From Polaribacter sp. (lineage in GTDB: Bacteria > Bacteroidota > Bacteroidia > Flavobacteriales > Flavobacteriaceae): a stretch of DNA of 64,000 nt. Both the position numbers and the translations under genes were made by a program. Location: assembly GCA_028343155.1 (NCBI GenBank), contig JAOLXX010000015.1:1-64000 (forward strand). The letters run 5' to 3'. Each line of letters starts with the position of its first letter. Positions within the stretch are counted from its first letter, which is position 1. Under the pieces are notes generated by a model. That model did not search any database. It was not told the DNA's origin and was given only the letters and a program-made list of their open reading frames with translations. Below are positions 1 to 64,000 of the stretch, piece by piece.

Positions 1-57
1 AAAGGGAGTTTTAAAAACCATTGAAATTTAATACATTTACAAGAATAAGATTATTAG

Positions 58-1080
58 ATGATAAAACTCACAGAATCACGACCTATTTTGAAAATTCAAT
101 CACTTTGTATACTTGCTTTTTTGATGCTATTTTCATCCCTTAAAGCGCAAGAAGATTTAAAAATACCACCCGCTTTAAAAAAAGGAGATACGATTGCTAT
201 TGTAGCGCCTGCAGGAATTTTAAAATACCGAGAAGCGGCTATAAAAAAAGCAAGAGAATTGTTAGAGAGCTGGGGATTGAACGTTATTCTAGGTCAGCAT
301 TTATTCAACCAAAATCATCATTTCTCGGGTACAGATCGAGAAAGGGCCGCCGATTTTCAAAAAGCATTAGACAACCCAAACATTAAAGCAATTTGGGCAG
401 CTAGAGGCGGTTATGGCTCTGTAAGAATTTTAGATAAACTCAATTTTACAAAATTTATAGATAGCCCAAAATGGATCATTGGCTATTCTGACATCACGGC
501 GTTTCACAATCATATTCATAATCTGGGCTTCGCTACCATTCACGGAATGATGGCAACCAGTTTAGAACAAAAACCAACAGAAATTATTGAAACCATTTTA
601 AGTTTTAAGAAGGCACTTTTTGGGGAAGAATTAGGGTATACAATTCCTAGTTCAACCTACAATAGAAAGGTTTCTGTAAAAAAAATACAAGGACAGTTAA
701 TAGGAGGAAACCTTTCTATTCTAACCGCTATGTTAGGTTCTAATAGTGCGCTTTCAACTGATGGAAAAATTTTATTTATTGAAGAAATCGGGGAATATAA
801 ATATTCGATTGACAGAATGTTACAAAGCCTAAAACGTGCTGGGTATTTTAAAAATGTAAAAGCAGTAATTATTGGGACTCTATCTTCGATAAAAAAGAAT
901 TCCACAAAATGGGGAAGTACTGTCGAACAATTAATTTTAAATGTTGTTCCAGCAGCCATTCCTGTTTTATTTGATTTTCCTGCCGGTCATGAAGCTGACA
1001 ATAGGGCATTAATTTTTGGGGAAAATATTCAACTAGTAATCGGTAGTGGCAATATAGAATCAAGTCTAAAATTTGACTAG
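58..1080 (+). CDS. LD-carboxypeptidase (peptidase S66 family)
   Basis: Serine peptidase of the LdcA/S66 family, which removes the terminal D-Ala from tetrapeptide stems during peptidoglycan recycling. The 340-residue protein starts with a hydrophobic segment (about 15-30) ending in LKAQ, so export to the periplasm is likely, unlike cytoplasmic E. coli LdcA. The family's catalytic triad is visible: Ser144 in GYSDIT, Glu242 in FIEEIGE and His311 in PAGHEAD. The conserved start IPPALKKGDTIAIVAPAG also fits. The next gene, yraN, begins 32 bases downstream behind its own -7 box. Family assignment is secure; the exact peptide substrate is inferred. Confidence 0.93.
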   Translation: MIKLTESRPILKIQSLCILAFLMLFSSLKAQEDLKIPPALKKGDTIAIVAPAGILKYREAAIKKARELLESWGLNVILGQHLFNQNHHFSGTDRERAADFQKALDNPNIKAIWAARGGYGSVRILDKLNFTKFIDSPKWIIGYSDITAFHNHIHNLGFATIHGMMATSLEQKPTEIIETILSFKKALFGEELGYTIPSSTYNRKVSVKKIQGQLIGGNLSILTAMLGSNSALSTDGKILFIEEIGEYKYSIDRMLQSLKRAGYFKNVKAVIIGTLSSIKKNSTKWGSTVEQLILNVVPAAIPVLFDFPAGHEADNRALIFGENIQLVIGSGNIESSLKFD

Positions 1081-1085
1081 GTTTT

Positions 1086-1093
1086 TAACTTTG
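1086..1093 (+). promoter_or_regulatory. Bacteroidetes -7 promoter box for yraN
   Basis: TAACTTTG matches the Bacteroidetes -7 consensus TAnnTTTG and lies 19 bases before the yraN ATG. No TTG element is seen at the usual 17-23 base spacing upstream. Confidence 0.5.
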
Positions 1094-1112
1094 CTACCTT
1101 CAAACTAAAATC

Positions 1113-1472
1113 ATGGCAGAACACAATGAACTTGGTAAAAAAGGAGAAGAATTGGCCATCGCTTTTTTGATAGAAAACGATTATAAAATTCTTGAAAAAA
1201 ACTACCGCTATTTAAAAGCGGAAGTAGATATTATTGCCCAAAAAGGAACTGTTTTAGCTGTTGTTGAAGTAAAAACGAGAAGCACGGATTATTTTGGAGA
1301 CCCTCAAGATTTTGTAAATCCTAAAAAAATAAAATTACTGCTTTCTGCTATTGACTATTATGTGATAAAAAAAGAGTTAGAGGTCGAAGTTCGTTTTGAT
1401 ATTATTGCGATTATCCATAAAAATAAGACCACAAAAATTGAGCATATAGAAGATGCCTTTCTACACTTTTAA
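1113..1472 (+). CDS. YraN/UPF0102 family protein
   Basis: Small protein (119 residues) of the UPF0102/YraN family, which has a predicted restriction-endonuclease-like fold and no firmly established role. The family core is visible: GKKGEELA near the N-terminus, then KAEVDIIA and VVEVKTRS, which supply the acidic residues and the Lys of a PD-(D/E)xK-like centre. Length is normal for the family. It is transcribed with the upstream carboxypeptidase gene or from the TAACTTTG box in the gap, and faces the TlpA-like gene convergently. Nuclease activity is inferred from the fold only. Confidence 0.9.
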   Translation: MAEHNELGKKGEELAIAFLIENDYKILEKNYRYLKAEVDIIAQKGTVLAVVEVKTRSTDYFGDPQDFVNPKKIKLLLSAIDYYVIKKELEVEVRFDIIAIIHKNKTTKIEHIEDAFLHF

Positions 1473-1506
1473 AATAGCTCATCGTGTTGAACAACAATAA
1501 AAAGGG

Positions 1507-2874
1507 TTACTGAAATTGATCTACAATTTCCTTTAAATCTTTGAATTCATAAGGTCTTGCAATAATTTTTTTATCAGCATCTAAAATAAAAAAGTCAGGA
1601 GTAGAATTTATAGCATAGGTAGTAACTATTTTATTTTTCCATTTATTTAATCCAAGAACATGGTGCCAATTAGGCAAGTCTTGTTTCATTTTTTTCCATT
1701 TAAAATCTTTTTTTTCTAAGGCATAAGCAATCACCGAAATGTCTGGTTTTCCTTTTAGGTATTTATATAATTTAGGGATTGCTTTTAAACAATGAGAACA
1801 GGCTGTGCTCCAAAAAACCAATACATAATTCTTCGCTTCATTTAAGTCTGACAATTTAATTGGTTTCCCATTTTCTTCCCATGAAAAATCTGGAGCAATT
1901 CTACCTACTTCAACAGATAAAAGGGCTAATTTTTGGGATTTAAATTTAGCGTCTTGTAGAGAAATCGGAAGGGTACTGTAATAATGGTTGAATAATTCAT
2001 CTACAATTTCTATATTTTTAAGGCTTTCAAATTGTGTAATTAAGAATTCTACTACCTCTTTTTTAAAAGCTGTATTGGTCACTTTAGCAAATACATTTTT
2101 TAGTGACTCTTTGTACAAATCCTGTTGTGTTTTTTTATCATCTGAAGTATTCAAATAAAAAATATAATCAGAAATTTTAGAAAATAAAAAAGGAGAATTT
2201 AAAAGTGTTTTATCAGAAAAATCTACAGCATCGAAAAATGAACTTGTAAGATATTCCCTGTAGTTCTCTGGAGATGAAAAAATGGCTGGCGAATTATTTA
2301 TTGAAGAGGCCTTTATAAAAGGTGCGATGTAGGTTCCCTTGTTGCGCTTTAAAAATTTTTCTTGGATACGATTCACTTTATCGTACGCTTCTTTATATGC
2401 AAGTGATAGCGCTGCATCAACATTTTTAAGACCGAGAACCTGTATGGAGTCTAGTTGACTTTGTGCTTCAAATATAGCAATTTGATACCTTACGTATTCT
2501 ATATTCTCTTTCGACTCTGAAAACGAAAGTGTTTCAAAAGGATTGTTTGGGTTAAAATTAAAAGAAACATTTTCTTTATTGTAAATAAAATCAACATAAC
2601 CTGTACCTTCTATATTATAAGTTGTCCTATAGGTGCCCTTTGCTGCTTTCTCTGGCAGTAAAAATTGAAAATTACTTACTATTATTTGCTTTCCATCAAC
2701 AGTAACTGTGTCTTTTTTTATGGTTGTATTTTGAACAAATACTTGTTGATCACCTTCAGTTTTGTATAGAATGATCCAATCACTTTCTAAAGCAGGTTGT
2801 ATTGTGCCTTTTATCGTATTTTGTGCATTTGAAACCGTAGAAATTAAAATTAGTATCGCAATTAATTTTTTCAT
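1507..2874 (-). CDS. TlpA-like thioredoxin-fold protein, exported
   Basis: Periplasmic thiol-disulfide protein of 455 residues. Residues 1-17 form a signal peptide (MKKLIAILILISTVSNA). A long N-terminal region of about 320 residues has no recognised catalytic motif and resembles the accessory domain on many Bacteroidetes TlpA proteins. The C-terminal thioredoxin domain carries the active site CSHC at 359-362 and a cis-proline in STP at 426. The motif suggests reduction or exchange of disulfides in exported proteins. It stands alone, convergent with yraN. The partner protein is unknown. Confidence 0.87.
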   Translation of the reverse strand: MKKLIAILILISTVSNAQNTIKGTIQPALESDWIILYKTEGDQQVFVQNTTIKKDTVTVDGKQIIVSNFQFLLPEKAAKGTYRTTYNIEGTGYVDFIYNKENVSFNFNPNNPFETLSFSESKENIEYVRYQIAIFEAQSQLDSIQVLGLKNVDAALSLAYKEAYDKVNRIQEKFLKRNKGTYIAPFIKASSINNSPAIFSSPENYREYLTSSFFDAVDFSDKTLLNSPFLFSKISDYIFYLNTSDDKKTQQDLYKESLKNVFAKVTNTAFKKEVVEFLITQFESLKNIEIVDELFNHYYSTLPISLQDAKFKSQKLALLSVEVGRIAPDFSWEENGKPIKLSDLNEAKNYVLVFWSTACSHCLKAIPKLYKYLKGKPDISVIAYALEKKDFKWKKMKQDLPNWHHVLGLNKWKNKIVTTYAINSTPDFFILDADKKIIARPYEFKDLKEIVDQFQ

Positions 2875-2920
2875 TTTCTTTTAATAGCTTTTTATCAATA
2901 AATGTACTAAAATGAGTGTA

Positions 2921-3274
2921 TCAAAAATAAGACAACTCTTCAAAATAATTAATAACAGCCTCTTTCATGAGTACAGTCTGCTCACCAGGCTTTAAATTTG
3001 GAAGTTCTGTTAGTGTTTTATAATGTGGCCAACCGTCGTCGTCAAAAAAATCAAATTCATAATAACCATAAGGCTCTAACAATTTGCAAATTGCAATGTG
3101 CATTAGGTTTACTTTCTCATCTTTATTAAATTCTCGATGACATTGTCCTAATTCTTGTACACCCACTAAATAGATAATTCCATCCATATTTAATTCGTCT
3201 CCTTCCGCAAATTGATTCGTTAATTTAAGAATTAACGAATCCCATTTTTCTTTTAATGTGATTATTTTTGGCAT
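2921..3274 (-). CDS. Conserved hypothetical protein, 117 aa
   Basis: Not recognised beyond being a typical small flavobacterial conserved protein. It is soluble, acidic and without signal peptide or membrane segment; an acidic-aromatic stretch (YYEFDFFDDDGWPHY) stands out near the middle. I chose the internal ATG at MPKIITLKEKW. A further 13 upstream codons are open but would extend to within 10 bases of the divergent open frame, and they look like leader sequence. The cvpA gene runs divergently. No function is proposed. Confidence 0.65.
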   Translation of the reverse strand: MPKIITLKEKWDSLILKLTNQFAEGDELNMDGIIYLVGVQELGQCHREFNKDEKVNLMHIAICKLLEPYGYYEFDFFDDDGWPHYKTLTELPNLKPGEQTVLMKEAVINYFEELSYF

Positions 3275-3358
3275 ACTATTTATTTTATTGAGCTGTAAAG
3301 ATACGACTGACATTTTTAAATCGTGAAAAAAATATGTAGGTTTGAAAAAAAAAGTTTT

Positions 3359-3874
3359 ATGAACGTTTTTGATATTATTATAGCCGCTTTACTACTTTTC
3401 GGATTTGTTCGTGGGTTAATGAAAGGACTTTTTGTTGAGGTTTCTTCCTTGGCTGCTTTAATAGGAGGTATTTATGGAGCCATTCATTTCTCATACTTTA
3501 GTGAGAATTTTTTAAAAACATATGTTTCTTGGGATGAAGAATATATTTCTTTGGCCGCATTTGCAATCACTTTTGTTATCATCATCATTGTGATTGCTTT
3601 GATCGGAAAAACGCTTACAAAATTAGCGGATTTTGCATCTTTAGGGATTATCAATAAAATATTAGGTGGTGTATTTGGGGGTTTAAAAATAGGATTAATA
3701 TTGAGTATCCTGTTTATTTTCTTCGGAAAAATGAATGATACAATTCCTTTTATAAAAAAAGAAACTTTAGATACATCTATTTTATACGAACCTGTTAAGA
3801 AAATAGCGCCAACTATCTTTCCTTCAATTATAAAAGAAGAAACCCAAAAAGAATACAGTTTAGAAAATTTATAG
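3359..3874 (+). CDS. CvpA family membrane protein
   Basis: Inner-membrane protein of the CvpA family, 171 residues. It opens with NVFDIIIAALLLFGFVRGL, typical of the family, and has four predicted hydrophobic helices with the GLIKGL-like signature (GLMKGLF) after the first. CvpA homologues are linked to colicin V production, purF operons and envelope stress tolerance, but the biochemical role is not settled. The upstream GTG at 3323 would add 12 basic residues absent from the family pattern, so the ATG at 3359 is preferred. Confidence 0.85.
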   Translation: MNVFDIIIAALLLFGFVRGLMKGLFVEVSSLAALIGGIYGAIHFSYFSENFLKTYVSWDEEYISLAAFAITFVIIIIVIALIGKTLTKLADFASLGIINKILGGVFGGLKIGLILSILFIFFGKMNDTIPFIKKETLDTSILYEPVKKIAPTIFPSIIKEETQKEYSLENL

Positions 3875-4101
3875 ATAACTTTTCTAATAATTCAATTTCT
3901 CCCTATAAATTTAAAAATATTTTTCTGAGCGATGTTTTATATCTTTTAAAAACACCAAGCAATACACATTACATTTCTGGCTGAATAATCACTTAAAAAG
4001 GCAAAAAAACACCTCCAAAAAGCAACGAGCCTTTCGAAGGTAATTATTGTGCGTGTCTTTTTTTTTTAAGAGTTAAGGGCTTATGTAATGTTCCGAATAA
4101 G

Positions 4102-4848
4102 TTACTTTTTATTTGCCTCTTTAATATACTTTTCTAAAGCCATTGTCATAGAAGGAGTTTCAGGAGAAGGTGCAACAATATTACACTTTAAACCAGCTTC
4201 TGTAACAGCTTTCACAGTAGAGTTTCCAAAAGCTGCAATTCTTGTTTCTTTTTGTTGAAAGTTAGGAAAGTTTTTAAGCAGTGATTTGATACCGGATGGG
4301 CTAAAAAAGACCAAGACGTCATAAAAAACATTTTCTAAATCTGATAAATCACTAACCACAGTTCTGTATAAATCTAATCGGGTCCAGTTTACCTCTAATT
4401 TATCTAGTTCATTAGGAATTAAAGGTTTTAATTTGTCTGAACATGGGAGTAAAAATTGTTCAGATTTATGTTTCTTAATTAGTTTTGCTAAATCAGGAAA
4501 TGTTCTGGTACCTATATAAATTTTACGTTTTCTGTACACTACATATTTTTGTAAATAAAAAGCAACAGCTTCAGATTGACAAAAGTATTTCATAGTGTCT
4601 GGCACTTTGAAACGCATTTCTTCAGCAATTCTAAAAAAATGATCTACAGCATTTCTACTTGTTAAAATAATCGCAGTAAAACTCGTTAAGTCAACTTTAT
4701 CTCCTCTTACTTCTTTAACAGAGATTCCTTCTATATGAATAAAAGGTCTAAAATCTATCTTTACTTTTTGCTTATCACACAAGTCAAAATAGGGAGATGT
4801 TTCTGTCTTTGGTTCTGGTTGAGATACTAAAATCGTTTTCACTTTCAT
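4102..4848 (-). CDS. hemD: Uroporphyrinogen-III synthase
   Basis: Cyclises hydroxymethylbilane to uroporphyrinogen III in haem and sirohaem synthesis. The 248-residue protein has the two-domain HemD layout with weak overall conservation. Recognisable elements are ILTSRNAVDHFF (first domain), the interdomain region with YIGTRTFPDL, and the C-terminal FFSPSGIKSLL and IAAFGNSTVKA, where Ser and Thr residues contact substrate in known structures. It lies 17 bases downstream of the DUF4271 membrane protein gene, a pairing common in Flavobacteria. Assignment rests on these motifs and context. Confidence 0.88.
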   Translation of the reverse strand: MKVKTILVSQPEPKTETSPYFDLCDKQKVKIDFRPFIHIEGISVKEVRGDKVDLTSFTAIILTSRNAVDHFFRIAEEMRFKVPDTMKYFCQSEAVAFYLQKYVVYRKRKIYIGTRTFPDLAKLIKKHKSEQFLLPCSDKLKPLIPNELDKLEVNWTRLDLYRTVVSDLSDLENVFYDVLVFFSPSGIKSLLKNFPNFQQKETRIAAFGNSTVKAVTEAGLKCNIVAPSPETPSMTMALEKYIKEANKK

Positions 4849-4865
4849 ATGCTTTCTTTTTCTTG

Positions 4866-5507
4866 TTAAAACAGCAACTTAAACAATATAAGTAGCGGTA
4901 CTATTTCGAAGGCGCAAAGGTACAAAATAAAATAAAACAACTCATTAAACACCAACTTTTTATTATTAATCACATGTATTAGAAAACAAAATGAAAATAA
5001 TACACCTGAAAAATAAATTAAAAAAGGGGTGTTTAATTTCGAATACTCAACTAAAACAAGACCTATTAGTAAAATAAATGAAACAGCATATAAATAACAT
5101 GACTTAGAAATTAAAAAGAATTTTACTTGTTTGTCTATCTTAAGTAGGAAAGAGATTAAAAATTCTAAAAGCCATTTGCTAGCGAAATAAGAAAAAACGA
5201 GAGCAAAAATGATCGTAAAAGTATAAAAACCTTGCAAAATAGCATCCGTATAAAATAATACTATTTTATAAACTAAGAGGGATAGGACTGTCATTGAAAA
5301 GAGAAAAATAAAACCCTGAAATAGATTAAAAAAAGGGTGATTATCTTCAATTTCTTTTTCAATAAAACTAGTGTTCATTATAGAGAAAGCATTTCCTTTT
5401 AATCTTTTAGCACTCAAACCTTTTAAAAGAAAAACAAAGGCAAACAAAATCACCAATAATAAGGTAATCCAATTCGTTTCCGTTATGGTTCTTTCTAATG
5501 CTTGCAC
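4866..5507 (-). CDS. DUF4271 membrane protein
   Basis: Integral membrane protein of 213 residues with about six hydrophobic segments and no catalytic motif I can name. It matches the DUF4271 family, which in Flavobacteria regularly sits just upstream of hemD and divergent from the polyprenol-mannose synthase gene, as here. The start codon is GTG (5507). The gene probably forms a two-gene transcript with hemD. Function is unknown; a link to haem synthesis rests on gene order alone. Confidence 0.75.
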   Translation of the reverse strand: MQALERTITETNWITLLLVILFAFVFLLKGLSAKRLKGNAFSIMNTSFIEKEIEDNHPFFNLFQGFIFLFSMTVLSLLVYKIVLFYTDAILQGFYTFTIIFALVFSYFASKWLLEFLISFLLKIDKQVKFFLISKSCYLYAVSFILLIGLVLVEYSKLNTPFLIYFSGVLFSFCFLIHVINNKKLVFNELFYFILYLCAFEIVPLLILFKLLF

Positions 5508-5555
5508 CTTTTATCGTTTTGCTGAGATTAAAACAAAATTAGTAATTAAATAATG

Positions 5556-5563
5556 TATATTTG
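5556..5563 (+). promoter_or_regulatory. -7 promoter box for the GT2-pyrC operon
   Basis: TATATTTG fits TAnnTTTG and is placed 26 bases before the ATG of the glycosyltransferase gene. No clear TTG partner is seen upstream. Confidence 0.5.
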
Positions 5564-5589
5564 TCTTCTTACTACATGAAATTTAATTT

Positions 5590-6312
5590 ATGTCAGACGC
5601 GTTAGTCATTATCCCTACATATAATGAAAAAGAGAATATAGAAGTCATCATAAGAGCTACTTTTAATCAAAAAAAAGAGTTTCATATTTTGGTAGTTGAC
5701 GATAATTCTCCCGATGGAACTTCAGAAATTGTAGAAAACTTAATTGCAGAATTCCCAAATCAACTTTTTTTAGAAAAAAGACCAGGCAAAACTGGTATAG
5801 GAACGGCCTATATTCATGGTTTTAAGTGGGCAATCGCAGAGAAATATGAGTATATCATAGAAATGGATGCTGATTTTTCTCACAATCCAAAAGATTTAAT
5901 TCGCCTCTATAATGCTTGTAAAAAAGAGGGGGGAGATGTTGCTGTTGGTTCTAGATATTTAGACAATCAAGTAAATGTTGTTAATTGGAATATAAAAAGA
6001 TTATTACTTTCCTATTTTGCTTCAAAATATGTGCGTTTTATAACTAGAATTCCACTTTTTGATACAACAGCAGGTTTTGTTTGTTGGAAAAAAGAGGTAT
6101 TGGAAAAAATCCAATTGGACAAAATAAAATTTATAGGTTACGCTTTTCAGATAGAAATGAAATTCAAAGCATGGAAGCACGGCTTTAATATCAAAGAAGT
6201 GTCTATTGTTTTTACAGACAGAACATTAGGGGTTTCAAAAATGAATGGGAACATCATTTATGAAGCCTTATTTGGAGTGATTAAAATGAAGTTAAAAGGA
6301 GTAGCAAAATAA
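5590..6312 (+). CDS. Polyprenol monophosphomannose synthase (GT2)
   Basis: GT-A fold glycosyltransferase of the DPM1 type, which moves mannose from GDP-mannose to a polyprenyl phosphate at the cytoplasmic face of the membrane. The 240-residue length fits the soluble DPM1 form without C-terminal membrane helices. Motifs: VIIPTYNEKENI at the N-terminus, the nucleotide-binding VVDDNSPDGT (Asp37-Asp38) and the metal-binding DAD at 93-95. In Bacteroidetes the lipid-linked mannose may feed protein O-glycosylation. It is the first gene of a run with pyrC and a DUF4296 lipoprotein; only 7 bases separate it from pyrC. Confidence 0.9.
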   Translation: MSDALVIIPTYNEKENIEVIIRATFNQKKEFHILVVDDNSPDGTSEIVENLIAEFPNQLFLEKRPGKTGIGTAYIHGFKWAIAEKYEYIIEMDADFSHNPKDLIRLYNACKKEGGDVAVGSRYLDNQVNVVNWNIKRLLLSYFASKYVRFITRIPLFDTTAGFVCWKKEVLEKIQLDKIKFIGYAFQIEMKFKAWKHGFNIKEVSIVFTDRTLGVSKMNGNIIYEALFGVIKMKLKGVAK

Positions 6313-6319
6313 AAGATAC

Positions 6320-7657
6320 ATGAGTTCATATTTAATAAAAAATGCAAAAATTGTAAATGAAAACAACATTTTCTTAGGTGATGTTTTGATTGAAAATGAA
6401 ATTATAAAATTAATTTCTTCGAAAATAAATTTAACAGAAAATATTGAGATCATAGATGCAAAAGGAAAGTTTTTAATTCCTGGTTTTATAGACGATCAAG
6501 TTCATTTTAGAGAACCTGGTTTAACACACAAAGCAACTATTGCTTCAGAAAGTAGAGCTGCTGTTGCTGGCGGAATTACAACTTTTATTGAAATGCCAAA
6601 TACAGTTCCGCAAGCGACAACCCAAGATTTATTGGAAGAGAAATTTGAAATTGCAGCGGCAGATTCGTATGCAAACTATTCTTTTATGTTTGGTGGCACG
6701 AACGATAATTTAGAGGAATTACTAAAAACAGACCCTAAAAAAGTAGCGGGTATTAAATTATTTTTAGGCTCTTCTACAGGTAACATGTTGGTAGATAATC
6801 AAGTTGTCTTAGAAAAAATTTTCTCGTCAACTAAAATGATTATCTCTGTCCATTGTGAAGATGAAGCAACCATCAAAAAAAATACGGCAGCGCATATTGA
6901 AAAATACGGTGATGCGATACCGTTAAAATACCATCCAATTATCAGAAGTGAAGAAGCTTGTTATTTATCGTCATCCAAGGCAATTGAATTGGCAAAAAAG
7001 ACAGGTGCAAGATTGCATGTTTTTCATTTGTCAACAGAAAAAGAAACACACCTTTTTAGAAATGACATTCCTTTAGAAGAAAAACAAATTACATCAGAAG
7101 TTTGTGTGCATCATTTGTGGTTTTCTAATAAAGATTATGAAGAAAAAGGAACGCATATAAAATGGAATCCTGCTGTAAAAACAGAAAAAGATAGACTGGG
7201 TTTATGGAAAGCGCTGTTAGATGATAGAATCGATGTTTTGGCAACAGATCATGCGCCGCATACCCTTGAAGAAAAAACAAATGTATACACAAAAGCACCT
7301 AGTGGAGGTCCATTGGTACAACATGCCATTATTGCTCTTTTGGAAAAAGTAAAAGAAGGAGTGATTCCGATTGAAAAATTAGTTGAAAAAATGAGTCATA
7401 ATCCTGCTAAATTATTTCAAATTGAAAAAAGAGGTTTCATCAGAGAAGGCTATTTTGCAGACTTAGTATTAATTGACACGAAAAAATCACAAACCGTTTC
7501 TAAAGACAATATCTTATACAAATGTGGGTGGTCTCCTTTTGAAGGAACGACATTTTCTTCTACCATAACACATACATTTGTAAATGGAAACTTACTTTAT
7601 AACAAGGGTGTTTTTAATGATGAAATTAAAGGAAAACGGATCACTTTTAATCGCTAA
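6320..7657 (+). CDS. pyrC: Dihydroorotase
   Basis: Amidohydrolase of 445 residues that interconverts carbamoyl-aspartate and dihydroorotate in pyrimidine synthesis. Visible motifs: DDQVHFREPG (residues 58-67), KLFLGSSTGNM with the candidate carboxylated lysine, VHCEDE, VFHLST, and ATDHAPH with the catalytic Asp. The usual first histidine of the HxH metal pair is Gln60, with only His62 kept; this replacement is, to my knowledge, shared by other Bacteroidetes dihydroorotases. The stop is followed after one base by the next start, so the two genes are tightly coupled. Confidence 0.93.
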   Translation: MSSYLIKNAKIVNENNIFLGDVLIENEIIKLISSKINLTENIEIIDAKGKFLIPGFIDDQVHFREPGLTHKATIASESRAAVAGGITTFIEMPNTVPQATTQDLLEEKFEIAAADSYANYSFMFGGTNDNLEELLKTDPKKVAGIKLFLGSSTGNMLVDNQVVLEKIFSSTKMIISVHCEDEATIKKNTAAHIEKYGDAIPLKYHPIIRSEEACYLSSSKAIELAKKTGARLHVFHLSTEKETHLFRNDIPLEEKQITSEVCVHHLWFSNKDYEEKGTHIKWNPAVKTEKDRLGLWKALLDDRIDVLATDHAPHTLEEKTNVYTKAPSGGPLVQHAIIALLEKVKEGVIPIEKLVEKMSHNPAKLFQIEKRGFIREGYFADLVLIDTKKSQTVSKDNILYKCGWSPFEGTTFSSTITHTFVNGNLLYNKGVFNDEIKGKRITFNR

Positions 7658-7658
7658 C

Positions 7659-8102
7659 ATGATGAAATTAAGCTCCATATTTATTTTTATCTTTTTAGTT
7701 TCTTGCACTAGCAATACTATCTTTAAGAAACCAGAAGACTTAATTCCTAAAGACACAATGAGTCTTTTAATGCAAGACATGATGATTGCTTCTTCTGCTA
7801 AATTTGTGAAAAATAAAAAGCTGCAAAAAAGAATTAATTATATGGCTTTTGTTTATGAAAAATATAAAATAGATAGTATTCGTTTTCAAAAAAGCAACTT
7901 TTACTACACTTCTAAAATCGATTTGTACGAAGAAATTATAACTGATGCAAAAAAAGGATTAGAAGTAAAAAAAGAATTTTACAAGAAAATAAAAAGCACT
8001 TTAGATTCTATTAAAAAGGATGCTAACAAAAAATCTAAAATAAATGTAAATACGATAAAAAGGGATATCATTTTAGACACTCTTAAAACCATTATTAAAT
8101 AA
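7659..8102 (+). CDS. DUF4296 lipoprotein
   Basis: Small lipoprotein of 147 residues. The N-terminal hydrophobic stretch ends in a lipobox LVSC, giving a lipidated Cys. The mature part is basic and helical, with PEDLIPKDTMSLLMQDMMIA near its start, which is the hallmark of DUF4296. The start chosen is the first of two ATG codons directly after the pyrC stop; an upstream frame reading into pyrC is ignored because the signal peptide starts here. This family usually accompanies pyrC in Flavobacteria. No function is known. Confidence 0.78.
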   Translation: MMKLSSIFIFIFLVSCTSNTIFKKPEDLIPKDTMSLLMQDMMIASSAKFVKNKKLQKRINYMAFVYEKYKIDSIRFQKSNFYYTSKIDLYEEIITDAKKGLEVKKEFYKKIKSTLDSIKKDANKKSKINVNTIKRDIILDTLKTIIK

Positions 8103-8104
8103 AA

Positions 8105-9115
8105 TTATTGTGGAACGTTATTCCTATAATTTTCACAAACTTCTTGTACAACATCCTCAATTTTCTCAAACTGAAAGTTCAAACTTTTTTCAATTTTTTG
8201 GGATGAATATTTAGAAATTGAATGTGCACTTCTTGCAGAATATTTAGTTAAAAAAGGGGCGTTCCCTGTAAATCGAGACAACAAACTAGAAATTCTCCAA
8301 AAGAATTCTGTTTGCCATGATTTTATTTTTTTTGAAGGTGGCTTTTTACCAAAAGCAACGGCTATTAAAAAGAAAATTTCTTTGAATGATTTATTCTCGG
8401 AAACTAAAATAAAACGTTCGTTTTCTATTTCAGAATTCATCAATAAAACCATTGATTTCACCACATCTTTTACACCTACAAAACCTGTAATTCCTTCTGT
8501 ATAGTACTTAAATCCGTTATAGACTCGATAAAATAATTTTCCAGATCCCGTATTCCAAAAACTACTTCCTAAAATAATACCTGGATTAACGATTACTACG
8601 GAAACTCCTTCTTGACTTGCTCGCCAAATTTCCATTTCAGCACCTAACTTGGTAATGGAATATCCACTATTATCTTCCTGAGAATTCCATTCATTATCTT
8701 CAGTTATAACACCTCCGTTTAAAGAATTTCCAATAGAAGCTATGGAACCTACAAAGCAAATTTTATGAATTTTTGCAGCGATCGAAAGGTTTACAATTAT
8801 TGCGGTTCCATGAATATTCACTTTTCGCATTTCTCTGTAATCTTTTGGATTAAAAGAAATAAATGCTGCACAATGATATACTTTTTTAATTCCCAAAAAA
8901 GCAGGAATCATAGCAGGAACATCTGTAATGTCCGCTTTAAACCACTCTATGTTATTCATAAAGGAAGCTGCATCTCCATAAAAAGAGAAGACTTCTTTTA
9001 CTTTTTCTATTTTTTCTTCTGACCGATAAATAACGCGTACTTTCTCCTCATTTTTAATTAAATGATACAATAAATGAGCGCCAACCAAACCGGTTCCTCC
9101 TGTAACTAAAATCAT
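8105..9115 (-). CDS. NAD-dependent epimerase/dehydratase family protein
   Basis: Extended short-chain dehydrogenase of 336 residues. The N-terminal Rossmann fold has GGTGLVG at 6-12, and the catalytic pair YSITK places Tyr152 and Lys156 with a Ser in the preceding VGSIAS segment. The C-terminal half is the variable substrate domain. It resembles dihydroflavonol-4-reductase-like proteins common in Bacteroidetes, for which the substrate is mostly unknown. It converges with the DUF4296 gene and diverges from tyrS. The general class is sure; the substrate is not. Confidence 0.85.
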
Positions 9116-9148
9116 ACTACGAATTTAGTATATTTTGCTCGATAAAGT

Positions 9149-9156
9149 TATATTTG
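9149..9156 (+). promoter_or_regulatory. -7 promoter box for tyrS
   Basis: TATATTTG matches TAnnTTTG. A transcript beginning just after it makes the ATG at 9178 the natural start and excludes the upstream TTG at 9154, which falls inside the box. Confidence 0.5.
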
Positions 9157-9177
9157 CTCTCTGATAAACAGAAAACC

Positions 9178-10470
9178 ATGAAAAATTTTATTGAGGAATT
9201 AAAATGGAGAGGAATGTTACATGACAGCATGCCTAAAACAGAAGAGCACTTATCGAAAAGTATGAGAAGTGCTTATGTTGGCTTTGATCCTACTTCAGAT
9301 TCTTTACATATTGGTAATTTAGTACCGATTATGTTATTGGCGCATTTTCAAAGATGTGGACATAAACCCATTGCTTTGGTGGGTGGTGCAACAGGAATGA
9401 TTGGTGATCCGTCAGGTAAATCTGCGGAACGAAATTTGTTAGACGAAGATACCTTACGTTACAATCAAGAGGCAATAAAAGGACAATTAAGTCATTTTTT
9501 AGATTTTAGTTCCAATACAGATAATGCCGCTGTTTTAGTTAATAATTACGATTGGATGAAAGATTTTTCTTTCCTAGAATTTATACGTGATGTAGGAAAA
9601 CATATTACCGTAAATTATATGATGGCAAAAGATTCTGTGAAAAATAGAATTAGCGCCGAGTCTAAAGACGGAATGTCTTTTACAGAATTTACCTATCAAT
9701 TAGTGCAAGGTTATGATTTCCTGCATTTGTATCAAAATAACAATACTTCCATTCAAATGGGAGGCTCTGACCAATGGGGAAATATCACTACAGGAACAGA
9801 ATTGATTAGGAGAATTGGTGGTGGAAAAGGATATGCAATCACATGCCCTTTAATTACAAAATCAGATGGTACTAAATTTGGAAAATCCGAAGGTGGAAAT
9901 GTTTGGTTAGATGGCAAGCGAACCTCTCCTTATAAATTTTACCAATATTGGTTGAATGCGACTGATGAAGATGCAGAAAAGTACATTCGAATTTTCACCT
10001 TTTTAGATAAAGAAACCATAGATAGTCTCATTGATGAACATAAAGAAGTTCCGCATTTACGAATATTACAAAAGAAAATTGGAGAAGAAGTTACTGTATT
10101 AGTTCATGGAGAAGAAGCTTACAATAATGCAATAAAAGCTTCTAATATTTTATTTGGAAAATCGACAGCTTCTGATTTAAAATCTTTAGACGAACAAACT
10201 TTTTTAGATGTTTTTGATGGTGTGCCTCAAGCTACCATTTCTATTGCAGATGTTGCAGAAGGTATAGATATGATTAGTGCTTTATCAGCTAAAACAAATT
10301 TTTTAGGCTCTAATGGAGATGCCAGAAGAGCCTTAAAAGAAAACGCAATTTCTGTGAATAAAGAAAAAGTAAAGGAAGATTATATTATTTCTAGGGAAGA
10401 TTTAATTGCAAATAAATATGTGCTATTACAACGTGGTAAAAAAACTTATTATTTATTGAATATTCAATAA
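9178..10470 (+). CDS. tyrS: Tyrosyl-tRNA synthetase
   Basis: Class I aminoacyl-tRNA synthetase, 430 residues, charging tRNA-Tyr. The HIGH motif is HIGN at 44-47 and the KMSKS loop is KFGKS at 233-237. Other TyrS features: [14 protein letters not shown], the tyrosine/ATP-binding [11 protein letters not shown], and a C-terminal S4-like RNA-binding part ([11 protein letters not shown]). The start at 9178 is supported by the -7 box upstream and by family alignment from memory. A strong terminator follows the stop, so tyrS is probably monocistronic. Confidence 0.97.
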
Positions 10471-10488
10471 CAACAACTTTCTAAAATT

Positions 10489-10524
10489 AAAAAAGAGCGG
10501 AATTGATTCCGCTCTTTTTTAATT
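10489..10524 (+). terminator. Rho-independent terminator of tyrS
   Basis: Perfect 9-bp stem GAGCGGAAT / ATTCCGCTC with a 2-base loop, extended by flanking A and T runs, so it could work in both directions. It follows the tyrS stop by about 18 bases. Confidence 0.88.
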
Positions 10525-10581
10525 TTTATTATTCACAAAATTTGCTTTCATTTACTCTTCTTTATTCATTTTTTTTAGTTT

Positions 10582-10730
10582 TTAGCTGCTTTTAGCTTCT
10601 TTTACTGCTTTATTATTATGATAAGCAACAACGACGTATCTTCTGCAACATAACCTTTTTTAGTATTGTAATCTTGTGCTAAAAATGTAGTTTAAATTGC
10701 AAGAAATAAAATTATGATTAATTTTTTCAT
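10582..10730 (-). pseudogene. Remnant of a secreted YHS-domain-like protein gene
   Basis: Reading the minus strand from the ATG at 10730 gives a signal peptide MKKLIIILFLAI, then a TAA stop at codon 13, then in the same frame TTFLAQDYNTKKGYVAE. The reading continues only after a frame change as YVVVAYHNNKAVKEAKSS before a stop. Joined, this resembles the start of flavobacterial YHS-domain proteins, in which GYVAEGYDVVAY and NNKAV-type sequence follows the signal peptide. The rest of the domain (about 100 residues) is missing. The nonsense codon, frame change and truncation make it non-functional. The family identification is from memory of the motif. Confidence 0.6.
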
Positions 10731-10834
10731 CGATTTTTTTTCCTTTTTCGTGGATGAAGTTATTGAAAAATTACAAAATGGGTTTTGAAAAGGAAATAAC
10801 ACTTCCTACGATTTCTTTTTAGAGTAAAATTGTA

Positions 10835-11620
10835 CTAGCAGTTCTTTATAAAATTTTTCAATATGAGAATCAATTGATTTTTATTTTCAATATGACTCAT
10901 GTGTCCATCAGGAAAAAGAACAAATTCTGAATTTGTTTTTTCAGCTTCTTCTACAGAGGTTTGGCAATCTAAAACAGAATCTTTTTCACCAATAATTAAT
11001 AACTTCTTAAAGTTATTTTCAACTAAAACATGATTTCTATTTGGGCGAATTCTCATTCCTTCTTGCGCAGCAATATACCCCTGAAGAGGTGTCTGTAAAG
11101 CTTCTTTTAAAGCAGATTTTATTTCAGCTGGAAAAATTGCACGGCTTTCTTTGCTAAATAAATTGGTAAAAGACATTCTTACCATCATTGAAAAGTTATT
11201 TTGAATCATTTTAATAGCATGCATCCTTAGTGTTTTTTGTGCTTCATCATCTTGATTAGATGTTGCATTCATTAAACACAAACCCTTTATTTTCTGTGGA
11301 TATTTCTCCGCAAAAGCCAATGTCACATATCCTCCCAAAGAATGCCCCACTAGAATACATTTTCTAATTCTTAGGTGTTTTAAGACTGCTGCTATAGATT
11401 CTGCAAACAGTTCCATAGAATGCACATACCCCAAACAATCGGTTTTCCCATGACCAAGTAAATCAATCGTAACAATTCGGTTTTTTTTAGAAAGTGTTGG
11501 AATACTGTTTTTCCACATTGTAGCATTTTCTAAAAACCCATGAATCAAAACAACAACAGTACCTTTTCCTTCGTCAGAAAAGAAAATGTTTGCATTTTTA
11601 AAAAGAATCGATTTTTGCAC
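10835..11620 (-). CDS. Alpha/beta hydrolase
   Basis: Cytoplasmic alpha/beta-fold hydrolase, 261 residues from the GTG start proposed here. Motifs: the oxyanion segment VVLIHGFLEN, nucleophile elbow GHSLGG (Ser), acid in GEKDSV and His in DGHMSHIE near the C-terminus. An ATG 14 codons upstream at 11662 is open, but a TATTTTTG -7 box lies between that ATG and the GTG, which favours the GTG. Substrate unknown; esterase or hydrolase of small acyl compounds is a general guess. Confidence 0.82.
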   Translation of the reverse strand: MQKSILFKNANIFFSDEGKGTVVVLIHGFLENATMWKNSIPTLSKKNRIVTIDLLGHGKTDCLGYVHSMELFAESIAAVLKHLRIRKCILVGHSLGGYVTLAFAEKYPQKIKGLCLMNATSNQDDEAQKTLRMHAIKMIQNNFSMMVRMSFTNLFSKESRAIFPAEIKSALKEALQTPLQGYIAAQEGMRIRPNRNHVLVENNFKKLLIIGEKDSVLDCQTSVEEAEKTNSEFVLFPDGHMSHIENKNQLILILKNFIKNC

Positions 11621-11916
11621 CGCACAAAAATATACATATTTCAAGAACAAAGAAAAAAACAATAAGTATTAAAATAAAGAATTTTTCGTTATTACTTTAA
11701 ACTTTAAAGGAGAAGAAATATAAGCCAGCACCTGTAAAATTTTCCGAGCGATTAAAATCAGTTTTAGAAATGTTTTCAGCTTAAATTATTTTTTATAAAT
11801 AAGATTCAAAAAAGGAAAGTGTATTTCAAAACTCCATAAAAAGTGTTAATAAACTAGCAGCGTGATTTTTTAAATAATAATAGATTATTTTAGCTCTTTG
11901 ATTTAAAAAATAAAAA

Positions 11917-12699
11917 TTGTTAAATTACTATTCATATCCGCATAAAACTTCTAAAGAATGGGTCACCTTTGTGCATGGCGCGGGAGGCAGCAGTTCTATT
12001 TGGTTTAAGCAAGTACGTGATTTTAAGAAACATTTTAATGTTTTAATTTTAGATTTACGGGGTCACGGAAATAGTAATCCAACAATAAAAGATACTTTTA
12101 ATTCTAAATATACTTTTGATTCTATTACAAATGATATTGTAGAGGTTATTGAATATTTAGAGATAAAAAAATCACATTTTATAGGTATCTCTTTAGGTAC
12201 GATTTTGATTCGAAATTTAGCAGAAAAAAGACCTAAAATAGTGCAAAGTATGATTATGGGAGGAGCCATCATCAAAATGAATTTTCGCTCTCAAGTCTTA
12301 ATGAAGGTTGGAAATATCTTTAAATCTGTAGTCCCTTATATGCTATTATACAAACTCTTTGCATTTATAATTATGCCAAAGAAGAATCATAAAAAATCGA
12401 GACTATTGTTTGTAAACGAAGCGAAAAAGCTATACCAAAAAGAATTTATACGATGGTTTAAATTAACTTCAGAAATTAATCCTTTATTGCATTTTTTTAG
12501 AACAAAAGATATTCAAATTCCTACCTTGTATATTATGGGAGCTGAAGATCATTTATTTTTACCTTCCATAAAAAATATCGTAGCAAAACATGTTAGTTCT
12601 TCACTTTTTGTAGTAGACAACTGCGGACATGTAGTGAACATTGAGCAACCAAAAACGTTTAACAATAAGACCATTGGTTTTATTAATTCTTTGGCTTAA
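11917..12699 (+). CDS. Alpha/beta hydrolase
   Basis: Second alpha/beta hydrolase, 260 residues, not closely similar to its neighbour. Motifs: FVHGAGGSSSIW, LDLRGHGNS, nucleophile elbow GISLGT (Ser), acid in GAEDHLF, and His in NCGHVVNIEQP. The elbow is GISLGT rather than GHSLGG. The start is a TTG; no ATG is available before the HGAGG motif. It converges with the aminopeptidase P gene with only 9 bases between the two stops. Substrate unknown. Confidence 0.82.
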   Translation: MLNYYSYPHKTSKEWVTFVHGAGGSSSIWFKQVRDFKKHFNVLILDLRGHGNSNPTIKDTFNSKYTFDSITNDIVEVIEYLEIKKSHFIGISLGTILIRNLAEKRPKIVQSMIMGGAIIKMNFRSQVLMKVGNIFKSVVPYMLLYKLFAFIIMPKKNHKKSRLLFVNEAKKLYQKEFIRWFKLTSEINPLLHFFRTKDIQIPTLYIMGAEDHLFLPSIKNIVAKHVSSSLFVVDNCGHVVNIEQPKTFNNKTIGFINSLA

Positions 12700-12708
12700 A
12701 AATTATAC

Positions 12709-14001
12709 TTAACAATTCATTAGGTTTTCAATCTCATCTACTTCAATAGGGATGTTTCTCATTAAATTAAAAGGAGCTCCTTTTTCTTGAACCACAACAT
12801 CATCTTCTAATCTAATTCCAAAACCTTCCTCAGGAATGTAGATTCCGGGTTCCACCGTGAACACCATATTTGCTTGCATTGGCTCGTTTAATAGCCCATA
12901 ATCATGCGTATTCAAACCCAAGTGATGACTTGTACCATGCATAAAATACTTCTTATAAGCAGGTGATATTTTATCTTCATTTTGAACATCGGCTTTGTCT
13001 AATAATCCTAATTTCAGTAATTCTGAAGTCATTATCTTTCCAACTTCTACTTGATATTCTTTCCATAAAACACCAGGAAGCAACATTTTTGTAGCTTCTT
13101 TTTTTACATAATTTACGGCATTATAAACCGCCCTTTGCCTGTGAGAAAATTTTCCCGAAACAGGAATAGTTCTTGTTAAATCAGAAGAATAATTTGCATA
13201 TTCTGCAGCAACATCTAAGAGAATTAAATCGCCATTTTTACATTGTTGATTGTTGTCTATATAATGCAAAACATTGGCGTTCTTTCCTGAAGCAATAATG
13301 GGTGTATATGCAAATCCTTTAGAACGATTTCTAACGAATTTATATAATAATTCTGCTTCAATTTCATATTCCCAAACTCCAGGTTTTACAAAGTCTAAAA
13401 CGCTACGAAAACCTTTTTCAGTAATATTACATGCCTGTTGCATTAAATCCAGTTCAATTTTATCTTTTACAGCTCGTAATTTTTGTAAAATAGGATTGCT
13501 TTTTGCTACAGAATGTGCAGAATATTTTAGGAACAACTCTTTTGTAAAACGGTCTTCACGTGTTTCTGTTACTAAATTAGCTCTGTAGTGCTCGTTGGTA
13601 TTGATATAAAATGTATCGCAAAGAGTCGCCATCTCAAATAAAATATTATCTAAATCCTCTAGCCAAAAAACTGTTTTTATTCCACTTATTCTAAAAGCGG
13701 CTTCTTTTGTTAGTTTTTCACCTTCCCAAACAGCAATGTGTTCGTTTGTTTCCCTGACAAATAAAACTTCTCGTAAGTTTTCATTTGGACAGTCAGGAAA
13801 CAAAAATAAGACACTCTCTTCTTGATCTACACCACATAAATAGAAAATATCTCGATGTTGTTCAAACGGCAATGTGCTATCTGCACTTATAGGATAAATG
13901 TCATTGGAATTAAAGACCGCTAAACTATTTGGTTTCATTTCCGCAGCAAAATTGGCTCGGTTTTTTATAAATAACTGTGTGTCTATTTTGTGGTATTTCA
14001 T
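12709..14001 (-). CDS. pepP: Xaa-Pro aminopeptidase (aminopeptidase P, M24B)
   Basis: Metallopeptidase that removes N-terminal residues preceding proline. The 430-residue protein has the N-terminal aminopeptidase P domain (about 1-160) followed by the pita-bread catalytic domain. All five metal ligands expected from E. coli PepP are present: Asp263, Asp274, His359 (in HGTSHH), Glu384 (VEPG) and Glu399 (RLED). Length is close to E. coli PepP. No signal peptide, so it is cytoplasmic. Probably monocistronic. Confidence 0.94.
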   Translation of the reverse strand: MKYHKIDTQLFIKNRANFAAEMKPNSLAVFNSNDIYPISADSTLPFEQHRDIFYLCGVDQEESVLFLFPDCPNENLREVLFVRETNEHIAVWEGEKLTKEAAFRISGIKTVFWLEDLDNILFEMATLCDTFYINTNEHYRANLVTETREDRFTKELFLKYSAHSVAKSNPILQKLRAVKDKIELDLMQQACNITEKGFRSVLDFVKPGVWEYEIEAELLYKFVRNRSKGFAYTPIIASGKNANVLHYIDNNQQCKNGDLILLDVAAEYANYSSDLTRTIPVSGKFSHRQRAVYNAVNYVKKEATKMLLPGVLWKEYQVEVGKIMTSELLKLGLLDKADVQNEDKISPAYKKYFMHGTSHHLGLNTHDYGLLNEPMQANMVFTVEPGIYIPEEGFGIRLEDDVVVQEKGAPFNLMRNIPIEVDEIENLMNC

Positions 14002-14158
14002 ACAAACTTATTTACGCTGAAATACAAATGTAGCAATATTTATAATAGCATAACCGCAGTATATAGATTATGAAATCCTCCTTACAAGATTCATTTAATC
14101 TTTCAAATACACCTATGAAACAACTACAAAGAAAGCTTTCAAAACTTAAAATTTAAGT

Positions 14159-15466
14159 TTAATAACGCTTCTTTTTAGGAGCACCAGTTCGCCCTCTTCC
14201 AGAAGTACTTTCAGGTCTATTCCCTTTAAAATGAGGTTTGCTTTTTAATCTATCTCCTTTAGAAGATGTGCCTTTATTTTTCTTTCCAAAAGCACCTTTA
14301 CTTTGTGATGCGGCTCTTTTTGGTGGGTCATTATCAGTAGGTTCAAAACCTTCTACAACCGTAGAATTTAATTTCTGTTTTAATAATTTTTCTATTTCAC
14401 TCTGATATTCGCTTTCTTCACTACACACCAAAGAAATAGCTTCTCCAGCAGCTCCTGCCCTCCCTGTTCTACCAATTCTGTGAACATAATCTTCGGGTAC
14501 ATTTGGCAATTCAAAATTAACAACATAAGGTAACAAAGGAATGTCTAAACCTCGAGCTGCAATATCTGTTGCAACTAAAATTTTAATAGTACTGTCTTTA
14601 AAATTTCGCAAAGCTTTTGTTCTAGCACCTTGACTTTTATTTCCATGAATTGCCGCTGCAGAAATTCCAGCTTTTATCAATTTTTCTGTTAATTTATTCG
14701 CACCATGTTTTGTTCTTGTAAAAATTAAAACCTGATTCCAATTTCCATCTTTTATCAACTTAATGGTAAACTCAGTTTTTTTACTTTTATCAATTTTATA
14801 AACTTTATGGGTTACTTTTTTTGCAGTTGAATTTTGAGGAGCTGTTTCTACAGAAACAGGATTCCTTAAAATACCTGCTGCTAATTTTTTAATATCATTA
14901 GAAAAAGTAGCAGAAAATAGTAAGTTCTGACGTTTTGCGGGCATGAAACTAATCAATTTGTTAATATCTCTAACAAAACCCATATCTAACATCCTATCCG
15001 CTTCATCTAAAATTAGCACATCAATTCTATTAAAGGAAACTGCTTTCTGATTATGGAGATCCAACAACCTACCCGGAGTTGCAACTAAAATATCTACACC
15101 ACTTCGTAAAGTAGCAATTTGTGGTTTTGCATTTACACCACCAAAGACTACGGCAGATTTTATGTTTACATATTTACTGTATTCTCTTACATTGTCGTGA
15201 ACTTGTGCTGCCAATTCTCTTGTTGGCGTTAAAACTAACGCACGCAGCGGCCTGTATTTCGGATGCTTTGTTGCTGTTAAATATTGTAAAACAGGCAAAG
15301 TAAAGCCTGCTGTTTTTCCTGTACCAGTCTGTGCAGAGGCTAAAACATCTTTGCCTTCTAAAATAGGTGGTATTGATTTTTCTTGTATTGGAGAGGGTTT
15401 GGTATATCCTTTTTCGGCAACTGCTTTTACCAAAGCGGGAGACAAACCTAAATCTGAAAATGTCAT
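14159..15466 (-). CDS. DEAD-box RNA helicase (RhlE-like)
   Basis: ATP-dependent RNA helicase, 435 residues. All superfamily II motifs are present: Q-motif [10 protein letters not shown], Walker [28 protein letters not shown] in [21 protein letters not shown] and [10 protein letters not shown]. The C-terminal tail beyond about residue 370 is rich in Lys, Gly, Ser and Arg, typical of RhlE/CsdA-like proteins acting in ribosome assembly or mRNA turnover. It starts at TFSDLGLSP with a single ATG. Subfamily name is by similarity only. Confidence 0.93.
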
Positions 15467-15599
15467 AGAAATTATTTATGAAAGTAACTTTATGTAGTTG
15501 TTTCTATGGGCAAAGATACGTTGTTTTAAATTGAAGCGTTTTTGAAATTTCCTTCTTTTTTTTATAAAGTTAAAATGGATTAGAATTTTTAAAATAAAA

Positions 15600-16541
15600 T
15601 TAAGAATTTGCACTTATTTTTAGGTGGATTTTTTCCTTTTTTTTCATTTCTATAGAATGATTAAAAAACACTTTCTGTCCATCAAGTTCCGCTTCAATCA
15701 ACCAATAAGAACCCTTAAAATAAGAATTTAATACTTCGAAAAGTGCTGTGCTTTCCTCTAGACTTTCTACTACTTTTATCTGATGGGGATATCTCAAAAT
15801 GGTTTTATTATTGATCGTGATTTGATTTACATCATCAAACAAAGCAGCAATGTATTTTTCTTTTGGATTGTTATAAATTTCTTTTGGAGAATTATTTTCT
15901 AAGATTTTATTATCTTTTATAATGATGAGTTTATCTGCAAAAGAAAGTGCATCACCTTTATCATGTGTTGCTACAATACAAGCAATATTTTTTTCTTTTA
16001 AATAACGAAACAAGTTTCTTCTTAAAGCATTTTTTTTGAAGTTATCTATTTGTCCAAAAGGTTCATCTAACAATAATAATTGAGGTTCTTTTGCCAAAGC
16101 TCTAGCAATAGCAACGCGTTGTTTTTGACCTCCACTTAAATTTTTGACTTTTGTCTTTGCAAAAGCAGTCATTTGGATAACCTCTAATAATTCTTCTGTC
16201 CGTTTTTTACTTTCTTTTGGATACGCTCTTGATAAGAATTTCTGAATGTTTTCTGAAACAGAAATATAGGGCATCAAATCGAAGTCTTGGGCGACATATT
16301 TAAAGCTTTCAAAACCAGGGACTAAATGATTTTTTGGTCCAAATAGTTGTATTTCTTCCCAAAATATTTCGCCGCTGTTTAAATCTAACAAACCATAAAT
16401 AGCTTTTAAAAGTGTCGATTTTCCACAACCACTTTCTCCCATAACACAGAGGTGTTCGCCTTGTTGTAAAGAGAAAGAAAAATCATTTAAAATTGATTTT
16501 TCTTTATGATAAGAAAAAGAAATGCCGTTCACTTTTAACAT
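15600..16541 (-). CDS. ABC transporter ATP-binding protein
   Basis: ATPase subunit of an ABC transporter, 313 residues. Walker A GESGCGKST at 35-43, signature LSGGQKQR, Walker B LLLLDEPFGQID and the H-loop His in VATHDKGDAL are all intact. About 80 residues beyond the ATPase core form a C-terminal accessory domain like that of PotA/FbpC-type importers. No permease or binding-protein gene is nearby, so the substrate is unknown. The gene stands alone between the helicase gene and a 362-base spacer. Confidence 0.88.
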   Translation of the reverse strand: MLKVNGISFSYHKEKSILNDFSFSLQQGEHLCVMGESGCGKSTLLKAIYGLLDLNSGEIFWEEIQLFGPKNHLVPGFESFKYVAQDFDLMPYISVSENIQKFLSRAYPKESKKRTEELLEVIQMTAFAKTKVKNLSGGQKQRVAIARALAKEPQLLLLDEPFGQIDNFKKNALRRNLFRYLKEKNIACIVATHDKGDALSFADKLIIIKDNKILENNSPKEIYNNPKEKYIAALFDDVNQITINNKTILRYPHQIKVVESLEESTALFEVLNSYFKGSYWLIEAELDGQKVFFNHSIEMKKKEKIHLKISANS

Positions 16542-16903
16542 ATTGCAAAAATAAGGTTTCTATTTGATTTGTTTAAACTAAAAAAAAGGAAGTGTGATTA
16601 ACTCAATAATTGAAACAATTGATACTGCTCACTTATGAAAAAAGAATAAAAAAAGAGTGTCTTTTGAGTGAAGTACATTATCAGAAATATTCAATATTTT
16701 AATACATTTCCGAATTTATTTTAATTATTATCGGGTTGGGTTATTGAGGATTACTCAATAATAATGTAGATTCGATATTCTTAATACTACATATTATCAG
16801 TGCTTTGTGATTTTTAACAGATAAGACCGACTATTTATTTAGAACTTGAATAGAAGTGCTTCAAGAATACTTTTTACAAATAAACTTCTCACTAAAATAA
16901 AAG
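16542..16903. other. Intergenic spacer between divergent genes
   Basis: The 362 bases separate the ABC ATPase gene (minus) from the DUF5687 remnant (plus). The sequence is very AT-rich. I see no convincing open frame, RNA gene, repeat or strong terminator. An open frame from 16846 overlaps the DUF5687 frame out of phase and is not believed. Confidence 0.5.
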
Positions 16904-17911
16904 ATGATTTTACACTTTTTAAAATTAGAATGGAAACAATTTTTCCGATCTTCTCATTGGCAAAAAGGAATTGCTTTAAAAATAATAATGGGATTTGTTG
17001 CCCTCTATTTTTTAATTATTTTTTTAGGTCTAGGAATAGGAGGCTATTTTATTTTACAAAAAGAATTTCCAGCATCAGACCCACTCAAATTGTTGAATTC
17101 TTATCTGCTATTTGCAATTCTTGGCGATTTGATTTTTCGCTATTTATTGCAAAAGTTACCCATAATGAATATCAAACCTTTGCTAATATTACCTATTAAA
17201 AGAAATAAATTGGTGCATTATGTTTTAGGAAAATCTGCTTTTTCTGTTTTTAATATTTTAGGACTGTTTTTCTACATTCCTTTTTCTTTTGTTTTAATCA
17301 AAGAAGGCTATAATACTGTAGGAGTTTTAGGCTGGTTATTTTCCCTAGTTTTAAGTATCCAATCTGCAAATTTGTTAAATTTTTTAATCAATAAAAACAA
17401 TAAATATCTAATCGTTATTGCTATAATTTTATTAATTTTAGTTTGTTTGCATCGATTTGGTTTTGCAAATATAATTGGTTTAGAAGGTTCCTTTTTTGAT
17501 TTTATCTACCAATATCCCATTTATTCTATATTAGGAATTATGGTTTTAGCGCTTTTATACCTGGCCAATTACAATCTACTACGCAAACAAGTTTATCTAG
17601 ACGAAACAGTTCAAGCAAAGGAAATCAAAAAAGGGCTGGAATTGTTGCTGCAATGATGGGCAAATCCACAAGTTATAATTTTGGATGAACCTTTTGCTAA
17701 TTTATACCCTACAAGTCAAATAAGGTTAAAAAACATCATTAAGAAATTAACAGAAAATAACGGAGTTACCGTTTTAATTTCTAGTCACGATTTAACTTAC
17801 GTAACTGACGTTTGTGAAAGAATTGTTGTTTTAGATAAAGGAAACATAGTAAAAGATATTGTAACATCTACAGAAACTTTAAAAGAATTAGAAGGCTATT
17901 TTTCTATATAA
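16904..17911 (+). pseudogene. DUF5687 permease fused by deletion to an ABC ATPase tail
   Basis: Residues 1 to about 235 match the N-terminal half of DUF5687 proteins, membrane partners of an ABC exporter that are normally near 480-490 residues. Around 17615-17625 the sequence switches to the end of an ABC ATPase: the +1 frame reads KGNQKRAGIVAAMM, an ABC signature region. After one extra G in the GGG at 17658-17660 the frame continues as ANPQVIILDEP and ends at 17911. The missing segment covers the permease C-terminus and the ATPase N-terminus with Walker A. NLYPTSQ also replaces the usual NLDPTSQ D-loop Asp. A deletion and frameshift have clearly killed both genes. Confidence 0.85.
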
Positions 17912-17913
17912 GC

Positions 17914-17941
17914 CTTGTATTCTTAATTTATTGCTATTTTT
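17914..17941 (+). promoter_or_regulatory. Promoter of sprE
   Basis: Complete Bacteroidetes promoter: TTG at 17914-17916, a 17-base spacer and TATTTTTG at 17934-17941, in agreement with TTG-N17-23-TAnnTTTG. It gives a leader of about 95 bases before the sprE GTG and probably drives bactofilin and downstream genes too. Confidence 0.65.
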
Positions 17942-18041
17942 GCACCCTTATTTATACTATTTTTCAAAGAAAAGAGTTTTAAGTAAGAGTTTTTTATTTT
18001 CTTAGCACTATAAAATAATAGTTTAACCAACATTTACCTGT

Positions 18042-20264
18042 GTGAAATACACTAAAAAAATAATTATAATTCTATCTGTATTTACAATTCTAACTGCTTG
18101 TAGTATAAAAAAAAACACGGTAATTTCTAGAAATTATCAGGCCTTGACCACAAAATACAATGTGCTCTTTAACGGTAAAAAAGCTTTTAATTTAGGGGTT
18201 GAAGCCATTAATTATGCTTACGAAGATGATTGGTTTAAACAATTACCTATAGAACCAATTAAATTTGAAGAAGGAGAAGTAATTTCTCCTTCTTCAAATT
18301 CTGGAATAGGAGCAGGATTTAATGAACCTAAAGGAGAAGTAAAAAAAACAAATACCCCATTTGATACTGCAGAAGAAAAAGCTGTAAAAGCAATTCAAAA
18401 GCACGGAATGAAAATTGAAGGTGAAGAGCGCAACAGGCAAATTGATGATGCCTACCTTCTCTTAGGAAAAGCGCGTTATTATGATCATCGTTTTATACCT
18501 GCAATAGAAGCCTTTAACTACATTATTACTACTTATCCGTTTGCCAGTTTAATCAATGAAACCAAGATTTGGAGAGCAAAAGCGAACATAAGAATAGGTA
18601 ATGAAGAATTTGCGATAGCCTCCTTGAAGCTCCTTCTAAAAGTAAAAGACACCTTACATGTGAATTTGCCTGATGAAATTAAAGAATTAGGATATTCCGC
18701 TTTAGCAATGGCCTATATTAAAGCAGACAGTATCCAAAAAGCAAAAAAAATGCTTACCAGAGCCACAAGGACTTTAAAAAATAAAGAACAAGGAGCAAGA
18801 AATTTATTTGTTTTGGGACAAATTTATAGCCTGGAAAACAAAAAAGATTCTGCTCTAAGGGTTTTTAACAAGATTATCAACTTTAAAAAAGCGCCTTATA
18901 AATATAAAATACACGCAAACATTGCGTTGGCAAAAAATGCTACGAATGACGCTAGTAGCCTTGCTATTTTGAAAAAAATGCAAAAATTAATTAAGAAGAG
19001 AGATAATAGGGCTTATTTAGACGAATTGTATTATCAAGTTGGTTTCTTACACGAAAAAAATGACAGTATAAATAGCGCAATTGCTTATTATAACAAATCT
19101 CTTAGAGCTCCTGTTACAAGTAACAAACAAAAAACTTTTTCCTATGAAAAATTAGGGAATATCAATTTTAAAAATTCTAAATACCAACTAGCAAGTTCTT
19201 ATTATGATAGTATACTAAAAATTGCTCCAGATACTTTGAACTTAAGAATACGACGTATTAAAAGAAAGCAAAAAAATTTAGTATCTTTAATTAATTTTGA
19301 AAATTTAGTTACTAAAAATGATAGTATCTTAAAAATCACTTCACTTTCAAAAGCAGCACAAGAAGCCTATTTTCAAAAATATATTGACGCTTTAAAAAAG
19401 AAAGATGAAGCTGCTGCTCAGTTGAAATTAAATCAGGAAACTTTTGCGGCTTCTTTTGGTGGCAACTCTTTACAATCAAACAAAGGAAAATGGTATTTCT
19501 ACAATTCTCAATCGTTGGGTTATGGTAAATCAGAATTTCAAAAAAATTGGGGAATTAGAATATTAGAAGACAATTGGAGATGGTTTTCAAAAATAGCAGC
19601 TAATAATATCGCTGCCAAAGATAGTTCGCAAGTAAGTAAGAAAAATCTGCGATACGATTTAGCAAGTTATCTCAAGACAATTCCTACAGACACGATCGTT
19701 ATTAATGCTTTAATCATAGAGAGAAACCTAGCGTTATATGAATTAGGAATCATTTATAAAGAACAATTTAAAGACACAAAACTAGCTGTTGAAAGACTAG
19801 AAAGAGTTGCTTCTTTAATGCCTAGCAAGGAATTAATTTTACCAATTAATTGGCATCTACACAAAGTCTATAAAGAATTGGGTGATGAGGAAAAAGCAAG
19901 TAAACACAAAAATGTAATTGTTACAGATTATTCCAAAACAAAGTTTACGCAAGCCATTACAAATCCAAACAAACCTTTTGAAGAAGAAAAATCAATTAAT
20001 GAAGTAGAAAAAATATATAAAGAGATTTACTATTTATATAAAGAGGAAGCATTTGAAGAAACAGTCACTAAAATAAATGAAATTTTGTCTATTCTAAAGA
20101 ATTCAAAGTTAATTCCTAAATTTGAACTTTTAAAAGCCTATGCCATAGGAAAATATAAAGATAAAGAATCCTATGAGGTTGCGATGAATTTTGTAGCTGT
20201 TCGTTATGGAAATACTACAGAAGGAAAACAAGCAAAAAAAATAGTAACACAATTAGGTAAATAA
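18042..20264 (+). CDS. sprE: Gliding motility / type IX secretion lipoprotein SprE (PorW)
   Basis: Lipoprotein of 740 residues with TPR-like helical repeats, matching SprE/PorW, which is needed for type IX secretion and gliding. The GTG start leads a signal peptide with lipobox LTAC. The family N-terminus is seen in SRNYQALTTKYNVLFNGKKAF, followed by TPR-type repeats such as DDAYLLLGKARYYDHRFIPA and further units to the end. The product should be anchored in the periplasm or outer membrane. The bactofilin gene starts one base after the stop, and the sprE-bactofilin-atp order is common in Flavobacteria. Calling it SprE rests on that N-terminus, size and synteny. Confidence 0.85.
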   Translation: MKYTKKIIIILSVFTILTACSIKKNTVISRNYQALTTKYNVLFNGKKAFNLGVEAINYAYEDDWFKQLPIEPIKFEEGEVISPSSNSGIGAGFNEPKGEVKKTNTPFDTAEEKAVKAIQKHGMKIEGEERNRQIDDAYLLLGKARYYDHRFIPAIEAFNYIITTYPFASLINETKIWRAKANIRIGNEEFAIASLKLLLKVKDTLHVNLPDEIKELGYSALAMAYIKADSIQKAKKMLTRATRTLKNKEQGARNLFVLGQIYSLENKKDSALRVFNKIINFKKAPYKYKIHANIALAKNATNDASSLAILKKMQKLIKKRDNRAYLDELYYQVGFLHEKNDSINSAIAYYNKSLRAPVTSNKQKTFSYEKLGNINFKNSKYQLASSYYDSILKIAPDTLNLRIRRIKRKQKNLVSLINFENLVTKNDSILKITSLSKAAQEAYFQKYIDALKKKDEAAAQLKLNQETFAASFGGNSLQSNKGKWYFYNSQSLGYGKSEFQKNWGIRILEDNWRWFSKIAANNIAAKDSSQVSKKNLRYDLASYLKTIPTDTIVINALIIERNLALYELGIIYKEQFKDTKLAVERLERVASLMPSKELILPINWHLHKVYKELGDEEKASKHKNVIVTDYSKTKFTQAITNPNKPFEEEKSINEVEKIYKEIYYLYKEEAFEETVTKINEILSILKNSKLIPKFELLKAYAIGKYKDKESYEVAMNFVAVRYGNTTEGKQAKKIVTQLGK

Positions 20265-20265
20265 T

Positions 20266-20676
20266 ATGTTTGGTAAAGGCAAAAAACTTCAAAAAAATAA
20301 AATTATGGAAAGAAATGTTATCGCAAAAAATACAACAATAATTGGAGATATAAAATCTGATGGAGATTTTAGAATCGATGGGACTTTGGAAGGAACATTA
20401 ACAACAAATGGTAGGGTAATTATTGGTTTAGAGGGTTTTATTAAAGGGAAAGTAGAAGCAATAAATGCAGATATAGAAGGTAAATTTTCTGGAGAACTTT
20501 TATTATCAAGTACGCTGACAATAAAAGCTGCAGCAAGTATTTCTGGAAATATTATAATTGGAAAACTATCTGTAGAACCTGGAGCAGCATTCAACGCTAC
20601 TTGTGAAATGAAGGGAGCTATCAAAGAATTGAATTCTACTAATGACACAAAAAAAACAACAGAAAAAACCGCTTAA
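20266..20676 (+). CDS. Bactofilin (polymer-forming cytoskeletal protein)
   Basis: Small (136 residues) bactofilin, a beta-helical protein that polymerises without nucleotide and acts as a scaffold in cell shape or envelope functions. The core (about 20-115) has the repetitive pattern IGDIKSDGDFRIDGTLEG, then GRVIIG, GKVEA, GKFSGEL and ISGNIIIGKLSVEPGA. The N-terminus is basic and the C-terminus short and Thr/Lys-rich. Its 3' end overlaps atpZ by 35 bases in another frame, suggesting translational coupling. Confidence 0.92.
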   Translation: MFGKGKKLQKNKIMERNVIAKNTTIIGDIKSDGDFRIDGTLEGTLTTNGRVIIGLEGFIKGKVEAINADIEGKFSGELLLSSTLTIKAAASISGNIIIGKLSVEPGAAFNATCEMKGAIKELNSTNDTKKTTEKTA

Positions 20677-20860
20677 TAAAGCATTGCAACTCTCGGGGGC
20701 AGGTTTGCAAATGGGGTTGACTATTTATTTGGGTTTTTTAATAGGCACATGGTTAGATATAAAATTCAATACTTTTTTCTTAACAGAAGTAATCACTTTA
20801 ATCGCCATTTTTTTTGCAATGTATTCCTTAATTAAACAAGCCAATAAAATTAATGATTAA
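20642..20860 (+). CDS. AtpZ/AtpI family protein
   Basis: Small protein (72 residues) with two membrane helices, the AtpZ/AtpI type usually found ahead of atpB. These proteins are thought to help assemble the c-ring or supply Mg2+ in the membrane. The sequence shows a basic N-terminus, GAGLQMGLTIYLGFLIGTWLD in helix 1 and a second helix before QANKIND. It overlaps both the bactofilin gene before it and the DUF6168 gene after it, so all three are co-transcribed. Confidence 0.88.
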   Translation: MTQKKQQKKPLNKALQLSGAGLQMGLTIYLGFLIGTWLDIKFNTFFLTEVITLIAIFFAMYSLIKQANKIND

Positions 20861-21242
20861 AAGTATTGTTGAATTCACTTTCATTTTCTTTTTTCTATTC
20901 TTAGTAAGCCTTTCTCTTCATGAATTATATATAGAAAATAAGCAACTTATTTTACCTTTTTCGTTACAAAAAGTATATCTCTTTCACCTCGTCTTCTCGC
21001 TTGTAATCTGTAGCAACTTTTTAGTATTTTCAACTGCCGCTAAAGTTTTTGAACAGCTAGGTTTTATCTACCTCGGTACAATACTATTAAAACTAATTCT
21101 TTTTAGTATAATTTTTCATGCAACGATATTCTCTGAAGAAGGAATGCCCTTTTCTGCAAGATTATCTTTATTTGTTCCGATGCTTGTTTTTCTGTTAACA
21201 GAAACTGTTTTTGTAACCAAAATTTTGAAGAAAAAACAATAA
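20853..21242 (+). CDS. DUF6168-like membrane protein of the ATP synthase cluster
   Basis: Membrane protein of 129 residues with four predicted hydrophobic helices and a short basic C-terminus (ILKKKQ). Its position between atpZ and atpB, the overlap of 8 bases with atpZ and its topology fit the DUF6168 family that fills this place in Flavobacteria. It may stand in for the second small AtpI-like protein in ATP synthase assembly, but this is inferred from position only. No catalytic residue can be named. Confidence 0.7.
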   Translation: MIKSIVEFTFIFFFLFLVSLSLHELYIENKQLILPFSLQKVYLFHLVFSLVICSNFLVFSTAAKVFEQLGFIYLGTILLKLILFSIIFHATIFSEEGMPFSARLSLFVPMLVFLLTETVFVTKILKKKQ

Positions 21243-21266
21243 TAAAAAATAGGGAGAAAAAATGGT

Positions 21267-21295
21267 TTGTAGTTTTGAATTATTCTATATCTTTG
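21267..21295 (+). promoter_or_regulatory. Promoter of the atpBEFHAG genes
   Basis: TTG at 21267-21269, an 18-base spacer and TATCTTTG at 21288-21295 match the Bacteroidetes promoter consensus. The atpB ATG follows 28 bases after the box. This gives the ATP synthase genes a promoter independent of sprE. Confidence 0.65.
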
Positions 21296-21323
21296 CGCCG
21301 AATTTAGAAAGCGTATTTTTACA

Positions 21324-22460
21324 ATGAAGATTGCACAAAAAACAATCAAGTTTCTTTTAATAGCATCAATAACCTTCTTTACCTCAGTAGGTTTTGCCTC
21401 AGGATCTGATAAAAAACATGATAACCAAAATGATGGTGGGCGTATAAACACCAAAGAAGAAGTAGAGACATATATATTACATCATATAAAAGATTCTCAT
21501 GACTTTTCATTATTTTCATACACCTCAGATGAAGGAGAAAGAAAACATATTGGTTTTCCTTTACCTATAATTATATGGTCTAGTGAAGGTTTGGTTTCTT
21601 TCATGTCGTCAGAATTTCATCATAATGATGATGGTCAAGTAATTGTAGAAAAGAACGGATTAAAATTCGCGAAAATTCACTCTAAAATTTATGAAATAGA
21701 TAAAGGCGCAACGAGTGTTTCTTTTGATGAAACACACCACGCAACAAATGCACACAAATTATTAGATTTTTCTATCACTAAAAGCGTTGTAGGTATTTTA
21801 TTAATCGGTTTCCTGTTATTATTTTGGTTTTCTAGATTGGCAAAACAATACAAAACAAAACAAGTACCAACTGGTTTCGCAAGAGTTTTAGAACCTTTGG
21901 TTTTATATGTTAGAGATGAAATTGCAAGACCAAACATTGGAGAAAAACATTACAGAAGATTTACAGGATATTTATTAACTGTGTTTTTCTTTATTTGGAT
22001 TTTAAATTTAGCAGGTTTAACCCCATTAGGCTTTAATGTAACAGGCCAATTAGCAGTTACAGGTTGTTTAGCAATTTTTACATTAGTAATTTATACAGTT
22101 AGTGGAAATAAAGAATATTGGATGCACATGATTTGGATGCCAGGTGTCCCGATGTTAATTAGACCCGTTTTAGCAATTATAGAATTAGCTGGAGCGTTAA
22201 TAATTAAACCTTTTTCATTATTAGTTCGTTTGTTCGCAAACATATCAGCAGGTCATATTGTGGTAATGAGCTTAATAGCAATCATGTTTACACTAAAAGA
22301 ATCTTTAGGGGTTGTAGGTGCAACAGGATTGTCATTAGTATTATCATTTTTTATAACATTAATTGAGGTTTTAGTGGCTTTTTTACAAGCGTATATCTTT
22401 ACAATGCTTTCCGCATTATTTATTGGTATGGCTGTAGCAGACCATTCAGAAGCTCATTAA
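21324..22460 (+). CDS. atpB: ATP synthase F0 subunit a
   Basis: Proton channel subunit a of F0F1-ATP synthase, 378 residues. It is longer than the E. coli protein because of an N-terminal signal-like helix (FLLIASITFFTSVGFASG) and about 130 extra residues before the conserved membrane part, a form usual in Bacteroidetes. The essential arginine is in LLVRLFANISAGH, and a C-terminal helix carries EVLVAFLQAYIFTML. First gene of atpBEFHAG with its own promoter. Confidence 0.95.
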   Translation: MKIAQKTIKFLLIASITFFTSVGFASGSDKKHDNQNDGGRINTKEEVETYILHHIKDSHDFSLFSYTSDEGERKHIGFPLPIIIWSSEGLVSFMSSEFHHNDDGQVIVEKNGLKFAKIHSKIYEIDKGATSVSFDETHHATNAHKLLDFSITKSVVGILLIGFLLLFWFSRLAKQYKTKQVPTGFARVLEPLVLYVRDEIARPNIGEKHYRRFTGYLLTVFFFIWILNLAGLTPLGFNVTGQLAVTGCLAIFTLVIYTVSGNKEYWMHMIWMPGVPMLIRPVLAIIELAGALIIKPFSLLVRLFANISAGHIVVMSLIAIMFTLKESLGVVGATGLSLVLSFFITLIEVLVAFLQAYIFTMLSALFIGMAVADHSEAH

Positions 22461-22475
22461 TACACATTTGTTTAA

Positions 22476-22685
<210 letters not shown>

Positions 22686-22700
22686 TCCAAACAAAAACAA

Positions 22701-22742
22701 AAAACATATCTCTGTAACGGTTGGTTACAGAGTATGTTTTTA
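22701..22742 (+). terminator. Terminator-like hairpin between atpE and atpF
   Basis: Left arm CTCTGTAAC (22710-22718), loop GGTTG, right arm GTTACAGAG (22724-22732), extended by AACATA/TATGTT with one bulged T, then a T-run. Because atpF and the rest of the operon continue 43 bases later, it may act as a partial terminator or a 3' stabiliser for the atpBE transcript. Confidence 0.75.
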
Positions 22743-22784
22743 ATTAAACTTTAAAAAGTAACAATAAATTAATTAGTTTATAGA

Positions 22785-23285
22785 ATGGAAACTTTATTAA
22801 ACGATTTTTCACCAGGATTATTTGTAGTTTCGTTGATTTTATTATTAGCGTTAATCGCTTTAATGGTGAAATTTGCTTGGAAACCAATTTTAAACTCTTT
22901 AGAAGAAAGAGAATCTGGAATTGAAAATGCATTAGCAGCTGCAGAAAATGCGCGTAAAGAAATGCAAAACTTACAAGCAGACAATGCAAAGCTTCTAAAA
23001 GAAGCAAGAGTAGAAAGAGATGCAATGATGAAAGAAGCAAGAGATATTACAGATAATATGATTGCTGTTGCAAAAGAAGATGCAAAAGAAGTAACAACCA
23101 AATTAATAGAAAATGCCCAAGCATCAATTCAACAAGAAAAGCAAGCAGCTATTGCAGAATTGAAAAAGAATGTTGCTGAATTATCTATTGGTATCGCAGA
23201 ATCAGTAATTAAAAAAGAATTATCTAACAAGACTGAGCAACTAGAGTTGGTTCAAGGAATCTTAAAAGATGTTACTTTAAACTAG
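22785..23285 (+). CDS. atpF: ATP synthase F0 subunit b
   Basis: Peripheral stalk subunit, 166 residues: one N-terminal membrane helix (about 12-30) and a long charged alpha-helical part that dimerises. The conserved junction WKPILNSLEERE follows the membrane helix, and the C-terminal region AIAELKKNVAELSIGIAE binds delta. It sits between the hairpin and atpH; the latter starts 8 bases after the stop. Confidence 0.95.
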   Translation: METLLNDFSPGLFVVSLILLLALIALMVKFAWKPILNSLEERESGIENALAAAENARKEMQNLQADNAKLLKEARVERDAMMKEARDITDNMIAVAKEDAKEVTTKLIENAQASIQQEKQAAIAELKKNVAELSIGIAESVIKKELSNKTEQLELVQGILKDVTLN

Positions 23286-23292
23286 TAAGAGC

Positions 23293-23850
23293 ATGAAAAA
23301 CGCAAGAGCAGCAATACGTTATGCAAAAGCAATCTTAAATCTAGCGAAAGATTCTAAAGAGGAAACGCTTGTAAATGACGACATGTTATTTATCGCTACT
23401 ACAATTTCTGAAAATAATGAATTTGAAGTAATGCTAAGAAGCCCTATTGTAAAATCTTCAGATAAGATAGAAGTTTTAAACGCGTTATTTGGAAGTAAAG
23501 TAAACAACATTACGCTTGGCTTATTTCATTTATTACAAGACAATAAAAGAATTGCAATGCTTCATGCTATTACAAAACAATATACAATCATTTATGATTT
23601 TGACAAACATCTGCAAGTTGCAAAAGTAACAACAGCAGTTCCTTTAACAAAAGAAATTGAAGCTCAAGTATTGGCTAAAATAGTAACCTTAACAGGTAAG
23701 AAAGCAAATTTAGAAAATGTAGTAAATGACGCTATTTTAGGAGGGTTTATTTTACGTGTTGGAGATATGCAATATGACGCAAGTATTTCTAATTATTTAA
23801 ACGAATTGAAAAAGGAATTTGACAATAGTCATTATATTCCAAAAATTTAA
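23293..23850 (+). CDS. atpH: ATP synthase F1 subunit delta
   Basis: Links the peripheral stalk to the alpha subunits, 185 residues. The N-terminal six-helix domain starts ARAAIRYAKAILNLAKD and the C-terminal part has the conserved LGGFILRVGDMQYDASI, both typical of delta/OSCP. Normal length. It is placed as in other Bacteroidetes between atpF and atpA. Confidence 0.95.
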   Translation: MKNARAAIRYAKAILNLAKDSKEETLVNDDMLFIATTISENNEFEVMLRSPIVKSSDKIEVLNALFGSKVNNITLGLFHLLQDNKRIAMLHAITKQYTIIYDFDKHLQVAKVTTAVPLTKEIEAQVLAKIVTLTGKKANLENVVNDAILGGFILRVGDMQYDASISNYLNELKKEFDNSHYIPKI

Positions 23851-23871
23851 TTATACATCAAATTATAAAAG

Positions 23872-25449
23872 ATGGCAAGTATCAAACCAGCTGAAGTATC
23901 AGCAATTTTAAAAGAACAGTTAACAAATTTTGAAGCAAAAGCTACTTTAAACGAAGTAGGAACTGTTTTACAAGTAGGAGATGGAATTGCTCGTGTTTAC
24001 GGTCTTTCTAACGTTCAATATGGAGAATTAGTAGAATTCGAAAACGGATTGGAAGGTATTGTATTGAACTTGGAAGAAGATAATGCAGGTGTTGTATTAT
24101 TAGGTGCTTCTACTTCAATTAGAGAAGGTTCAACGGTAAAACGTACAGAACGTATTGCTTCTTTAAAAGCAGGTGAAGGTATTATAGGACGTGTCGTAGA
24201 TACTTTAGGAAATCCAATAGATGGTAAAGGACCAATATCTGGTGAAACCTATGAGATGCCTTTAGAGCGAAGAGCTCCTGGAGTTATTTTTAGAGAGCCT
24301 GTAACAGAACCATTACAAACTGGTATTAAGTCTATTGATGCAATGATTCCTGTAGGTAGGGGTCAACGTGAATTGATTATTGGAGATAGACAAACTGGTA
24401 AATCTACCGTTGCTATTGATACGATCTTAAACCAAAAAGAATTTTACGATGCTGGTGAGCCAGTATATTGTATTTATGTAGCTATCGGTCAGAAAGCTTC
24501 TACAGTTGCAGCAATTGCAAACATGTTAGAAGAAAAAGGAGCTTTGGCTTATACAACAATTGTAGCTGCAAATGCATCAGATCCTGCAGCAATGCAAGTT
24601 TATGCACCATTTGCTGGAGCTGCAATTGGAGAGTTTTTTAGAGATACTGGTAGACCAGCTTTAATTGTTTTTGATGATTTATCTAAACAAGCAGTTGCAT
24701 ACCGTGAGATTTCTTTATTATTAAGAAGACCTCCCGGACGTGAGGCATATCCTGGTGATGTATTTTATTTACACTCAAGATTATTAGAACGTGCTGCAAA
24801 GGTTATTAATGATGACAAGATTGCAAGTGAAATGAATGATTTACCAGATTCTTTAAAAGGAATTGTAAAGGGTGGAGGTTCTTTAACTGCATTACCAATT
24901 ATTGAAACTCAAGCAGGAGACGTATCAGCATATATTCCAACAAATGTAATTTCGATTACTGATGGACAAATTTTCTTAGATGGAGATCTATTTAATTCAG
25001 GGGTACGTCCGGCAATTAACGTAGGTATTTCTGTATCTCGTGTTGGTGGTAATGCTCAGATTAAAGCAATGAAAAAAGTATCTGGTACTTTAAAATTAGA
25101 TCAAGCTCAGTATCGTGAATTAGAAGCGTTTGCAAAGTTTGGTTCTGATTTAGATGCAGCTACAATGAGTGTAATTTCTAAAGGACAACGTAATGTTGAA
25201 ATTTTAAAACAAGCTCAAAATGATCCTTACTCAGTAGAAGATCAAATTGCAATTATCTATGCAGGCTCTAAGAACTTATTAAAAGAGGTTCCTGTAAATC
25301 AAGTAAAGAAATTCGAAAGAGATTATATCGATTACTTAAACGCAAAACATAGAGATACTTTAGATACATTGAAATCTGGTAAATTAACACCAGAAACAAT
25401 TTCAGTATTAGAAACAGCAGCTAAAGAAATTTCTACTCATTTCGAATAA
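23872..25449 (+). CDS. atpA: ATP synthase F1 subunit alpha
   Basis: Non-catalytic nucleotide-binding subunit, 525 residues. The P-loop is GDRQTGKST, with the arginine finger region SRVGGNAQ further on. The sequence is highly conserved throughout (for example [13 protein letters not shown] and [11 protein letters not shown]). Codon choice appears biased to a few codons, as expected for a highly expressed gene. The beta and epsilon genes are not next to it, which is the usual Bacteroidetes arrangement. Confidence 0.98.
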
Positions 25450-25461
25450 AAAATAGTTGTT

Positions 25462-25481
25462 ATTCCCGCGAAAGCGGGAAT
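25462..25481. repeat. GC-rich palindrome between atpA and atpG
   Basis: Perfect 8-bp inverted repeat ATTCCCGC-GAAA-GCGGGAAT with a GNRA-type tetraloop, standing out from the AT-rich surroundings. It looks like a dispersed REP-type palindrome known in many Flavobacteria. It lies inside the operon without a T-run, so it is not an obvious terminator. Confidence 0.7.
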
Positions 25482-25498
25482 TTCAAAATTTCAATAGA

Positions 25499-26365
25499 AT
25501 GGCAAACTTAAAAGAAATACGTAATAGAATTACCTCTATTAAATCAACAATGCAGATTACATCTGCTATGAAAATGGTATCTGCTGCAAAGTTGAAAAAA
25601 GCACAAGATGCAATTACGGCAATGCGTCCTTATTCATCTAAACTAACTGAATTGTTGCAAAATTTGAGTGCACCTTTAGATAGTGATGCAGGGGGAGTAT
25701 ATTCAAATCAAAGACCAGTTTCTAAGGTTTTATTAGTTGTTGTAAGTTCGAACAGAGGTCTGTGTGGTGGTTTTAACTCATCAATCACAAAACAAACGAT
25801 TAAAACTGTTCAAGAAAAATACAGTGATGCTGAGGTCGGTTTATTTATTATTGGTAAAAAAGGAGGAGATCTATTGTCTAAACAATTTAACATTGTAGCA
25901 ACAAGAAACGACATTTACGATGATTTAACTTTTGATAATGTAGCGGAAATTGCAGAAAAGTTAATGAGTTTGTATGCTGAAGGTACCTACGATAAAATTG
26001 AGATTATTTACAATCAATTTAAAAATGCAGCAACTCAGCTTACCCAAGTAGAGCAATTTCTACCAATTAAACCAGTTGATGAAGGAGAATTTACTGCTAT
26101 AAATTCTGATTATATTTTTGAACCTTCTAAAGTAGAAATTGTTGAGGCTTTAATACCAAAGTCATTAAAAACTCAATTATATAAATCTCTTAGAGATAGT
26201 TTTGCTTCTGAACATGGGGCGCGTATGACTGCTATGCACAAAGCAACAGACAACGCAACAGAGTTAAGAGACGCTTTATTATTGACCTATAACAAAGCAC
26301 GTCAAGCGGCAATTACTAACGAAATCCTAGAAATTGTTGGCGGAGCAGAAGCCTTGAACAATTAG
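25499..26365 (+). CDS. atpG: ATP synthase F1 subunit gamma
   Basis: Central shaft subunit, 288 residues. The N-terminal helix reads ANLKEIRNRITSIKSTMQIT and the C-terminal helix ends ARQAAITNEILEIVGGAEAL, both diagnostic of gamma. The open frame extends upstream through the palindrome to a TTG, but homology begins at the ATG at 25499. Last gene of the cluster; a terminator follows. Confidence 0.96.
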   Translation: MANLKEIRNRITSIKSTMQITSAMKMVSAAKLKKAQDAITAMRPYSSKLTELLQNLSAPLDSDAGGVYSNQRPVSKVLLVVVSSNRGLCGGFNSSITKQTIKTVQEKYSDAEVGLFIIGKKGGDLLSKQFNIVATRNDIYDDLTFDNVAEIAEKLMSLYAEGTYDKIEIIYNQFKNAATQLTQVEQFLPIKPVDEGEFTAINSDYIFEPSKVEIVEALIPKSLKTQLYKSLRDSFASEHGARMTAMHKATDNATELRDALLLTYNKARQAAITNEILEIVGGAEALNN

Positions 26366-26437
26366 ATGAAACGCAGTGAAGTCAAATTTTCATAGAGCGG
26401 AAGCTTTAAAAAACTAATACTATTTTTTATAAAATAC

Positions 26438-26467
26438 AAAGCGAACCCATTTGGTTCGCTTTTTTTG
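26438..26467 (+). terminator. Terminator of the ATP synthase operon
   Basis: Stem AGCGAACC / GGTTCGCT with a 5-base loop followed by a run of T. It lies about 75 bases after the atpG stop. Confidence 0.85.
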
Positions 26468-26506
26468 TTTCTTGTTACAAAAGTTGAAACTATTGTATTA
26501 AATTAC

Positions 26507-26971
26507 ATGTATAAGAAAGCACTAAAAACAATTATATTATCTGGTATTACATTTCTTTTCTTGCAATGTGGTAGTCGTAATTTTAGTAAAAAAACCTTTT
26601 AAGATTCTATCTGCTAGCGATTATCATTCTGCAACAGATTTACAAAAAAACACAAATTCTAATCTCTATATAAGATATTTATCAAATAATAAGGTCAATT
26701 TTGATAGTCTGTATTTCATAAAAAATACAACAAAGCTTAAAATTAAAACGTTTAAGGAATTAAATACATAGTTGGAGAATTTCAAAAAAAATATTTTTAA
26801 GAGATTTTACTTCAGAGGCAAATCCGATAAACGAACTAAAGAACAAATTTCCTACACGAGAAACATTTCCTTTTGAATTGGAAAATAATGATAATAAGCT
26901 ATCAACTAAAAGATAAAACAAAATACTTTAAAGTTAAAAACTTTAGAAAACGAGCAGCAACTTTTTTATAA
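26507..26971 (+). pseudogene. Decayed gene for a small lipoprotein
   Basis: An ATG at 26507 opens a good lipoprotein signal (hydrophobic helix then FLFLQCGS lipobox), but the frame stops after about 31 codons. The remaining coding sequence is spread over other frames: KKPFKILSASDYHSATDLQK onward, later a segment reading ANPINELKNKFPTRETFPFE, and finally ISYQLKDKTKYFKVKNF with a stop at 26971. Read together they give one protein of about 150 residues, resembling a family of small flavobacterial lipoproteins of unknown function. At least three frame disruptions make it a pseudogene. The middle segments are the least certain. Confidence 0.72.
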
Positions 26972-26995
26972 ATAAAATAAAGAAGAAATTTCCTT

Positions 26996-27031
26996 ATAAA
27001 ACCTCTCAAATACAAGAGGTTTTAATTTTTG
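26996..27031 (+). terminator. Hairpin with T-run after the decayed lipoprotein gene
   Basis: Stem AAACCTCT / AGAGGTTT with an 8-base loop, followed by TTAATTTTT. It sits 27 bases after the end of the remnant and just before the next promoter. Confidence 0.75.
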
Positions 27032-27044
27032 GCACACATTTTGA
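27029..27044 (+). promoter_or_regulatory. Sigma54-like promoter of the lipoprotein gene
   Basis: TTGGCACACATTTTGA carries GG and, after ten bases, GA. The sigma54 consensus TGGCAC-N5-TTGC has GG-N10-GC, so the -24 half is perfect and the -12 half has one mismatch. The gene starts 33 bases downstream. No TAnnTTTG box is seen here. Confidence 0.4.
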
Positions 27045-27077
27045 AATTATCAAAACACACTTATAAAACTGAAGCTT

Positions 27078-28007
27078 ATGAAGTTGATAAAATTACTTTT
27101 AATAATTATTATTACAGAAACACTTTTTAGTTCTTGTAGATCCGAAAATGAAGTTCCCTTTATAGACATCGTTTCTGAATACGATTTATGGTATGTAGAT
27201 TATCACAGAACTAGAGGAAACGGAGATATTCCATACATTTCTAGAGCCTTTACACTTTCTTTTTTAGATGGCATATTGTATGCAAACAACAATATTGTGG
27301 CTATTGGAAATAGAGGAGATGGTCTTGGAATAGATTTAGGGACCTACACTACTTTTAATGAGATATTAGAAACCGACCACGATTCAGAGGGTGCAAATGA
27401 CTTTGAAATTACTGTAATTTCTCGTAATGAAATCAAAATCTATAATTACAGACAAAACGTAAGTTACTATTTAATTGGATATCAAGTGAACCAATTTGAT
27501 TACGATAAATTGTTTTATGAAAATATAGAATACTTTTTACAAGAGTATGTTGCTTGGGAAAAAGTGTCAATAGCAGGTGGAATTCCAAATGCCTTTGATG
27601 ATGAAAATTATTTAGAATTTACACCAGATCCTCAACAACAAACACCAACTTTCCAAAGCTCTATAGACAGTACTGGTAAAATATTAAGAAATATAACTTG
27701 GGATTATATTGGAGGATATGAAGTTTTTGACATCATAGATAATAAGGGACAAAATATAGAAGACATTAAAAGTATCGAACTTACTTATAAAGATGGTGAT
27801 ATTGAAGAATTTGAATTAAGCGTTATTAACGATGGAACCATATCCCTTTTCAATGTAAACTCAGAAACTACCTATAAATTTTCTGGAAAAGGGTTTATAC
27901 ACTACTTAAAAGGAGGAAAATCTAAAAAAGAAGCGGAAGATACTGTAAGGAATGCTAATAGAAAACGAACTAAAGTAACAAGAAAGATAAAAATGAGAAG
28001 AAAATAA
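27078..28007 (+). CDS. Lipoprotein of unknown function
   Basis: I do not recognise the family. The 309-residue product has a lipoprotein signal (KLLLIIIITETLFSSCRS), so it should be anchored by a lipidated Cys near residue 20. The mature part is rich in aromatic, Asp, Asn and Gly residues and looks like a beta-rich extracytoplasmic domain. The last 30 residues are highly basic (RKRTKVTRKIKMRRK), which is unusual for an exported lipoprotein and could bind polyanions. It stands alone between two terminators behind a sigma54-like promoter. Confidence 0.75.
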   Translation: MKLIKLLLIIIITETLFSSCRSENEVPFIDIVSEYDLWYVDYHRTRGNGDIPYISRAFTLSFLDGILYANNNIVAIGNRGDGLGIDLGTYTTFNEILETDHDSEGANDFEITVISRNEIKIYNYRQNVSYYLIGYQVNQFDYDKLFYENIEYFLQEYVAWEKVSIAGGIPNAFDDENYLEFTPDPQQQTPTFQSSIDSTGKILRNITWDYIGGYEVFDIIDNKGQNIEDIKSIELTYKDGDIEEFELSVINDGTISLFNVNSETTYKFSGKGFIHYLKGGKSKKEAEDTVRNANRKRTKVTRKIKMRRK

Positions 28008-28083
28008 GACAAGAAGAAATTTAAAATAAAGTTTGGTTAGTTCATTTTTAATTGGTTATTATCTCAATAACTAATTAAAAAGA

Positions 28084-28113
28084 AAATCACTCCGAAAGGA
28101 GTGGTTTTTTATT
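28084..28113 (+). terminator. Terminator of the 27 kb lipoprotein gene
   Basis: Stem CACTCC-GAAA-GGAGTG followed by GTTTTTT, about 80 bases after the stop. It could also serve the converging kinase gene. Confidence 0.82.
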
Positions 28114-28147
28114 TGTACAACTTAATAAAACAGCTTTTTTTTAAAAC

Positions 28148-28333
28148 TTATATATTAGAAAATGCTTTTTTAAGCACTTCCAATGAAAAAGGTTTTTGTA
28201 AAACAATATCAATACCCTTTTCCTTTTTAACAGACTCCTCTACTTCCCACCCAGAAACAACAATAATTTTTATAGCATCTCCAAACTTTTTTCTAATTGC
28301 ATCGATCAACTCCCATCCGTTCATTTCTGGCAT
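28148..28333 (-). pseudogene. Displaced C-terminal half of the receiver domain
   Basis: This segment continues the hybrid kinase gene in another frame: MPEMNGWELIDAIRKKFG, then IIVVSGWE with the conserved Ser/Thr-type position and LQKPFSLEVL with the conserved Lys-Pro of response regulators. The upstream frame reads CDIVLQTLVCQK where CDIVITDLGMPEMNG is expected; restoring a single A at about 28344-28352 rejoins them. The phospho-accepting Asp codon lies at 28341-28343, just outside the kinase frame. It is not an independent gene. Confidence 0.85.
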
Positions 28334-30483
28334 ACCAAGGTCTGTAATACAATATCACAAGGGTTGCTTTCTAGATACGATAACCCCATCTTTCCGCTGT
28401 TTACAACAGTAATTTTATGACCAATAGATTTGACCAATGTATCAACTAATTTTGTGATGATCAGATCGTCATCTACCCACAAAACGTTTAAGGAATCGTT
28501 ACTTTTACTTTGATTAATTACCATTGGTTGCGCTACTTCTTGTTTCACGAATGGAAAAACAATTTCAAAGGTAGTTCCTTTTCCCACTTCAGAAGACAGT
28601 ACCCTGATATCTCCTTGGTGACGATTTATAATACGATAAGCGCCACTCATCCCTAAACCTCTTCCTAATTCAAAACCTTTTGTACTAAAAAAGGGTTCAA
28701 ATACTTTTTCTTTATTCACTTCCGTCATTCCAACACCAGAATCAGTAAAAGTTGCAAATATACCTGCTTTTTTTACACCTGTTTTTATAGAAAGTTTCCC
28801 TCCTTCTGGCATTGCTTCAATACTGTTCTTAATTAAATTATAAACAGCTATCTTTAATTCCCCTCTATTGCAACGAATTCTCGGAATCTCTTTAAAATCG
28901 GATTGAATCGTTATGCTCCACCCCTCTTTTTCTTTATTATCTTTCCAAAGGGGACGAGTCTGTTTCAAACTGTTTTTAATCAGCTCATTAAAATCAATCA
29001 ATTCAACACTGCTATCTGGAGATGCTATATTCCCAAACTTTTGCAATGCAACAACCCTACCAGCGATATCGCTGATAATAGATTCAATATTTTGTAACCC
29101 TATTTGGGTAGAATCTGACAACTCATTTTGAAGTTTAATGACCTCCATATTCCCGACCATTGCTTGCAGTGAATTGTTGAAATCGTGGGCAATAGAAGAT
29201 GACATTTCCCCAATGGCATTCAGTCTTTCGTGCTTCACAAGCTCTCTCTCAAAAATTTTTTGTGCGGTAATATCTTGGTCTACCCCTTGTAATATCATTA
29301 CCTTATCTTCAGTATTAAAAGTAGATTCAATACTAGATTTTATAATTTTCAACTCCCCTTCTGGGGTATAAATTCGAAATTCAATAGTAAAGAAAGATAT
29401 TGAATCTATCGCTTTATTAATTGTAGAAGTAACTAATTCGACATCATCTGGATGAATTTGTTTGATGACATCTTCATATTCAGGAGTTCCTTTTACTGGG
29501 TCAAAACCCCAGATAGTATACATCTTAGAAGAAATATTTATTTTTTGAGTTTCAGGTACAAACATCCAACTTCCAAAATTTACTAATTGCTGGGTTTTAT
29601 TATTTGTCTTTACGATTTCCTTTAACTTTAATTTAAGAACCTCTTTGTGTTTTTCATCCTTTTTGTGCTTGGTAACATCTTGGTAGGAAATACCCACTCT
29701 ATCTTTGGAAAATTTCCAAGCAGTTATAGAATAATACTCATCATATTCAGCGTTATATCCATCAAAAGTTATAGGTAAACCCGTTTTGAGAACATTCTCA
29801 AAGGAGAACAACCAAGATTCTTGGATAGTTTCAAAAATGGAAGATATTTTTTTATTGATTAACTTTATTTTGGATTTGCCAAAAAAATCAGCAAACGTCT
29901 GGTTTATGTCACGGATGTATAAATCGATTGGTTTACCGTCCTTGTCATAAATAAGCTCTACAATCTCTACCATTCCATTCAAAGAATCAAAAAAATGTGT
30001 TTGTGCCTCTTTTTTTTCTTTATTCAATTTTTCTTCAAGCCTCTTTTTTTCGCTAATATCATGAATAATAACAGCCACAGAATCTTCCTGAGCCTTACAA
30101 ACATAAAATTGAAAATACTTATCAAATTCTGCTTCATATTTCTCAAAATTTTTAGGGGCTCCTGTTTTAATAACCTCATGTGATAGATACATCCAATCAT
30201 CATTTATAACGATAAAGACTTCTTTTACTCGTTTCCCAACAAGTTCCTCTCGTGTTTTAGACACTACCTTTTCAAATGCAGAATTTACATCCCTGATATA
30301 AAAATCAAATGGATTTTGAGCAGCATCGTAAATAAGCTCGAGAACTATATGAGGATGAAACATCTTACTAAGAATACTATTTCCTAAAACATCACTTCTT
30401 AAAGAATTTTCTTTATGAAGCACTTCAAGTTTATGAATCTGATTTTCTAATTCCTGATAGGTAGGTTTTTTGGTTGAATCCAT
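28321..30483 (-). CDS. PAS-domain hybrid histidine kinase, receiver frameshifted
   Basis: Soluble sensor kinase of 720 residues without membrane segments. A short coiled-coil start (ENQIHKLEVLHKEN) leads into three PAS-like domains, two of which share the pattern DFYIRDVNSAFEKV / DLYIRDINQTFADF, with a third of PAS_3 type near 310-410. The dimerisation helix has the phospho-accepting His433 in AHDFNNSLQA. The ATPase domain shows the N-box (LIKNSIEAMPEGG), FTDSGVGM and GRGLGMSGAYRI. A receiver domain begins near residue 660 (VLWVDDDLIITKL) but is cut by a frameshift before its phospho-acceptor Asp. The kinase core looks intact; phosphorelay through the receiver would be lost. Confidence 0.87.
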   Translation of the reverse strand: MDSTKKPTYQELENQIHKLEVLHKENSLRSDVLGNSILSKMFHPHIVLELIYDAAQNPFDFYIRDVNSAFEKVVSKTREELVGKRVKEVFIVINDDWMYLSHEVIKTGAPKNFEKYEAEFDKYFQFYVCKAQEDSVAVIIHDISEKKRLEEKLNKEKKEAQTHFFDSLNGMVEIVELIYDKDGKPIDLYIRDINQTFADFFGKSKIKLINKKISSIFETIQESWLFSFENVLKTGLPITFDGYNAEYDEYYSITAWKFSKDRVGISYQDVTKHKKDEKHKEVLKLKLKEIVKTNNKTQQLVNFGSWMFVPETQKINISSKMYTIWGFDPVKGTPEYEDVIKQIHPDDVELVTSTINKAIDSISFFTIEFRIYTPEGELKIIKSSIESTFNTEDKVMILQGVDQDITAQKIFERELVKHERLNAIGEMSSSIAHDFNNSLQAMVGNMEVIKLQNELSDSTQIGLQNIESIISDIAGRVVALQKFGNIASPDSSVELIDFNELIKNSLKQTRPLWKDNKEKEGWSITIQSDFKEIPRIRCNRGELKIAVYNLIKNSIEAMPEGGKLSIKTGVKKAGIFATFTDSGVGMTEVNKEKVFEPFFSTKGFELGRGLGMSGAYRIINRHQGDIRVLSSEVGKGTTFEIVFPFVKQEVAQPMVINQSKSNDSLNVLWVDDDLIITKLVDTLVKSIGHKITVVNSGKMGLSYLESNPCDIVLQTLVCQK

Positions 30484-30771
30484 TGTTTTTATAAGAAATT
30501 AGCGATCATTAGAGTGACACCTAACAATCTTTATGTTTAGCCTTTATTACAAAACATTAAATTAAATTAGTTTATTTTTCATAAAATCAAGCACTAAACA
30601 AACACTAATTTAAAAAAAACAGCAACAGTAGTTACTTGCAGCCTTTTGTCTATGGGGTTTTGTGAAATTATCTAAATTTATTACCTACTTTTATTTTGTC
30701 TGAGCTTAGTGAATTATTATACCCCCTGGTATTGTTTTTAGTAAAGAGTCTAAAACCCTAGAAAACAGCAC

Positions 30772-32313
30772 TTATAAGTCAAACTTAATTCCCTGTGCTA
30801 AAGGCAATTCATCAGAATAATTTACAGTATTTGTTTGTCTTCTCATGTACACCTTCCATGCATCAGATCCCGCTTCACGTCCACCACCAGTTTCCTTTTC
30901 ACCACCAAAAGCCCCCCCAATTTCTGCCCCTGAAGTACCAATATTTACGTTTGCAATACCACAATCTGAACCTGCATACGACAAGAATTTTTCTGCTTCT
31001 TTCATTTCATTGGTCATAATTGCAGAGGATAAACCCTGTGTAACACCATTCTGTTTTTCGATTGCATTCTCTATCTCTCCAACATATTTTATGAGATATA
31101 AAATAGGCGCAAATGTTTCTTCTTGTACAATTTGAAAATGGTTTTCCGCTTCAATAATTGCAGGTTTCACGTAGCAACCAGATTCATAACCTTCTCCCTC
31201 TAAAAGGCCTCCTTCAACTAAAACATTTCCTCCAGCAGCTATTGCTTGTTCAATGGCAGTTAAATAATTACATACGGCAGCTTGATCTATTAAAGGCCCC
31301 ACATGATTTGTTTCATCTAAAGGATTACCAATTTTAATTTGCTTGTAGGCACCAACAATTGCATCTCTTACTTTTGCGTACACCGCTTCGTGAATAATTA
31401 TTCTTCTTGTAGAAGTACAACGTTGTCCACAGGTACCTACCGCACCAAAAACAGCTGCAGGAACCACCACTTTTAAATCAGCAGACGGTGTGATGACAAG
31501 TGCATTGTTACCTCCTAATTCCAATAAAGACTTTCCAAAACGTTGGGCAACAGTTGTGCCAACGATTCTTCCCATTTTTGTAGATCCTGTTGCAGAAACT
31601 AACGGAATTCTAGAATCTTTAGTCATCATTTCACCAACCTTATAATCACCGTTGATAATACAAGAAATTCCTTCAGGCAAGTTATTTTCTTTCAAAATAC
31701 CGGCAATAATATGCTGACAAGCAACAGCACATAAAGGTGTTTTTTCTGAAGCTTTCCAAACACAAACATCACCACAAATCCATGCTAAAGCAGTGTTCCA
31801 AGCCCAAACAGCTACAGGAAAATTAAACGCCGAAATGATCCCAACTACTCCGATTGGGTGCCATTGTTCTCTCATTAGATGTCCTGGGCGTTCAGAAGGA
31901 ATTGTTTGTCCGTTTAACTGTCTGGATAATCCAACAGCAAAATCACAAATATCAATCATTTCTTGTACTTCACCATAGCCCTCTTGTAAGGATTTACCCA
32001 TTTCATAAGAAACTAATTGACCAAGGGCTCCTTTCTTTTGTCTCAATTTATTTCCAAACTGACGGACAATTTCGCCTCTTTTTGGAGCAGGTATATTTCT
32101 AAATGATATAAACGCTTTTGAGGCTATTTCCATCACTTTTTCATAGTCTTCTTTAGTAGTCGCTTTCACTTTACCAATTAGCTTACCATCAACCGGAGAA
32201 TAACTTTCTATGATTTCTCCATTAGAAAAATGATTAGAACCTGTAGCAGTTCCATTATTTAAGTCTTTTAAACCGAGTTCTTGTAGGGCTTTTTTAATTC
32301 CAAAATCTGTCAT
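30772..32313 (-). CDS. Aldehyde dehydrogenase, ALDH7 (aminoadipate-semialdehyde) type
   Basis: NAD-dependent aldehyde dehydrogenase, 513 residues. The catalytic Cys is in GTCGQRCTSTRR and the general base Glu in LELGGNNA. The C-terminal motif GGGREAGSDAWKVYMRR is typical of ALDH7 (antiquitin), which oxidises alpha-aminoadipate semialdehyde in lysine breakdown; other small aldehydes are also accepted. No other lysine-degradation gene is nearby. Monocistronic between the kinase and the LuxE-like gene. Confidence 0.9.
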   Translation of the reverse strand: MTDFGIKKALQELGLKDLNNGTATGSNHFSNGEIIESYSPVDGKLIGKVKATTKEDYEKVMEIASKAFISFRNIPAPKRGEIVRQFGNKLRQKKGALGQLVSYEMGKSLQEGYGEVQEMIDICDFAVGLSRQLNGQTIPSERPGHLMREQWHPIGVVGIISAFNFPVAVWAWNTALAWICGDVCVWKASEKTPLCAVACQHIIAGILKENNLPEGISCIINGDYKVGEMMTKDSRIPLVSATGSTKMGRIVGTTVAQRFGKSLLELGGNNALVITPSADLKVVVPAAVFGAVGTCGQRCTSTRRIIIHEAVYAKVRDAIVGAYKQIKIGNPLDETNHVGPLIDQAAVCNYLTAIEQAIAAGGNVLVEGGLLEGEGYESGCYVKPAIIEAENHFQIVQEETFAPILYLIKYVGEIENAIEKQNGVTQGLSSAIMTNEMKEAEKFLSYAGSDCGIANVNIGTSGAEIGGAFGGEKETGGGREAGSDAWKVYMRRQTNTVNYSDELPLAQGIKFDL

Positions 32314-32464
32314 TTTAGGATACTGTTTTGTTGGTTAAACTAGAAAAACGAATTTAAACATAATTTTTCCGACCGATTCATTTATCAATGCTAAAAGGTA
32401 TTGGAATTGAAAATTCTTTTCACACAAGATGCAAAAAATTTAAAAAGGTTGCGTTAAATAATTC

Positions 32465-32472
32465 TATTTTTG
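32465..32472 (+). promoter_or_regulatory. -7 promoter box for the LuxE-like gene
   Basis: TATTTTTG matches TAnnTTTG; the ATG at 32482 follows 9 bases later. This excludes the TTG at 32470, which is part of the box. Confidence 0.5.
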
Positions 32473-32481
32473 CAAAAGCAG

Positions 32482-33456
32482 ATGCAAAACAATATTTTCA
32501 ACATACAAACGCCAGAAGATTTTCAGCAAGTTGCTTTAGCTGTTTTTAAACATCAATTTAAAAATAATAAAGTATACCGCTCTTTTTGCGATTTGCTATA
32601 CGTACATCCTTCTGATGTAAGTACCCTTGAAGAAATTCCGTTTTTACCAATTCAGTTTTTTAAAAGTAAAAAAATACTTTCTTCTTTGGAGGAAGTGAAA
32701 GAAACCTTTACCAGTTCTGGTACAACAGGCAACCTAACAAGTAAGCACTTTGTAACAGATATCAACCTCTACAGAGAAAGTTACCAAAAAGGATTTGCTC
32801 ATTTTTATGGAAACCTTGAAGACTATGTTGTTTTGGCTTTATTGCCAAATTATTTAGAAAGAAAGGGTTCTTCTTTGGTTTATATGGTGGAAGATTTTAT
32901 CCAAAAAACTAAAAATCCGGAAAGTGGGTTTTACCTCAATAACATCGAAGAATTAGCCAAAAAACTAACAGCATTAGACCTCAAAGGACAAAAGACGCTT
33001 TTAATTGGTGTTTCTTTCGCTTTGTTGGATGTTACTGAAATGCAACAATTCAACCTAAAAAACACCCTAATTATGGAAACTGGTGGCATGAAAGGTAGAA
33101 GAAAAGAGCTGGTTAGAGAAGAATTACATCAGCTTTTACAAGATGGATTTGGAGTGAATAAAATTCACTCAGAATATGGAATGACAGAATTATTGAGTCA
33201 AGGATATTCTAATGGGAATGGGATTTTTGAAACGCCTCCCTGGATGAAAGTTCTAACCCGAGATACAGAAGATGCTTTAACCATTCAAAAAGCTGGAAAA
33301 ACTGGCGGCATCAATGTGATTGATCTAGCCAATTACAATTCGTGTTCATTTATTGCGACGCAAGATTTGGGTAAAGTTCACAAAAAGGGAACCTTCGAAA
33401 TTATTGGTCGTTTTGACAATTCAGACATTAGAGGCTGTAATTTGATGGTTTTGTAA
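32482..33456 (+). CDS. LuxE-like acyl-protein synthetase / adenylate-forming enzyme
   Basis: Adenylate-forming enzyme of the LuxE/acyl-protein synthetase family, 324 residues. The phosphate-binding loop of the ANL superfamily is TSSGTTGN, and EYGMTELLSQGY matches the adenine-binding YGxTE motif. No bioluminescence genes are nearby. In Flavobacteria these proteins occur singly, and an acyl or aryl acid substrate is assumed but not known. The transcript probably starts within a few bases of the ATG. Confidence 0.8.
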   Translation: MQNNIFNIQTPEDFQQVALAVFKHQFKNNKVYRSFCDLLYVHPSDVSTLEEIPFLPIQFFKSKKILSSLEEVKETFTSSGTTGNLTSKHFVTDINLYRESYQKGFAHFYGNLEDYVVLALLPNYLERKGSSLVYMVEDFIQKTKNPESGFYLNNIEELAKKLTALDLKGQKTLLIGVSFALLDVTEMQQFNLKNTLIMETGGMKGRRKELVREELHQLLQDGFGVNKIHSEYGMTELLSQGYSNGNGIFETPPWMKVLTRDTEDALTIQKAGKTGGINVIDLANYNSCSFIATQDLGKVHKKGTFEIIGRFDNSDIRGCNLMVL

Positions 33457-33465
33457 AATAAAAAG

Positions 33466-34626
33466 TTAGTACTTCTTTTTTAGACCAATTAACGTAATAC
33501 AAAAAGCGATGCTTATTAGGGTCGCTAAAAAAACATAACTCATCACTAAATTGCTTAAGCTAGAGATGGTTCCTAATAATACAGGTCCCACTAAAAAGCC
33601 AACAAAACCAATTCCTGAAACAATAGAGATGGCTAGAGAAGTATCTATTTCTTTATTTTTGCCTGCTATTCTGTATATTTCTGGTACAATAACGGAAAGT
33701 CCAAAACCTAAAAATCCAAAACCTAAAACACTTAAATACAAGCTGGAAGTAATAATGAAGAAATAAGCAATAAGCGATACGAGAGTTGCATATAATATGA
33801 TTTTTTTAGAGCCTATTTTTTGACTAAATCCATCCCCTAAAAAACGACCTATAGTCATTGTTAAAGAGAAAATAATAAAACCAAAACCAGCTTCACTTTG
33901 AGAAACATTCACGACTTCAAAAAGAAATAAATTACTCCAATGTTCAACAGCGCCCTCATTAAATAAAATGATAAAAGCGATTATAGAAATTGCGAATAAA
34001 GGTTTTATGTTTTTAAAAAAAGACGCATTTTTCTTTGATTTCTCCAACTCTAATCCTTTTAACTCTTCATAATTTTTAGACAATAATAAGCTCGTGAGTA
34101 TAACAAAAAAAGAGATTCCTAGCATGTGAATTTTTGGATTTGAAAAATGACTGATATAGATACTCCCAATTCCTGCGCCAATAAAACCTCCCAAACTAAA
34201 AAAACCGTGAGCCGCAGACATAAAATGTTGGCGTGTTGTTTTTTCTATTTGAGAGGTTAATGCATTTAATGAAATATCCGTAAATCCTGAAAAAAGGCCA
34301 ATCAATAATAAGGCTCCACATAATAAAAAATAATCAGTTGCTATTAGTGGGAGGTTATAGACAATCGCTAATAAAATAATTCCTATTTTGGTTGACTTAC
34401 CTACCCCTATTTTTCTGTTTATTTTGGGAACAAAGGGAATAGAAATTAACAAACCTAAAGCAGAGAAAAATAAGGCAAAACCTATTTGAGCGTCGTCTAG
34501 ATTGAATTTTAATTTAATAAAAGGAATGTAAAGAATCCATGTCCCTATTAAAATATTGATTGATGAAAAAACCCAAGAAGGCGCAAAATAAGATATATTG
34601 GAAAGAATTAAACGTAATGATTTCAT
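33466..34626 (-). CDS. MFS transporter
   Basis: Major facilitator superfamily permease, 386 residues with about twelve hydrophobic segments. The pattern GFALFFSALGLLISIPFVPKINRKIG is the helix 2-3 loop region typical of MFS sugar or drug-type carriers, and the two halves repeat around a central loop at about 190-205. Substrate cannot be told. It lies 40 bases downstream of thiL on the same strand and may be co-transcribed. Confidence 0.85.
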   Translation of the reverse strand: MKSLRLILSNISYFAPSWVFSSINILIGTWILYIPFIKLKFNLDDAQIGFALFFSALGLLISIPFVPKINRKIGVGKSTKIGIILLAIVYNLPLIATDYFLLCGALLLIGLFSGFTDISLNALTSQIEKTTRQHFMSAAHGFFSLGGFIGAGIGSIYISHFSNPKIHMLGISFFVILTSLLLSKNYEELKGLELEKSKKNASFFKNIKPLFAISIIAFIILFNEGAVEHWSNLFLFEVVNVSQSEAGFGFIIFSLTMTIGRFLGDGFSQKIGSKKIILYATLVSLIAYFFIITSSLYLSVLGFGFLGFGLSVIVPEIYRIAGKNKEIDTSLAISIVSGIGFVGFLVGPVLLGTISSLSNLVMSYVFLATLISIAFCITLIGLKKKY

Positions 34627-34666
34627 TAAAAAATATGTTTTTTAGAAATAAAAGTTTTACTTTCTT

Positions 34667-35719
34667 TTATGATTTTTCACTGATAGCATTCCAACCTTGC
34701 GCTTTTAATTCAATTTCTTGGTTTGCTCTTGTTACTAAATTTAATCCTTGATTTTCTCTAGTAACATGCCCAATGATAGAAAAGTTAGGATTTCCCTTTA
34801 TTTTATCAAAATCAGCAATTGGCACCGTAAATAAAAGTTCATAATCTTCTCCGCCACTTAAAGCCACCATGGTAGAATCTAATTCGAATTCTTCACAGGC
34901 AGAAATTACTTGAGGGTCTAAAGGTAATTTATCTTCATACACCTTACATCCTACTTTACTCTGTGTACAAATATGAAAAAGCTCTGAGGAAAGTCCGTCA
35001 GAGATATCGATCATAGCAGTAGGTTTTACCTCCATTTCTTTTAATAAACCAGCAATATCTTTCCGAGCTTCAGGCTTTAATTGACGTTCAATTAAATAAG
35101 TATAACTATCTAAATCGGGTTGATTGTTTGGGTCCACTTTAAAAACTTGCTTCTCTCTTTCTAAAACTTGTAGTCCTAAATATGCCGCACCTAAATCGCC
35201 AGAAACAACAATTAAATCCGTTTCTTTTGCTCCATTTCTGTATACAACTTCCTCTTTTTCTGCTTTACCAATTGCGGTCACAGAAATTAAGATCCCTTTG
35301 TTAGATGATGTCGTATCTCCTCCAATTAAATCTACTTTATATGTTTCACAAGCAAGCTGAATTCCTGCATACAATTCTTCAATTGCTTCTAGAGGAAATC
35401 GATTTGAAACCGCAATAGAAACCGTAATTTGCTCAGCAATTCCATTCATTGCATACACATCTGATAAATTTACGACTACAGCTTTGTATCCTAAATGTTT
35501 CAGAGGCATATAACTCAGATCAAAATGCACCCCTTCAATTAACAAATCTGTAGTAACTAGTGTTTGTCTTTCGGAAGCATCTAAAACAGCAGCATCGTCT
35601 CCAATTGCTTTTACTGTGGATAAATTTTCTACCTTAAAATATTTTGTAATATGATTGATTAAACCAAACTCTCCAAGTTCAGCCAACGATGTTTTTTGTG
35701 TATTTTTATCTTCTAACAT
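34667..35719 (-). CDS. thiL: Thiamine-monophosphate kinase
   Basis: Phosphorylates thiamine monophosphate to the active diphosphate coenzyme. The 350-residue protein shows ThiL features: GEFGLINHITKYF, AIGDDAAVLD (nucleotide binding), TTDLLIEGVHFDL, the glycine-rich SGDLGAAYLG and DISDGLSSELFHI. The ATG at 35719 is placed 4 bases after a -7 box, so the longer frame to 35752 would include the promoter and is rejected. No other thi genes are nearby. Confidence 0.94.
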   Translation of the reverse strand: MLEDKNTQKTSLAELGEFGLINHITKYFKVENLSTVKAIGDDAAVLDASERQTLVTTDLLIEGVHFDLSYMPLKHLGYKAVVVNLSDVYAMNGIAEQITVSIAVSNRFPLEAIEELYAGIQLACETYKVDLIGGDTTSSNKGILISVTAIGKAEKEEVVYRNGAKETDLIVVSGDLGAAYLGLQVLEREKQVFKVDPNNQPDLDSYTYLIERQLKPEARKDIAGLLKEMEVKPTAMIDISDGLSSELFHICTQSKVGCKVYEDKLPLDPQVISACEEFELDSTMVALSGGEDYELLFTVPIADFDKIKGNPNFSIIGHVTRENQGLNLVTRANQEIELKAQGWNAISEKS

Positions 35720-35723
35720 CTTG

Positions 35724-35752
35724 CAAAGATAGGTACTTCTAAAAAAGGACAA
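35724..35752 (-). promoter_or_regulatory. Promoter of thiL
   Basis: On the minus strand, TTG (35752-35750), an 18-base spacer and TATCTTTG (35731-35724). The ATG follows almost at once, so the transcript is nearly leaderless. Confidence 0.6.
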
Positions 35753-35797
35753 AACTACTTTTACACCTATCTTTATTTATTTTAATTTTTTTAATAG

Positions 35798-35805
35798 TAT
35801 TTTTG
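35798..35805 (+). promoter_or_regulatory. -7 promoter box for the M1 peptidase gene
   Basis: TATTTTTG fits TAnnTTTG, 18 bases before the ATG at 35824; it also accounts for the spurious TTG start at 35803. Confidence 0.5.
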
Positions 35806-35823
35806 GTTGATATCCTTTTAATT

Positions 35824-37743
35824 ATGAATCGTTTCGGTATTGTCTTGTTTTTATTTTTTATAAATACCAATGCAACAACATCCCAAGAAATCATTAAAAT
35901 TGCGGAAGCTGAAGCTAAATCTGCGGCATCAAAAATTCATTTTAAGGAAAATCCCAACACTTCAAATTACGATATTACCTATCATAAATTAGAATTTTCC
36001 GTAGACCCTGCAGTGGCTGATATTGCAGGGAAAGTAACCACCACTTTTACCGCCTTAGAAAATTTAGCAACAATTACTTTCGATTTAGATGATGCGCTTG
36101 TTGTCTCTTCAGTTACTCAAAACGGAAATTCATTGTCCTTTTCTCAAAACTCAGCGGATGAATTAGTTATCATGCTTCAAAACACTTTAAATCAGGGAAA
36201 TGCAACTTCTGTGGTCATAGAGTACAATGGGACTCCCATAAGTAAAGGCTTTGATTCTTTTACTAGCTCAACTCATGGACCCGATTCAACGCCCATTCTT
36301 TCGACACTTTCTGAACCTTATGGAGCGTTAGATTGGTGGCCTTGCAAACAAGATTTAAATGATAAAATTGATGTTATTGACATTTATATTACAGCACCAA
36401 AACAATACACTGCTGTTGCGAACGGTTTGGAACAGAGTACCGTTATCAGTTCGGAAAATAAAACAACCCATTTCAAACACCAGTATCCAATTCCTGCTTA
36501 TTTAATTGCCATTGCAGTCACCAATTATGAAACCTATTCTCATACTGTTCCAAATAATGGCAACCCTTTTCCTATTGTAAACTATGTGTATCCTGAAAGT
36601 TTAACCAGCGCACAAAATAGTACGGGTATTACTGTGGATATTATGAATCACTTCATCAACCTCTTTGGAAACTATCCATTTGAAAATGAAAAATATGGAC
36701 ATGCTCAATTTGGCTGGGGCGGAGGAATGGAACACACAACCGTTTCATTCATGGGGAATTTTAGTAGAGGTTTGATTGCGCATGAGTTGGCACATCAATG
36801 GTTTGGCAATAAAATTACTTGCGGAAGCTGGAAAGATATTTGGCTAAATGAAGGTTTTGCAACCTATCTCTCTGGTATTACCATCGAACATTTAGATGGA
36901 GACATTGCCTTTAAAAACTGGAGAAACTCCTATATCAATTCGATAACCTCTTTAACTAACGGAGCCGTTTATCTCACAGAGAATGAGACCAAAAATGTTT
37001 CTAGAATTTTTAGCAGTAGATTGTCCTATAAAAAAGGAGCAATGGTTTTACATATGTTGCGAAAAAAATTAGGTGACACCAATTTCTTTACTGCTATTAA
37101 AAATTATATTTCAGACCCTATTTTAGAGTATAGCTATGCTAAAACAATCGATTTATTGGCGCACTTAGAAGCTTCAGCCGATTTAGAATTGGATGAATTT
37201 TTTAACGATTGGGTTTATAACCAAGGGTATCCTTCTTATCATATCATTTGGTCCCAGCCAAACGCTAACTCAATTAACATACAACTAAACCAAACACAAA
37301 GTCATCCTTCTGTTTCTTTTTTCGAGGCCAATGTTCCAATACGTTTAAAAGGTACAAATGGAGAAGTAGTAGACTTCGTCTTAAACAATGTCAATAATGG
37401 ACAAACATTTATAAAAACTACAAATTTTACTGTCAACTCTATAGAGTTTGATCCAGAATTTCATTTAATTTCTAGGGAGAATAGTAGTACTTTACATGCA
37501 GATAACAAAAACTTTATAACACAAAATATTTCTTTGCACCCCAATCCTGTAAATGCTCTTTTAACGATTAAAATAGCAAAAAACATCAAAATGATAAGCG
37601 CAATACTATACAATACTTTAGGGCAACAGGTTTTTAAATTTAATTATAAGCAACTAAATATTAGTGAACTTCGCAATGGAATTTATCATCTTAAGGTGAT
37701 GACCGATTATGGAGCCTACCATAAAAAAATTGTTAAAAATTAA
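35824..37743 (+). CDS. M1 family aminopeptidase with T9SS sorting domain
   Basis: Zinc aminopeptidase of 639 residues. Signal peptide at 1-20. The zinc site is HELAHQW (His320, Glu321, His324) with Glu343 in NEGFATYL. The substrate-binding loop normally GAMEN is GGMEH here (300-304). The ERAP-type helical C-terminal domain is missing; instead the last 75 residues (SLHPNPVNALLTIKI to YHKKIVKN) form a type A sorting domain for type IX secretion. The enzyme is thus likely released or bound at the cell surface to digest external peptides. Confidence 0.92.
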   Translation: MNRFGIVLFLFFINTNATTSQEIIKIAEAEAKSAASKIHFKENPNTSNYDITYHKLEFSVDPAVADIAGKVTTTFTALENLATITFDLDDALVVSSVTQNGNSLSFSQNSADELVIMLQNTLNQGNATSVVIEYNGTPISKGFDSFTSSTHGPDSTPILSTLSEPYGALDWWPCKQDLNDKIDVIDIYITAPKQYTAVANGLEQSTVISSENKTTHFKHQYPIPAYLIAIAVTNYETYSHTVPNNGNPFPIVNYVYPESLTSAQNSTGITVDIMNHFINLFGNYPFENEKYGHAQFGWGGGMEHTTVSFMGNFSRGLIAHELAHQWFGNKITCGSWKDIWLNEGFATYLSGITIEHLDGDIAFKNWRNSYINSITSLTNGAVYLTENETKNVSRIFSSRLSYKKGAMVLHMLRKKLGDTNFFTAIKNYISDPILEYSYAKTIDLLAHLEASADLELDEFFNDWVYNQGYPSYHIIWSQPNANSINIQLNQTQSHPSVSFFEANVPIRLKGTNGEVVDFVLNNVNNGQTFIKTTNFTVNSIEFDPEFHLISRENSSTLHADNKNFITQNISLHPNPVNALLTIKIAKNIKMISAILYNTLGQQVFKFNYKQLNISELRNGIYHLKVMTDYGAYHKKIVKN

Positions 37744-37800
37744 CTTATGCTGAATTATAGATAAGTTTTTCTATTTTTACAGATATAAATAATTAATCAC

Positions 37801-38568
37801 TTGATTTCTATAACTTCCTCTGAAAATAAAAAAATTTATTTTGCATCAGACCAACATCTTGGTGCGCCAACTCTAGCAGCGAGTCTTCCTCGTGAAAAAA
37901 AGTTTGTTGCTTGGCTAGATGAAATTAAAGAAGATGCAGCAGCCATTTTTTTATTAGGCGATTTATTCGATTTCTGGTTTGAATATAAAACAGTTGTTCC
38001 AAAAGGTTTTGTACGAGTTTTAGGAAAATTAGCTGAAATTAGAGACGCGGGTATTCCTATTTACTTTTTTGTAGGGAATCATGATTTATGGATGCAAGAT
38101 TATTTTGAAAAAGAACTCCAAATTCAAGTTTTTCATGCTGCACAAGAATTCCTCCTCAATGATAAAAAATTTCTAATTGGTCATGGTGATGGTTTAGGTC
38201 CTGGAGACATCGGCTATAAACGTATGAAAAAAGTGTTTACGTTTCCTCTATTTAAATGGCTCTTTAAATGGTTACATCCAGACCTAGGAGTCCGTTTTGG
38301 GCAGTATATGTCTGTAAAAAATAAATTGATTTCTGGTGAGGAAGATGCAAAATATTTAGGTGATGAAAACGAATGGTTAGTATTATATTGTAAAAAGAAA
38401 CTAACAAGACAACATTACGATTACTTTATATTTGGTCATAGACACCTTCCTTTAGAAATAAAATTACAAGAAAACAGCACCTATATAAATACAGGTGACT
38501 GGATTCAGTATTTTACCTACGCTGAATTTGATAAAAATACGCTTTCCTTAAAAAAATTAGATTCTTAA
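37801..38568 (+). CDS. lpxH: UDP-2,3-diacylglucosamine diphosphatase
   Basis: Metallophosphoesterase of 255 residues that makes lipid X from UDP-diacylglucosamine in lipid A synthesis. Motifs: ASDQHLGA, GDLFDFWFE, VGNHDLW, GHGDGLG and the terminal FGHRHLP, giving the two-metal site. The first motif has Gln between Asp and His, as in many Bacteroidetes members. The start is a TTG; no nearer ATG exists before the conserved segment. LpxH proper and the related LpxG/YbbF subgroups are hard to separate by eye. Confidence 0.87.
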   Translation: MISITSSENKKIYFASDQHLGAPTLAASLPREKKFVAWLDEIKEDAAAIFLLGDLFDFWFEYKTVVPKGFVRVLGKLAEIRDAGIPIYFFVGNHDLWMQDYFEKELQIQVFHAAQEFLLNDKKFLIGHGDGLGPGDIGYKRMKKVFTFPLFKWLFKWLHPDLGVRFGQYMSVKNKLISGEEDAKYLGDENEWLVLYCKKKLTRQHYDYFIFGHRHLPLEIKLQENSTYINTGDWIQYFTYAEFDKNTLSLKKLDS

Positions 38569-38584
38569 GTATTGGAAGCTCCAT

Positions 38585-39856
38585 TTAATTTCCTAATGCT
38601 GAAATAAATTTTTTTATTTTTTCGACGCCTTCAAAAATATTTGGGGTAGTTGTTTTTATAAAGTCGACATCTATTTCTGCAACAGAATTAAAGGCTTTCA
38701 TCACTTTTTCACCATCAAAATCTACAAAAGCAATTCTAAAAAATAATGCTTCTTGGTCAAAACCAAAATCTACGCCTGGTAACATCGCAAACTGATAATT
38801 TTCTAAAACATAATTTGACAACTCGGAACTTGTCGTAATTCCTAACTTGGCAATTTGCTCTTTGTGCTTATTGAAGCCTATGGTCATATAAAAAGCCCCT
38901 CTGGACTTTGTACATTGAATATCGATCGCAGAAAGTTCTTTATAAATAAATTCGGATAGCGTTTTTAAAATTTTAGCAGAATCTGCAACGTATTGCTGCA
39001 TACTTGCATCATAGGTATATGCTTTTAAGGCTGCAAATTGAATGGGTGAAGAAACACAACTAAATGTTTCGCTAAAAAGCGATTTATAGACGTTTTGTAA
39101 TTCCTGCATCTCATCGGGCAGCATCATGTATCCCAGACGGTATCCACCAGCAGAAAACACTTTACTTAAACCTCCAAAAACAATTGTTTTTTCTTGGTAA
39201 TACTTGGAAATACTTGGTGAAGAAGTTGCTGAAAAATGAAGCTGAGAATAAATTTCATCCGAAAAAACAAGGACATTGTATTTTCTACAAACAATAGCAA
39301 GCGCTTTGTATTCTTCTTCTGTATACACAGCTCCTGTGGGATTATTTGGTGAATTTAAAATTAAAATTTGTTGTTTTTTAGGAGCTTCTTTTTTGAAAAA
39401 AGCGGCTAAACTTTCGGCGGTTAATTTAAAATCATCTTCAAAATTGGTTTCAAGAATTTGGTATTTTCCACCTTTGGACTGAATTTGTGGCACATAACTC
39501 ACCCAACTCCCTTTAGGAATCAAAAAATCACCTTCAAAAATTAATATCGATTGGTACAGTAATTCCTTACTGCCAGGTCCTATAAAAATAGCTTCCTTTT
39601 TAGTCGTTATATTTTGATGTTTTTTTAAGAACAACACAATCTGTGCTCTCAATTTTTCTAAACCTGCAACGGGTAAATAATGATTGTTTGCTGCATTTTC
39701 TTTTAATGCAATAACAATACTTGAATGAATTGGAAAAGGGGATTGTCCAAAACCAAAATGACTTATTTTTTTCCCTTGTTTTCTTAACTCCTTTACCTTT
39801 TCATTGATTAAAAGTGTCGCTGATTGTTTTAAAGATGCAATGTTTTTATTAATCAT
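38585..39856 (-). CDS. PLP-dependent aminotransferase (class I/II)
   Basis: Fold type I aminotransferase, 423 residues. The Schiff-base Lys is in FGGLSKVFSAGGYRLGY; the cofactor-binding Asn and Asp are in NSPNNPTGAVY and FSDEIYSQL, and a substrate carboxylate Arg is in FFRIAFVDF. The sequence resembles aspartate aminotransferase-like enzymes. The amino acid substrate cannot be inferred. It converges with lpxH, 16 bases apart. Confidence 0.88.
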   Translation of the reverse strand: MINKNIASLKQSATLLINEKVKELRKQGKKISHFGFGQSPFPIHSSIVIALKENAANNHYLPVAGLEKLRAQIVLFLKKHQNITTKKEAIFIGPGSKELLYQSILIFEGDFLIPKGSWVSYVPQIQSKGGKYQILETNFEDDFKLTAESLAAFFKKEAPKKQQILILNSPNNPTGAVYTEEEYKALAIVCRKYNVLVFSDEIYSQLHFSATSSPSISKYYQEKTIVFGGLSKVFSAGGYRLGYMMLPDEMQELQNVYKSLFSETFSCVSSPIQFAALKAYTYDASMQQYVADSAKILKTLSEFIYKELSAIDIQCTKSRGAFYMTIGFNKHKEQIAKLGITTSSELSNYVLENYQFAMLPGVDFGFDQEALFFRIAFVDFDGEKVMKAFNSVAEIDVDFIKTTTPNIFEGVEKIKKFISALGN

Positions 39857-39882
39857 ATTCTTAAATTTTATAAGCTAAAAAT

Positions 39883-39916
39883 AAAAGAAAGCGGCAAAAT
39901 TTTGCCGCTTTCTTTT
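39883..39916 (-). terminator. Perfect 34-bp palindrome terminating the TonB receptor gene
   Basis: The two arms, AAAAGAAAGCGGCAAAA and its exact complement, meet without a loop base. With A-runs on one side and T-runs on the other it can end transcription in both directions. It lies just past the 3' end of the receptor gene. Confidence 0.85.
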
Positions 39917-39941
39917 CATTTATAATAAAACTTGGTTTCTT

Positions 39942-42929
39942 CTATAAAGAAAAATTTAACCTTGCGAAAACATATCTTCCTGTAAACCCAAATTGAGAGG
40001 TTCTTCTAGAATATGGAAAAGAAGCATTCGATTGACTTCCTTCTCTATTTTCATCTGGATATACATCTAATAAATTATTTGCTCCAATAGATATGGATAA
40101 ACTTTCAGATATATTATTTGATATTATTAAATCAGTGATAATCTTTCCAGCATAAATCGCATCATTATTTACCGTAGCACCACTAACTCTTGCTTGTCCT
40201 GAAAACTCATCTGGATCTGTTACTTCTCCAAAATAAACATTTCTTAATAAAAATGTCCAGTTATCGTTATAAAGCGTATGTGTTAAATTCAATTTAGTTC
40301 TAGGTTGTGCAATTGTTAAAAATGCTTCTTCCTGACCATCAAAAAAGGCACTACTTAAACCAGCATCAGCAATTAAATCAGGAACATTAATGTTTGTAAT
40401 CTCTGTTTTTGAGAAAGTTGCCGACAAGCTATTGTTCAGTTTAAAATCTTTGAATGCATCAAATTTATATCCAGCAACAACATCAATACCTTGATTTTTA
40501 GTATCAATAGCATTTGCTAAAAACTGAGCCTTTCCTGCTCCTGCAGCATTAAAAATAGATTCTAAAACTGGGTCTCCACCATTGTCAAATTTACCTGAAA
40601 GAACAATTCGATCATCAATTGAAATTTGATATGCATCAACAGTTATTGTTAAACCACCTACTTTACCAGTAAATCCTAAACTTACACTTTGAGACGTTTC
40701 TTCTTTTAGCTTCCCTATTTTCAATAAACTTGCTGCTTGACTATCGTTCGTAAACAAGCCTACTTGTTCTGCAACACCTGCAGCATTAAAAACGGTACTA
40801 CTTCTACTAAAGAATTGTTGGTGTAAAGAAGGTGCTCTAAATCCTGTGTTTACAGCGCCTCTTACAGAAAAATTATCAGATAATTTCACTCTTGAAGCTA
40901 ATTTGTAATTGAACGTTTCCCCAAAATCAGAAAAGCTTTCAAAACGAGTTGCTAAACTTACTAAAAAGTTCTCTGTAACATCTGCTTCCACATCAAAATA
41001 AGTACCAATACTATTTCTAGTTTTGTCGGTTGCATTTTCAGGTGTAAAACCTCCAAATACTTGAGAAGTTCCATCAAGTGACTCTCCAAGAGCATTTGTT
41101 GCTCCTCCAACACCACCTACTGTTGGAATTCCATTGTTATCATAGGTAGTATACGAGTTTTCTTTTCCTGCAAAAACCTCAAAATTGTCTACTCTGTATT
41201 CTGCTCCAAAAGCAAGGTTTAAGCCCGCCCAAATATCTTCATTGTATTTACTGAAGTCTAAGTTTGTCGTGTTTTGAGAAAAAATATGCGATCCAGCACT
41301 AAAGTTAGAAGGTGAAGCCGCTTTTAAACTTGCATTACTCGTATTTACAATCGTATAAATAAAAGAATTTTGTCCGTAGGTATTAGAAAAGTCGATATCC
41401 CATCCGCTTTCAGTTTGTCCTTTAATTCCTACTGCAGCAGATTTATCTACAATATCCGATTGGATTCCTGGTAAAAACCCATTTGGATTAGAAGCAACAT
41501 TTGCTTTTGGTCTCCATGGCTCTCTTAAAAATCCAAATGCTAAACCTTGTCTATAACTGATGCCTCCAAAAGAATATACTTCCGCATTTTCTGAAACAGG
41601 CAAAGACAAATTAGCAAAGAATTTTCCTTCTCTTAATTTAGCAGTTCCTACTTTAAATCTAAAGTCATTTCTCTCTTGCCCTCTTAAAGCAAATTGCGCA
41701 TTATCCAAATCTTGATAAGAATCAAACTCTCCATAACTTTGGTCACGAACTATACCTTCCACATAATCTGAGTCTCCAACTTTACCACGACCCAATAGTG
41801 TAAGTAAATCTGCAGGTGAGGTAAAATCTAAAGCTGCAATAGCTCCTTGATCAATAGCACTTATATAATTTGTTCCAAGCAAAGCTGCACCAGCTTGATA
41901 GTCTGCTGCAGTCATGTCTGAAATAGGCGTTCCTTTTGAAGCTGTAAAAGCATTCTCTGCGGCATTCCAAACATCATATATTTGCTCTAAATTCGTTGCA
42001 TTTCTTGAGGCACGTTTTCTGATACCAAGCGATCCAGAGAAGTTGATGAATCCACCATTTTTTCCTATATCTAAACCATAATTGGCATCAATTTGAATTT
42101 TCTCTCCATCCATACCGCCGTCTTGGTGGTTACTTCCAGAAGAAACGTTCGCTCCAGTTGTTACAGATAAACTTAATGTATTTGTAGCATCTTGTAATAC
42201 AATGTTGATAACACCTGCAATGGCATCAGAACCATATTGTGCTGCGGCACCATCACGTAATACTTCAATTCTTTTAATTGCAGAAACGGGTATTGCATTC
42301 ATATCAGTACCAACGCTTCCGGCTCCAACAGTACCATTAATATTCATTAAGGAAGAATTATGTCTTCTTTTTCCATTAATTAAAACCAATACTTGATCTG
42401 GACCTAAACCTCTTAATGAAGCAGGATCAACGTGATCTGTTCCATCAGAAACTGTTTGTGTCTGTGAAGTGAAAGAGGGTGCAACATAGTTTAAAATTTC
42501 ATTTATTGATGTTTGCGGTCCACTAGTTGCCAATTCTGCAATATCAATAATATCTACAGGAACTGGTGAGTCAATTACAGTTCTGTTCTTGTTTCTAGAT
42601 CCAATAACAACGATCTCATCTAGCGAGTTGTCTTCACTAATAGTAACTGATAAATAAGCAATATCACTAACCGTTATTTCTTTGGTTTCAAATCCCATCG
42701 AGGATACAGTAAATGCAGTCGGTAAGCTTAATACATTAATCGAAAACTCTCCGGCATCATCAGATGTTGTTCCGTTAGAGGAATTTCCTTTTTCTACAAT
42801 ATTCACATAGGGCAAAGCGGCTCCTGATGAATCTGTTACTTTCCCTTTTATTGTCTGTGCTACCATTGTAAGCGGTAACAACATTAAAAAAAATACTACT
42901 AAAAAATTGAATAATTTCTTGTTTTTCAT
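39942..42929 (-). CDS. TonB-dependent receptor
   Basis: Outer-membrane active transporter, 995 residues. Signal peptide 1-24 (ending VAQ), then a carboxypeptidase-regulatory-like domain (TIKGKVTDSSGAALPYVNI), a plug domain with SLRGLGPDQVLVLINGKR and the ERIEVLRDGAAAQYGSDAIAGVINI-type segment (read as two motifs), and a large beta-barrel ending in FARLNFSL with a terminal aromatic-rich strand. No SusD partner follows, so it is not a standard polysaccharide locus. Substrate unknown. The upstream 283-base spacer holds an inverted repeat GTGTTAA/TTAACAC at 42951-42971. Confidence 0.93.
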   Translation of the reverse strand: MKNKKLFNFLVVFFLMLLPLTMVAQTIKGKVTDSSGAALPYVNIVEKGNSSNGTTSDDAGEFSINVLSLPTAFTVSSMGFETKEITVSDIAYLSVTISEDNSLDEIVVIGSRNKNRTVIDSPVPVDIIDIAELATSGPQTSINEILNYVAPSFTSQTQTVSDGTDHVDPASLRGLGPDQVLVLINGKRRHNSSLMNINGTVGAGSVGTDMNAIPVSAIKRIEVLRDGAAAQYGSDAIAGVINIVLQDATNTLSLSVTTGANVSSGSNHQDGGMDGEKIQIDANYGLDIGKNGGFINFSGSLGIRKRASRNATNLEQIYDVWNAAENAFTASKGTPISDMTAADYQAGAALLGTNYISAIDQGAIAALDFTSPADLLTLLGRGKVGDSDYVEGIVRDQSYGEFDSYQDLDNAQFALRGQERNDFRFKVGTAKLREGKFFANLSLPVSENAEVYSFGGISYRQGLAFGFLREPWRPKANVASNPNGFLPGIQSDIVDKSAAVGIKGQTESGWDIDFSNTYGQNSFIYTIVNTSNASLKAASPSNFSAGSHIFSQNTTNLDFSKYNEDIWAGLNLAFGAEYRVDNFEVFAGKENSYTTYDNNGIPTVGGVGGATNALGESLDGTSQVFGGFTPENATDKTRNSIGTYFDVEADVTENFLVSLATRFESFSDFGETFNYKLASRVKLSDNFSVRGAVNTGFRAPSLHQQFFSRSSTVFNAAGVAEQVGLFTNDSQAASLLKIGKLKEETSQSVSLGFTGKVGGLTITVDAYQISIDDRIVLSGKFDNGGDPVLESIFNAAGAGKAQFLANAIDTKNQGIDVVAGYKFDAFKDFKLNNSLSATFSKTEITNINVPDLIADAGLSSAFFDGQEEAFLTIAQPRTKLNLTHTLYNDNWTFLLRNVYFGEVTDPDEFSGQARVSGATVNNDAIYAGKIITDLIISNNISESLSISIGANNLLDVYPDENREGSQSNASFPYSRRTSQFGFTGRYVFARLNFSL

Positions 42930-43166
42930 TTTGATTGGGATTAAAGTTAAGTGTTAAACTATTGTTAACACTATCTAAATATATGCACATATATTAAAAA
43001 AACCTAATTAAATTAAATTTATTATAAAAAATAACTTATTTTTTTATTAATTTAACAATTACTCCATACAAGAAAAGAATGTTTCTACGGCCCTTTAGAA
43101 AAATATTTTTTTTTAACATACCAATACCTTTAACCTTGTTTTAACAAAATAATTTTGTTAAAATTG

Positions 43167-43174
43167 TAGCTTTG
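43167..43174 (+). promoter_or_regulatory. -7 promoter box for the Bat operon
   Basis: TAGCTTTG matches TAnnTTTG, 38 bases upstream of the moxR ATG. A TTG at the normal distance is not clear. Confidence 0.45.
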
Positions 43175-43212
43175 TTTCCACTTAAAAAATTAACACCTAA
43201 CACAATTATAAA

Positions 43213-44202
43213 ATGGATGTAGATGTAAGAGCTATTAATGAGAAAATTGAAAGAGAGAGTGCCTTTATAGATATACTTACTTTAGAAATGAATAAAGTAA
43301 TTGTTGGGCAAAAACAAATGATAGAAAGTTTGTTAATTGGATTGATTGGAAATGGACACATATTACTTGAAGGTGTTCCAGGACTTGCAAAAACATTAGC
43401 AATTAATACCTTGTCTAAAGCAGTACAAGCTAGTTTTAGTAGAGTTCAATTTACGCCAGATTTATTACCTGCAGATGTTGTTGGAACCATGATTTATAAC
43501 ATGAAAGAAAATGACTTCATGATTAAAAAAGGACCAATTTTCGCAAATTTTGTACTAGCAGATGAGATTAACAGAGCGCCAGCAAAAGTGCAATCTGCGT
43601 TATTAGAAGCAATGCAAGAACGTCAAATTACTATTGGAGATACTACTTTTAAGTTAGACGAACCCTTCTTAGTAATGGCAACTCAAAACCCTGTAGAGCA
43701 AGAAGGAACATACCCTTTACCAGAAGCGCAAGTAGATAGGTTCATGTTAAAAGTGGTAATTGATTATCCAAAGTTACAAGATGAGCAAATCATTATGCGT
43801 CAGAATTTATCTGGCGGATTTGCAACGGTAAATCCTGTTGTTTCTGTAGCAGAAATTTTAAGAGCAAGAGAGGTTGCTAATGAAGTTTATATGGACGAGA
43901 AAATCGAGAAATATATATTAGATATCATCTTTGCAACTCGTTATCCAGAAAAATATAATTTACCTCAATTAAAAGATCTAATCAGTTTTGGAGCTTCACC
44001 TCGTGGAAGTATTAACCTTGCAAAAGCTGCAAAATGTTATGCTTTTATCAAACGAAGAGGTTATGTTATACCAGAAGATGTTAGAGCTGTTGTTTTTGAT
44101 ATTTTACGTCACAGAATAGGAATTACTTATGAAGCTGAAGCTGAAAATGTAACTTCTGTAGACATTATCAACTCAATTATTAACGAAATTGAAGTACCTT
44201 AA
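43213..44202 (+). CDS. MoxR family AAA+ ATPase
   Basis: AAA+ chaperone-like ATPase, 329 residues. Walker A GVPGLAKT, Walker B with sensor ADEINRAPAKVQSALLEAMQE, sensor ATQNPVEQEGTYPLPEAQ and arginine finger VDRFM region are complete. MoxR ATPases act with von Willebrand A proteins; here it heads the Bat operon. The stop is followed directly by an octamer repeat array leading into the DUF58 gene. Confidence 0.95.
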   Translation: MDVDVRAINEKIERESAFIDILTLEMNKVIVGQKQMIESLLIGLIGNGHILLEGVPGLAKTLAINTLSKAVQASFSRVQFTPDLLPADVVGTMIYNMKENDFMIKKGPIFANFVLADEINRAPAKVQSALLEAMQERQITIGDTTFKLDEPFLVMATQNPVEQEGTYPLPEAQVDRFMLKVVIDYPKLQDEQIIMRQNLSGGFATVNPVVSVAEILRAREVANEVYMDEKIEKYILDIIFATRYPEKYNLPQLKDLISFGASPRGSINLAKAAKCYAFIKRRGYVIPEDVRAVVFDILRHRIGITYEAEAENVTSVDIINSIINEIEVP

Positions 44203-44207
44203 AATTG

Positions 44208-44285
44208 TTGAATCGTGGAATTGTTTAACTGTTGAAAAATAGATAAACATCCAATTAAACAAATACACAATTAAACGATTAGACA
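44208..44285. repeat. Octamer repeat array A (inverted halves, no ORF)
   Basis: Four forward 8-bp units (TTGAATCG, TGGAATTG, TTTAACTG, TTGAAAAA), a 12-base spacer, then four reverse-complement units (CAATTAAA, CAAATACA, CAATTAAA, CGATTAGA). The forward pattern is TNNAAYTG. The array fills the whole gap between moxR and the DUF58 gene, and the TTG start of the latter lies in the next unit. Confidence 0.75.
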
Positions 44286-45155
44286 TTGGATACAAAGGAA
44301 ATACTTAAAAAAGTTCGTAAAATAGAGATTAAGACAAGACGTTTGTCTGATCATATTTTTGGTGGTGAATATCATTCGTCATTCAAAGGACGAGGTATGA
44401 CTTTTTCTGAAGTAAGACAATATCAATTTGGAGATGATGTAAGGGCAATTGACTGGAATGTTACTGCGCGTTATAATGAACCTTATATTAAAATTTTTGA
44501 AGAAGAGCGTGAATTGACCATGATGCTTTTAGTTGATGTTTCTGGTTCGGAACTTTTTGGAACATCAACCCAATTTAAAAAAGAAACGGTTACAGAAATT
44601 GCAGCAACACTTGCTTTTTCTGCTACTCAAAATAATGATAAAGTGGGTTTGATCTTATTTTCTGATGACATAGAACTTTTTATTCCTCCAAAAAAAGGAA
44701 AAAGTCACGTTTTAAGAATTATTAGAGAATTGATTGAATTCAAACCAAAAAGTACAAAAACAAATATTGCAGGCGCTTTAAAATTTTTATCAAGTGTGAT
44801 GAAAAAAAAGGCAATTGTATTTATGCTATCCGATTTTATGGATGACGATTACGAAAAAACATTAAAAATTGCCGCAAAAAAACACGATTTAACGGGCATT
44901 AGAATCTATGACAAGCACGATGAAGAAATTCCTAATTTAGGAATGGTACCTATGTTAGATTCAGAAACTGGAAATGTTCAGTTGATAAACACCTCAGCAA
45001 ATTCTGTTAGAACAAATTATGCAAAAAATGCCGCCCGTTTGTCAGCCTATTATATAGGTATGTTTAAAAGAAGTGGCGCAGGAACGATCAATACAAGAGT
45101 TGATGAAAGTTACGTGAAAAAATTATTAGGCTATTTTAAACACAAAGGGAGATAA
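44286..45155 (+). CDS. DUF58 domain protein of the Bat operon
   Basis: Cytoplasmic 289-residue DUF58 protein with a von Willebrand A-like fold. DUF58 core: RQYQFGDDVRAIDWNVTAR followed by the MIDAS-type LLVDVSGSE. Such proteins regularly follow MoxR ATPases. The start is a TTG placed at the end of octamer array A; no other start lies before the conserved DTKEILKKVRKIEIKTRR helix. Confidence 0.92.
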   Translation: MDTKEILKKVRKIEIKTRRLSDHIFGGEYHSSFKGRGMTFSEVRQYQFGDDVRAIDWNVTARYNEPYIKIFEEERELTMMLLVDVSGSELFGTSTQFKKETVTEIAATLAFSATQNNDKVGLILFSDDIELFIPPKKGKSHVLRIIRELIEFKPKSTKTNIAGALKFLSSVMKKKAIVFMLSDFMDDDYEKTLKIAAKKHDLTGIRIYDKHDEEIPNLGMVPMLDSETGNVQLINTSANSVRTNYAKNAARLSAYYIGMFKRSGAGTINTRVDESYVKKLLGYFKHKGR

Positions 45156-45239
45156 AAGTCCATTTTAATCTTCCTAAGAGAGAAAATGCTCAGATGAAAT
45201 CTGCCTAAAAATAAGTAAAAATAAAAGTAATTTTATAAG

Positions 45240-46241
45240 TTGAAAAAAGACAATCCATATAAAAAGACTCAAAAGAGTAGAAAAGAAGTACACCTTAAAT
45301 ACTTTAGTTCCCTTGGAAAGGGTGTTAGAGAGCTCGGCTTTTTGTTTATTTTACTTACTTGTTTCGTTTCATTTTCACAAAATGAAATGGTAAAAGTAAC
45401 CATTGATACCACAAATATTAGAATTGGTGAGCAGTTCAATTTAAAAATTTGGATAGGTGAAACAAAAAATGTGATCCTACCAAAATTACAATTAAAAGGA
45501 TTAGAAATTGTTGATTCAACCAAGATAGACACCCTTAAAAATTCTTTAATTAGAAAATATATTTTAACTGGTTTTGATAGTGGTTCTTTTTACATTCCAC
45601 GCCAACAGATCTTTGTTAGAAACCAAGCTTTTTTAACAGATTCTTTATTGGTAAATGTTGCTACTATTGCTATTGACACTACCAAAATAAAAAAGTTTGC
45701 TATAAAATCTATTGAAAGTGAACCTTATATTTTTGATGATTTTAAAATGTACATTTACATACTATTAGCTGCCTTATCAATTATTGGTTTCTGGGTGTAT
45801 TGGTTTGTTATTAGAAAACAAGAAGAAGAAGAGGAAGTCGCAACTTATAGTACCTTACCTCCCTTCGAAGAGGCAATTTTTAGACTGAATGAATTGGATG
45901 AAAAACTATTGTGGCAAAACAATAAAATAAAAGAATATTATAGTGAATTAACTGAAATTGTACGCGGCTATATCGAACGAGAACTGAAAGTTCCTGCATT
46001 GGAAAGAACCACCGATGAAATAATAGAAACACTTAACAATTTTAAAAGTTCCCAGTCAATAACAACTTCAAAAGAAACAATTAAAAAACTGAAAGGATTA
46101 TTACAAGAAGCAGATTTAGTAAAATTTGCAAAATCTAAACCATTAGCTTTAGAAATAGAAGAAGATAGAAAAGACGCAGAAGATGTGGTAAATAATTTAA
46201 AACCTAAACCAATTATTGAAGAAGATGATGAATTGGAATAA
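45240..46241 (+). CDS. DUF4381-like membrane protein of the Bat operon
   Basis: Membrane protein of 333 residues in the place between DUF58 and batA where Bat operons carry a DUF4381-like gene. A hydrophobic signal segment (FLFILLTCFVSFSQ, ending near residue 46) leads to a beta-rich exported domain, a membrane helix (about 176-195) and a cytoplasmic helical domain with EYYSELTEIVRGYIERELKVPA. The start is a TTG. The 45-residue N-terminal extension contains sequence (KYFSSLGKGVRELG) apparently encoded by a dispersed repeat relic. The function is unknown; regulation of the vWA partners is inferred. Confidence 0.78.
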   Translation: MKKDNPYKKTQKSRKEVHLKYFSSLGKGVRELGFLFILLTCFVSFSQNEMVKVTIDTTNIRIGEQFNLKIWIGETKNVILPKLQLKGLEIVDSTKIDTLKNSLIRKYILTGFDSGSFYIPRQQIFVRNQAFLTDSLLVNVATIAIDTTKIKKFAIKSIESEPYIFDDFKMYIYILLAALSIIGFWVYWFVIRKQEEEEEVATYSTLPPFEEAIFRLNELDEKLLWQNNKIKEYYSELTEIVRGYIERELKVPALERTTDEIIETLNNFKSSQSITTSKETIKKLKGLLQEADLVKFAKSKPLALEIEEDRKDAEDVVNNLKPKPIIEEDDELE

Positions 46242-47235
46242 TTTTGAATTTTTAAACCCAGAGTTTTTATGGCTGCTGATATTAATTCCGCTATTAGCCA
46301 TTTGGTGTTTTTTTATTAGAAAAAAAGATGCTGCGCTTTTAACAATGTCAAGTATAAAAGGTTTTAAAGCAAACAGTTCTTTTTTACCTAAACTAAAACC
46401 ATTTTTATACCTACTCCGTTTAGTTGCTTTAGCGTTCTTATTTGTAGCATTAGCAAGACCAAGGAACGTTTCTGTTAGTAAAAAAACAAAAACAAATAGA
46501 GGAATCGATATTGTAATGGCAATAGATGTATCTGCAAGTATGCTGGCCAGAGATTTAAAACCAAACCGATTAGAAGCGCTTAAAAAAGTAGCTATAAATT
46601 TTGTTGATAGAAGACCAAATGACAGAATAGGAATTGTAGTTTATGCTGGCGAAAGTTTTACACAAACACCAATCACAAGTGATAAAGGCATCGTAAAACG
46701 CACGATTTCTGAGCTAAAATGGGGACAGTTAGAAGGTGGGACAGCTATTGGCATGGGATTGGGTTCTGCTGTAAATAGATTGAAAGAAAGTACTGCAAAA
46801 AGTAAAATTATTATTTTATTAACAGATGGAGTGAACAATTCTGGGAATATTGACCCAAGAACTGCTACAGAATTGGCTAAAGAATTGGAGATTAAAACCT
46901 ATACAATAGGAATAGGAACCAATGGAATGGCAGATTTTCCTTGGAGTAAAGATCCAAGAACGGGAAAATTGCAATTTCGAAAGCAACAGGTAGAAATTGA
47001 TGAAGCTTTGCTAAAAAAAATTGCTTCGGAAACAGCAGGGAAATATTTTAGAGCAACAGACAATACATCATTAAAAGAAATTTATGATGAAATTGACAGC
47101 CTTGAAAAAACAAATATTGAGGAATTTAAATATTATAATTATCAAGAAAAATATAGAATATTAGTCTTTTTTGCTCTTGGGTTATTAGTCTTCGAATTTA
47201 TTTTAAGGAATACAATTTTTAAGAGTTTTATATAG
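46228..47235 (+). CDS. batA: BatA, von Willebrand A membrane protein
   Basis: Membrane-anchored vWA protein, 335 residues: one helix near the N-terminus (about 9-30), a second at 57-75, a vWA domain with MIDAS motif DVSAS (DxSxS), and a C-terminal helix (ILVFFALGLLVFEFIL). The start overlaps the previous gene by 14 bases; the second of two adjacent ATG codons is chosen. Bat proteins form a periplasm-facing complex linked to stress or aerotolerance in Bacteroides and to virulence in other bacteria, but their mechanism is not settled. Confidence 0.9.
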   Translation: MNWNNFEFLNPEFLWLLILIPLLAIWCFFIRKKDAALLTMSSIKGFKANSSFLPKLKPFLYLLRLVALAFLFVALARPRNVSVSKKTKTNRGIDIVMAIDVSASMLARDLKPNRLEALKKVAINFVDRRPNDRIGIVVYAGESFTQTPITSDKGIVKRTISELKWGQLEGGTAIGMGLGSAVNRLKESTAKSKIIILLTDGVNNSGNIDPRTATELAKELEIKTYTIGIGTNGMADFPWSKDPRTGKLQFRKQQVEIDEALLKKIASETAGKYFRATDNTSLKEIYDEIDSLEKTNIEEFKYYNYQEKYRILVFFALGLLVFEFILRNTIFKSFI

Positions 47236-47241
47236 AAAATG

Positions 47242-47273
47242 TGTAATTGTTGAACTGTTTAATTGTGTAAATA
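47242..47273 (+). repeat. Octamer repeat array B, left of the four-helix gene
   Basis: Four forward units in perfect 8-bp register: TGTAATTG, TTGAACTG, TTTAATTG, TGTAAATA. The four-helix gene begins 10 bases later. No reverse half is present on this side. Confidence 0.75.
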
Positions 47274-47282
47274 TAGAAGAAG

Positions 47283-47648
47283 ATGTATGTTTTTTCATTT
47301 GAAAAACTGGAAGTTTGGAAAGAAGCTATTCAGTTTTCTAAAGATGTTTATAAAATTACTTCTACTTTTCCTGCTGATGAAAAATTTGGATTAGTGAGCC
47401 AAATTAGACGAGCTACAAATTCAATTGCAGCGAATTTAGCAGAAGGAACATCTAGAATTACTAACAAAGACAAAGCACATTTTACAACAATTGTTTTTAG
47501 TACAGCTATGGAAGTTTTAAACCATATAATACTATCAAAAGAACTAGAATATATTTCAGAAGAAGAATATTTAAAATTGAGAGAAAGAATTTATAAAATA
47601 TCAAACATGTTAAATGCATTAAGAAAATCACAATTGAAAAAGGTGTAA
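47283..47648 (+). CDS. Four-helix-bundle protein (23S rRNA intervening-sequence family)
   Basis: Small protein (121 residues) of the family first found in 23S rRNA intervening sequences. It carries the family signature FEKLEVWKEAIQFSKDVYK, then FGLVSQIRRATNSIAANLAEG. These proteins form pentameric barrels; related ones assist diversity-generating retroelements, though none is seen here. It sits between batA and batB, where it does not belong in other Bat operons. The flanking octamer repeats and the fact that its last two codons lie in array C suggest that it arrived as a unit. Function in this setting is unknown. Confidence 0.92.
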   Translation: MYVFSFEKLEVWKEAIQFSKDVYKITSTFPADEKFGLVSQIRRATNSIAANLAEGTSRITNKDKAHFTTIVFSTAMEVLNHIILSKELEYISEEEYLKLRERIYKISNMLNALRKSQLKKV

Positions 47649-47726
47649 TTGGGTAACTGTTAAATTGTTTAACTATAAGCAATACAATTTAACAATTACA
47701 CGATTTAACGATTAAACAAATACACG
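47644..47726. repeat. Octamer repeat array C, right of the four-helix gene
   Basis: Forward units TGTAATTG, GGTAACTG, TTAAATTG, TTTAACTA, a 9-base spacer, then reverse units CAATTTAA, CAATTACA, CGATTTAA, CGATTAAA, CAAATACA. It begins within the stop region of the four-helix gene and ends exactly against the batB ATG. TGTTAAATTGT and ACAATTTAACA form an 11-bp perfect inverted pair. Confidence 0.78.
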
Positions 47727-48773
47727 ATGTACCGTATAGAAGAACCAATTTATTTTTACTTTTTAACAATCATTCCAATAATGATTGTAGTGTTCCTGTT
47801 GGTTTTGTGGTGGAAAAAAAACACACAACGTAAATTTTCTGATATAGCTTTACTCCAAAAGTTAGCTCCAAATTCGTCAACGTTTAAATCGGTTTTAAAG
47901 TTGTTAATGTTCCTTTTAGGAATCGCTTTTTTAATCATTTCTTTGGTGAACCCTAAGATAGGAACCAAATTAAAAACAGTAAAAAGAGAAGGTGTTGATG
48001 TCGTATTTGCTTTGGATGTTTCCAAAAGTATGTTGGCAGAAGATATAGCGCCTAATCGATTAGAAAAAGCAAAACAAATCATCTCAAAAACCATTGATAA
48101 ATTAGGGTCAGATAGGGTTGGAATTATTATTTATGCAGGTAATTCTTATCCGCTTCTACCAATTACTACAGACCATGCAGCAGCACATATGTTTTTGCAA
48201 AATGCGAATCCGGATATGGTTTCTAGTCAAGGAACAGCTATAAATGAAGCATTAGAATTGGCAAAAACTTATTATAATAATGATGAACAAACCAATCGGT
48301 TTTTAATTATTATTTCTGATGGAGAAGACCATCAAGAAGAAACAAAACAGGTAGCACAAAATTTAGCCAACGAGGGAGTAAAAATCTATACAGTTGGAGT
48401 GGGGACAGAAAATGGTGGTCCAATCCCGATACGGTTAAACGGAGCGATGATTGGCTATAAAAAAGATAGGAAAGGTGAAACTATAATTACCAAACGTAAA
48501 CCAGAGATTTTAGAAGGAATTGCAGCTGCTGCAGATGGGGAATATATTGATGGAAATGTTACAGAAAAACCAGTAAAGGGAATTGCAGCTATTATTGCAA
48601 ATGCAGAAAAAAGCGAATTTGAAACCAAACAATTTTCAGATTATAAAGATCAGTTTCAATGGTTTTTAGGCATTGGTTTGTTCTTCTTAGTGATTGATGT
48701 TTTCTTATTTGATAAAAAAACGAAATGGTTAAGAAAGGTCGATTTATTTAATGAAGAAAAAACAAAAAAATAA
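47727..48773 (+). CDS. batB: BatB, von Willebrand A membrane protein
   Basis: Second vWA protein, 348 residues, similar in plan to BatA: membrane helices near the N-terminus (about 8-28 and 55-73), the vWA domain with MIDAS motif DVSKS in ALDVSKSMLAEDIAPNRLEK, and a C-terminal helix. The ATG directly follows octamer array C. It would pair with BatA in the inner membrane. The stop is one base away from the batC ATG. Confidence 0.9.
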   Translation: MYRIEEPIYFYFLTIIPIMIVVFLLVLWWKKNTQRKFSDIALLQKLAPNSSTFKSVLKLLMFLLGIAFLIISLVNPKIGTKLKTVKREGVDVVFALDVSKSMLAEDIAPNRLEKAKQIISKTIDKLGSDRVGIIIYAGNSYPLLPITTDHAAAHMFLQNANPDMVSSQGTAINEALELAKTYYNNDEQTNRFLIIISDGEDHQEETKQVAQNLANEGVKIYTVGVGTENGGPIPIRLNGAMIGYKKDRKGETIITKRKPEILEGIAAAADGEYIDGNVTEKPVKGIAAIIANAEKSEFETKQFSDYKDQFQWFLGIGLFFLVIDVFLFDKKTKWLRKVDLFNEEKTKK

Positions 48774-48774
48774 G

Positions 48775-49572
48775 ATGAAGAATTTACAATATATCCTTTT
48801 TGTTTTTGTGCTGTTATTTTCTTCCGAAGATATTTTAGCACAAAAAGATACAATTCGTTTACAACGTAAAGCAAGAAAATTATTACGCCAAGGAAATGAA
48901 TTGTATCAAAAAAAGCAATATACAGATGCATCTGTTGCTTATCAAAAATCACTGGGTAGTAATTCTAATTACAACAAGGCTAACTATAATCTTGGGAATG
49001 CATTCTATCAAAATAATAATTTTAAAGAAGCAATTCCTCAATATGAATTAACAGCAAAAGCGGCGAAGGATAAGTTCACAAAAGCAGCAGCATTTCATAA
49101 TCTTGGAAATGCTATGTTAGAATCTAAAAATTATCAAGGAGCTGTAGATGGATATAAAAACGCATTAAGAAATAATCCTAATGATGATGAAACGCGTTAT
49201 AATTTGGCAGTTGCTCAGAAGTTATTAAAAAAAGAACAACAAGATAAGAAAGACAAAAAAGATAAGAATAATAAGGACAAGAAAGACAAAGAAGATAAGA
49301 GTAAAGACCAAAATAAAGAGAAGAAAGACGGAGAGGATAAGGATAAAAAAGACGACAAAAATAAAGACGGTAACGACAAGGATAAAAACAAAGATCCAAA
49401 AAAGGACGAGCAGAAAAACAAACAGAAACCGAAGCCACAGCAAGGAAGAATGACTCCTCAACAAATTAAACAACTTTTAGAAAGTTTAAACAATGAAGAG
49501 AAGAAAACCCAAAAGAAGATAAATGCTAAAAAAACGAAGGGCAAAAAAGTAAAACAAGAAAAAGATTGGTAG
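48775..49572 (+). CDS. batC: BatC, TPR protein with Lys/Asp-rich tail
   Basis: Exported TPR protein, 265 residues. Signal peptide (LQYILFVFVLLFSSEDILA), then three TPR units between about 35 and 150 (GNELYQKKQYTDASVAYQKS and so on), then about 75 residues made almost only of Lys, Asp, Glu and Asn (the DKKDKEDKSKDQNK type), and a basic end. The tail is low complexity and likely disordered. The start at 48775 removes eight codons that overlap batB. Codons in the tail are repetitive, hence the false open frames seen on the opposite strand. Confidence 0.88.
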   Translation: MKNLQYILFVFVLLFSSEDILAQKDTIRLQRKARKLLRQGNELYQKKQYTDASVAYQKSLGSNSNYNKANYNLGNAFYQNNNFKEAIPQYELTAKAAKDKFTKAAAFHNLGNAMLESKNYQGAVDGYKNALRNNPNDDETRYNLAVAQKLLKKEQQDKKDKKDKNNKDKKDKEDKSKDQNKEKKDGEDKDKKDDKNKDGNDKDKNKDPKKDEQKNKQKPKPQQGRMTPQQIKQLLESLNNEEKKTQKKINAKKTKGKKVKQEKDW

Positions 49573-49749
49573 AAAAAGCCCATCTTTACTGTTTCCAATT
49601 TCAACTTCGTTTACTGCAAGCTCAGTAAAAAAAACTTATACTTGTAAAATGACTAAAAATTGTAAATAAAATTGATTGTACCTAAATTTAAAAAGAACAA
49701 TAGAAATCAAAAGTGTTTCTCCTCTTTGGTGAAGTTAAGAGATATTTTT

Positions 49750-51495
49750 ATGATTTTATTTTGTCTGCTGCTTGGTCTTACTTTCAGTGCTCAAGAGGCA
49801 ACTTTAACGGCAAAAGTGAGTAAAAATAAGTTGGGCTTAAATCAGCGTTTACGAATTGAATTTTCTATAAACAAACAAGGAGGAGATGATTTTTTACCAC
49901 CTAAATTCACGAATTTTAAAGTAGTTGGAGGTCCAAGTCAGTCTGTGAGTCAGTCATGGATAAATGGCAAAGTCAGCTTTTCTCAATCTTACACCTACAT
50001 TATTCAACCTCAAAGAAAAGGGGAGCTTACCATAGGATCCGCAAGAATAAAAGTAGCAGGAAAAAAGATTCTATCTGAACCTATAAAAATTATTGTTTTA
50101 GACGCAGTAGCGCTCCCAAAAAACCCAAATGACCCAAACTATATTGCGCAACAAAACATCCATTTGGTTGCAGAGGTCTCTAAATCAAAACCTTATGTAG
50201 GAGAAGGAGTTTATGTTGAGTATAGGCTCTATGTTAGTGAAAACATTACTATTTATAATGCTGGCGTAACTGAAGCTCCACAGTATAATGGCTTTTGGAA
50301 TCAAGTAATTAAGATCAATGGATATCCATTAAAAAAAGGCAAATATAATGGCGAGGACTATAATTATTTCGTTATGCAAAAGGCCTTATTAGTACCAACA
50401 AAAACAGGGAAACTAACGATAGATCCAATGAAGATGGATATTGTAATTGGAGTTCCTACAGGGAGAGCCGATTTTTTTGGAAATGTAATTACAAGAAATA
50501 TTACAAGAGAATTTTCATCAACTAGAAAGAATATACGGCCTAGGGCGCTTCCTTTGGAGGGAAAACCAGCAAACTTTAATGGGGCTGTTGGTTCATTTGA
50601 ATTTAATGTATCTCTAAGCAAAGAGGTTTTAAAAGCAAATGAAAGTTCTCAAATAAAAATAGCCATCTCTGGAAAAGGAAATTTAAAATTATTTGAATTA
50701 CCAGAAATTACGACCCCTATTGAATTAGAAAAATACCAACCAGAAAGGAAAGAGAAAATCAAGATAAACACCAGTGGAATCTCAGGTATTGTCTCAGATT
50801 TATATACTGTTGTGCCTCAATATAAAGGGAAATATAAAATACCTTCTGTTGCTTTCTCCTATTTTAATCCAAAGGAAAGAAAATATCATACAATTAACAC
50901 GGATGATTTTTTTGTGAATGTTTTAGAAGGAAAAGAATTAAAACCGGTAGTGGATAAAAATACTTTAATAAAACAAGCAGTTGTATCCTCAGGAAAGAAC
51001 TTTAGATACATTCAAAAGACAAGAAATTTAAAACCTACAAAAGGAAATGACTTCTTTAAATCTAACTTATTTTATATTTTATTGTTACTGCCTTTACTTA
51101 CAATTCCAATAGGTGTTTTCATCATCAAAAAGAATGAAGAAAGAAGTAATGATTTTATTGGTAATAAGCTTCGAAAAGCAGAAAAATTGGCAAAAAAATA
51201 TCTCTCTGAGGCACAAAAACAATTGGGTAAAAAAGAAGCGTTTTATGAAGCTTTGGAGCGTGCATTACATAATTATTTAAAAGCAAAATTGGGAATTGAA
51301 ACTGCAGATATTAGTAAGGAAAAAATTACTGAAATTTTAGAAAAAAGAAACATCAATTCAAAGACAATTCATCAGTTTATAGACGTTTTAAAACATTCAG
51401 ATTTTGCGCGTTATTCGCCAGTTACAAATACTGAAATGGAAAAAGAATTTGAAACGGCAAAACAAGTTATTGTAGCGTTAGATAAACAATTATAA
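49750..51495 (+). CDS. batD: BatD, large exported protein of the Bat operon
   Basis: BatD protein of 581 residues. The start is the ATG before ILFCLLLGLTFSAQ, a signal peptide; the longer frame from 49672 adds 26 codons that look like a repeat relic and is not used. The mature part has the family pattern TAKVSKNKLGLNQRLRIEFSIN, then YVGEGVYVEYRLYVS, with several immunoglobulin-like beta domains. A membrane helix (about 440-460) leads to a cytoplasmic helical domain with YEALERALHNYLKAKLGIE. It is expected to bridge the periplasm and inner membrane. Confidence 0.9.
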   Translation: MILFCLLLGLTFSAQEATLTAKVSKNKLGLNQRLRIEFSINKQGGDDFLPPKFTNFKVVGGPSQSVSQSWINGKVSFSQSYTYIIQPQRKGELTIGSARIKVAGKKILSEPIKIIVLDAVALPKNPNDPNYIAQQNIHLVAEVSKSKPYVGEGVYVEYRLYVSENITIYNAGVTEAPQYNGFWNQVIKINGYPLKKGKYNGEDYNYFVMQKALLVPTKTGKLTIDPMKMDIVIGVPTGRADFFGNVITRNITREFSSTRKNIRPRALPLEGKPANFNGAVGSFEFNVSLSKEVLKANESSQIKIAISGKGNLKLFELPEITTPIELEKYQPERKEKIKINTSGISGIVSDLYTVVPQYKGKYKIPSVAFSYFNPKERKYHTINTDDFFVNVLEGKELKPVVDKNTLIKQAVVSSGKNFRYIQKTRNLKPTKGNDFFKSNLFYILLLLPLLTIPIGVFIIKKNEERSNDFIGNKLRKAEKLAKKYLSEAQKQLGKKEAFYEALERALHNYLKAKLGIETADISKEKITEILEKRNINSKTIHQFIDVLKHSDFARYSPVTNTEMEKEFETAKQVIVALDKQL

Positions 51496-51530
51496 CTTGA
51501 TTTTAACTGTCTTTTCTGTTAGGTTTTCCA

Positions 51531-51585
51531 GACCTTGTAGATAAAAGTAAACAAATACCTTCAAGGCTAAAAAACCTTGTAGAAT
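51531..51585. repeat. Short direct repeat between batD and batE
   Basis: CCTTGTAGA occurs twice (51533-51541 and 51575-51583), with a CCTTCAAGG palindrome between. The pattern looks like a degraded copy of a dispersed palindromic repeat, but it is too short to name. Confidence 0.4.
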
Positions 51586-51605
51586 TTTTAATATAGATTC
51601 TTAAA

Positions 51606-52364
51606 ATGAAAAAAATATTATTTTTAATATTAATAATAGCAAGTTCCGTTTCTGCTCAAAACGTGGATAGCTTATTTGTTTCTGCCAATAACTCATATAA
51701 AGAGGGCAATTTTGAAACCGCTATCGAAAAATATAAAAAGATAGAAAGCCAAGGTTTCGAAGCCTCCGAATTGTATTTTAATTTAGGAAATTCTTACTAT
51801 AAACTCAACAAAGTTGGTCCATCGATTTATTATTATGAAATGGCTTTGAAATTGAATCCTTTAAATGAAGATGTAATAAATAATTTAGTATTTGTAAAAC
51901 GTTTCGCTTTAGACAATATTGAAAAATTACCACAAACTGTATTGCAAAGGTTCAACAAAAATTACTTACAAAAATTATCTTACAATCAATGGGCAATAGT
52001 TGTAGTCGTGCTTTCAATAATCGGAAGTTTACTGTTTTTACTCTTTTATTTTGCTAAAGTTCCATCAAAAAAAAGAGCCTATTTTATAACAAGTATTCTG
52101 AATTTTTTCTTTTTAATTTGTGTTCTTTTTATCACTTACAATCAATATGCTTTTTCGAAAAATAATACAGAAGCAATTGTATTTGCAGTAAAAACAGAGA
52201 TTAGAAATGCGCCAACTTTAAATTCTGAAGAAATTTTCACTTTACATGAAGGTACAAAAGTTTTTGTTTTAGATTCGGTTGATAAATGGAAAAAAATTAA
52301 AATTGCTGATGGTAAATTGGGTTGGATTCTTGCGAATGACCTAAAACTTTTAGATAATTTTTAG
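51606..52364 (+). CDS. batE: BatE, TPR/SH3 membrane protein
   Basis: Last Bat gene, 252 residues. Signal peptide 1-17 (ILFLILIIASSVSAQ), two TPR units (SANNSYKEGNFETAIEKYKK and ELYFNLGNSYYKL), two membrane helices at about 125-150 and 158-180, and a C-terminal bacterial SH3 domain (IRNAPTLNSEEIFTLHEGTKV to GWILANDLK). This domain order is the usual BatE plan. Confidence 0.88.
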   Translation: MKKILFLILIIASSVSAQNVDSLFVSANNSYKEGNFETAIEKYKKIESQGFEASELYFNLGNSYYKLNKVGPSIYYYEMALKLNPLNEDVINNLVFVKRFALDNIEKLPQTVLQRFNKNYLQKLSYNQWAIVVVVLSIIGSLLFLLFYFAKVPSKKRAYFITSILNFFFLICVLFITYNQYAFSKNNTEAIVFAVKTEIRNAPTLNSEEIFTLHEGTKVFVLDSVDKWKKIKIADGKLGWILANDLKLLDNF

Positions 52365-52397
52365 TTTTTATTTTACTACTATTTCAAAAACCTTTCC

Positions 52398-52405
52398 TAT
52401 TTTTG
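52398..52405 (+). promoter_or_regulatory. -7 promoter box downstream of the Bat operon
   Basis: TATTTTTG, 19 bases before the TTG start of the small membrane protein gene; it separates the Bat operon from the SulP region. Confidence 0.5.
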
Positions 52406-52424
52406 TTGTACATAAAAAAATACA

Positions 52425-52727
52425 TTGAGAAACTCTATTTCACTTTTTTTCACCTTACTATTTTCACTTTTATTGATTACCCCTACAGTAATTAGTTTGG
52501 TTGATGATTCTCAGGACCTTGCTTTTTTTCTTGACATGAATGAAGAAGAAGAAAACAAAGGAAAAGAAGCTACAAAAGATTTAGAAATTAAGATTTACTC
52601 CTCAGAAAAATTTGAGACTTTATTCTTAAATAGAATTCAAAAGAAAAAAAATGTACGTTTTCAATCTAAAAACTACACTTCAGAATACCAAAAAAATACC
52701 ACACCTCCCCCCGAATTTTTGATATAA
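52425..52727 (+). CDS. Small membrane-anchored protein, unknown
   Basis: Not recognised. It has 100 residues, a strongly hydrophobic N-terminal helix (ISLFFTLLFSLLLITPTVI), then an acidic stretch (DMNEEEENKGKEA) and a basic C-terminal half. The TTG start follows a good promoter box. It is the first gene before the SulP-carbonic anhydrase run and could be part of that transcript, 89 bases upstream. It has a normal base composition and looks like a real gene. Confidence 0.65.
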   Translation: MRNSISLFFTLLFSLLLITPTVISLVDDSQDLAFFLDMNEEEENKGKEATKDLEIKIYSSEKFETLFLNRIQKKKNVRFQSKNYTSEYQKNTTPPPEFLI

Positions 52728-52816
52728 TAGATTCGTTTATTAAGACAAAATCAATCATTTATAAATTTCAAAAAACTCTAAATATTTTTATTTAGAATAA
52801 AAATACTTTTTTTTAT

Positions 52817-54397
52817 ATGTTTAAATATATCAAAAACGATTTACCTGCAAGTATTGTAGTGTTTTTCGTAGCATTACCTTTGTGTTTAGGTATTGCTTTA
52901 GCAAGTGGTGCACCTCTTTTTTCTGGATTAATTGCAGGGATTATTGGTGGTATTGTAGTGGGTGCTTTAAGTGGTTCAAAAATTGGAGTAAGTGGTCCAG
53001 CAGCTGGCTTGGCGGCGATTGTATTGACCGCAATCGGCTCAGTAGGAGGGTATGAAAACTTTTTAGTTGCCGTTGTATTAGGAGGCATTATTCAAATAAT
53101 TTTTGGCTTTTTAAAAGCAGGAATTATTGGGTATTATTTTCCCTCATCCGTAATCAAAGGTATGCTAACAGGAATCGGGATTATAATTATTCTAAAACAA
53201 ATTCCTCACTTTTTTGGATATGATGCGAATCCCGAAGGAGATTTTGCTTTCTTTCAAGTTGATGGAGGAAATACATTTTCAGAAATTTTCAAATCTTTAA
53301 ATAATATTAGTTTAGGTTCTACTATTATTGGTTTAATAGGATTGGGTATTCTCTTACTTTGGAGTAGTGTTTTATCAAAAAAAGGAAAAATTTTCAATTT
53401 AATTCAGGGACCTTTAGTAGCCGTTGTTGCAGGTATTGTATATTTCTTTGTTACAGATTCGGAATCAAAATATGGCATTAGTGCTTCTCATTTAGTAAGT
53501 GTTCCAGTTCCTGATAATTTAGATTCTTTTTTGGGACAATTTAGTTTTCCAAATTTTAATGCCTTAACAAATCCTGAAATTTGGGTTATTGCCTTTACAA
53601 TTGCATTGGTCGCTAGTTTAGAAACTTTATTGTGTGTAGAAGCTACGGACAAAATAGACCCTCATAAAAATGTTACGCCTACGAATAGAGAATTATTGGC
53701 ACAAGGAACTGGAAATATCCTTTCTGGATTAATTGGTGGTTTGCCAATTACACAAGTAATTGTAAGAAGTTCTGCAAACATTCAATCTGGAGGAAGAAGT
53801 AAAATGTCTACAATAATACATGGTTTCTTTTTATTAATTTCTATAATTTTAATTCCTTCCTTATTAAATAAGATTCCTTTATCCGTTTTAGCAGCAGTTC
53901 TTTTAATTGTAGGTTATAAATTAGCAAAGCCTGGTTTATTTCTGCAGATGTATAGAATCGGGTGGAAGCAATCCATTCCTTTTACAGTAACTGTCTTAGG
54001 AATTGTTTTTATAGATTTGCTCTATGGAATAGGATTAGGATTGGCAGTAGGTATCGTTGTCATTCTTATTAAGAGTTTTCAAAACTCTCACTTTTTACAT
54101 ATTGAAGATAAAAGTAACGGAGAGCATAAAATAAAAATGACGCTCGCAGAAGAAGTTACTTTTTTTAACAAAGGAGCTATTTTAAAAGAATTAGATAATT
54201 TACCAAAAGCTACTTTCTTAGAAATTGATGTAAGAAAAACGAGGTATTTGGATAATGACATTATAGAAATTTTAGATGATTTCACCGTTAAAGCAAAAGA
54301 AAGAGATATCAATATTAAAATTATTTCTGAACGTGGAACCATAGAAAATCCGAAAAGTTTTATTGAGTTCTTTAAATTAAGTCCAAAAACAGCATAA
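52817..54397 (+). CDS. SulP family anion transporter
   Basis: Integral membrane transporter of 526 residues with about 11-14 helices and a C-terminal STAS domain (about 440-520). The first helices read PASIVVFFVALPLCLGIALASGAP, diagnostic of SulP. SulP proteins carry sulfate, or bicarbonate with Na+ in the BicA group. The carbonic anhydrase gene 11 bases downstream points to bicarbonate here. This is an inference from context, as substrates cannot be told from sequence alone. Confidence 0.92.
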   Translation: MFKYIKNDLPASIVVFFVALPLCLGIALASGAPLFSGLIAGIIGGIVVGALSGSKIGVSGPAAGLAAIVLTAIGSVGGYENFLVAVVLGGIIQIIFGFLKAGIIGYYFPSSVIKGMLTGIGIIIILKQIPHFFGYDANPEGDFAFFQVDGGNTFSEIFKSLNNISLGSTIIGLIGLGILLLWSSVLSKKGKIFNLIQGPLVAVVAGIVYFFVTDSESKYGISASHLVSVPVPDNLDSFLGQFSFPNFNALTNPEIWVIAFTIALVASLETLLCVEATDKIDPHKNVTPTNRELLAQGTGNILSGLIGGLPITQVIVRSSANIQSGGRSKMSTIIHGFFLLISIILIPSLLNKIPLSVLAAVLLIVGYKLAKPGLFLQMYRIGWKQSIPFTVTVLGIVFIDLLYGIGLGLAVGIVVILIKSFQNSHFLHIEDKSNGEHKIKMTLAEEVTFFNKGAILKELDNLPKATFLEIDVRKTRYLDNDIIEILDDFTVKAKERDINIKIISERGTIENPKSFIEFFKLSPKTA

Positions 54398-54408
54398 AAA
54401 ATAAAATT

Positions 54409-55038
54409 ATGAAAGCACAAACAAAAGAAACACAAGCAGCTATAAATCCAGAAATAGCAATCGATTTATTAAAAGAAGGAAATAAAAGATTTAAAAGCAA
54501 TACGGCTATAAAAAGAGATTTATTAGATCAAGTTACGGATACAAGTACGGGCCAATATCCCTTTGCAACCATTTTAAGTTGTATTGATTCTAGAGTCTCA
54601 TCAGAACTCATATTTGACCAAGGAATCGGAGATATTTTTAGTGCAAGAGTGGCTGGAAATTTTGTGAATGAAGATATTTTAGGAAGTATGGAATTTGCCT
54701 GTAAATTGGCAGGTACTAAAGTAATTGTCGTTTTAGGCCATACTGCCTGTGGCGCTGTAAAAGGTGCTTGTGATGATGCTAAATTAGGTAATTTAACGGC
54801 TTTGTTAAGTAAAATAAAGCCTGCAGTAAAAGCAGTTACAGCACCAACAGACTCAAATTTAAGAAACTCAAGTAATATTGATTTTGTGAATAAAGTCGCT
54901 GAAAAAAATGTAATTATGACGCTCGATACTATTCGTGCTCAAAGTCCAGTTCTAAAAGAAATGGAAGAGGAAGGAAGCATAAAAATTGTAGGTGCTATGT
55001 ACGACATTAAAGAAGGTACTGTAACTTTTTATGAATAG
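54409..55038 (+). CDS. Beta-class carbonic anhydrase
   Basis: Zinc enzyme (209 residues) that interconverts CO2 and bicarbonate. The zinc ligands are Cys58 in SCIDSRVSS (with Asp60-Arg62 dyad), His111 and Cys114 in LGHTACGAV. No signal peptide, so it is cytoplasmic. Placed between two SulP transporters; together they suggest bicarbonate uptake and conversion, for instance to feed anaplerotic carboxylation. Confidence 0.95.
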   Translation: MKAQTKETQAAINPEIAIDLLKEGNKRFKSNTAIKRDLLDQVTDTSTGQYPFATILSCIDSRVSSELIFDQGIGDIFSARVAGNFVNEDILGSMEFACKLAGTKVIVVLGHTACGAVKGACDDAKLGNLTALLSKIKPAVKAVTAPTDSNLRNSSNIDFVNKVAEKNVIMTLDTIRAQSPVLKEMEEEGSIKIVGAMYDIKEGTVTFYE

Positions 55039-55040
55039 AA

Positions 55041-55682
55041 ATGAGAGTCTTATTTTTAATGATAACCTTTTTACTAATTTCTCCAAAAATTACTGCTCAA
55101 AGCAGTAATTTGGGGAATTGGTTAATTTATATTGGGAGTAAAAAATTAAACTCCAAATGGGATGTTCATCATGAAGTCCAATATAGAAATTACAATGCTA
55201 TTGATGATTTAGAACAATTAATTTTAAGGACTGGTCTTGGGTATAATCTTACCGAAAACACAAATGTTTTAATGGGTTACGGATATATACTTTCGAAAAA
55301 TTATATAGGAGAAACAACTCATAAAACTAGTATAAATGAACATCGAATTTTTCAACAAGTAATTACTAAACAAAAAATCGGTGTCCTAAAATTAAGTCAT
55401 CGATATCGGTTTGAACAGCGTTTTGTAGAAGCTGATTTTAAAACAAGATTTAGATATTTTCTGGGAATACAAATCCCTATAAAATCTTCTAAATATTATA
55501 TTTCTGGATATAATGAAATTTTTCTTAATGGCCAATCAAATATCTTTGATAGAAACAGAGTTTATGGAGGACTTGGGTATCAATTGAAGAAAAATATGAG
55601 ACTAGAATTGGGGTATATGAATCAACTATTTGAAGCTTCAAACAGAGATCAAATCAACTTAATTACATTTATTAATTTTTAA
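55041..55682 (+). CDS. DUF2490 outer-membrane beta-barrel protein
   Basis: Exported protein of 213 residues with signal peptide (LFLMITFLLISPKITAQ) and the DUF2490 pattern: LGNWLIYIGSKKLNSKWDVHHEVQYR, then alternating aromatic strands ending in INLITFINF, typical of an outer-membrane barrel. It begins two bases after the carbonic anhydrase stop and so is translationally linked. A porin or receptor-like role in carbon uptake is possible but not shown. Confidence 0.82.
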   Translation: MRVLFLMITFLLISPKITAQSSNLGNWLIYIGSKKLNSKWDVHHEVQYRNYNAIDDLEQLILRTGLGYNLTENTNVLMGYGYILSKNYIGETTHKTSINEHRIFQQVITKQKIGVLKLSHRYRFEQRFVEADFKTRFRYFLGIQIPIKSSKYYISGYNEIFLNGQSNIFDRNRVYGGLGYQLKKNMRLELGYMNQLFEASNRDQINLITFINF

Positions 55683-55748
55683 AACTTTTAATCGTTAGAA
55701 TATAACTCCCACCCTACTTTAGAATAGAATAGTTACCTTAGTTCAAAA

Positions 55749-57614
55749 ATGAAAAAATTATTCTCAAACATTAAGGGTGATACTTTTGGTGGTATTACGG
55801 CGGGTATTGTAGCTTTACCATTGGCTTTAGCATTTGGAGTTTCTTCTGGATTAGGTCCAAGTGCAGGTCTTTATGGTGCTATTTTTATAAGTTTCTTTGC
55901 AGCAATTTTTGGCGGAACCAATACTCAAATATCAGGACCAACTGCTCCAATGACTGCAGTTAGTATGATTGTTATTGCAGGAATTATCGCTGCTAATGAT
56001 GGAGATGTTACTAAAGCCTTACCGGCAATCTTAACGGTCTTTTTACTCGCTGGTTTATTTCAAATTGGATTGGGTTTAATTGGATTAGGAAAGTATATTA
56101 GATACATTCCTTATCCTGTTGTTTCTGGTTTTATGACAGCAATTGGTCTCATTATATTACTAACACAAGTATTGCCTTCTGTAGGATATTACCCTAAAGA
56201 AGACACAGAATTTGTTACAACATTTAAAGCACAGGCTGAAGAAGTAATTCTAAAAAACATTCTAAAAGAAGAAGCTGGCGAAGGAATTTTAGTTTTAGAA
56301 AACTTTAAAGAAACTATTGGTCGAGCAAATCAAATAACCCCTGCTGATATTCAAAAAGAAGCTCAAACACTAGCAGCAAAACAAACTTCTGGTGCTTTAG
56401 GCGCTTTGAAATCTTTTCCTAAAGCTATCCAGAACATTAATTGGCTAGAACTCATTCTTGCATTAGGAACTATTTTTATCATCTATGGATTTAAAAGGAT
56501 AACAAAAAAAATACCAAGTACATTGGTTGCATTAATTGTTATGTCTGGTATTGCCGTAGTCTTTGGTTTACAGTATAGAACTATTCAGGAAATTCCTAGT
56601 GGAATCCCAGAGATTAAATGGGAAATTTTCTCAGGGTTTTCTATAAATAGTATTTCGCCTTATATTTTTACTGCCTTAACATTATCTCTTTTGGGTGCAA
56701 TAGATTCGCTATTGACAAGTGTTGTTGCAGATAATATGACCAAGACAAAACACAGGCCCAATAGAGAGTTAGTAGGACAGGGAATTGGAAATAGTATTGC
56801 TGCCTTATTTGGCGGAATTCCTGGAGCAGGTGCAACAATTAGAACTGTCGTAAATATAAATGCTGGTGGAAAAACAAAACTTTCTGGAATGATTTCGGGA
56901 ATTATGTTATTAATTATAATGTTTGGGTTAGGCCCAATTGCTTCTAAAATTCCTGCTGGAGTTTTAGCTGGAATCTTAATAACTGTTGGTATTGGAGTCA
57001 TGGATTATAAAGGTCTAAAAGCCATACCAAGTTTACCAAGAGATCTTAAAATTGGTCCTTTAAGGTTAAGTTCAGAAGTATTGATTATGATCATCGTTTT
57101 ATTACTATCTACGTTTTGGAACTTGGTGTACGCCGTAGGTATTGGTTTGGTAATTGCCTCTTTAATGTTCATGAAAAAAATTGGAGATTTGACCGCTGAA
57201 CGATCTGATGTAAAAGCTTTAAAAGAAGAAGAATGGGCAGATGAAGTTGATTTTCCAAAGGGTTTAAAAGAAAAAGTTTTTATAAAACATATTAAAGGTC
57301 CTTTGTTTTTTGGTTCTACTAGTGATTTTCAAGCGCTCTACCAACAAATACCGAATACTGCTTCTATTGTAATTATGCGTTTAGGAAGAATGCAATACAT
57401 GGACCAATCTGGTTTGTATGCGATGGAAGATATGCTGCAAGATTTAAAAACAAAGAATATAATGGCTTTATTTATCAATTTATTGAAGCAACCAAAATAT
57501 ATGATGGAAAGAATTGATATCATTCCAGATTTTATTCCAAAGGAACATATTTTTAATTCTTTTAAGGCATGTACAAATTGGATTAAAAAAAGTACAAGAG
57601 AGGAAAAAGATTGA
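55749..57614 (+). CDS. SulP family anion transporter with STAS domain
   Basis: Second SulP protein, 621 residues. The N-terminal GDTFGGITAGIVALPLALAFG is diagnostic. A long insert of about 70 residues (155-225) lies between membrane segments, and a C-terminal STAS domain with the phospho-acceptor region MDQSGLYAME is present. It is not a simple duplicate of the first SulP gene. Two SulP proteins around one carbonic anhydrase strengthen the bicarbonate hypothesis. Confidence 0.92.
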   Translation: MKKLFSNIKGDTFGGITAGIVALPLALAFGVSSGLGPSAGLYGAIFISFFAAIFGGTNTQISGPTAPMTAVSMIVIAGIIAANDGDVTKALPAILTVFLLAGLFQIGLGLIGLGKYIRYIPYPVVSGFMTAIGLIILLTQVLPSVGYYPKEDTEFVTTFKAQAEEVILKNILKEEAGEGILVLENFKETIGRANQITPADIQKEAQTLAAKQTSGALGALKSFPKAIQNINWLELILALGTIFIIYGFKRITKKIPSTLVALIVMSGIAVVFGLQYRTIQEIPSGIPEIKWEIFSGFSINSISPYIFTALTLSLLGAIDSLLTSVVADNMTKTKHRPNRELVGQGIGNSIAALFGGIPGAGATIRTVVNINAGGKTKLSGMISGIMLLIIMFGLGPIASKIPAGVLAGILITVGIGVMDYKGLKAIPSLPRDLKIGPLRLSSEVLIMIIVLLLSTFWNLVYAVGIGLVIASLMFMKKIGDLTAERSDVKALKEEEWADEVDFPKGLKEKVFIKHIKGPLFFGSTSDFQALYQQIPNTASIVIMRLGRMQYMDQSGLYAMEDMLQDLKTKNIMALFINLLKQPKYMMERIDIIPDFIPKEHIFNSFKACTNWIKKSTREEKD

Positions 57615-57638
57615 AAGCACTACTTCTTCTCTCTTTTA

Positions 57639-58976
57639 TTATGAAATATTTCCAGTTAATTTTTTATGCAATCTAATCGCATAACTATCTGAAATTCTTG
57701 AAACATAACTACAAACCTGTAGTATTCTTCTGTATAAACTATGGGTTGTAGTCTGATATTCTTCAGGAAGTAAATTTAAAACGAGCTTGTCAAAATTTGA
57801 TTGATTTCCATCAAACTTATTGTTTAAAGCCGTTACAAAAACGGCTAATAAATCGGCAATAATTCGATATCCAGCAATCTCTTTTTCAACTACTTCATTG
57901 CTGTTGTAAATTTTATCAACACTTATTTTAATGATATCATTTATTTGTGCTTCATACTTGCATTTTTCTAATAACGATTTTTCAAAAGTTCCATTTAAAA
58001 TGGCTTCTTCGTTTTCTAAGAAAATGGCTACAGCTTCATTAATTAATACGCCAATAGCCAGCGCTCGTATATAACTTACTCTATCTTTTTTATGTTTTAA
58101 AGAATGGTATTTCTTACGATCAATCGTGTCTTTCACCAACTTAATCATATACTCTAAAGCAAATTCTTCCTCAATTAAACCTAAATTAATTCCGTCTTCA
58201 AAGTCGATAATTGTATAACAAATATCATCTGCCGCTTCTACTAAATAAGCCAGTGGATGTCTGTAAAATGAAATAGACGAAGTTGATTTTTGCTTCATTC
58301 CTAAATCAGTAATCAACTCTAAAAACTCTTTCTTTTCTGATTGAAAAAAGCCATACTTTTTATCTGCAATGTGAGAGGTTGGTTTCTTTGGAAGGCTCTC
58401 TTTAGGATATTTTAAAAAAGCACCTAGCGTTGCATAACTTAAGCGCAAACCTCCAGAAACACCTTCTCTGGTTTCGGTTAAAATTTTAAAACCATTTGCA
58501 TTTCCTTCAAAATCTATTAAATCTTGATATTCTTTGTCTGATAATTGGTCTTTGTATTTTGCTCCATTACCAGTTTTAAAGTACTCACCAATTGCTTTTT
58601 CTCCCGAGTGCCCAAAAGGAGGGTTTCCAATATCGTGCATTACAGAAGCTGCAGCAACAATGGCTCCAATATCATTAAAAGTATAGCCTAATTTCTGTAA
58701 ATTTGGATGCCGTTCTATCAGCACCTTCCCGACTCTTCTTCCTAAGGTTCTCCCAACAACAGAGACTTCTAAACTGTGTGTTAAACGGGTATGAACAAAG
58801 TCAGTTTCTGATAACGGAATTACCTGTGTTTTGTCTTGTAGACTTCTAAATGCTGATGAAAAAATAATTCTATCAAAATCTACATCAAAACCCAAACGTG
58901 TCTCATCTTGTGCTGCTCTTGGTCTATTTTGTTTGTCACCAAAGCGTTTTAGTGACAGGAGTTGTTCCCAGTTCAT
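57639..58976 (-). CDS. Deoxyguanosinetriphosphate triphosphohydrolase-like protein
   Basis: HD-domain dNTP triphosphohydrolase, 445 residues, which hydrolyses dGTP or other dNTPs to nucleoside and triphosphate. Metal site: His in FVHTRLTHSLEVS, His-Asp in VMHDIGNPPFGHSGE, and Asp in VEAADDICYTIIDFED. The conserved N-terminus RPRAAQDETRLGFDVDFDRI is also typical. It lies next to the ribonucleotide reductase genes, so dNTP making and destroying enzymes are neighbours. dGTP preference is not proven. Confidence 0.9.
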   Translation of the reverse strand: MNWEQLLSLKRFGDKQNRPRAAQDETRLGFDVDFDRIIFSSAFRSLQDKTQVIPLSETDFVHTRLTHSLEVSVVGRTLGRRVGKVLIERHPNLQKLGYTFNDIGAIVAAASVMHDIGNPPFGHSGEKAIGEYFKTGNGAKYKDQLSDKEYQDLIDFEGNANGFKILTETREGVSGGLRLSYATLGAFLKYPKESLPKKPTSHIADKKYGFFQSEKKEFLELITDLGMKQKSTSSISFYRHPLAYLVEAADDICYTIIDFEDGINLGLIEEEFALEYMIKLVKDTIDRKKYHSLKHKKDRVSYIRALAIGVLINEAVAIFLENEEAILNGTFEKSLLEKCKYEAQINDIIKISVDKIYNSNEVVEKEIAGYRIIADLLAVFVTALNNKFDGNQSNFDKLVLNLLPEEYQTTTHSLYRRILQVCSYVSRISDSYAIRLHKKLTGNIS

Positions 58977-59085
58977 TTTATGCTGAATTTAGTTCAGTAT
59001 CTTTTTAGTGACTTTTTTGAAATTTCTGCTGTAGTTTATCTTGAAGGACAAGGAAAGGCAAGAATTACAAGTGCTACGAAAATAC

Positions 59086-59120
59086 AAAAAAAGAGAAGCT
59101 TTTCAACTTCTCTTTCTTTT
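59086..59120 (-). terminator. Terminator of the nrd operon
   Basis: Inverted repeat AAGAGAAG / CTTCTCTT with an 8-base loop, flanked by A-runs and T-rich sequence, just past the nrdA stop. Confidence 0.78.
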
Positions 59121-59147
59121 AACTTATAATAAAAATAATCTGAACGA

Positions 59148-60926
59148 TTATCCTTCGCAATTTAAACAGTCTTTCTTTTGTTTAAATTTTTGTGCTGCAT
59201 TCATACTGTGTTGGTAATACATCGATTTTACACCCAATTTCCATGCGGTAATATATACATCATTTACTTCTTTAATTGGCGTATCTGGATGTACCATAAT
59301 ATTTATAGATTGTCCTTGATCAATATGGTTTTGTCGATTAGCTGCCTGATAAACAATTACCTTTTGATCTATTTCTGAATAGGTTTTAAACACGTCTTTT
59401 TCTTCTTCTGTTAAGATACTTAAATGTTGTACAGAACCATCGTTGTCTCTAATGCTTTTCCAAACATCTTTTGTATTTTCACCTTTTTCTTCTAATAGTT
59501 TTTCTAATATTGGATTTTTAATCGTCGTTTTTATCTTCGCAATATCTTTTACGTATATATTAGACCATATTGGCTCAATACCTTGTGACACTTGTCCTAA
59601 AATAAATGCAGATGATGTTGTTGGCGCTATTGCGTTCAATGTTGTATTACGTCTTCCGTATCCTTTTAAAACTGATGGCTCACCATATTTTTGTGCCATT
59701 TCTTGTGACGCTTTGTATGATTTTTCTTTAATAGCCTTAAAAATTTCTGTATTTAAATCATATGCCTTTTGGCTGTCAAATGCTAACATTTTAGATTGTA
59801 AAAATGAGTGCCAACCCAAAGCTCCTAAACCTAATGCTCTGTTATCTTTTGCAAAATTATACGCTTTTTCCATAAAACGAAAAGTAAACTGGTCGTCTCT
59901 ATCTGGAGAATCTTTGAATACTTCTAACTTCGTAATAAACTCTTGCATTACGGCATCTAAAAAGTAAGTGAGTGTTTCCACTGCATCTGTATCTTTCCAT
60001 TTATCATAATGCACTAAATTAATAGATGATAAACAGCATACAAAAGACCAGTCATCATTAGACGGTAACATTATTTCAGTACAAAGATTACTTGCATAAA
60101 TTTCGTGATTTTTGTCTTTATAAACATCTACCGTTCCATTATTTGCATTGTCTCTAAAAAGAATATATGGATACCCAATTTCTCCTCTTCTTTGTAATAT
60201 TTTTGCCCAAATACTTCTCTTATCAGTATCACCATCAATCATTTCTTGCATCCACTGATCACTAACAGTTACACCATGCGTCAATTCTTGTATTGGGTTT
60301 CCTTCTGTGCCTATTTCTAAAAATTCTTTAATATCTTTATGATCTACGGGTAAATAAGGCGAAAACCTTCCACGCCTTACGGAACCTTGACTTACAACAT
60401 CAACCATTTTTTCAAACAACTGCATAATATGTACAGATCCAGATGAAGAGCCATTATTTTTAACATCTGCACCTCTTTCGCGTAATTTACCAAAGTAGCC
60501 TGAGGTTCCTCCACCTAATTTAGACATCATACCAACTTCGGATTGTGAGAATAAAATATCTCCCATATCATCTGCTATATGTGAACCAAAACAACTAATA
60601 GGCAGACCTCTTTTCTTTCCAAAATTAGACCAAACTGGCGATGACAATGAGAAATATCCCGCTGCCATGTACTTATAAAATTTATCAGAAAACCCTTTGA
60701 TGCCTAAAATACGTTCTGCATTGTCCGCAATTTCCCGTATTCTTTGCTCTGGAGTTGTTTTTCCTGTTAAATAACCCGACTCTAAAAATTTACGGCTATT
60801 TTCTGTTAACCAACTAATTTCGGGTTCTTTGTTTTTTTTAAGAATTTCTTTCCTGGCTGTGTTTGCTGCTTGGATTAATCTTTCGTGCTCTGTCAGTTCA
60901 GTAGTTTTTTGGCTTTTTATGTTCAT
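59148..60926 (-). CDS. nrdA: Ribonucleotide reductase, class I large subunit without ATP-cone
   Basis: Catalytic subunit of class I ribonucleotide reductase, 592 residues, much shorter than E. coli NrdA (761) because the N-terminal ATP-cone is missing. Active-site residues by analogy: Cys112 (LPISCFGSH), Asn280, Cys282 and Glu284 (NLCTEI) and Cys297 or Cys298 (FVCCLSS). The C-terminal redox pair is CLNC at 587-590. Three bases separate it from nrdB. Overall activity must be controlled through NrdB, which carries the cone. Confidence 0.95.
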   Translation of the reverse strand: MNIKSQKTTELTEHERLIQAANTARKEILKKNKEPEISWLTENSRKFLESGYLTGKTTPEQRIREIADNAERILGIKGFSDKFYKYMAAGYFSLSSPVWSNFGKKRGLPISCFGSHIADDMGDILFSQSEVGMMSKLGGGTSGYFGKLRERGADVKNNGSSSGSVHIMQLFEKMVDVVSQGSVRRGRFSPYLPVDHKDIKEFLEIGTEGNPIQELTHGVTVSDQWMQEMIDGDTDKRSIWAKILQRRGEIGYPYILFRDNANNGTVDVYKDKNHEIYASNLCTEIMLPSNDDWSFVCCLSSINLVHYDKWKDTDAVETLTYFLDAVMQEFITKLEVFKDSPDRDDQFTFRFMEKAYNFAKDNRALGLGALGWHSFLQSKMLAFDSQKAYDLNTEIFKAIKEKSYKASQEMAQKYGEPSVLKGYGRRNTTLNAIAPTTSSAFILGQVSQGIEPIWSNIYVKDIAKIKTTIKNPILEKLLEEKGENTKDVWKSIRDNDGSVQHLSILTEEEKDVFKTYSEIDQKVIVYQAANRQNHIDQGQSINIMVHPDTPIKEVNDVYITAWKLGVKSMYYQHSMNAAQKFKQKKDCLNCEG

Positions 60927-60929
60927 AGT

Positions 60930-62204
60930 TTAAAATAAGTCGTCGCTGGTTATACTTTTTGTTCTTTTACTGTAATTGATAGATCTTTTGACAAAGAAAT
61001 CTCCGTGTTTGGTTCCTATAATTTCATCATCGAACCAATCTGTCTCAGACAATAATACTTGGTCAACATCAAATATTTTTGGTACACCAATACTTGCCAA
61101 CGAATTATTAAATCTATTTTTTAAAAATTCTTTAATTACATTTTTTGGTAGAAAATCTAATTCTCCTTTTTCAAAAATCCAATCAATTATTTTACTTTCA
61201 GAAATAAAAGCTTCTTTACAGGTTTCTTGAACCATTAAACTATGGTCTTCATCAAACCATTCTGGGTTTTCTTCTTTGATAATTTTAATAATATCAATTC
61301 CAAAATCTCCATGAATTTGTTCTTCTTTAGATGTCGCTTCTACAACATTAGAAATTCCTTTTAATACATTTTTATGCTTATTGAAGGCCATTATAATCAA
61401 AAACTGAGAAAATAAAGATACGTGTTCTATGAATAAAGAAAACAAAATGATTGACTCGGAAAACTCTCTATTATCTTCACTTTTCACATTTTTTAGAGCG
61501 GTTTCTAAATAATTAACACGCCTCATCATTATTGGATTCTTCTTTAGGTTTTGAAACTCATTATTTAAACCTAAAATTTCTAGTAAATGAGAATATGCAT
61601 CATGATGACGAACCTCACTTTCTGCAAATGTTGATCCAACCGCACCTATTTCTGGCTTCGGCATTTTTTTATAAATATCGCCCCAAAATGTCTTAACTGC
61701 TACTTCTATTTGAGAAATTGCTAACATCGTATTCTTGATTGCACTCTTTTCTACCTCCGAAAGAGTTGCCTTGAAATCTTGAATATCGCTAGTATAATTA
61801 AATTCTGTATGAATCCAATAAGAGTGTCTAATAGCATCCACATAATCTGTTAAAGCTGGATAATCGTATGGCTTTAAGTTCAATCTCTTTTCAAAAATAT
61901 TTCCTTTTCTAATCCTAGTTTGTTCATTTCGATATAAAATGTAAGCTTTCGCAACATCTTGAAAAGGGCTGTCCATTAATTTAAATTCTACGATATCTTG
62001 GACTTGCTCTACTGTAGGAATATAAAAAGGTTCATTGAGCTTTCTTTCTAATAAAGTTTCATTGACACTGTTAGATATTTCAATGGCATCATTTTTGGTT
62101 CCATTATTTACAGAAAGCATTGCTTTTTCAATAGCTTTTGTAATTTTATCTAACTCAAAAAGGTTCTTTACAGAGTCTCTTTTTATGATTTGAGTAATTT
62201 CCAT
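60930..62204 (-). CDS. nrdB: Ribonucleotide reductase small subunit with N-terminal ATP-cone
   Basis: Radical-generating subunit, 424 residues. Residues 1 to about 95 form an ATP-cone (IIKRDSVKNLFELDKITKAI to AKAYILYRNEQTRIRKG), normally found on NrdA. The ferritin-like core has metal ligands Glu167 (probable), Glu197 and His200 (EVRH), Glu260, Glu295 and His298 (EEQIH), and the radical Tyr at 204. The same design is known from Leeuwenhoekiella blandensis NrdB, where dATP drives inactive NrdB tetramers. Allosteric shut-off by dATP is inferred here. It is first in the nrdB-nrdA operon. Confidence 0.95.
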   Translation of the reverse strand: MEITQIIKRDSVKNLFELDKITKAIEKAMLSVNNGTKNDAIEISNSVNETLLERKLNEPFYIPTVEQVQDIVEFKLMDSPFQDVAKAYILYRNEQTRIRKGNIFEKRLNLKPYDYPALTDYVDAIRHSYWIHTEFNYTSDIQDFKATLSEVEKSAIKNTMLAISQIEVAVKTFWGDIYKKMPKPEIGAVGSTFAESEVRHHDAYSHLLEILGLNNEFQNLKKNPIMMRRVNYLETALKNVKSEDNREFSESIILFSLFIEHVSLFSQFLIIMAFNKHKNVLKGISNVVEATSKEEQIHGDFGIDIIKIIKEENPEWFDEDHSLMVQETCKEAFISESKIIDWIFEKGELDFLPKNVIKEFLKNRFNNSLASIGVPKIFDVDQVLLSETDWFDDEIIGTKHGDFFVKRSINYSKRTKSITSDDLF

Positions 62205-62610
62205 AGTAAATTGGGGTTCTTTAAATATTTAATGATTGTCGATAACGACCCCTACAAAGATTGGATTTTTTAGTAAAAAAAGAAAGTCATACTTATTCAC
62301 AAATCATTGAAGTTCTTAACAAATTGACCTTTTTTGCAATTTTAACTTTAAAAAAATTACTTTTTTAAGGTTTTGATATACAGGGTTTTATGATTTAAAA
62401 ATCGCCACAACCACTATATTTATTGACATTCCTAAAACAGCTTCTAAAAATTTTATGATAACAAATAATTGCATTGAATCTTCCTTTCTCAAAACTTTGA
62501 TAGTACTTCTCGGTTCTAAACGAGATTTCCTTGGGAAGTTCTCTTATAAAGCCAATGACTAATAGCCTTACATTTGTAATAGTAGTAACATTTATATTAT
62601 TTTATATTAA
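62205..62610. other. Spacer upstream of the csp remnant
   Basis: About 400 AT-rich bases between nrdB and the cold-shock remnant. It must hold the nrdB promoter; the minus-strand sequence AATCTTTG near 62255-62262 is one base off TAnnTTTG. I see no open frame or RNA gene that I can support. Confidence 0.4.
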
Positions 62611-62743
62611 AGTAAAAAAAAGGAACAGTAAAATTCTTCAACGAATCTAAAAGATTTGGATTTGTTAGAGAAGGCGAAGCAGTAGAGTTTGACCTTATAA
62701 AGGTCGAAAAGGTATAAATGTAGTAGGTGTTAGCATTATTTAA
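62611..62743 (+). pseudogene. Remnant of a cold-shock protein gene (CspA family)
   Basis: Reading from 62611 gives SKKKGTVKFFNESKRFGFV, the beginning of a CspA cold-shock protein with its RNP1 motif, but no ATG is left (TTAAGT stands there). The text then jumps to REGEAVEFDLI, skipping about 22 residues that should hold RNP2 (FVHVSGL-like). One base is missing near 62700, after which the frame reads GRKGINVVGVSII and stops. Lost start, internal deletion and frameshift show that the gene is dead. Confidence 0.85.
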
Positions 62744-62812
62744 TACTATTTTTAAAATTTTTTCCCAACACAATAATTCGCTTAAAACATTTTAAGCGAC
62801 TTATTTTTGGCT

Positions 62813-62820
62813 TATTTTTG
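62813..62820 (+). promoter_or_regulatory. -7 promoter box for ctaA
   Basis: TATTTTTG, 18 bases before the ATG at 62839. A second TATTTTTG is present at 62802-62809. Confidence 0.5.
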
Positions 62821-62838
62821 CAAAAACATCCGCCTCTT

Positions 62839-63861
62839 ATGAAAAATAAATTTTCAAAAACTATACAGGTTTCAATACTATCTGTGTACTTAATCTTCTT
62901 AGCAGGAGCAATCGTTAGAATGACTGGTTCTGGAATGGGATGCCCAGATTGGCCTAAATGTTTTGGCTATTATATTCCGCCAACATCTGAAGAACAAATT
63001 ACGTGGAAACCCAACACCTTATATGAACAAGGCTTTATCATTATTAAAGAGAACGCTTTATTTGTTGCAGAAAATGATTTAAAAACAGGAACTCTCTTCA
63101 ATACAAAAAATTGGTCTGAATACACAAAACACAATTACAACACCTTCAACAAATACCATACTTGGACAGAATATATAAACCGATTGGTTTCTGTTTTAGC
63201 TGGTTTTATCTTTCTTTTTCTCATTTATGGAGCATTTAAACAAAGAAAGACCGACAGAAGAATTCCATTATTGGCATTTGGTGCCTTCTTTTTAATGCTG
63301 TTTGAAGCCTGGTTAGGAAAAACAGTAGTCGACACCAATTTAACACCCGCTATCATAACGGTCCACATGGTTGTTGGATTAATCATTATTGCGCTTTTAT
63401 TAGGATTGAAATTTATAGTTTCCGACAATAAAAATACTTTTATATTCAATTCATTATTCAATAAACTTTTAATCATTTCTATAATTTTCTCATTAACACA
63501 AGTCGTAATGGGAACACAAGTGAGACAATTTATAGACGAACAAGTCAAATTATATGGCTTCGAAAACAAGAACCATAGTTTAATGAACCCTAGTTTTAAA
63601 TTCTATTTTCATAGATCCTTTACCATTGCAATTGTTTTAGTAAACTTTGGAATGCTCTACCTAAATCAACTGAAAAATTTAGGATACAAATTAATCAATT
63701 GGATTGTGTTCTTCATTTTCTTAGAAGCGATTACAGGAATTTTAATGTATTATGCCGAAATTCCAATGGGAACACAAGCAATTCACTTACTGGCTGGAGC
63801 TATTTTATTTGGATTACAGTTTTATCTGTGGTTGCAAAGCAGGAAGGTTGTTTCTACTTAG
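62839..63861 (+). CDS. ctaA: Heme A synthase (COX15/CtaA)
   Basis: Membrane enzyme of 340 residues that oxidises haem O to haem A for cytochrome oxidase. About eight membrane helices are seen. Motifs: GAIVRMTGSGMGCPDWPKCFG near the N-terminus (read as two parts), the haem-ligand His residues in YHTWTEYINRL and TVHMVVGL, and HRSFTIA plus AIHLLAGAILFG in the second half. The TTG at 62818 lies inside the promoter box and is not the start. It precedes the moaE end on the opposite strand. Confidence 0.92.
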   Translation: MKNKFSKTIQVSILSVYLIFLAGAIVRMTGSGMGCPDWPKCFGYYIPPTSEEQITWKPNTLYEQGFIIIKENALFVAENDLKTGTLFNTKNWSEYTKHNYNTFNKYHTWTEYINRLVSVLAGFIFLFLIYGAFKQRKTDRRIPLLAFGAFFLMLFEAWLGKTVVDTNLTPAIITVHMVVGLIIIALLLGLKFIVSDNKNTFIFNSLFNKLLIISIIFSLTQVVMGTQVRQFIDEQVKLYGFENKNHSLMNPSFKFYFHRSFTIAIVLVNFGMLYLNQLKNLGYKLINWIVFFIFLEAITGILMYYAEIPMGTQAIHLLAGAILFGLQFYLWLQSRKVVST

Positions 63862-63902
63862 TTATTGACAATAACTAAAAATTCCGTGAACTAAAAACTC
63901 AT

Positions 63903-64000
63903 TTAAGGATGAGCATTTACCCAAACTTCTCCATTTGAAAAGTGTTCTTTTTTCCAAATAGGAACTATTTCTTTTAAGGTATCTATCGCAAATTCGCAGG
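63903..64000 (-). CDS. moaE: Molybdopterin synthase catalytic subunit, 3' end only
   Basis: Only the last 31 codons lie in the window; the gene runs off the right edge. The translated end is CEFAIDTLKEIVPIWKKE followed by HFSNGEVWVNAHP and a stop. MoaE proteins share this C-terminal region, including the Lys-Lys catalytic segment PIWKKE. MoaE with MoaD inserts sulfur to form molybdopterin. The call depends on 31 residues but the motif is distinctive. Confidence 0.8.
   Translation of the reverse strand, partial: CEFAIDTLKEIVPIWKKEHFSNGEVWVNAHP

What the first reader, a model, noticed from the sequence alone, without database searches (positions are those of the whole stretch)
47236..47726. 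Four-helix-bundle gene inserted between batA and batB with octamer repeats on both sides
The gene order batA-batB is normally direct. Here a 23S-IVS-type four-helix gene splits them, with a forward octamer array on its left and a forward-plus-reverse array on its right; its final codons lie within the right array. Array A between moxR and DUF58 has the forward-plus-reverse form without an ORF and may represent an empty site. This suggests that the unit (ORF plus one forward array) moves or spreads between arrays, without any transposase of its own.
Basis: partly seen in the sequence, partly recalled or inferred. Interest (0 to 1): 0.6.

Follow-up and report, generated by a model that had tools for sequence, protein, structure and literature searches.

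The report
Hairpin elements in bacterial gene operons
The small gene between batA and batB is a 23S-rRNA-type intervening element (a four-helix protein gene enclosed by inverted arrays of 8-base repeats) that sits in a protein-coding operon instead of a ribosomal RNA gene, and the same layout recurs with other repeat units at dozens of operon junctions, which may tie several old unexplained repeat families together.

Summary
The 121-aa gene is a PF05635 (23S rRNA intervening-sequence protein, 'S23') gene. A forward octamer array precedes it; a forward-plus-reverse array containing its stop codon follows. In this genome (81% complete) a strict three-octamer pattern occurs only here and at array A. 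The layout is general: of 177 distinct S23 genes, mostly Flavobacteriaceae, 174 lie sense between co-directional genes, at 47 junctions. On average their 5' and 3' spacers are inverted short-period arrays, with units differing between S23 subfamilies. Sister species lack the element cleanly (batA-batB gap 0-5 nt). The S23 tree at batA|batB conflicts with the BatA+BatB tree. Solo hairpins, of the same or other unit types, occupy such junctions in relatives. A hit in Azospirillum is a true 23S rRNA intervening sequence whose stem is an inverted heptamer array, so operon and rRNA elements share one design. Best explanation: an IVS-type hairpin element living in operon spacers, where RNA cleavage should be harmless; it moves rarely, by an unknown mechanism. 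Interest 0.8.

The parts
46216..47235 (+). batA (VWA domain protein), upstream host gene
   Evidence: ORF; matched as the second VWA gene in the batB search
47242..47265 (+). left forward octamer array (3 exact units, degenerate continuation to about 47273)
   Evidence: PWM run score 32 (L001 5f)
47283..47648 (+). S23 / four-helix-bundle gene, 121 aa
   Evidence: PF05635 E 3.8e-34; TIGR02436; relative with solved structure 2GSC, E 2.1e-15
47631..47638 (-). single degenerate reverse octamer (CAATTGAA) inside the end of the ORF; in several related elements the reverse array starts here and encodes the C-terminus
   Evidence: relatives
47644..47675 (+). right forward octamer array; holds the S23 stop codon
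   Evidence: PWM run score 26 (L001 3f)
47685..47724 (-). right reverse octamer array, ends 2 nt before batB
   Evidence: PWM run score 45 (L001 3r); hairpin of 47640-47730 z -3.57, 0 of 200 shuffles
47727..48773 (+). batB, downstream host gene
   Evidence: 56 of 59 relatives have a match
44208..44231 (+). array A, forward octamers (solo hairpin, no ORF) between moxR and DUF58
   Evidence: fold z -2.19, 5 of 200 shuffles as good
44252..44283 (-). array A, reverse octamers

Best explanation
It is an intervening-sequence (IVS) type hairpin element of the same design as the 23S rRNA IVSs: a PF05635/S23 gene in the loop of a stem built from inverted arrays of a short unit (about 6-9 nt), inserted in sense into a transcript. 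Here the transcript is the bat operon, and the element fills the stop-to-start spacer. Proposed working: (1) it is read with the host operon and needs no promoter of its own (inferred from the near-universal sense orientation); (2) the 5' array pairs with the distal 3' array in RNA, enclosing the ORF (predicted fold); (3) the stem can be cut, probably by RNase III as in 23S IVSs, which costs little in an operon spacer because each cistron stays whole (inferred by analogy); (4) S23 is the element's own protein, kept by purifying selection and probably binding its cognate array in RNA or DNA (inferred from array type following protein subfamily); (5) rarely the unit, or a solo hairpin without the ORF, lands in another spacer (shown as outcome; mechanism unknown, no transposase or reverse transcriptase in the unit). 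Shown: anatomy, orientation rule, array-subfamily link, patchy presence, tree conflict, an rRNA counterpart with the same anatomy. Inferred: co-transcription, cleavage, binding, mobility machinery.
For: Orientation: 174 of 177 distinct S23 genes lie sense between two co-directional genes; of the other three, two lack a neighbour in the stretch held and one has a 70-aa reverse ORF downstream. A later check sample of 20 further genes: 18 of 18 with both neighbours are sense. Control triplets in the same loci: 134 of 198 co-directional. 47 distinct junctions, some sharing one neighbour. Inverted arrays: own 5' spacer versus reverse complement of own 3' spacer scores 29.7 on average (n=169) against 17.8 with another element's spacer, 15.5 shuffled and 18.7 for 33 control genes; phylum-wide, 30 loci, 31.3 against 15.2; check sample 24.1 against 15.7. 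Array type follows protein: among elements at different junctions (9000 of 13006 pairs drawn) spacer 6-mer similarity rises from 0.06 at 30-40% protein identity to 0.28 above 70%; in the HMM sample the 10 genes of the octamer subfamily all carry octamer arrays and none of the other 87 scored entries does. Absence and exchange: clean empty junctions in sister taxa; AU tests reject the flank tree for S23 and the S23 tree for the flanks (delta lnL 158.7 and 333.7; 22 loci). Solo hairpins: 17 of 40 array regions hold a forward-reverse pair within 400 nt. Octamer-S23 presence against three or more strict array matches: 8/2/2/48 of 60 genomes, Fisher p 7e-7, own-element arrays included, relatedness not corrected. 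rRNA counterpart: L313 on an Azospirillum plasmid, S23 inside LSU rRNA with a 36-nt inverted stem of 7-nt units, 0 of 500 shuffles; PMC4990558 reports tandem heptamers before the Coxiella S23p ORF, a 28-bp stem and RNase III excision (passages). Fold: MFE and centroid pair the left array with the distal right array around the ORF. Median dN/dS 0.26 over 1780 pairs.
Against: The whole-element fold is only modestly better than shuffles (z -1.84, 5 of 100 as good). Within the octamer subfamily the own pair of arrays is not better matched than foreign pairs (median rank 0.34). Two array-rich genomes (G001, G021) have no octamer-S23, and two genomes with it (G020, G022) have one strict array match each. 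For most solo hairpins at moxR|DUF58 the most similar S23 flanks fetched were in other genomes, not the same one. Orientation exceptions outside the order: L278 and L305 have a reverse downstream ORF; of 12 annotated plasmid loci 9 are sense on both sides, L311 and L316 are antisense and L318 has a reverse downstream gene. L318 and L319 show no significant inverted arrays (101/200 and 13/200 shuffles). Two of 30 phylum-wide copies lie inside a coding gene. No RNA, cleavage or binding data exist here. 7 of 80 named copies have an early stop (an eighth row, L113, was listed only because its match starts at residue 30), so the gene is dispensable at least at times.
Confidence: 0.7

Rival explanations
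1. S23 is a post-transcriptional regulator of the host. Its arrays are binding sites: self-flanking arrays give autoregulation, and solo hairpins in other operons form a regulon.
For: Octamer-S23 is single-copy in each of the 10 sampled genomes that have it, under purifying selection, with solo arrays in metabolic operons such as hem, trp, arg and etf (gene names by eye from protein sequence).
Against: Occupancy of a given junction is patchy between close species and the same junction carries different unit types in different species; G001 and G021 keep arrays without the protein; the gene itself sits in different operons in different genera.
Confidence: 0.13
2. The arrays are ordinary slippage-born repeat hairpins that collect in operon spacers; S23 genes merely survive best there and play no part in making or moving arrays.
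For: Solo hairpins exist without S23 and with several unit types; PMC4692102 describes heptamer arrays in Xanthomonas and Nostoc without the term S23 (0 occurrences); for several solo hairpins no close S23 flank was found in the same genome.
Against: Unit type follows S23 protein relatedness even at different junctions and the octamer type is tied to one subfamily; outside the octamer class the two arrays of one element fit each other better than 95% of foreign arrays in 60% of genes (85; 80 with the named loci left out).
Confidence: 0.1
3. A conventional non-autonomous transposon or REP-like element moved in trans by a transposase elsewhere in the genome, with S23 as passenger.
For: Clean empty junctions, forward-before-reverse polarity of solo pairs, and the REP/RAYT precedent of one gene with many palindromes (recalled; listing and abstract of PMC3733652 seen).
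Against: No fixed terminal sequence or target duplication was seen by eye at filled and empty junctions; unit sequence and length vary by subfamily, which one transposase would not explain. No transposase search across genomes was done.
Confidence: 0.07

Closest known systems
23S rRNA intervening sequences (IVS) with S23p ORF (Coxiella, Leptospira and others; PMC4990558)
   Same: PF05635 ORF in the loop of a stem; short tandem repeats beside the ORF (Coxiella heptamers GACAGAT; passages read); patchy distribution; in L313 the stem itself is an inverted heptamer array and the ORF is sense. PMC11270868 (passages) reports the same protein domain in 16S and 23S insertions of CPR bacteria
   Different: Host transcript is a protein operon, not rRNA; many junctions and several subfamilies per genome; solo hairpins; unit is 8 nt here
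[quoted passage not shown]
   Same: arrays, usually of 7-bp repeats, able to form a hairpin, found for example between hupS and hupL, function unknown (one passage of PMC2670836); S23 genes on cyanobacterial plasmids sit between such-looking arrays, e.g. in cas/cmr operons
   Different: the passages seen name no protein; no link with S23 in the search made. That the plasmid arrays are STRRs is my reading
GGGAATC heptamer arrays of Xanthomonas and GGGGA(C/T)T of Nostoc (PMC4692102)
   Same: intergenic, mostly between aligned ORFs, 70 and 75 paired inverted arrays in two Xanthomonas genomes (passages)
   Different: few inverted pairs in Nostoc; no S23 mentioned; flanks of the Xanthomonas S23 gene XCC0516 (structure 2GSC) could not be fetched here
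REP elements with RAYT transposases
   Same: one gene with palindromic repeats on both sides and many solo palindromes elsewhere (recalled)
   Different: S23 is not a nuclease or transposase family; unit arrays in place of a single palindrome; gene lies sense in operons
Avd of diversity-generating retroelements
   Same: distant homologue (bAvd E 9.6e-5, DGR Avd E 2.2e-5; both under their curated cut-offs); homology also noted in PMC10053308 (passages)
   Different: no reverse transcriptase, template or variable repeat seen beside the gene in the window

Membership tests
PF05635 / TIGR02436 four-helix S23 protein family | match above curated cut-off | tested here: met
   117.5 bits against 33.8; 109.5 against 24
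rRNA intervening sequence (IVS) | S23 ORF enclosed by inverted repeats that can form a stem | tested here: met
   strong for the right hairpin, modest for the whole element (z -1.84)
rRNA intervening sequence (IVS) | insertion inside an rRNA gene | tested here: not met
   lies between batA and batB; no rRNA match in 43000-50000
rRNA intervening sequence (IVS) | excision by RNase III from the transcript | not testable with these tools
   needs RNA work
Diversity-generating retroelement Avd | match above the Avd/bAvd cut-off and an adjacent reverse transcriptase | tested here: not met
   23.3 bits against 40, 24.7 against 80; no reverse transcriptase recognised by eye among the ORFs of 40000-56000 (no family search of those ORFs)
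Cyanobacterial STRR | tandem short-unit array able to form a hairpin, in a cyanobacterium, usually 7-nt unit | tested here: not met
   works like one, but the unit is 8 nt and the host is a flavobacterium
REP/RAYT | RAYT (Y1 HuH) transposase gene between the palindromes | tested here: not met
   the gene there is PF05635
Conventional insertion sequence or MITE | fixed terminal inverted repeat and target-site duplication | tested here: inconclusive
   none seen by eye at 26 readable junctions; no systematic search

The most novel reading that the evidence does not exclude
S23 proteins and short-unit inverted arrays are one large class of RNA-hairpin-borne mobile elements. Each S23 subfamily recognises its own repeat unit and spreads arrays, with or without its gene, into any transcript that tolerates being cut: 23S rRNA, operon spacers, and occasionally coding genes kept open in a second frame. 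rRNA IVSs, cyanobacterial STRRs, Xanthomonas heptamers and the flavobacterial octamers would all be their products.
Probability: 0.4. Interest if true: 0.92.

Novelty: new variant of a known kind. Interest (0 to 1): 0.8.

Why it matters
The function of S23 proteins and the origin of 23S rRNA intervening sequences (PMC4990558, passages) and the function of cyanobacterial STRR arrays (PMC2670836, passage) are described in print as unknown. This anatomy puts them in one frame and gives direct tests: does S23 bind its cognate array, does RNase III cut the operon hairpins, and does array gain need S23. It would add a class of elements that colonise housekeeping operons (junctions read by eye as suf, fad, fol, cys, moa, trp, bat) without a recognisable recombinase.

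Tried and rejected
Rejected: that the octamer arrays are chance AT-rich repeats (backwards-pattern control 0); that octamers are bound to PF05635 as a whole (only one subfamily has them; others have other units); that own arrays in the octamer class are specifically matched to each other (not shown). A known RNA family at the site: only a sub-threshold hit in 43000-50000 (Cyano-1, E 0.12). Phage carriage: no match in the phage collection. Ten paper searches listed no paper that I could recognise as reporting S23 genes with inverted short-unit arrays outside rRNA; I saw listings and passages only, and the library lacks most subscription journals. TTAGC-type spacers at moxR|DUF58 are only weakly self-complementary (scores 12-18), so calling them hairpins is unsure; the self-complementarity scores have no shuffle control. 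Structure prediction was not run because a solved relative exists. Rows dropped: 2 of 99 S23 entries of the HMM sample lacked full flanks (the 99 entries are 96 distinct genes); 8 of 177 lacked usable spacers or two forward neighbours; 7 of 174 left out of the tree as short or interrupted; 6 of 28 batA|batB loci left out of the tree comparison as short or interrupted; 12 of 30 moxR|DUF58 and 4 of 30 batA|batB junctions unread because my start-codon search failed. The HMM sample took the better-scoring matches, whose list is cut; the next 20 fetched held no octamer-S23. In one search the 'other' class includes five named loci scoring at most 140, at least three of them damaged or diverged octamer-site copies; leaving the named loci out gives the same 60% (n=80). 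Of 25 plasmid places 13 were fetched.

Full report
What is there. The window is from a Polaribacter-like genome (the closest named loci are Polaribacter; 81% complete). Between batA and batB lies a 121-aa PF05635 gene with octamer arrays on both sides; a second forward-reverse array without ORF lies between moxR and the DUF58 gene. A strict three-octamer pattern finds only these three places in the own genome, and its backwards version finds none. The S23 stop codon lies in the first right-hand octamer.

Is it general? I scored flanks of S23 genes from two samples: 80 named loci found with the window protein, and PF05635 matches found by HMM in 59 relatives plus the own genome (the better-scoring part of a cut list). 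In the HMM sample 97 entries could be scored. Ten belong to the octamer subfamily, one per genome; all ten carry octamer arrays (nine on both sides in the expected directions, L026 above threshold on the 5' side only), and none of the other 87 does. In the named sample 58 of 82 genes have both arrays and 76 at least one. The other subfamilies proved to have arrays of their own units in the same positions (by eye), for example GCAGTA, TAACTGA, AATTACGA or TAGGGAT.

Rules. Of 177 distinct S23 genes, 174 are sense between two co-directional neighbours, at 47 distinct junctions; 134 of 198 control triplets in the same loci are co-directional. Own 5' and 3' spacers are inverted repeats of each other well beyond foreign, shuffled and control-gene spacers (means 29.7, 17.8, 15.5, 18.7), though 29% of genes score under 24. 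Outside the octamer class 60% of genes fit their own 3' spacer better than 95% of foreign ones (n=85; n=80 without named loci). In the octamer class this is not so (median rank 0.34), since all share one unit grammar. Spacer similarity follows protein identity across different junctions (9000 of 13006 pairs). A later sample of 20 further genes, taken for checking, has 18 of 18 sense where both neighbours are held, no octamers, and own score 24.1 against 15.7. Phylum-wide, one best match from each of 30 genomes gives 31.3 against 15.2, 21 of 30 at 24 or more, with exceptions listed under evidence against.

Gain, loss and exchange. In 26 readable batA|batB junctions of genus genomes 6 hold S23, 9 have gaps of 0-5 nt and 11 have gaps of 13-100 nt. 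Four of the longer gaps (G005, G020, G025, G028) are self-complementary spacers of other units (scores 26-32). On a BatB+DUF58 tree of 26 genomes G013 (filled) groups with G021 (2-nt gap) and G009 (filled) with G024 (0-nt gap); at least four changes of presence. For 22 filled loci the S23 and BatA+BatB trees reject each other; L028 and L131 differ by 29% in S23 but by 9-11% in BatA and BatB. So the unit has been gained, lost or exchanged at a fixed address; the data do not tell which. Overall 50 site changes at least are needed for 47 site labels (46 being the smallest possible), so moves are rare and inheritance mostly vertical (45 of 164 inner branches are open, few columns).

Solo hairpins. 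Of 40 array regions fetched away from octamer-S23 genes, 17 have a forward array followed within 400 nt by a reverse array (18 pairs). The reverse order occurs three times, each 353 nt apart and with a weak partner inside coding sequence (L178, L184, L214). The moxR|DUF58 spacer holds octamers in G000, CAGT-type arrays in G021 and G009, TTAGC-type in G015, G005 and G011, and AATTATCA-type in G022, G027, G017, G020 and G025, out of 18 readable (types by eye). The AAGTTATA-type hairpins at batA|batB in G005, G020 and G028 most resemble flanks of one S23 subfamily at another operon (L022, L122, L124, L127), which is present in those same three genomes. For the moxR|DUF58 hairpins of other genomes the most similar S23 flanks fetched lie in other genomes, so a same-genome rule is not shown. 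One junction, upstream of obgE (by eye), has a solo octamer hairpin in G034 (L213) and an S23 element in L113.

Link with rRNA intervening sequences. One of the tblastn hits on plasmids lies inside a 23S rRNA gene of Azospirillum (LSU_rRNA_bacteria); its S23 ORF stands in sense between 36-nt inverted arrays made of 7-nt units, 0 of 500 shuffles as good. Coxiella's IVS is reported to have tandem heptamers just before the S23p start and a 28-bp stem (PMC4990558, passages). On cyanobacterial plasmids S23 genes sit in cas and cmr operons and elsewhere. Of 12 annotated loci 9 are sense with both neighbours; for 10 of the 12 at most 3 of 200 shuffles reached the own array match, not for L318 and L319. 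These arrays look like the STRR hairpins described for cyanobacteria (PMC2670836, passage); that identity is my reading.

Reading. What rRNA and operon spacers share is that cutting the RNA there does little harm. That, the sense rule and the stem point to an element that lives at RNA level with the host transcript. Cleavage, binding and the way it moves are inferred. Purifying selection (median dN/dS 0.26 over 1780 pairs) says the protein matters to the element or host; 7 of 80 named copies have early stops (with L113 not counted).

Novelty. A PF05635 gene in a hairpin is known from rRNA; its operon form with unit-specific arrays, solo hairpins and patchy exchange was not found in the paper searches made.

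Noticed in passing
L280:1061-3316 and L302:1133-3316 (minus strand of the loci): S23 element lies inside an open DNA-methylase gene (PF01555): the host frame stays open through the whole element while S23 is read in another frame. 36 plasmid records match the L302 part and none covers 80% of the query; the ten listed match in two pieces covering 59-73%, as if the element were missing.
   Followed up: partly
L307, L308, L309: S23 genes with inverted arrays inside CRISPR operons of cyanobacterial plasmids (cmr2|cmr3, cas6|cas4).
   Followed up: partly
L313:1390-1854: S23 ORF, with no feature listed there, in a plasmid-borne 23S rRNA gene of Azospirillum lipoferum with an inverted heptamer stem.
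   Followed up: yes
G051 (genome of L026): 88 strict octamer-array matches, the most of the 60 genomes searched (next is G029 with 26); looks like a burst.
   Followed up: no
L039, L041, L053, L108, L110, L112, L116: Copies whose S23 frame stops before codon 105, several with flanking arrays still present.
   Followed up: no
window 49232-49329: Short tandem repeat (33-nt and 9-nt periods) coding a Lys/Asp-rich stretch of the protein after batB.
   Followed up: no
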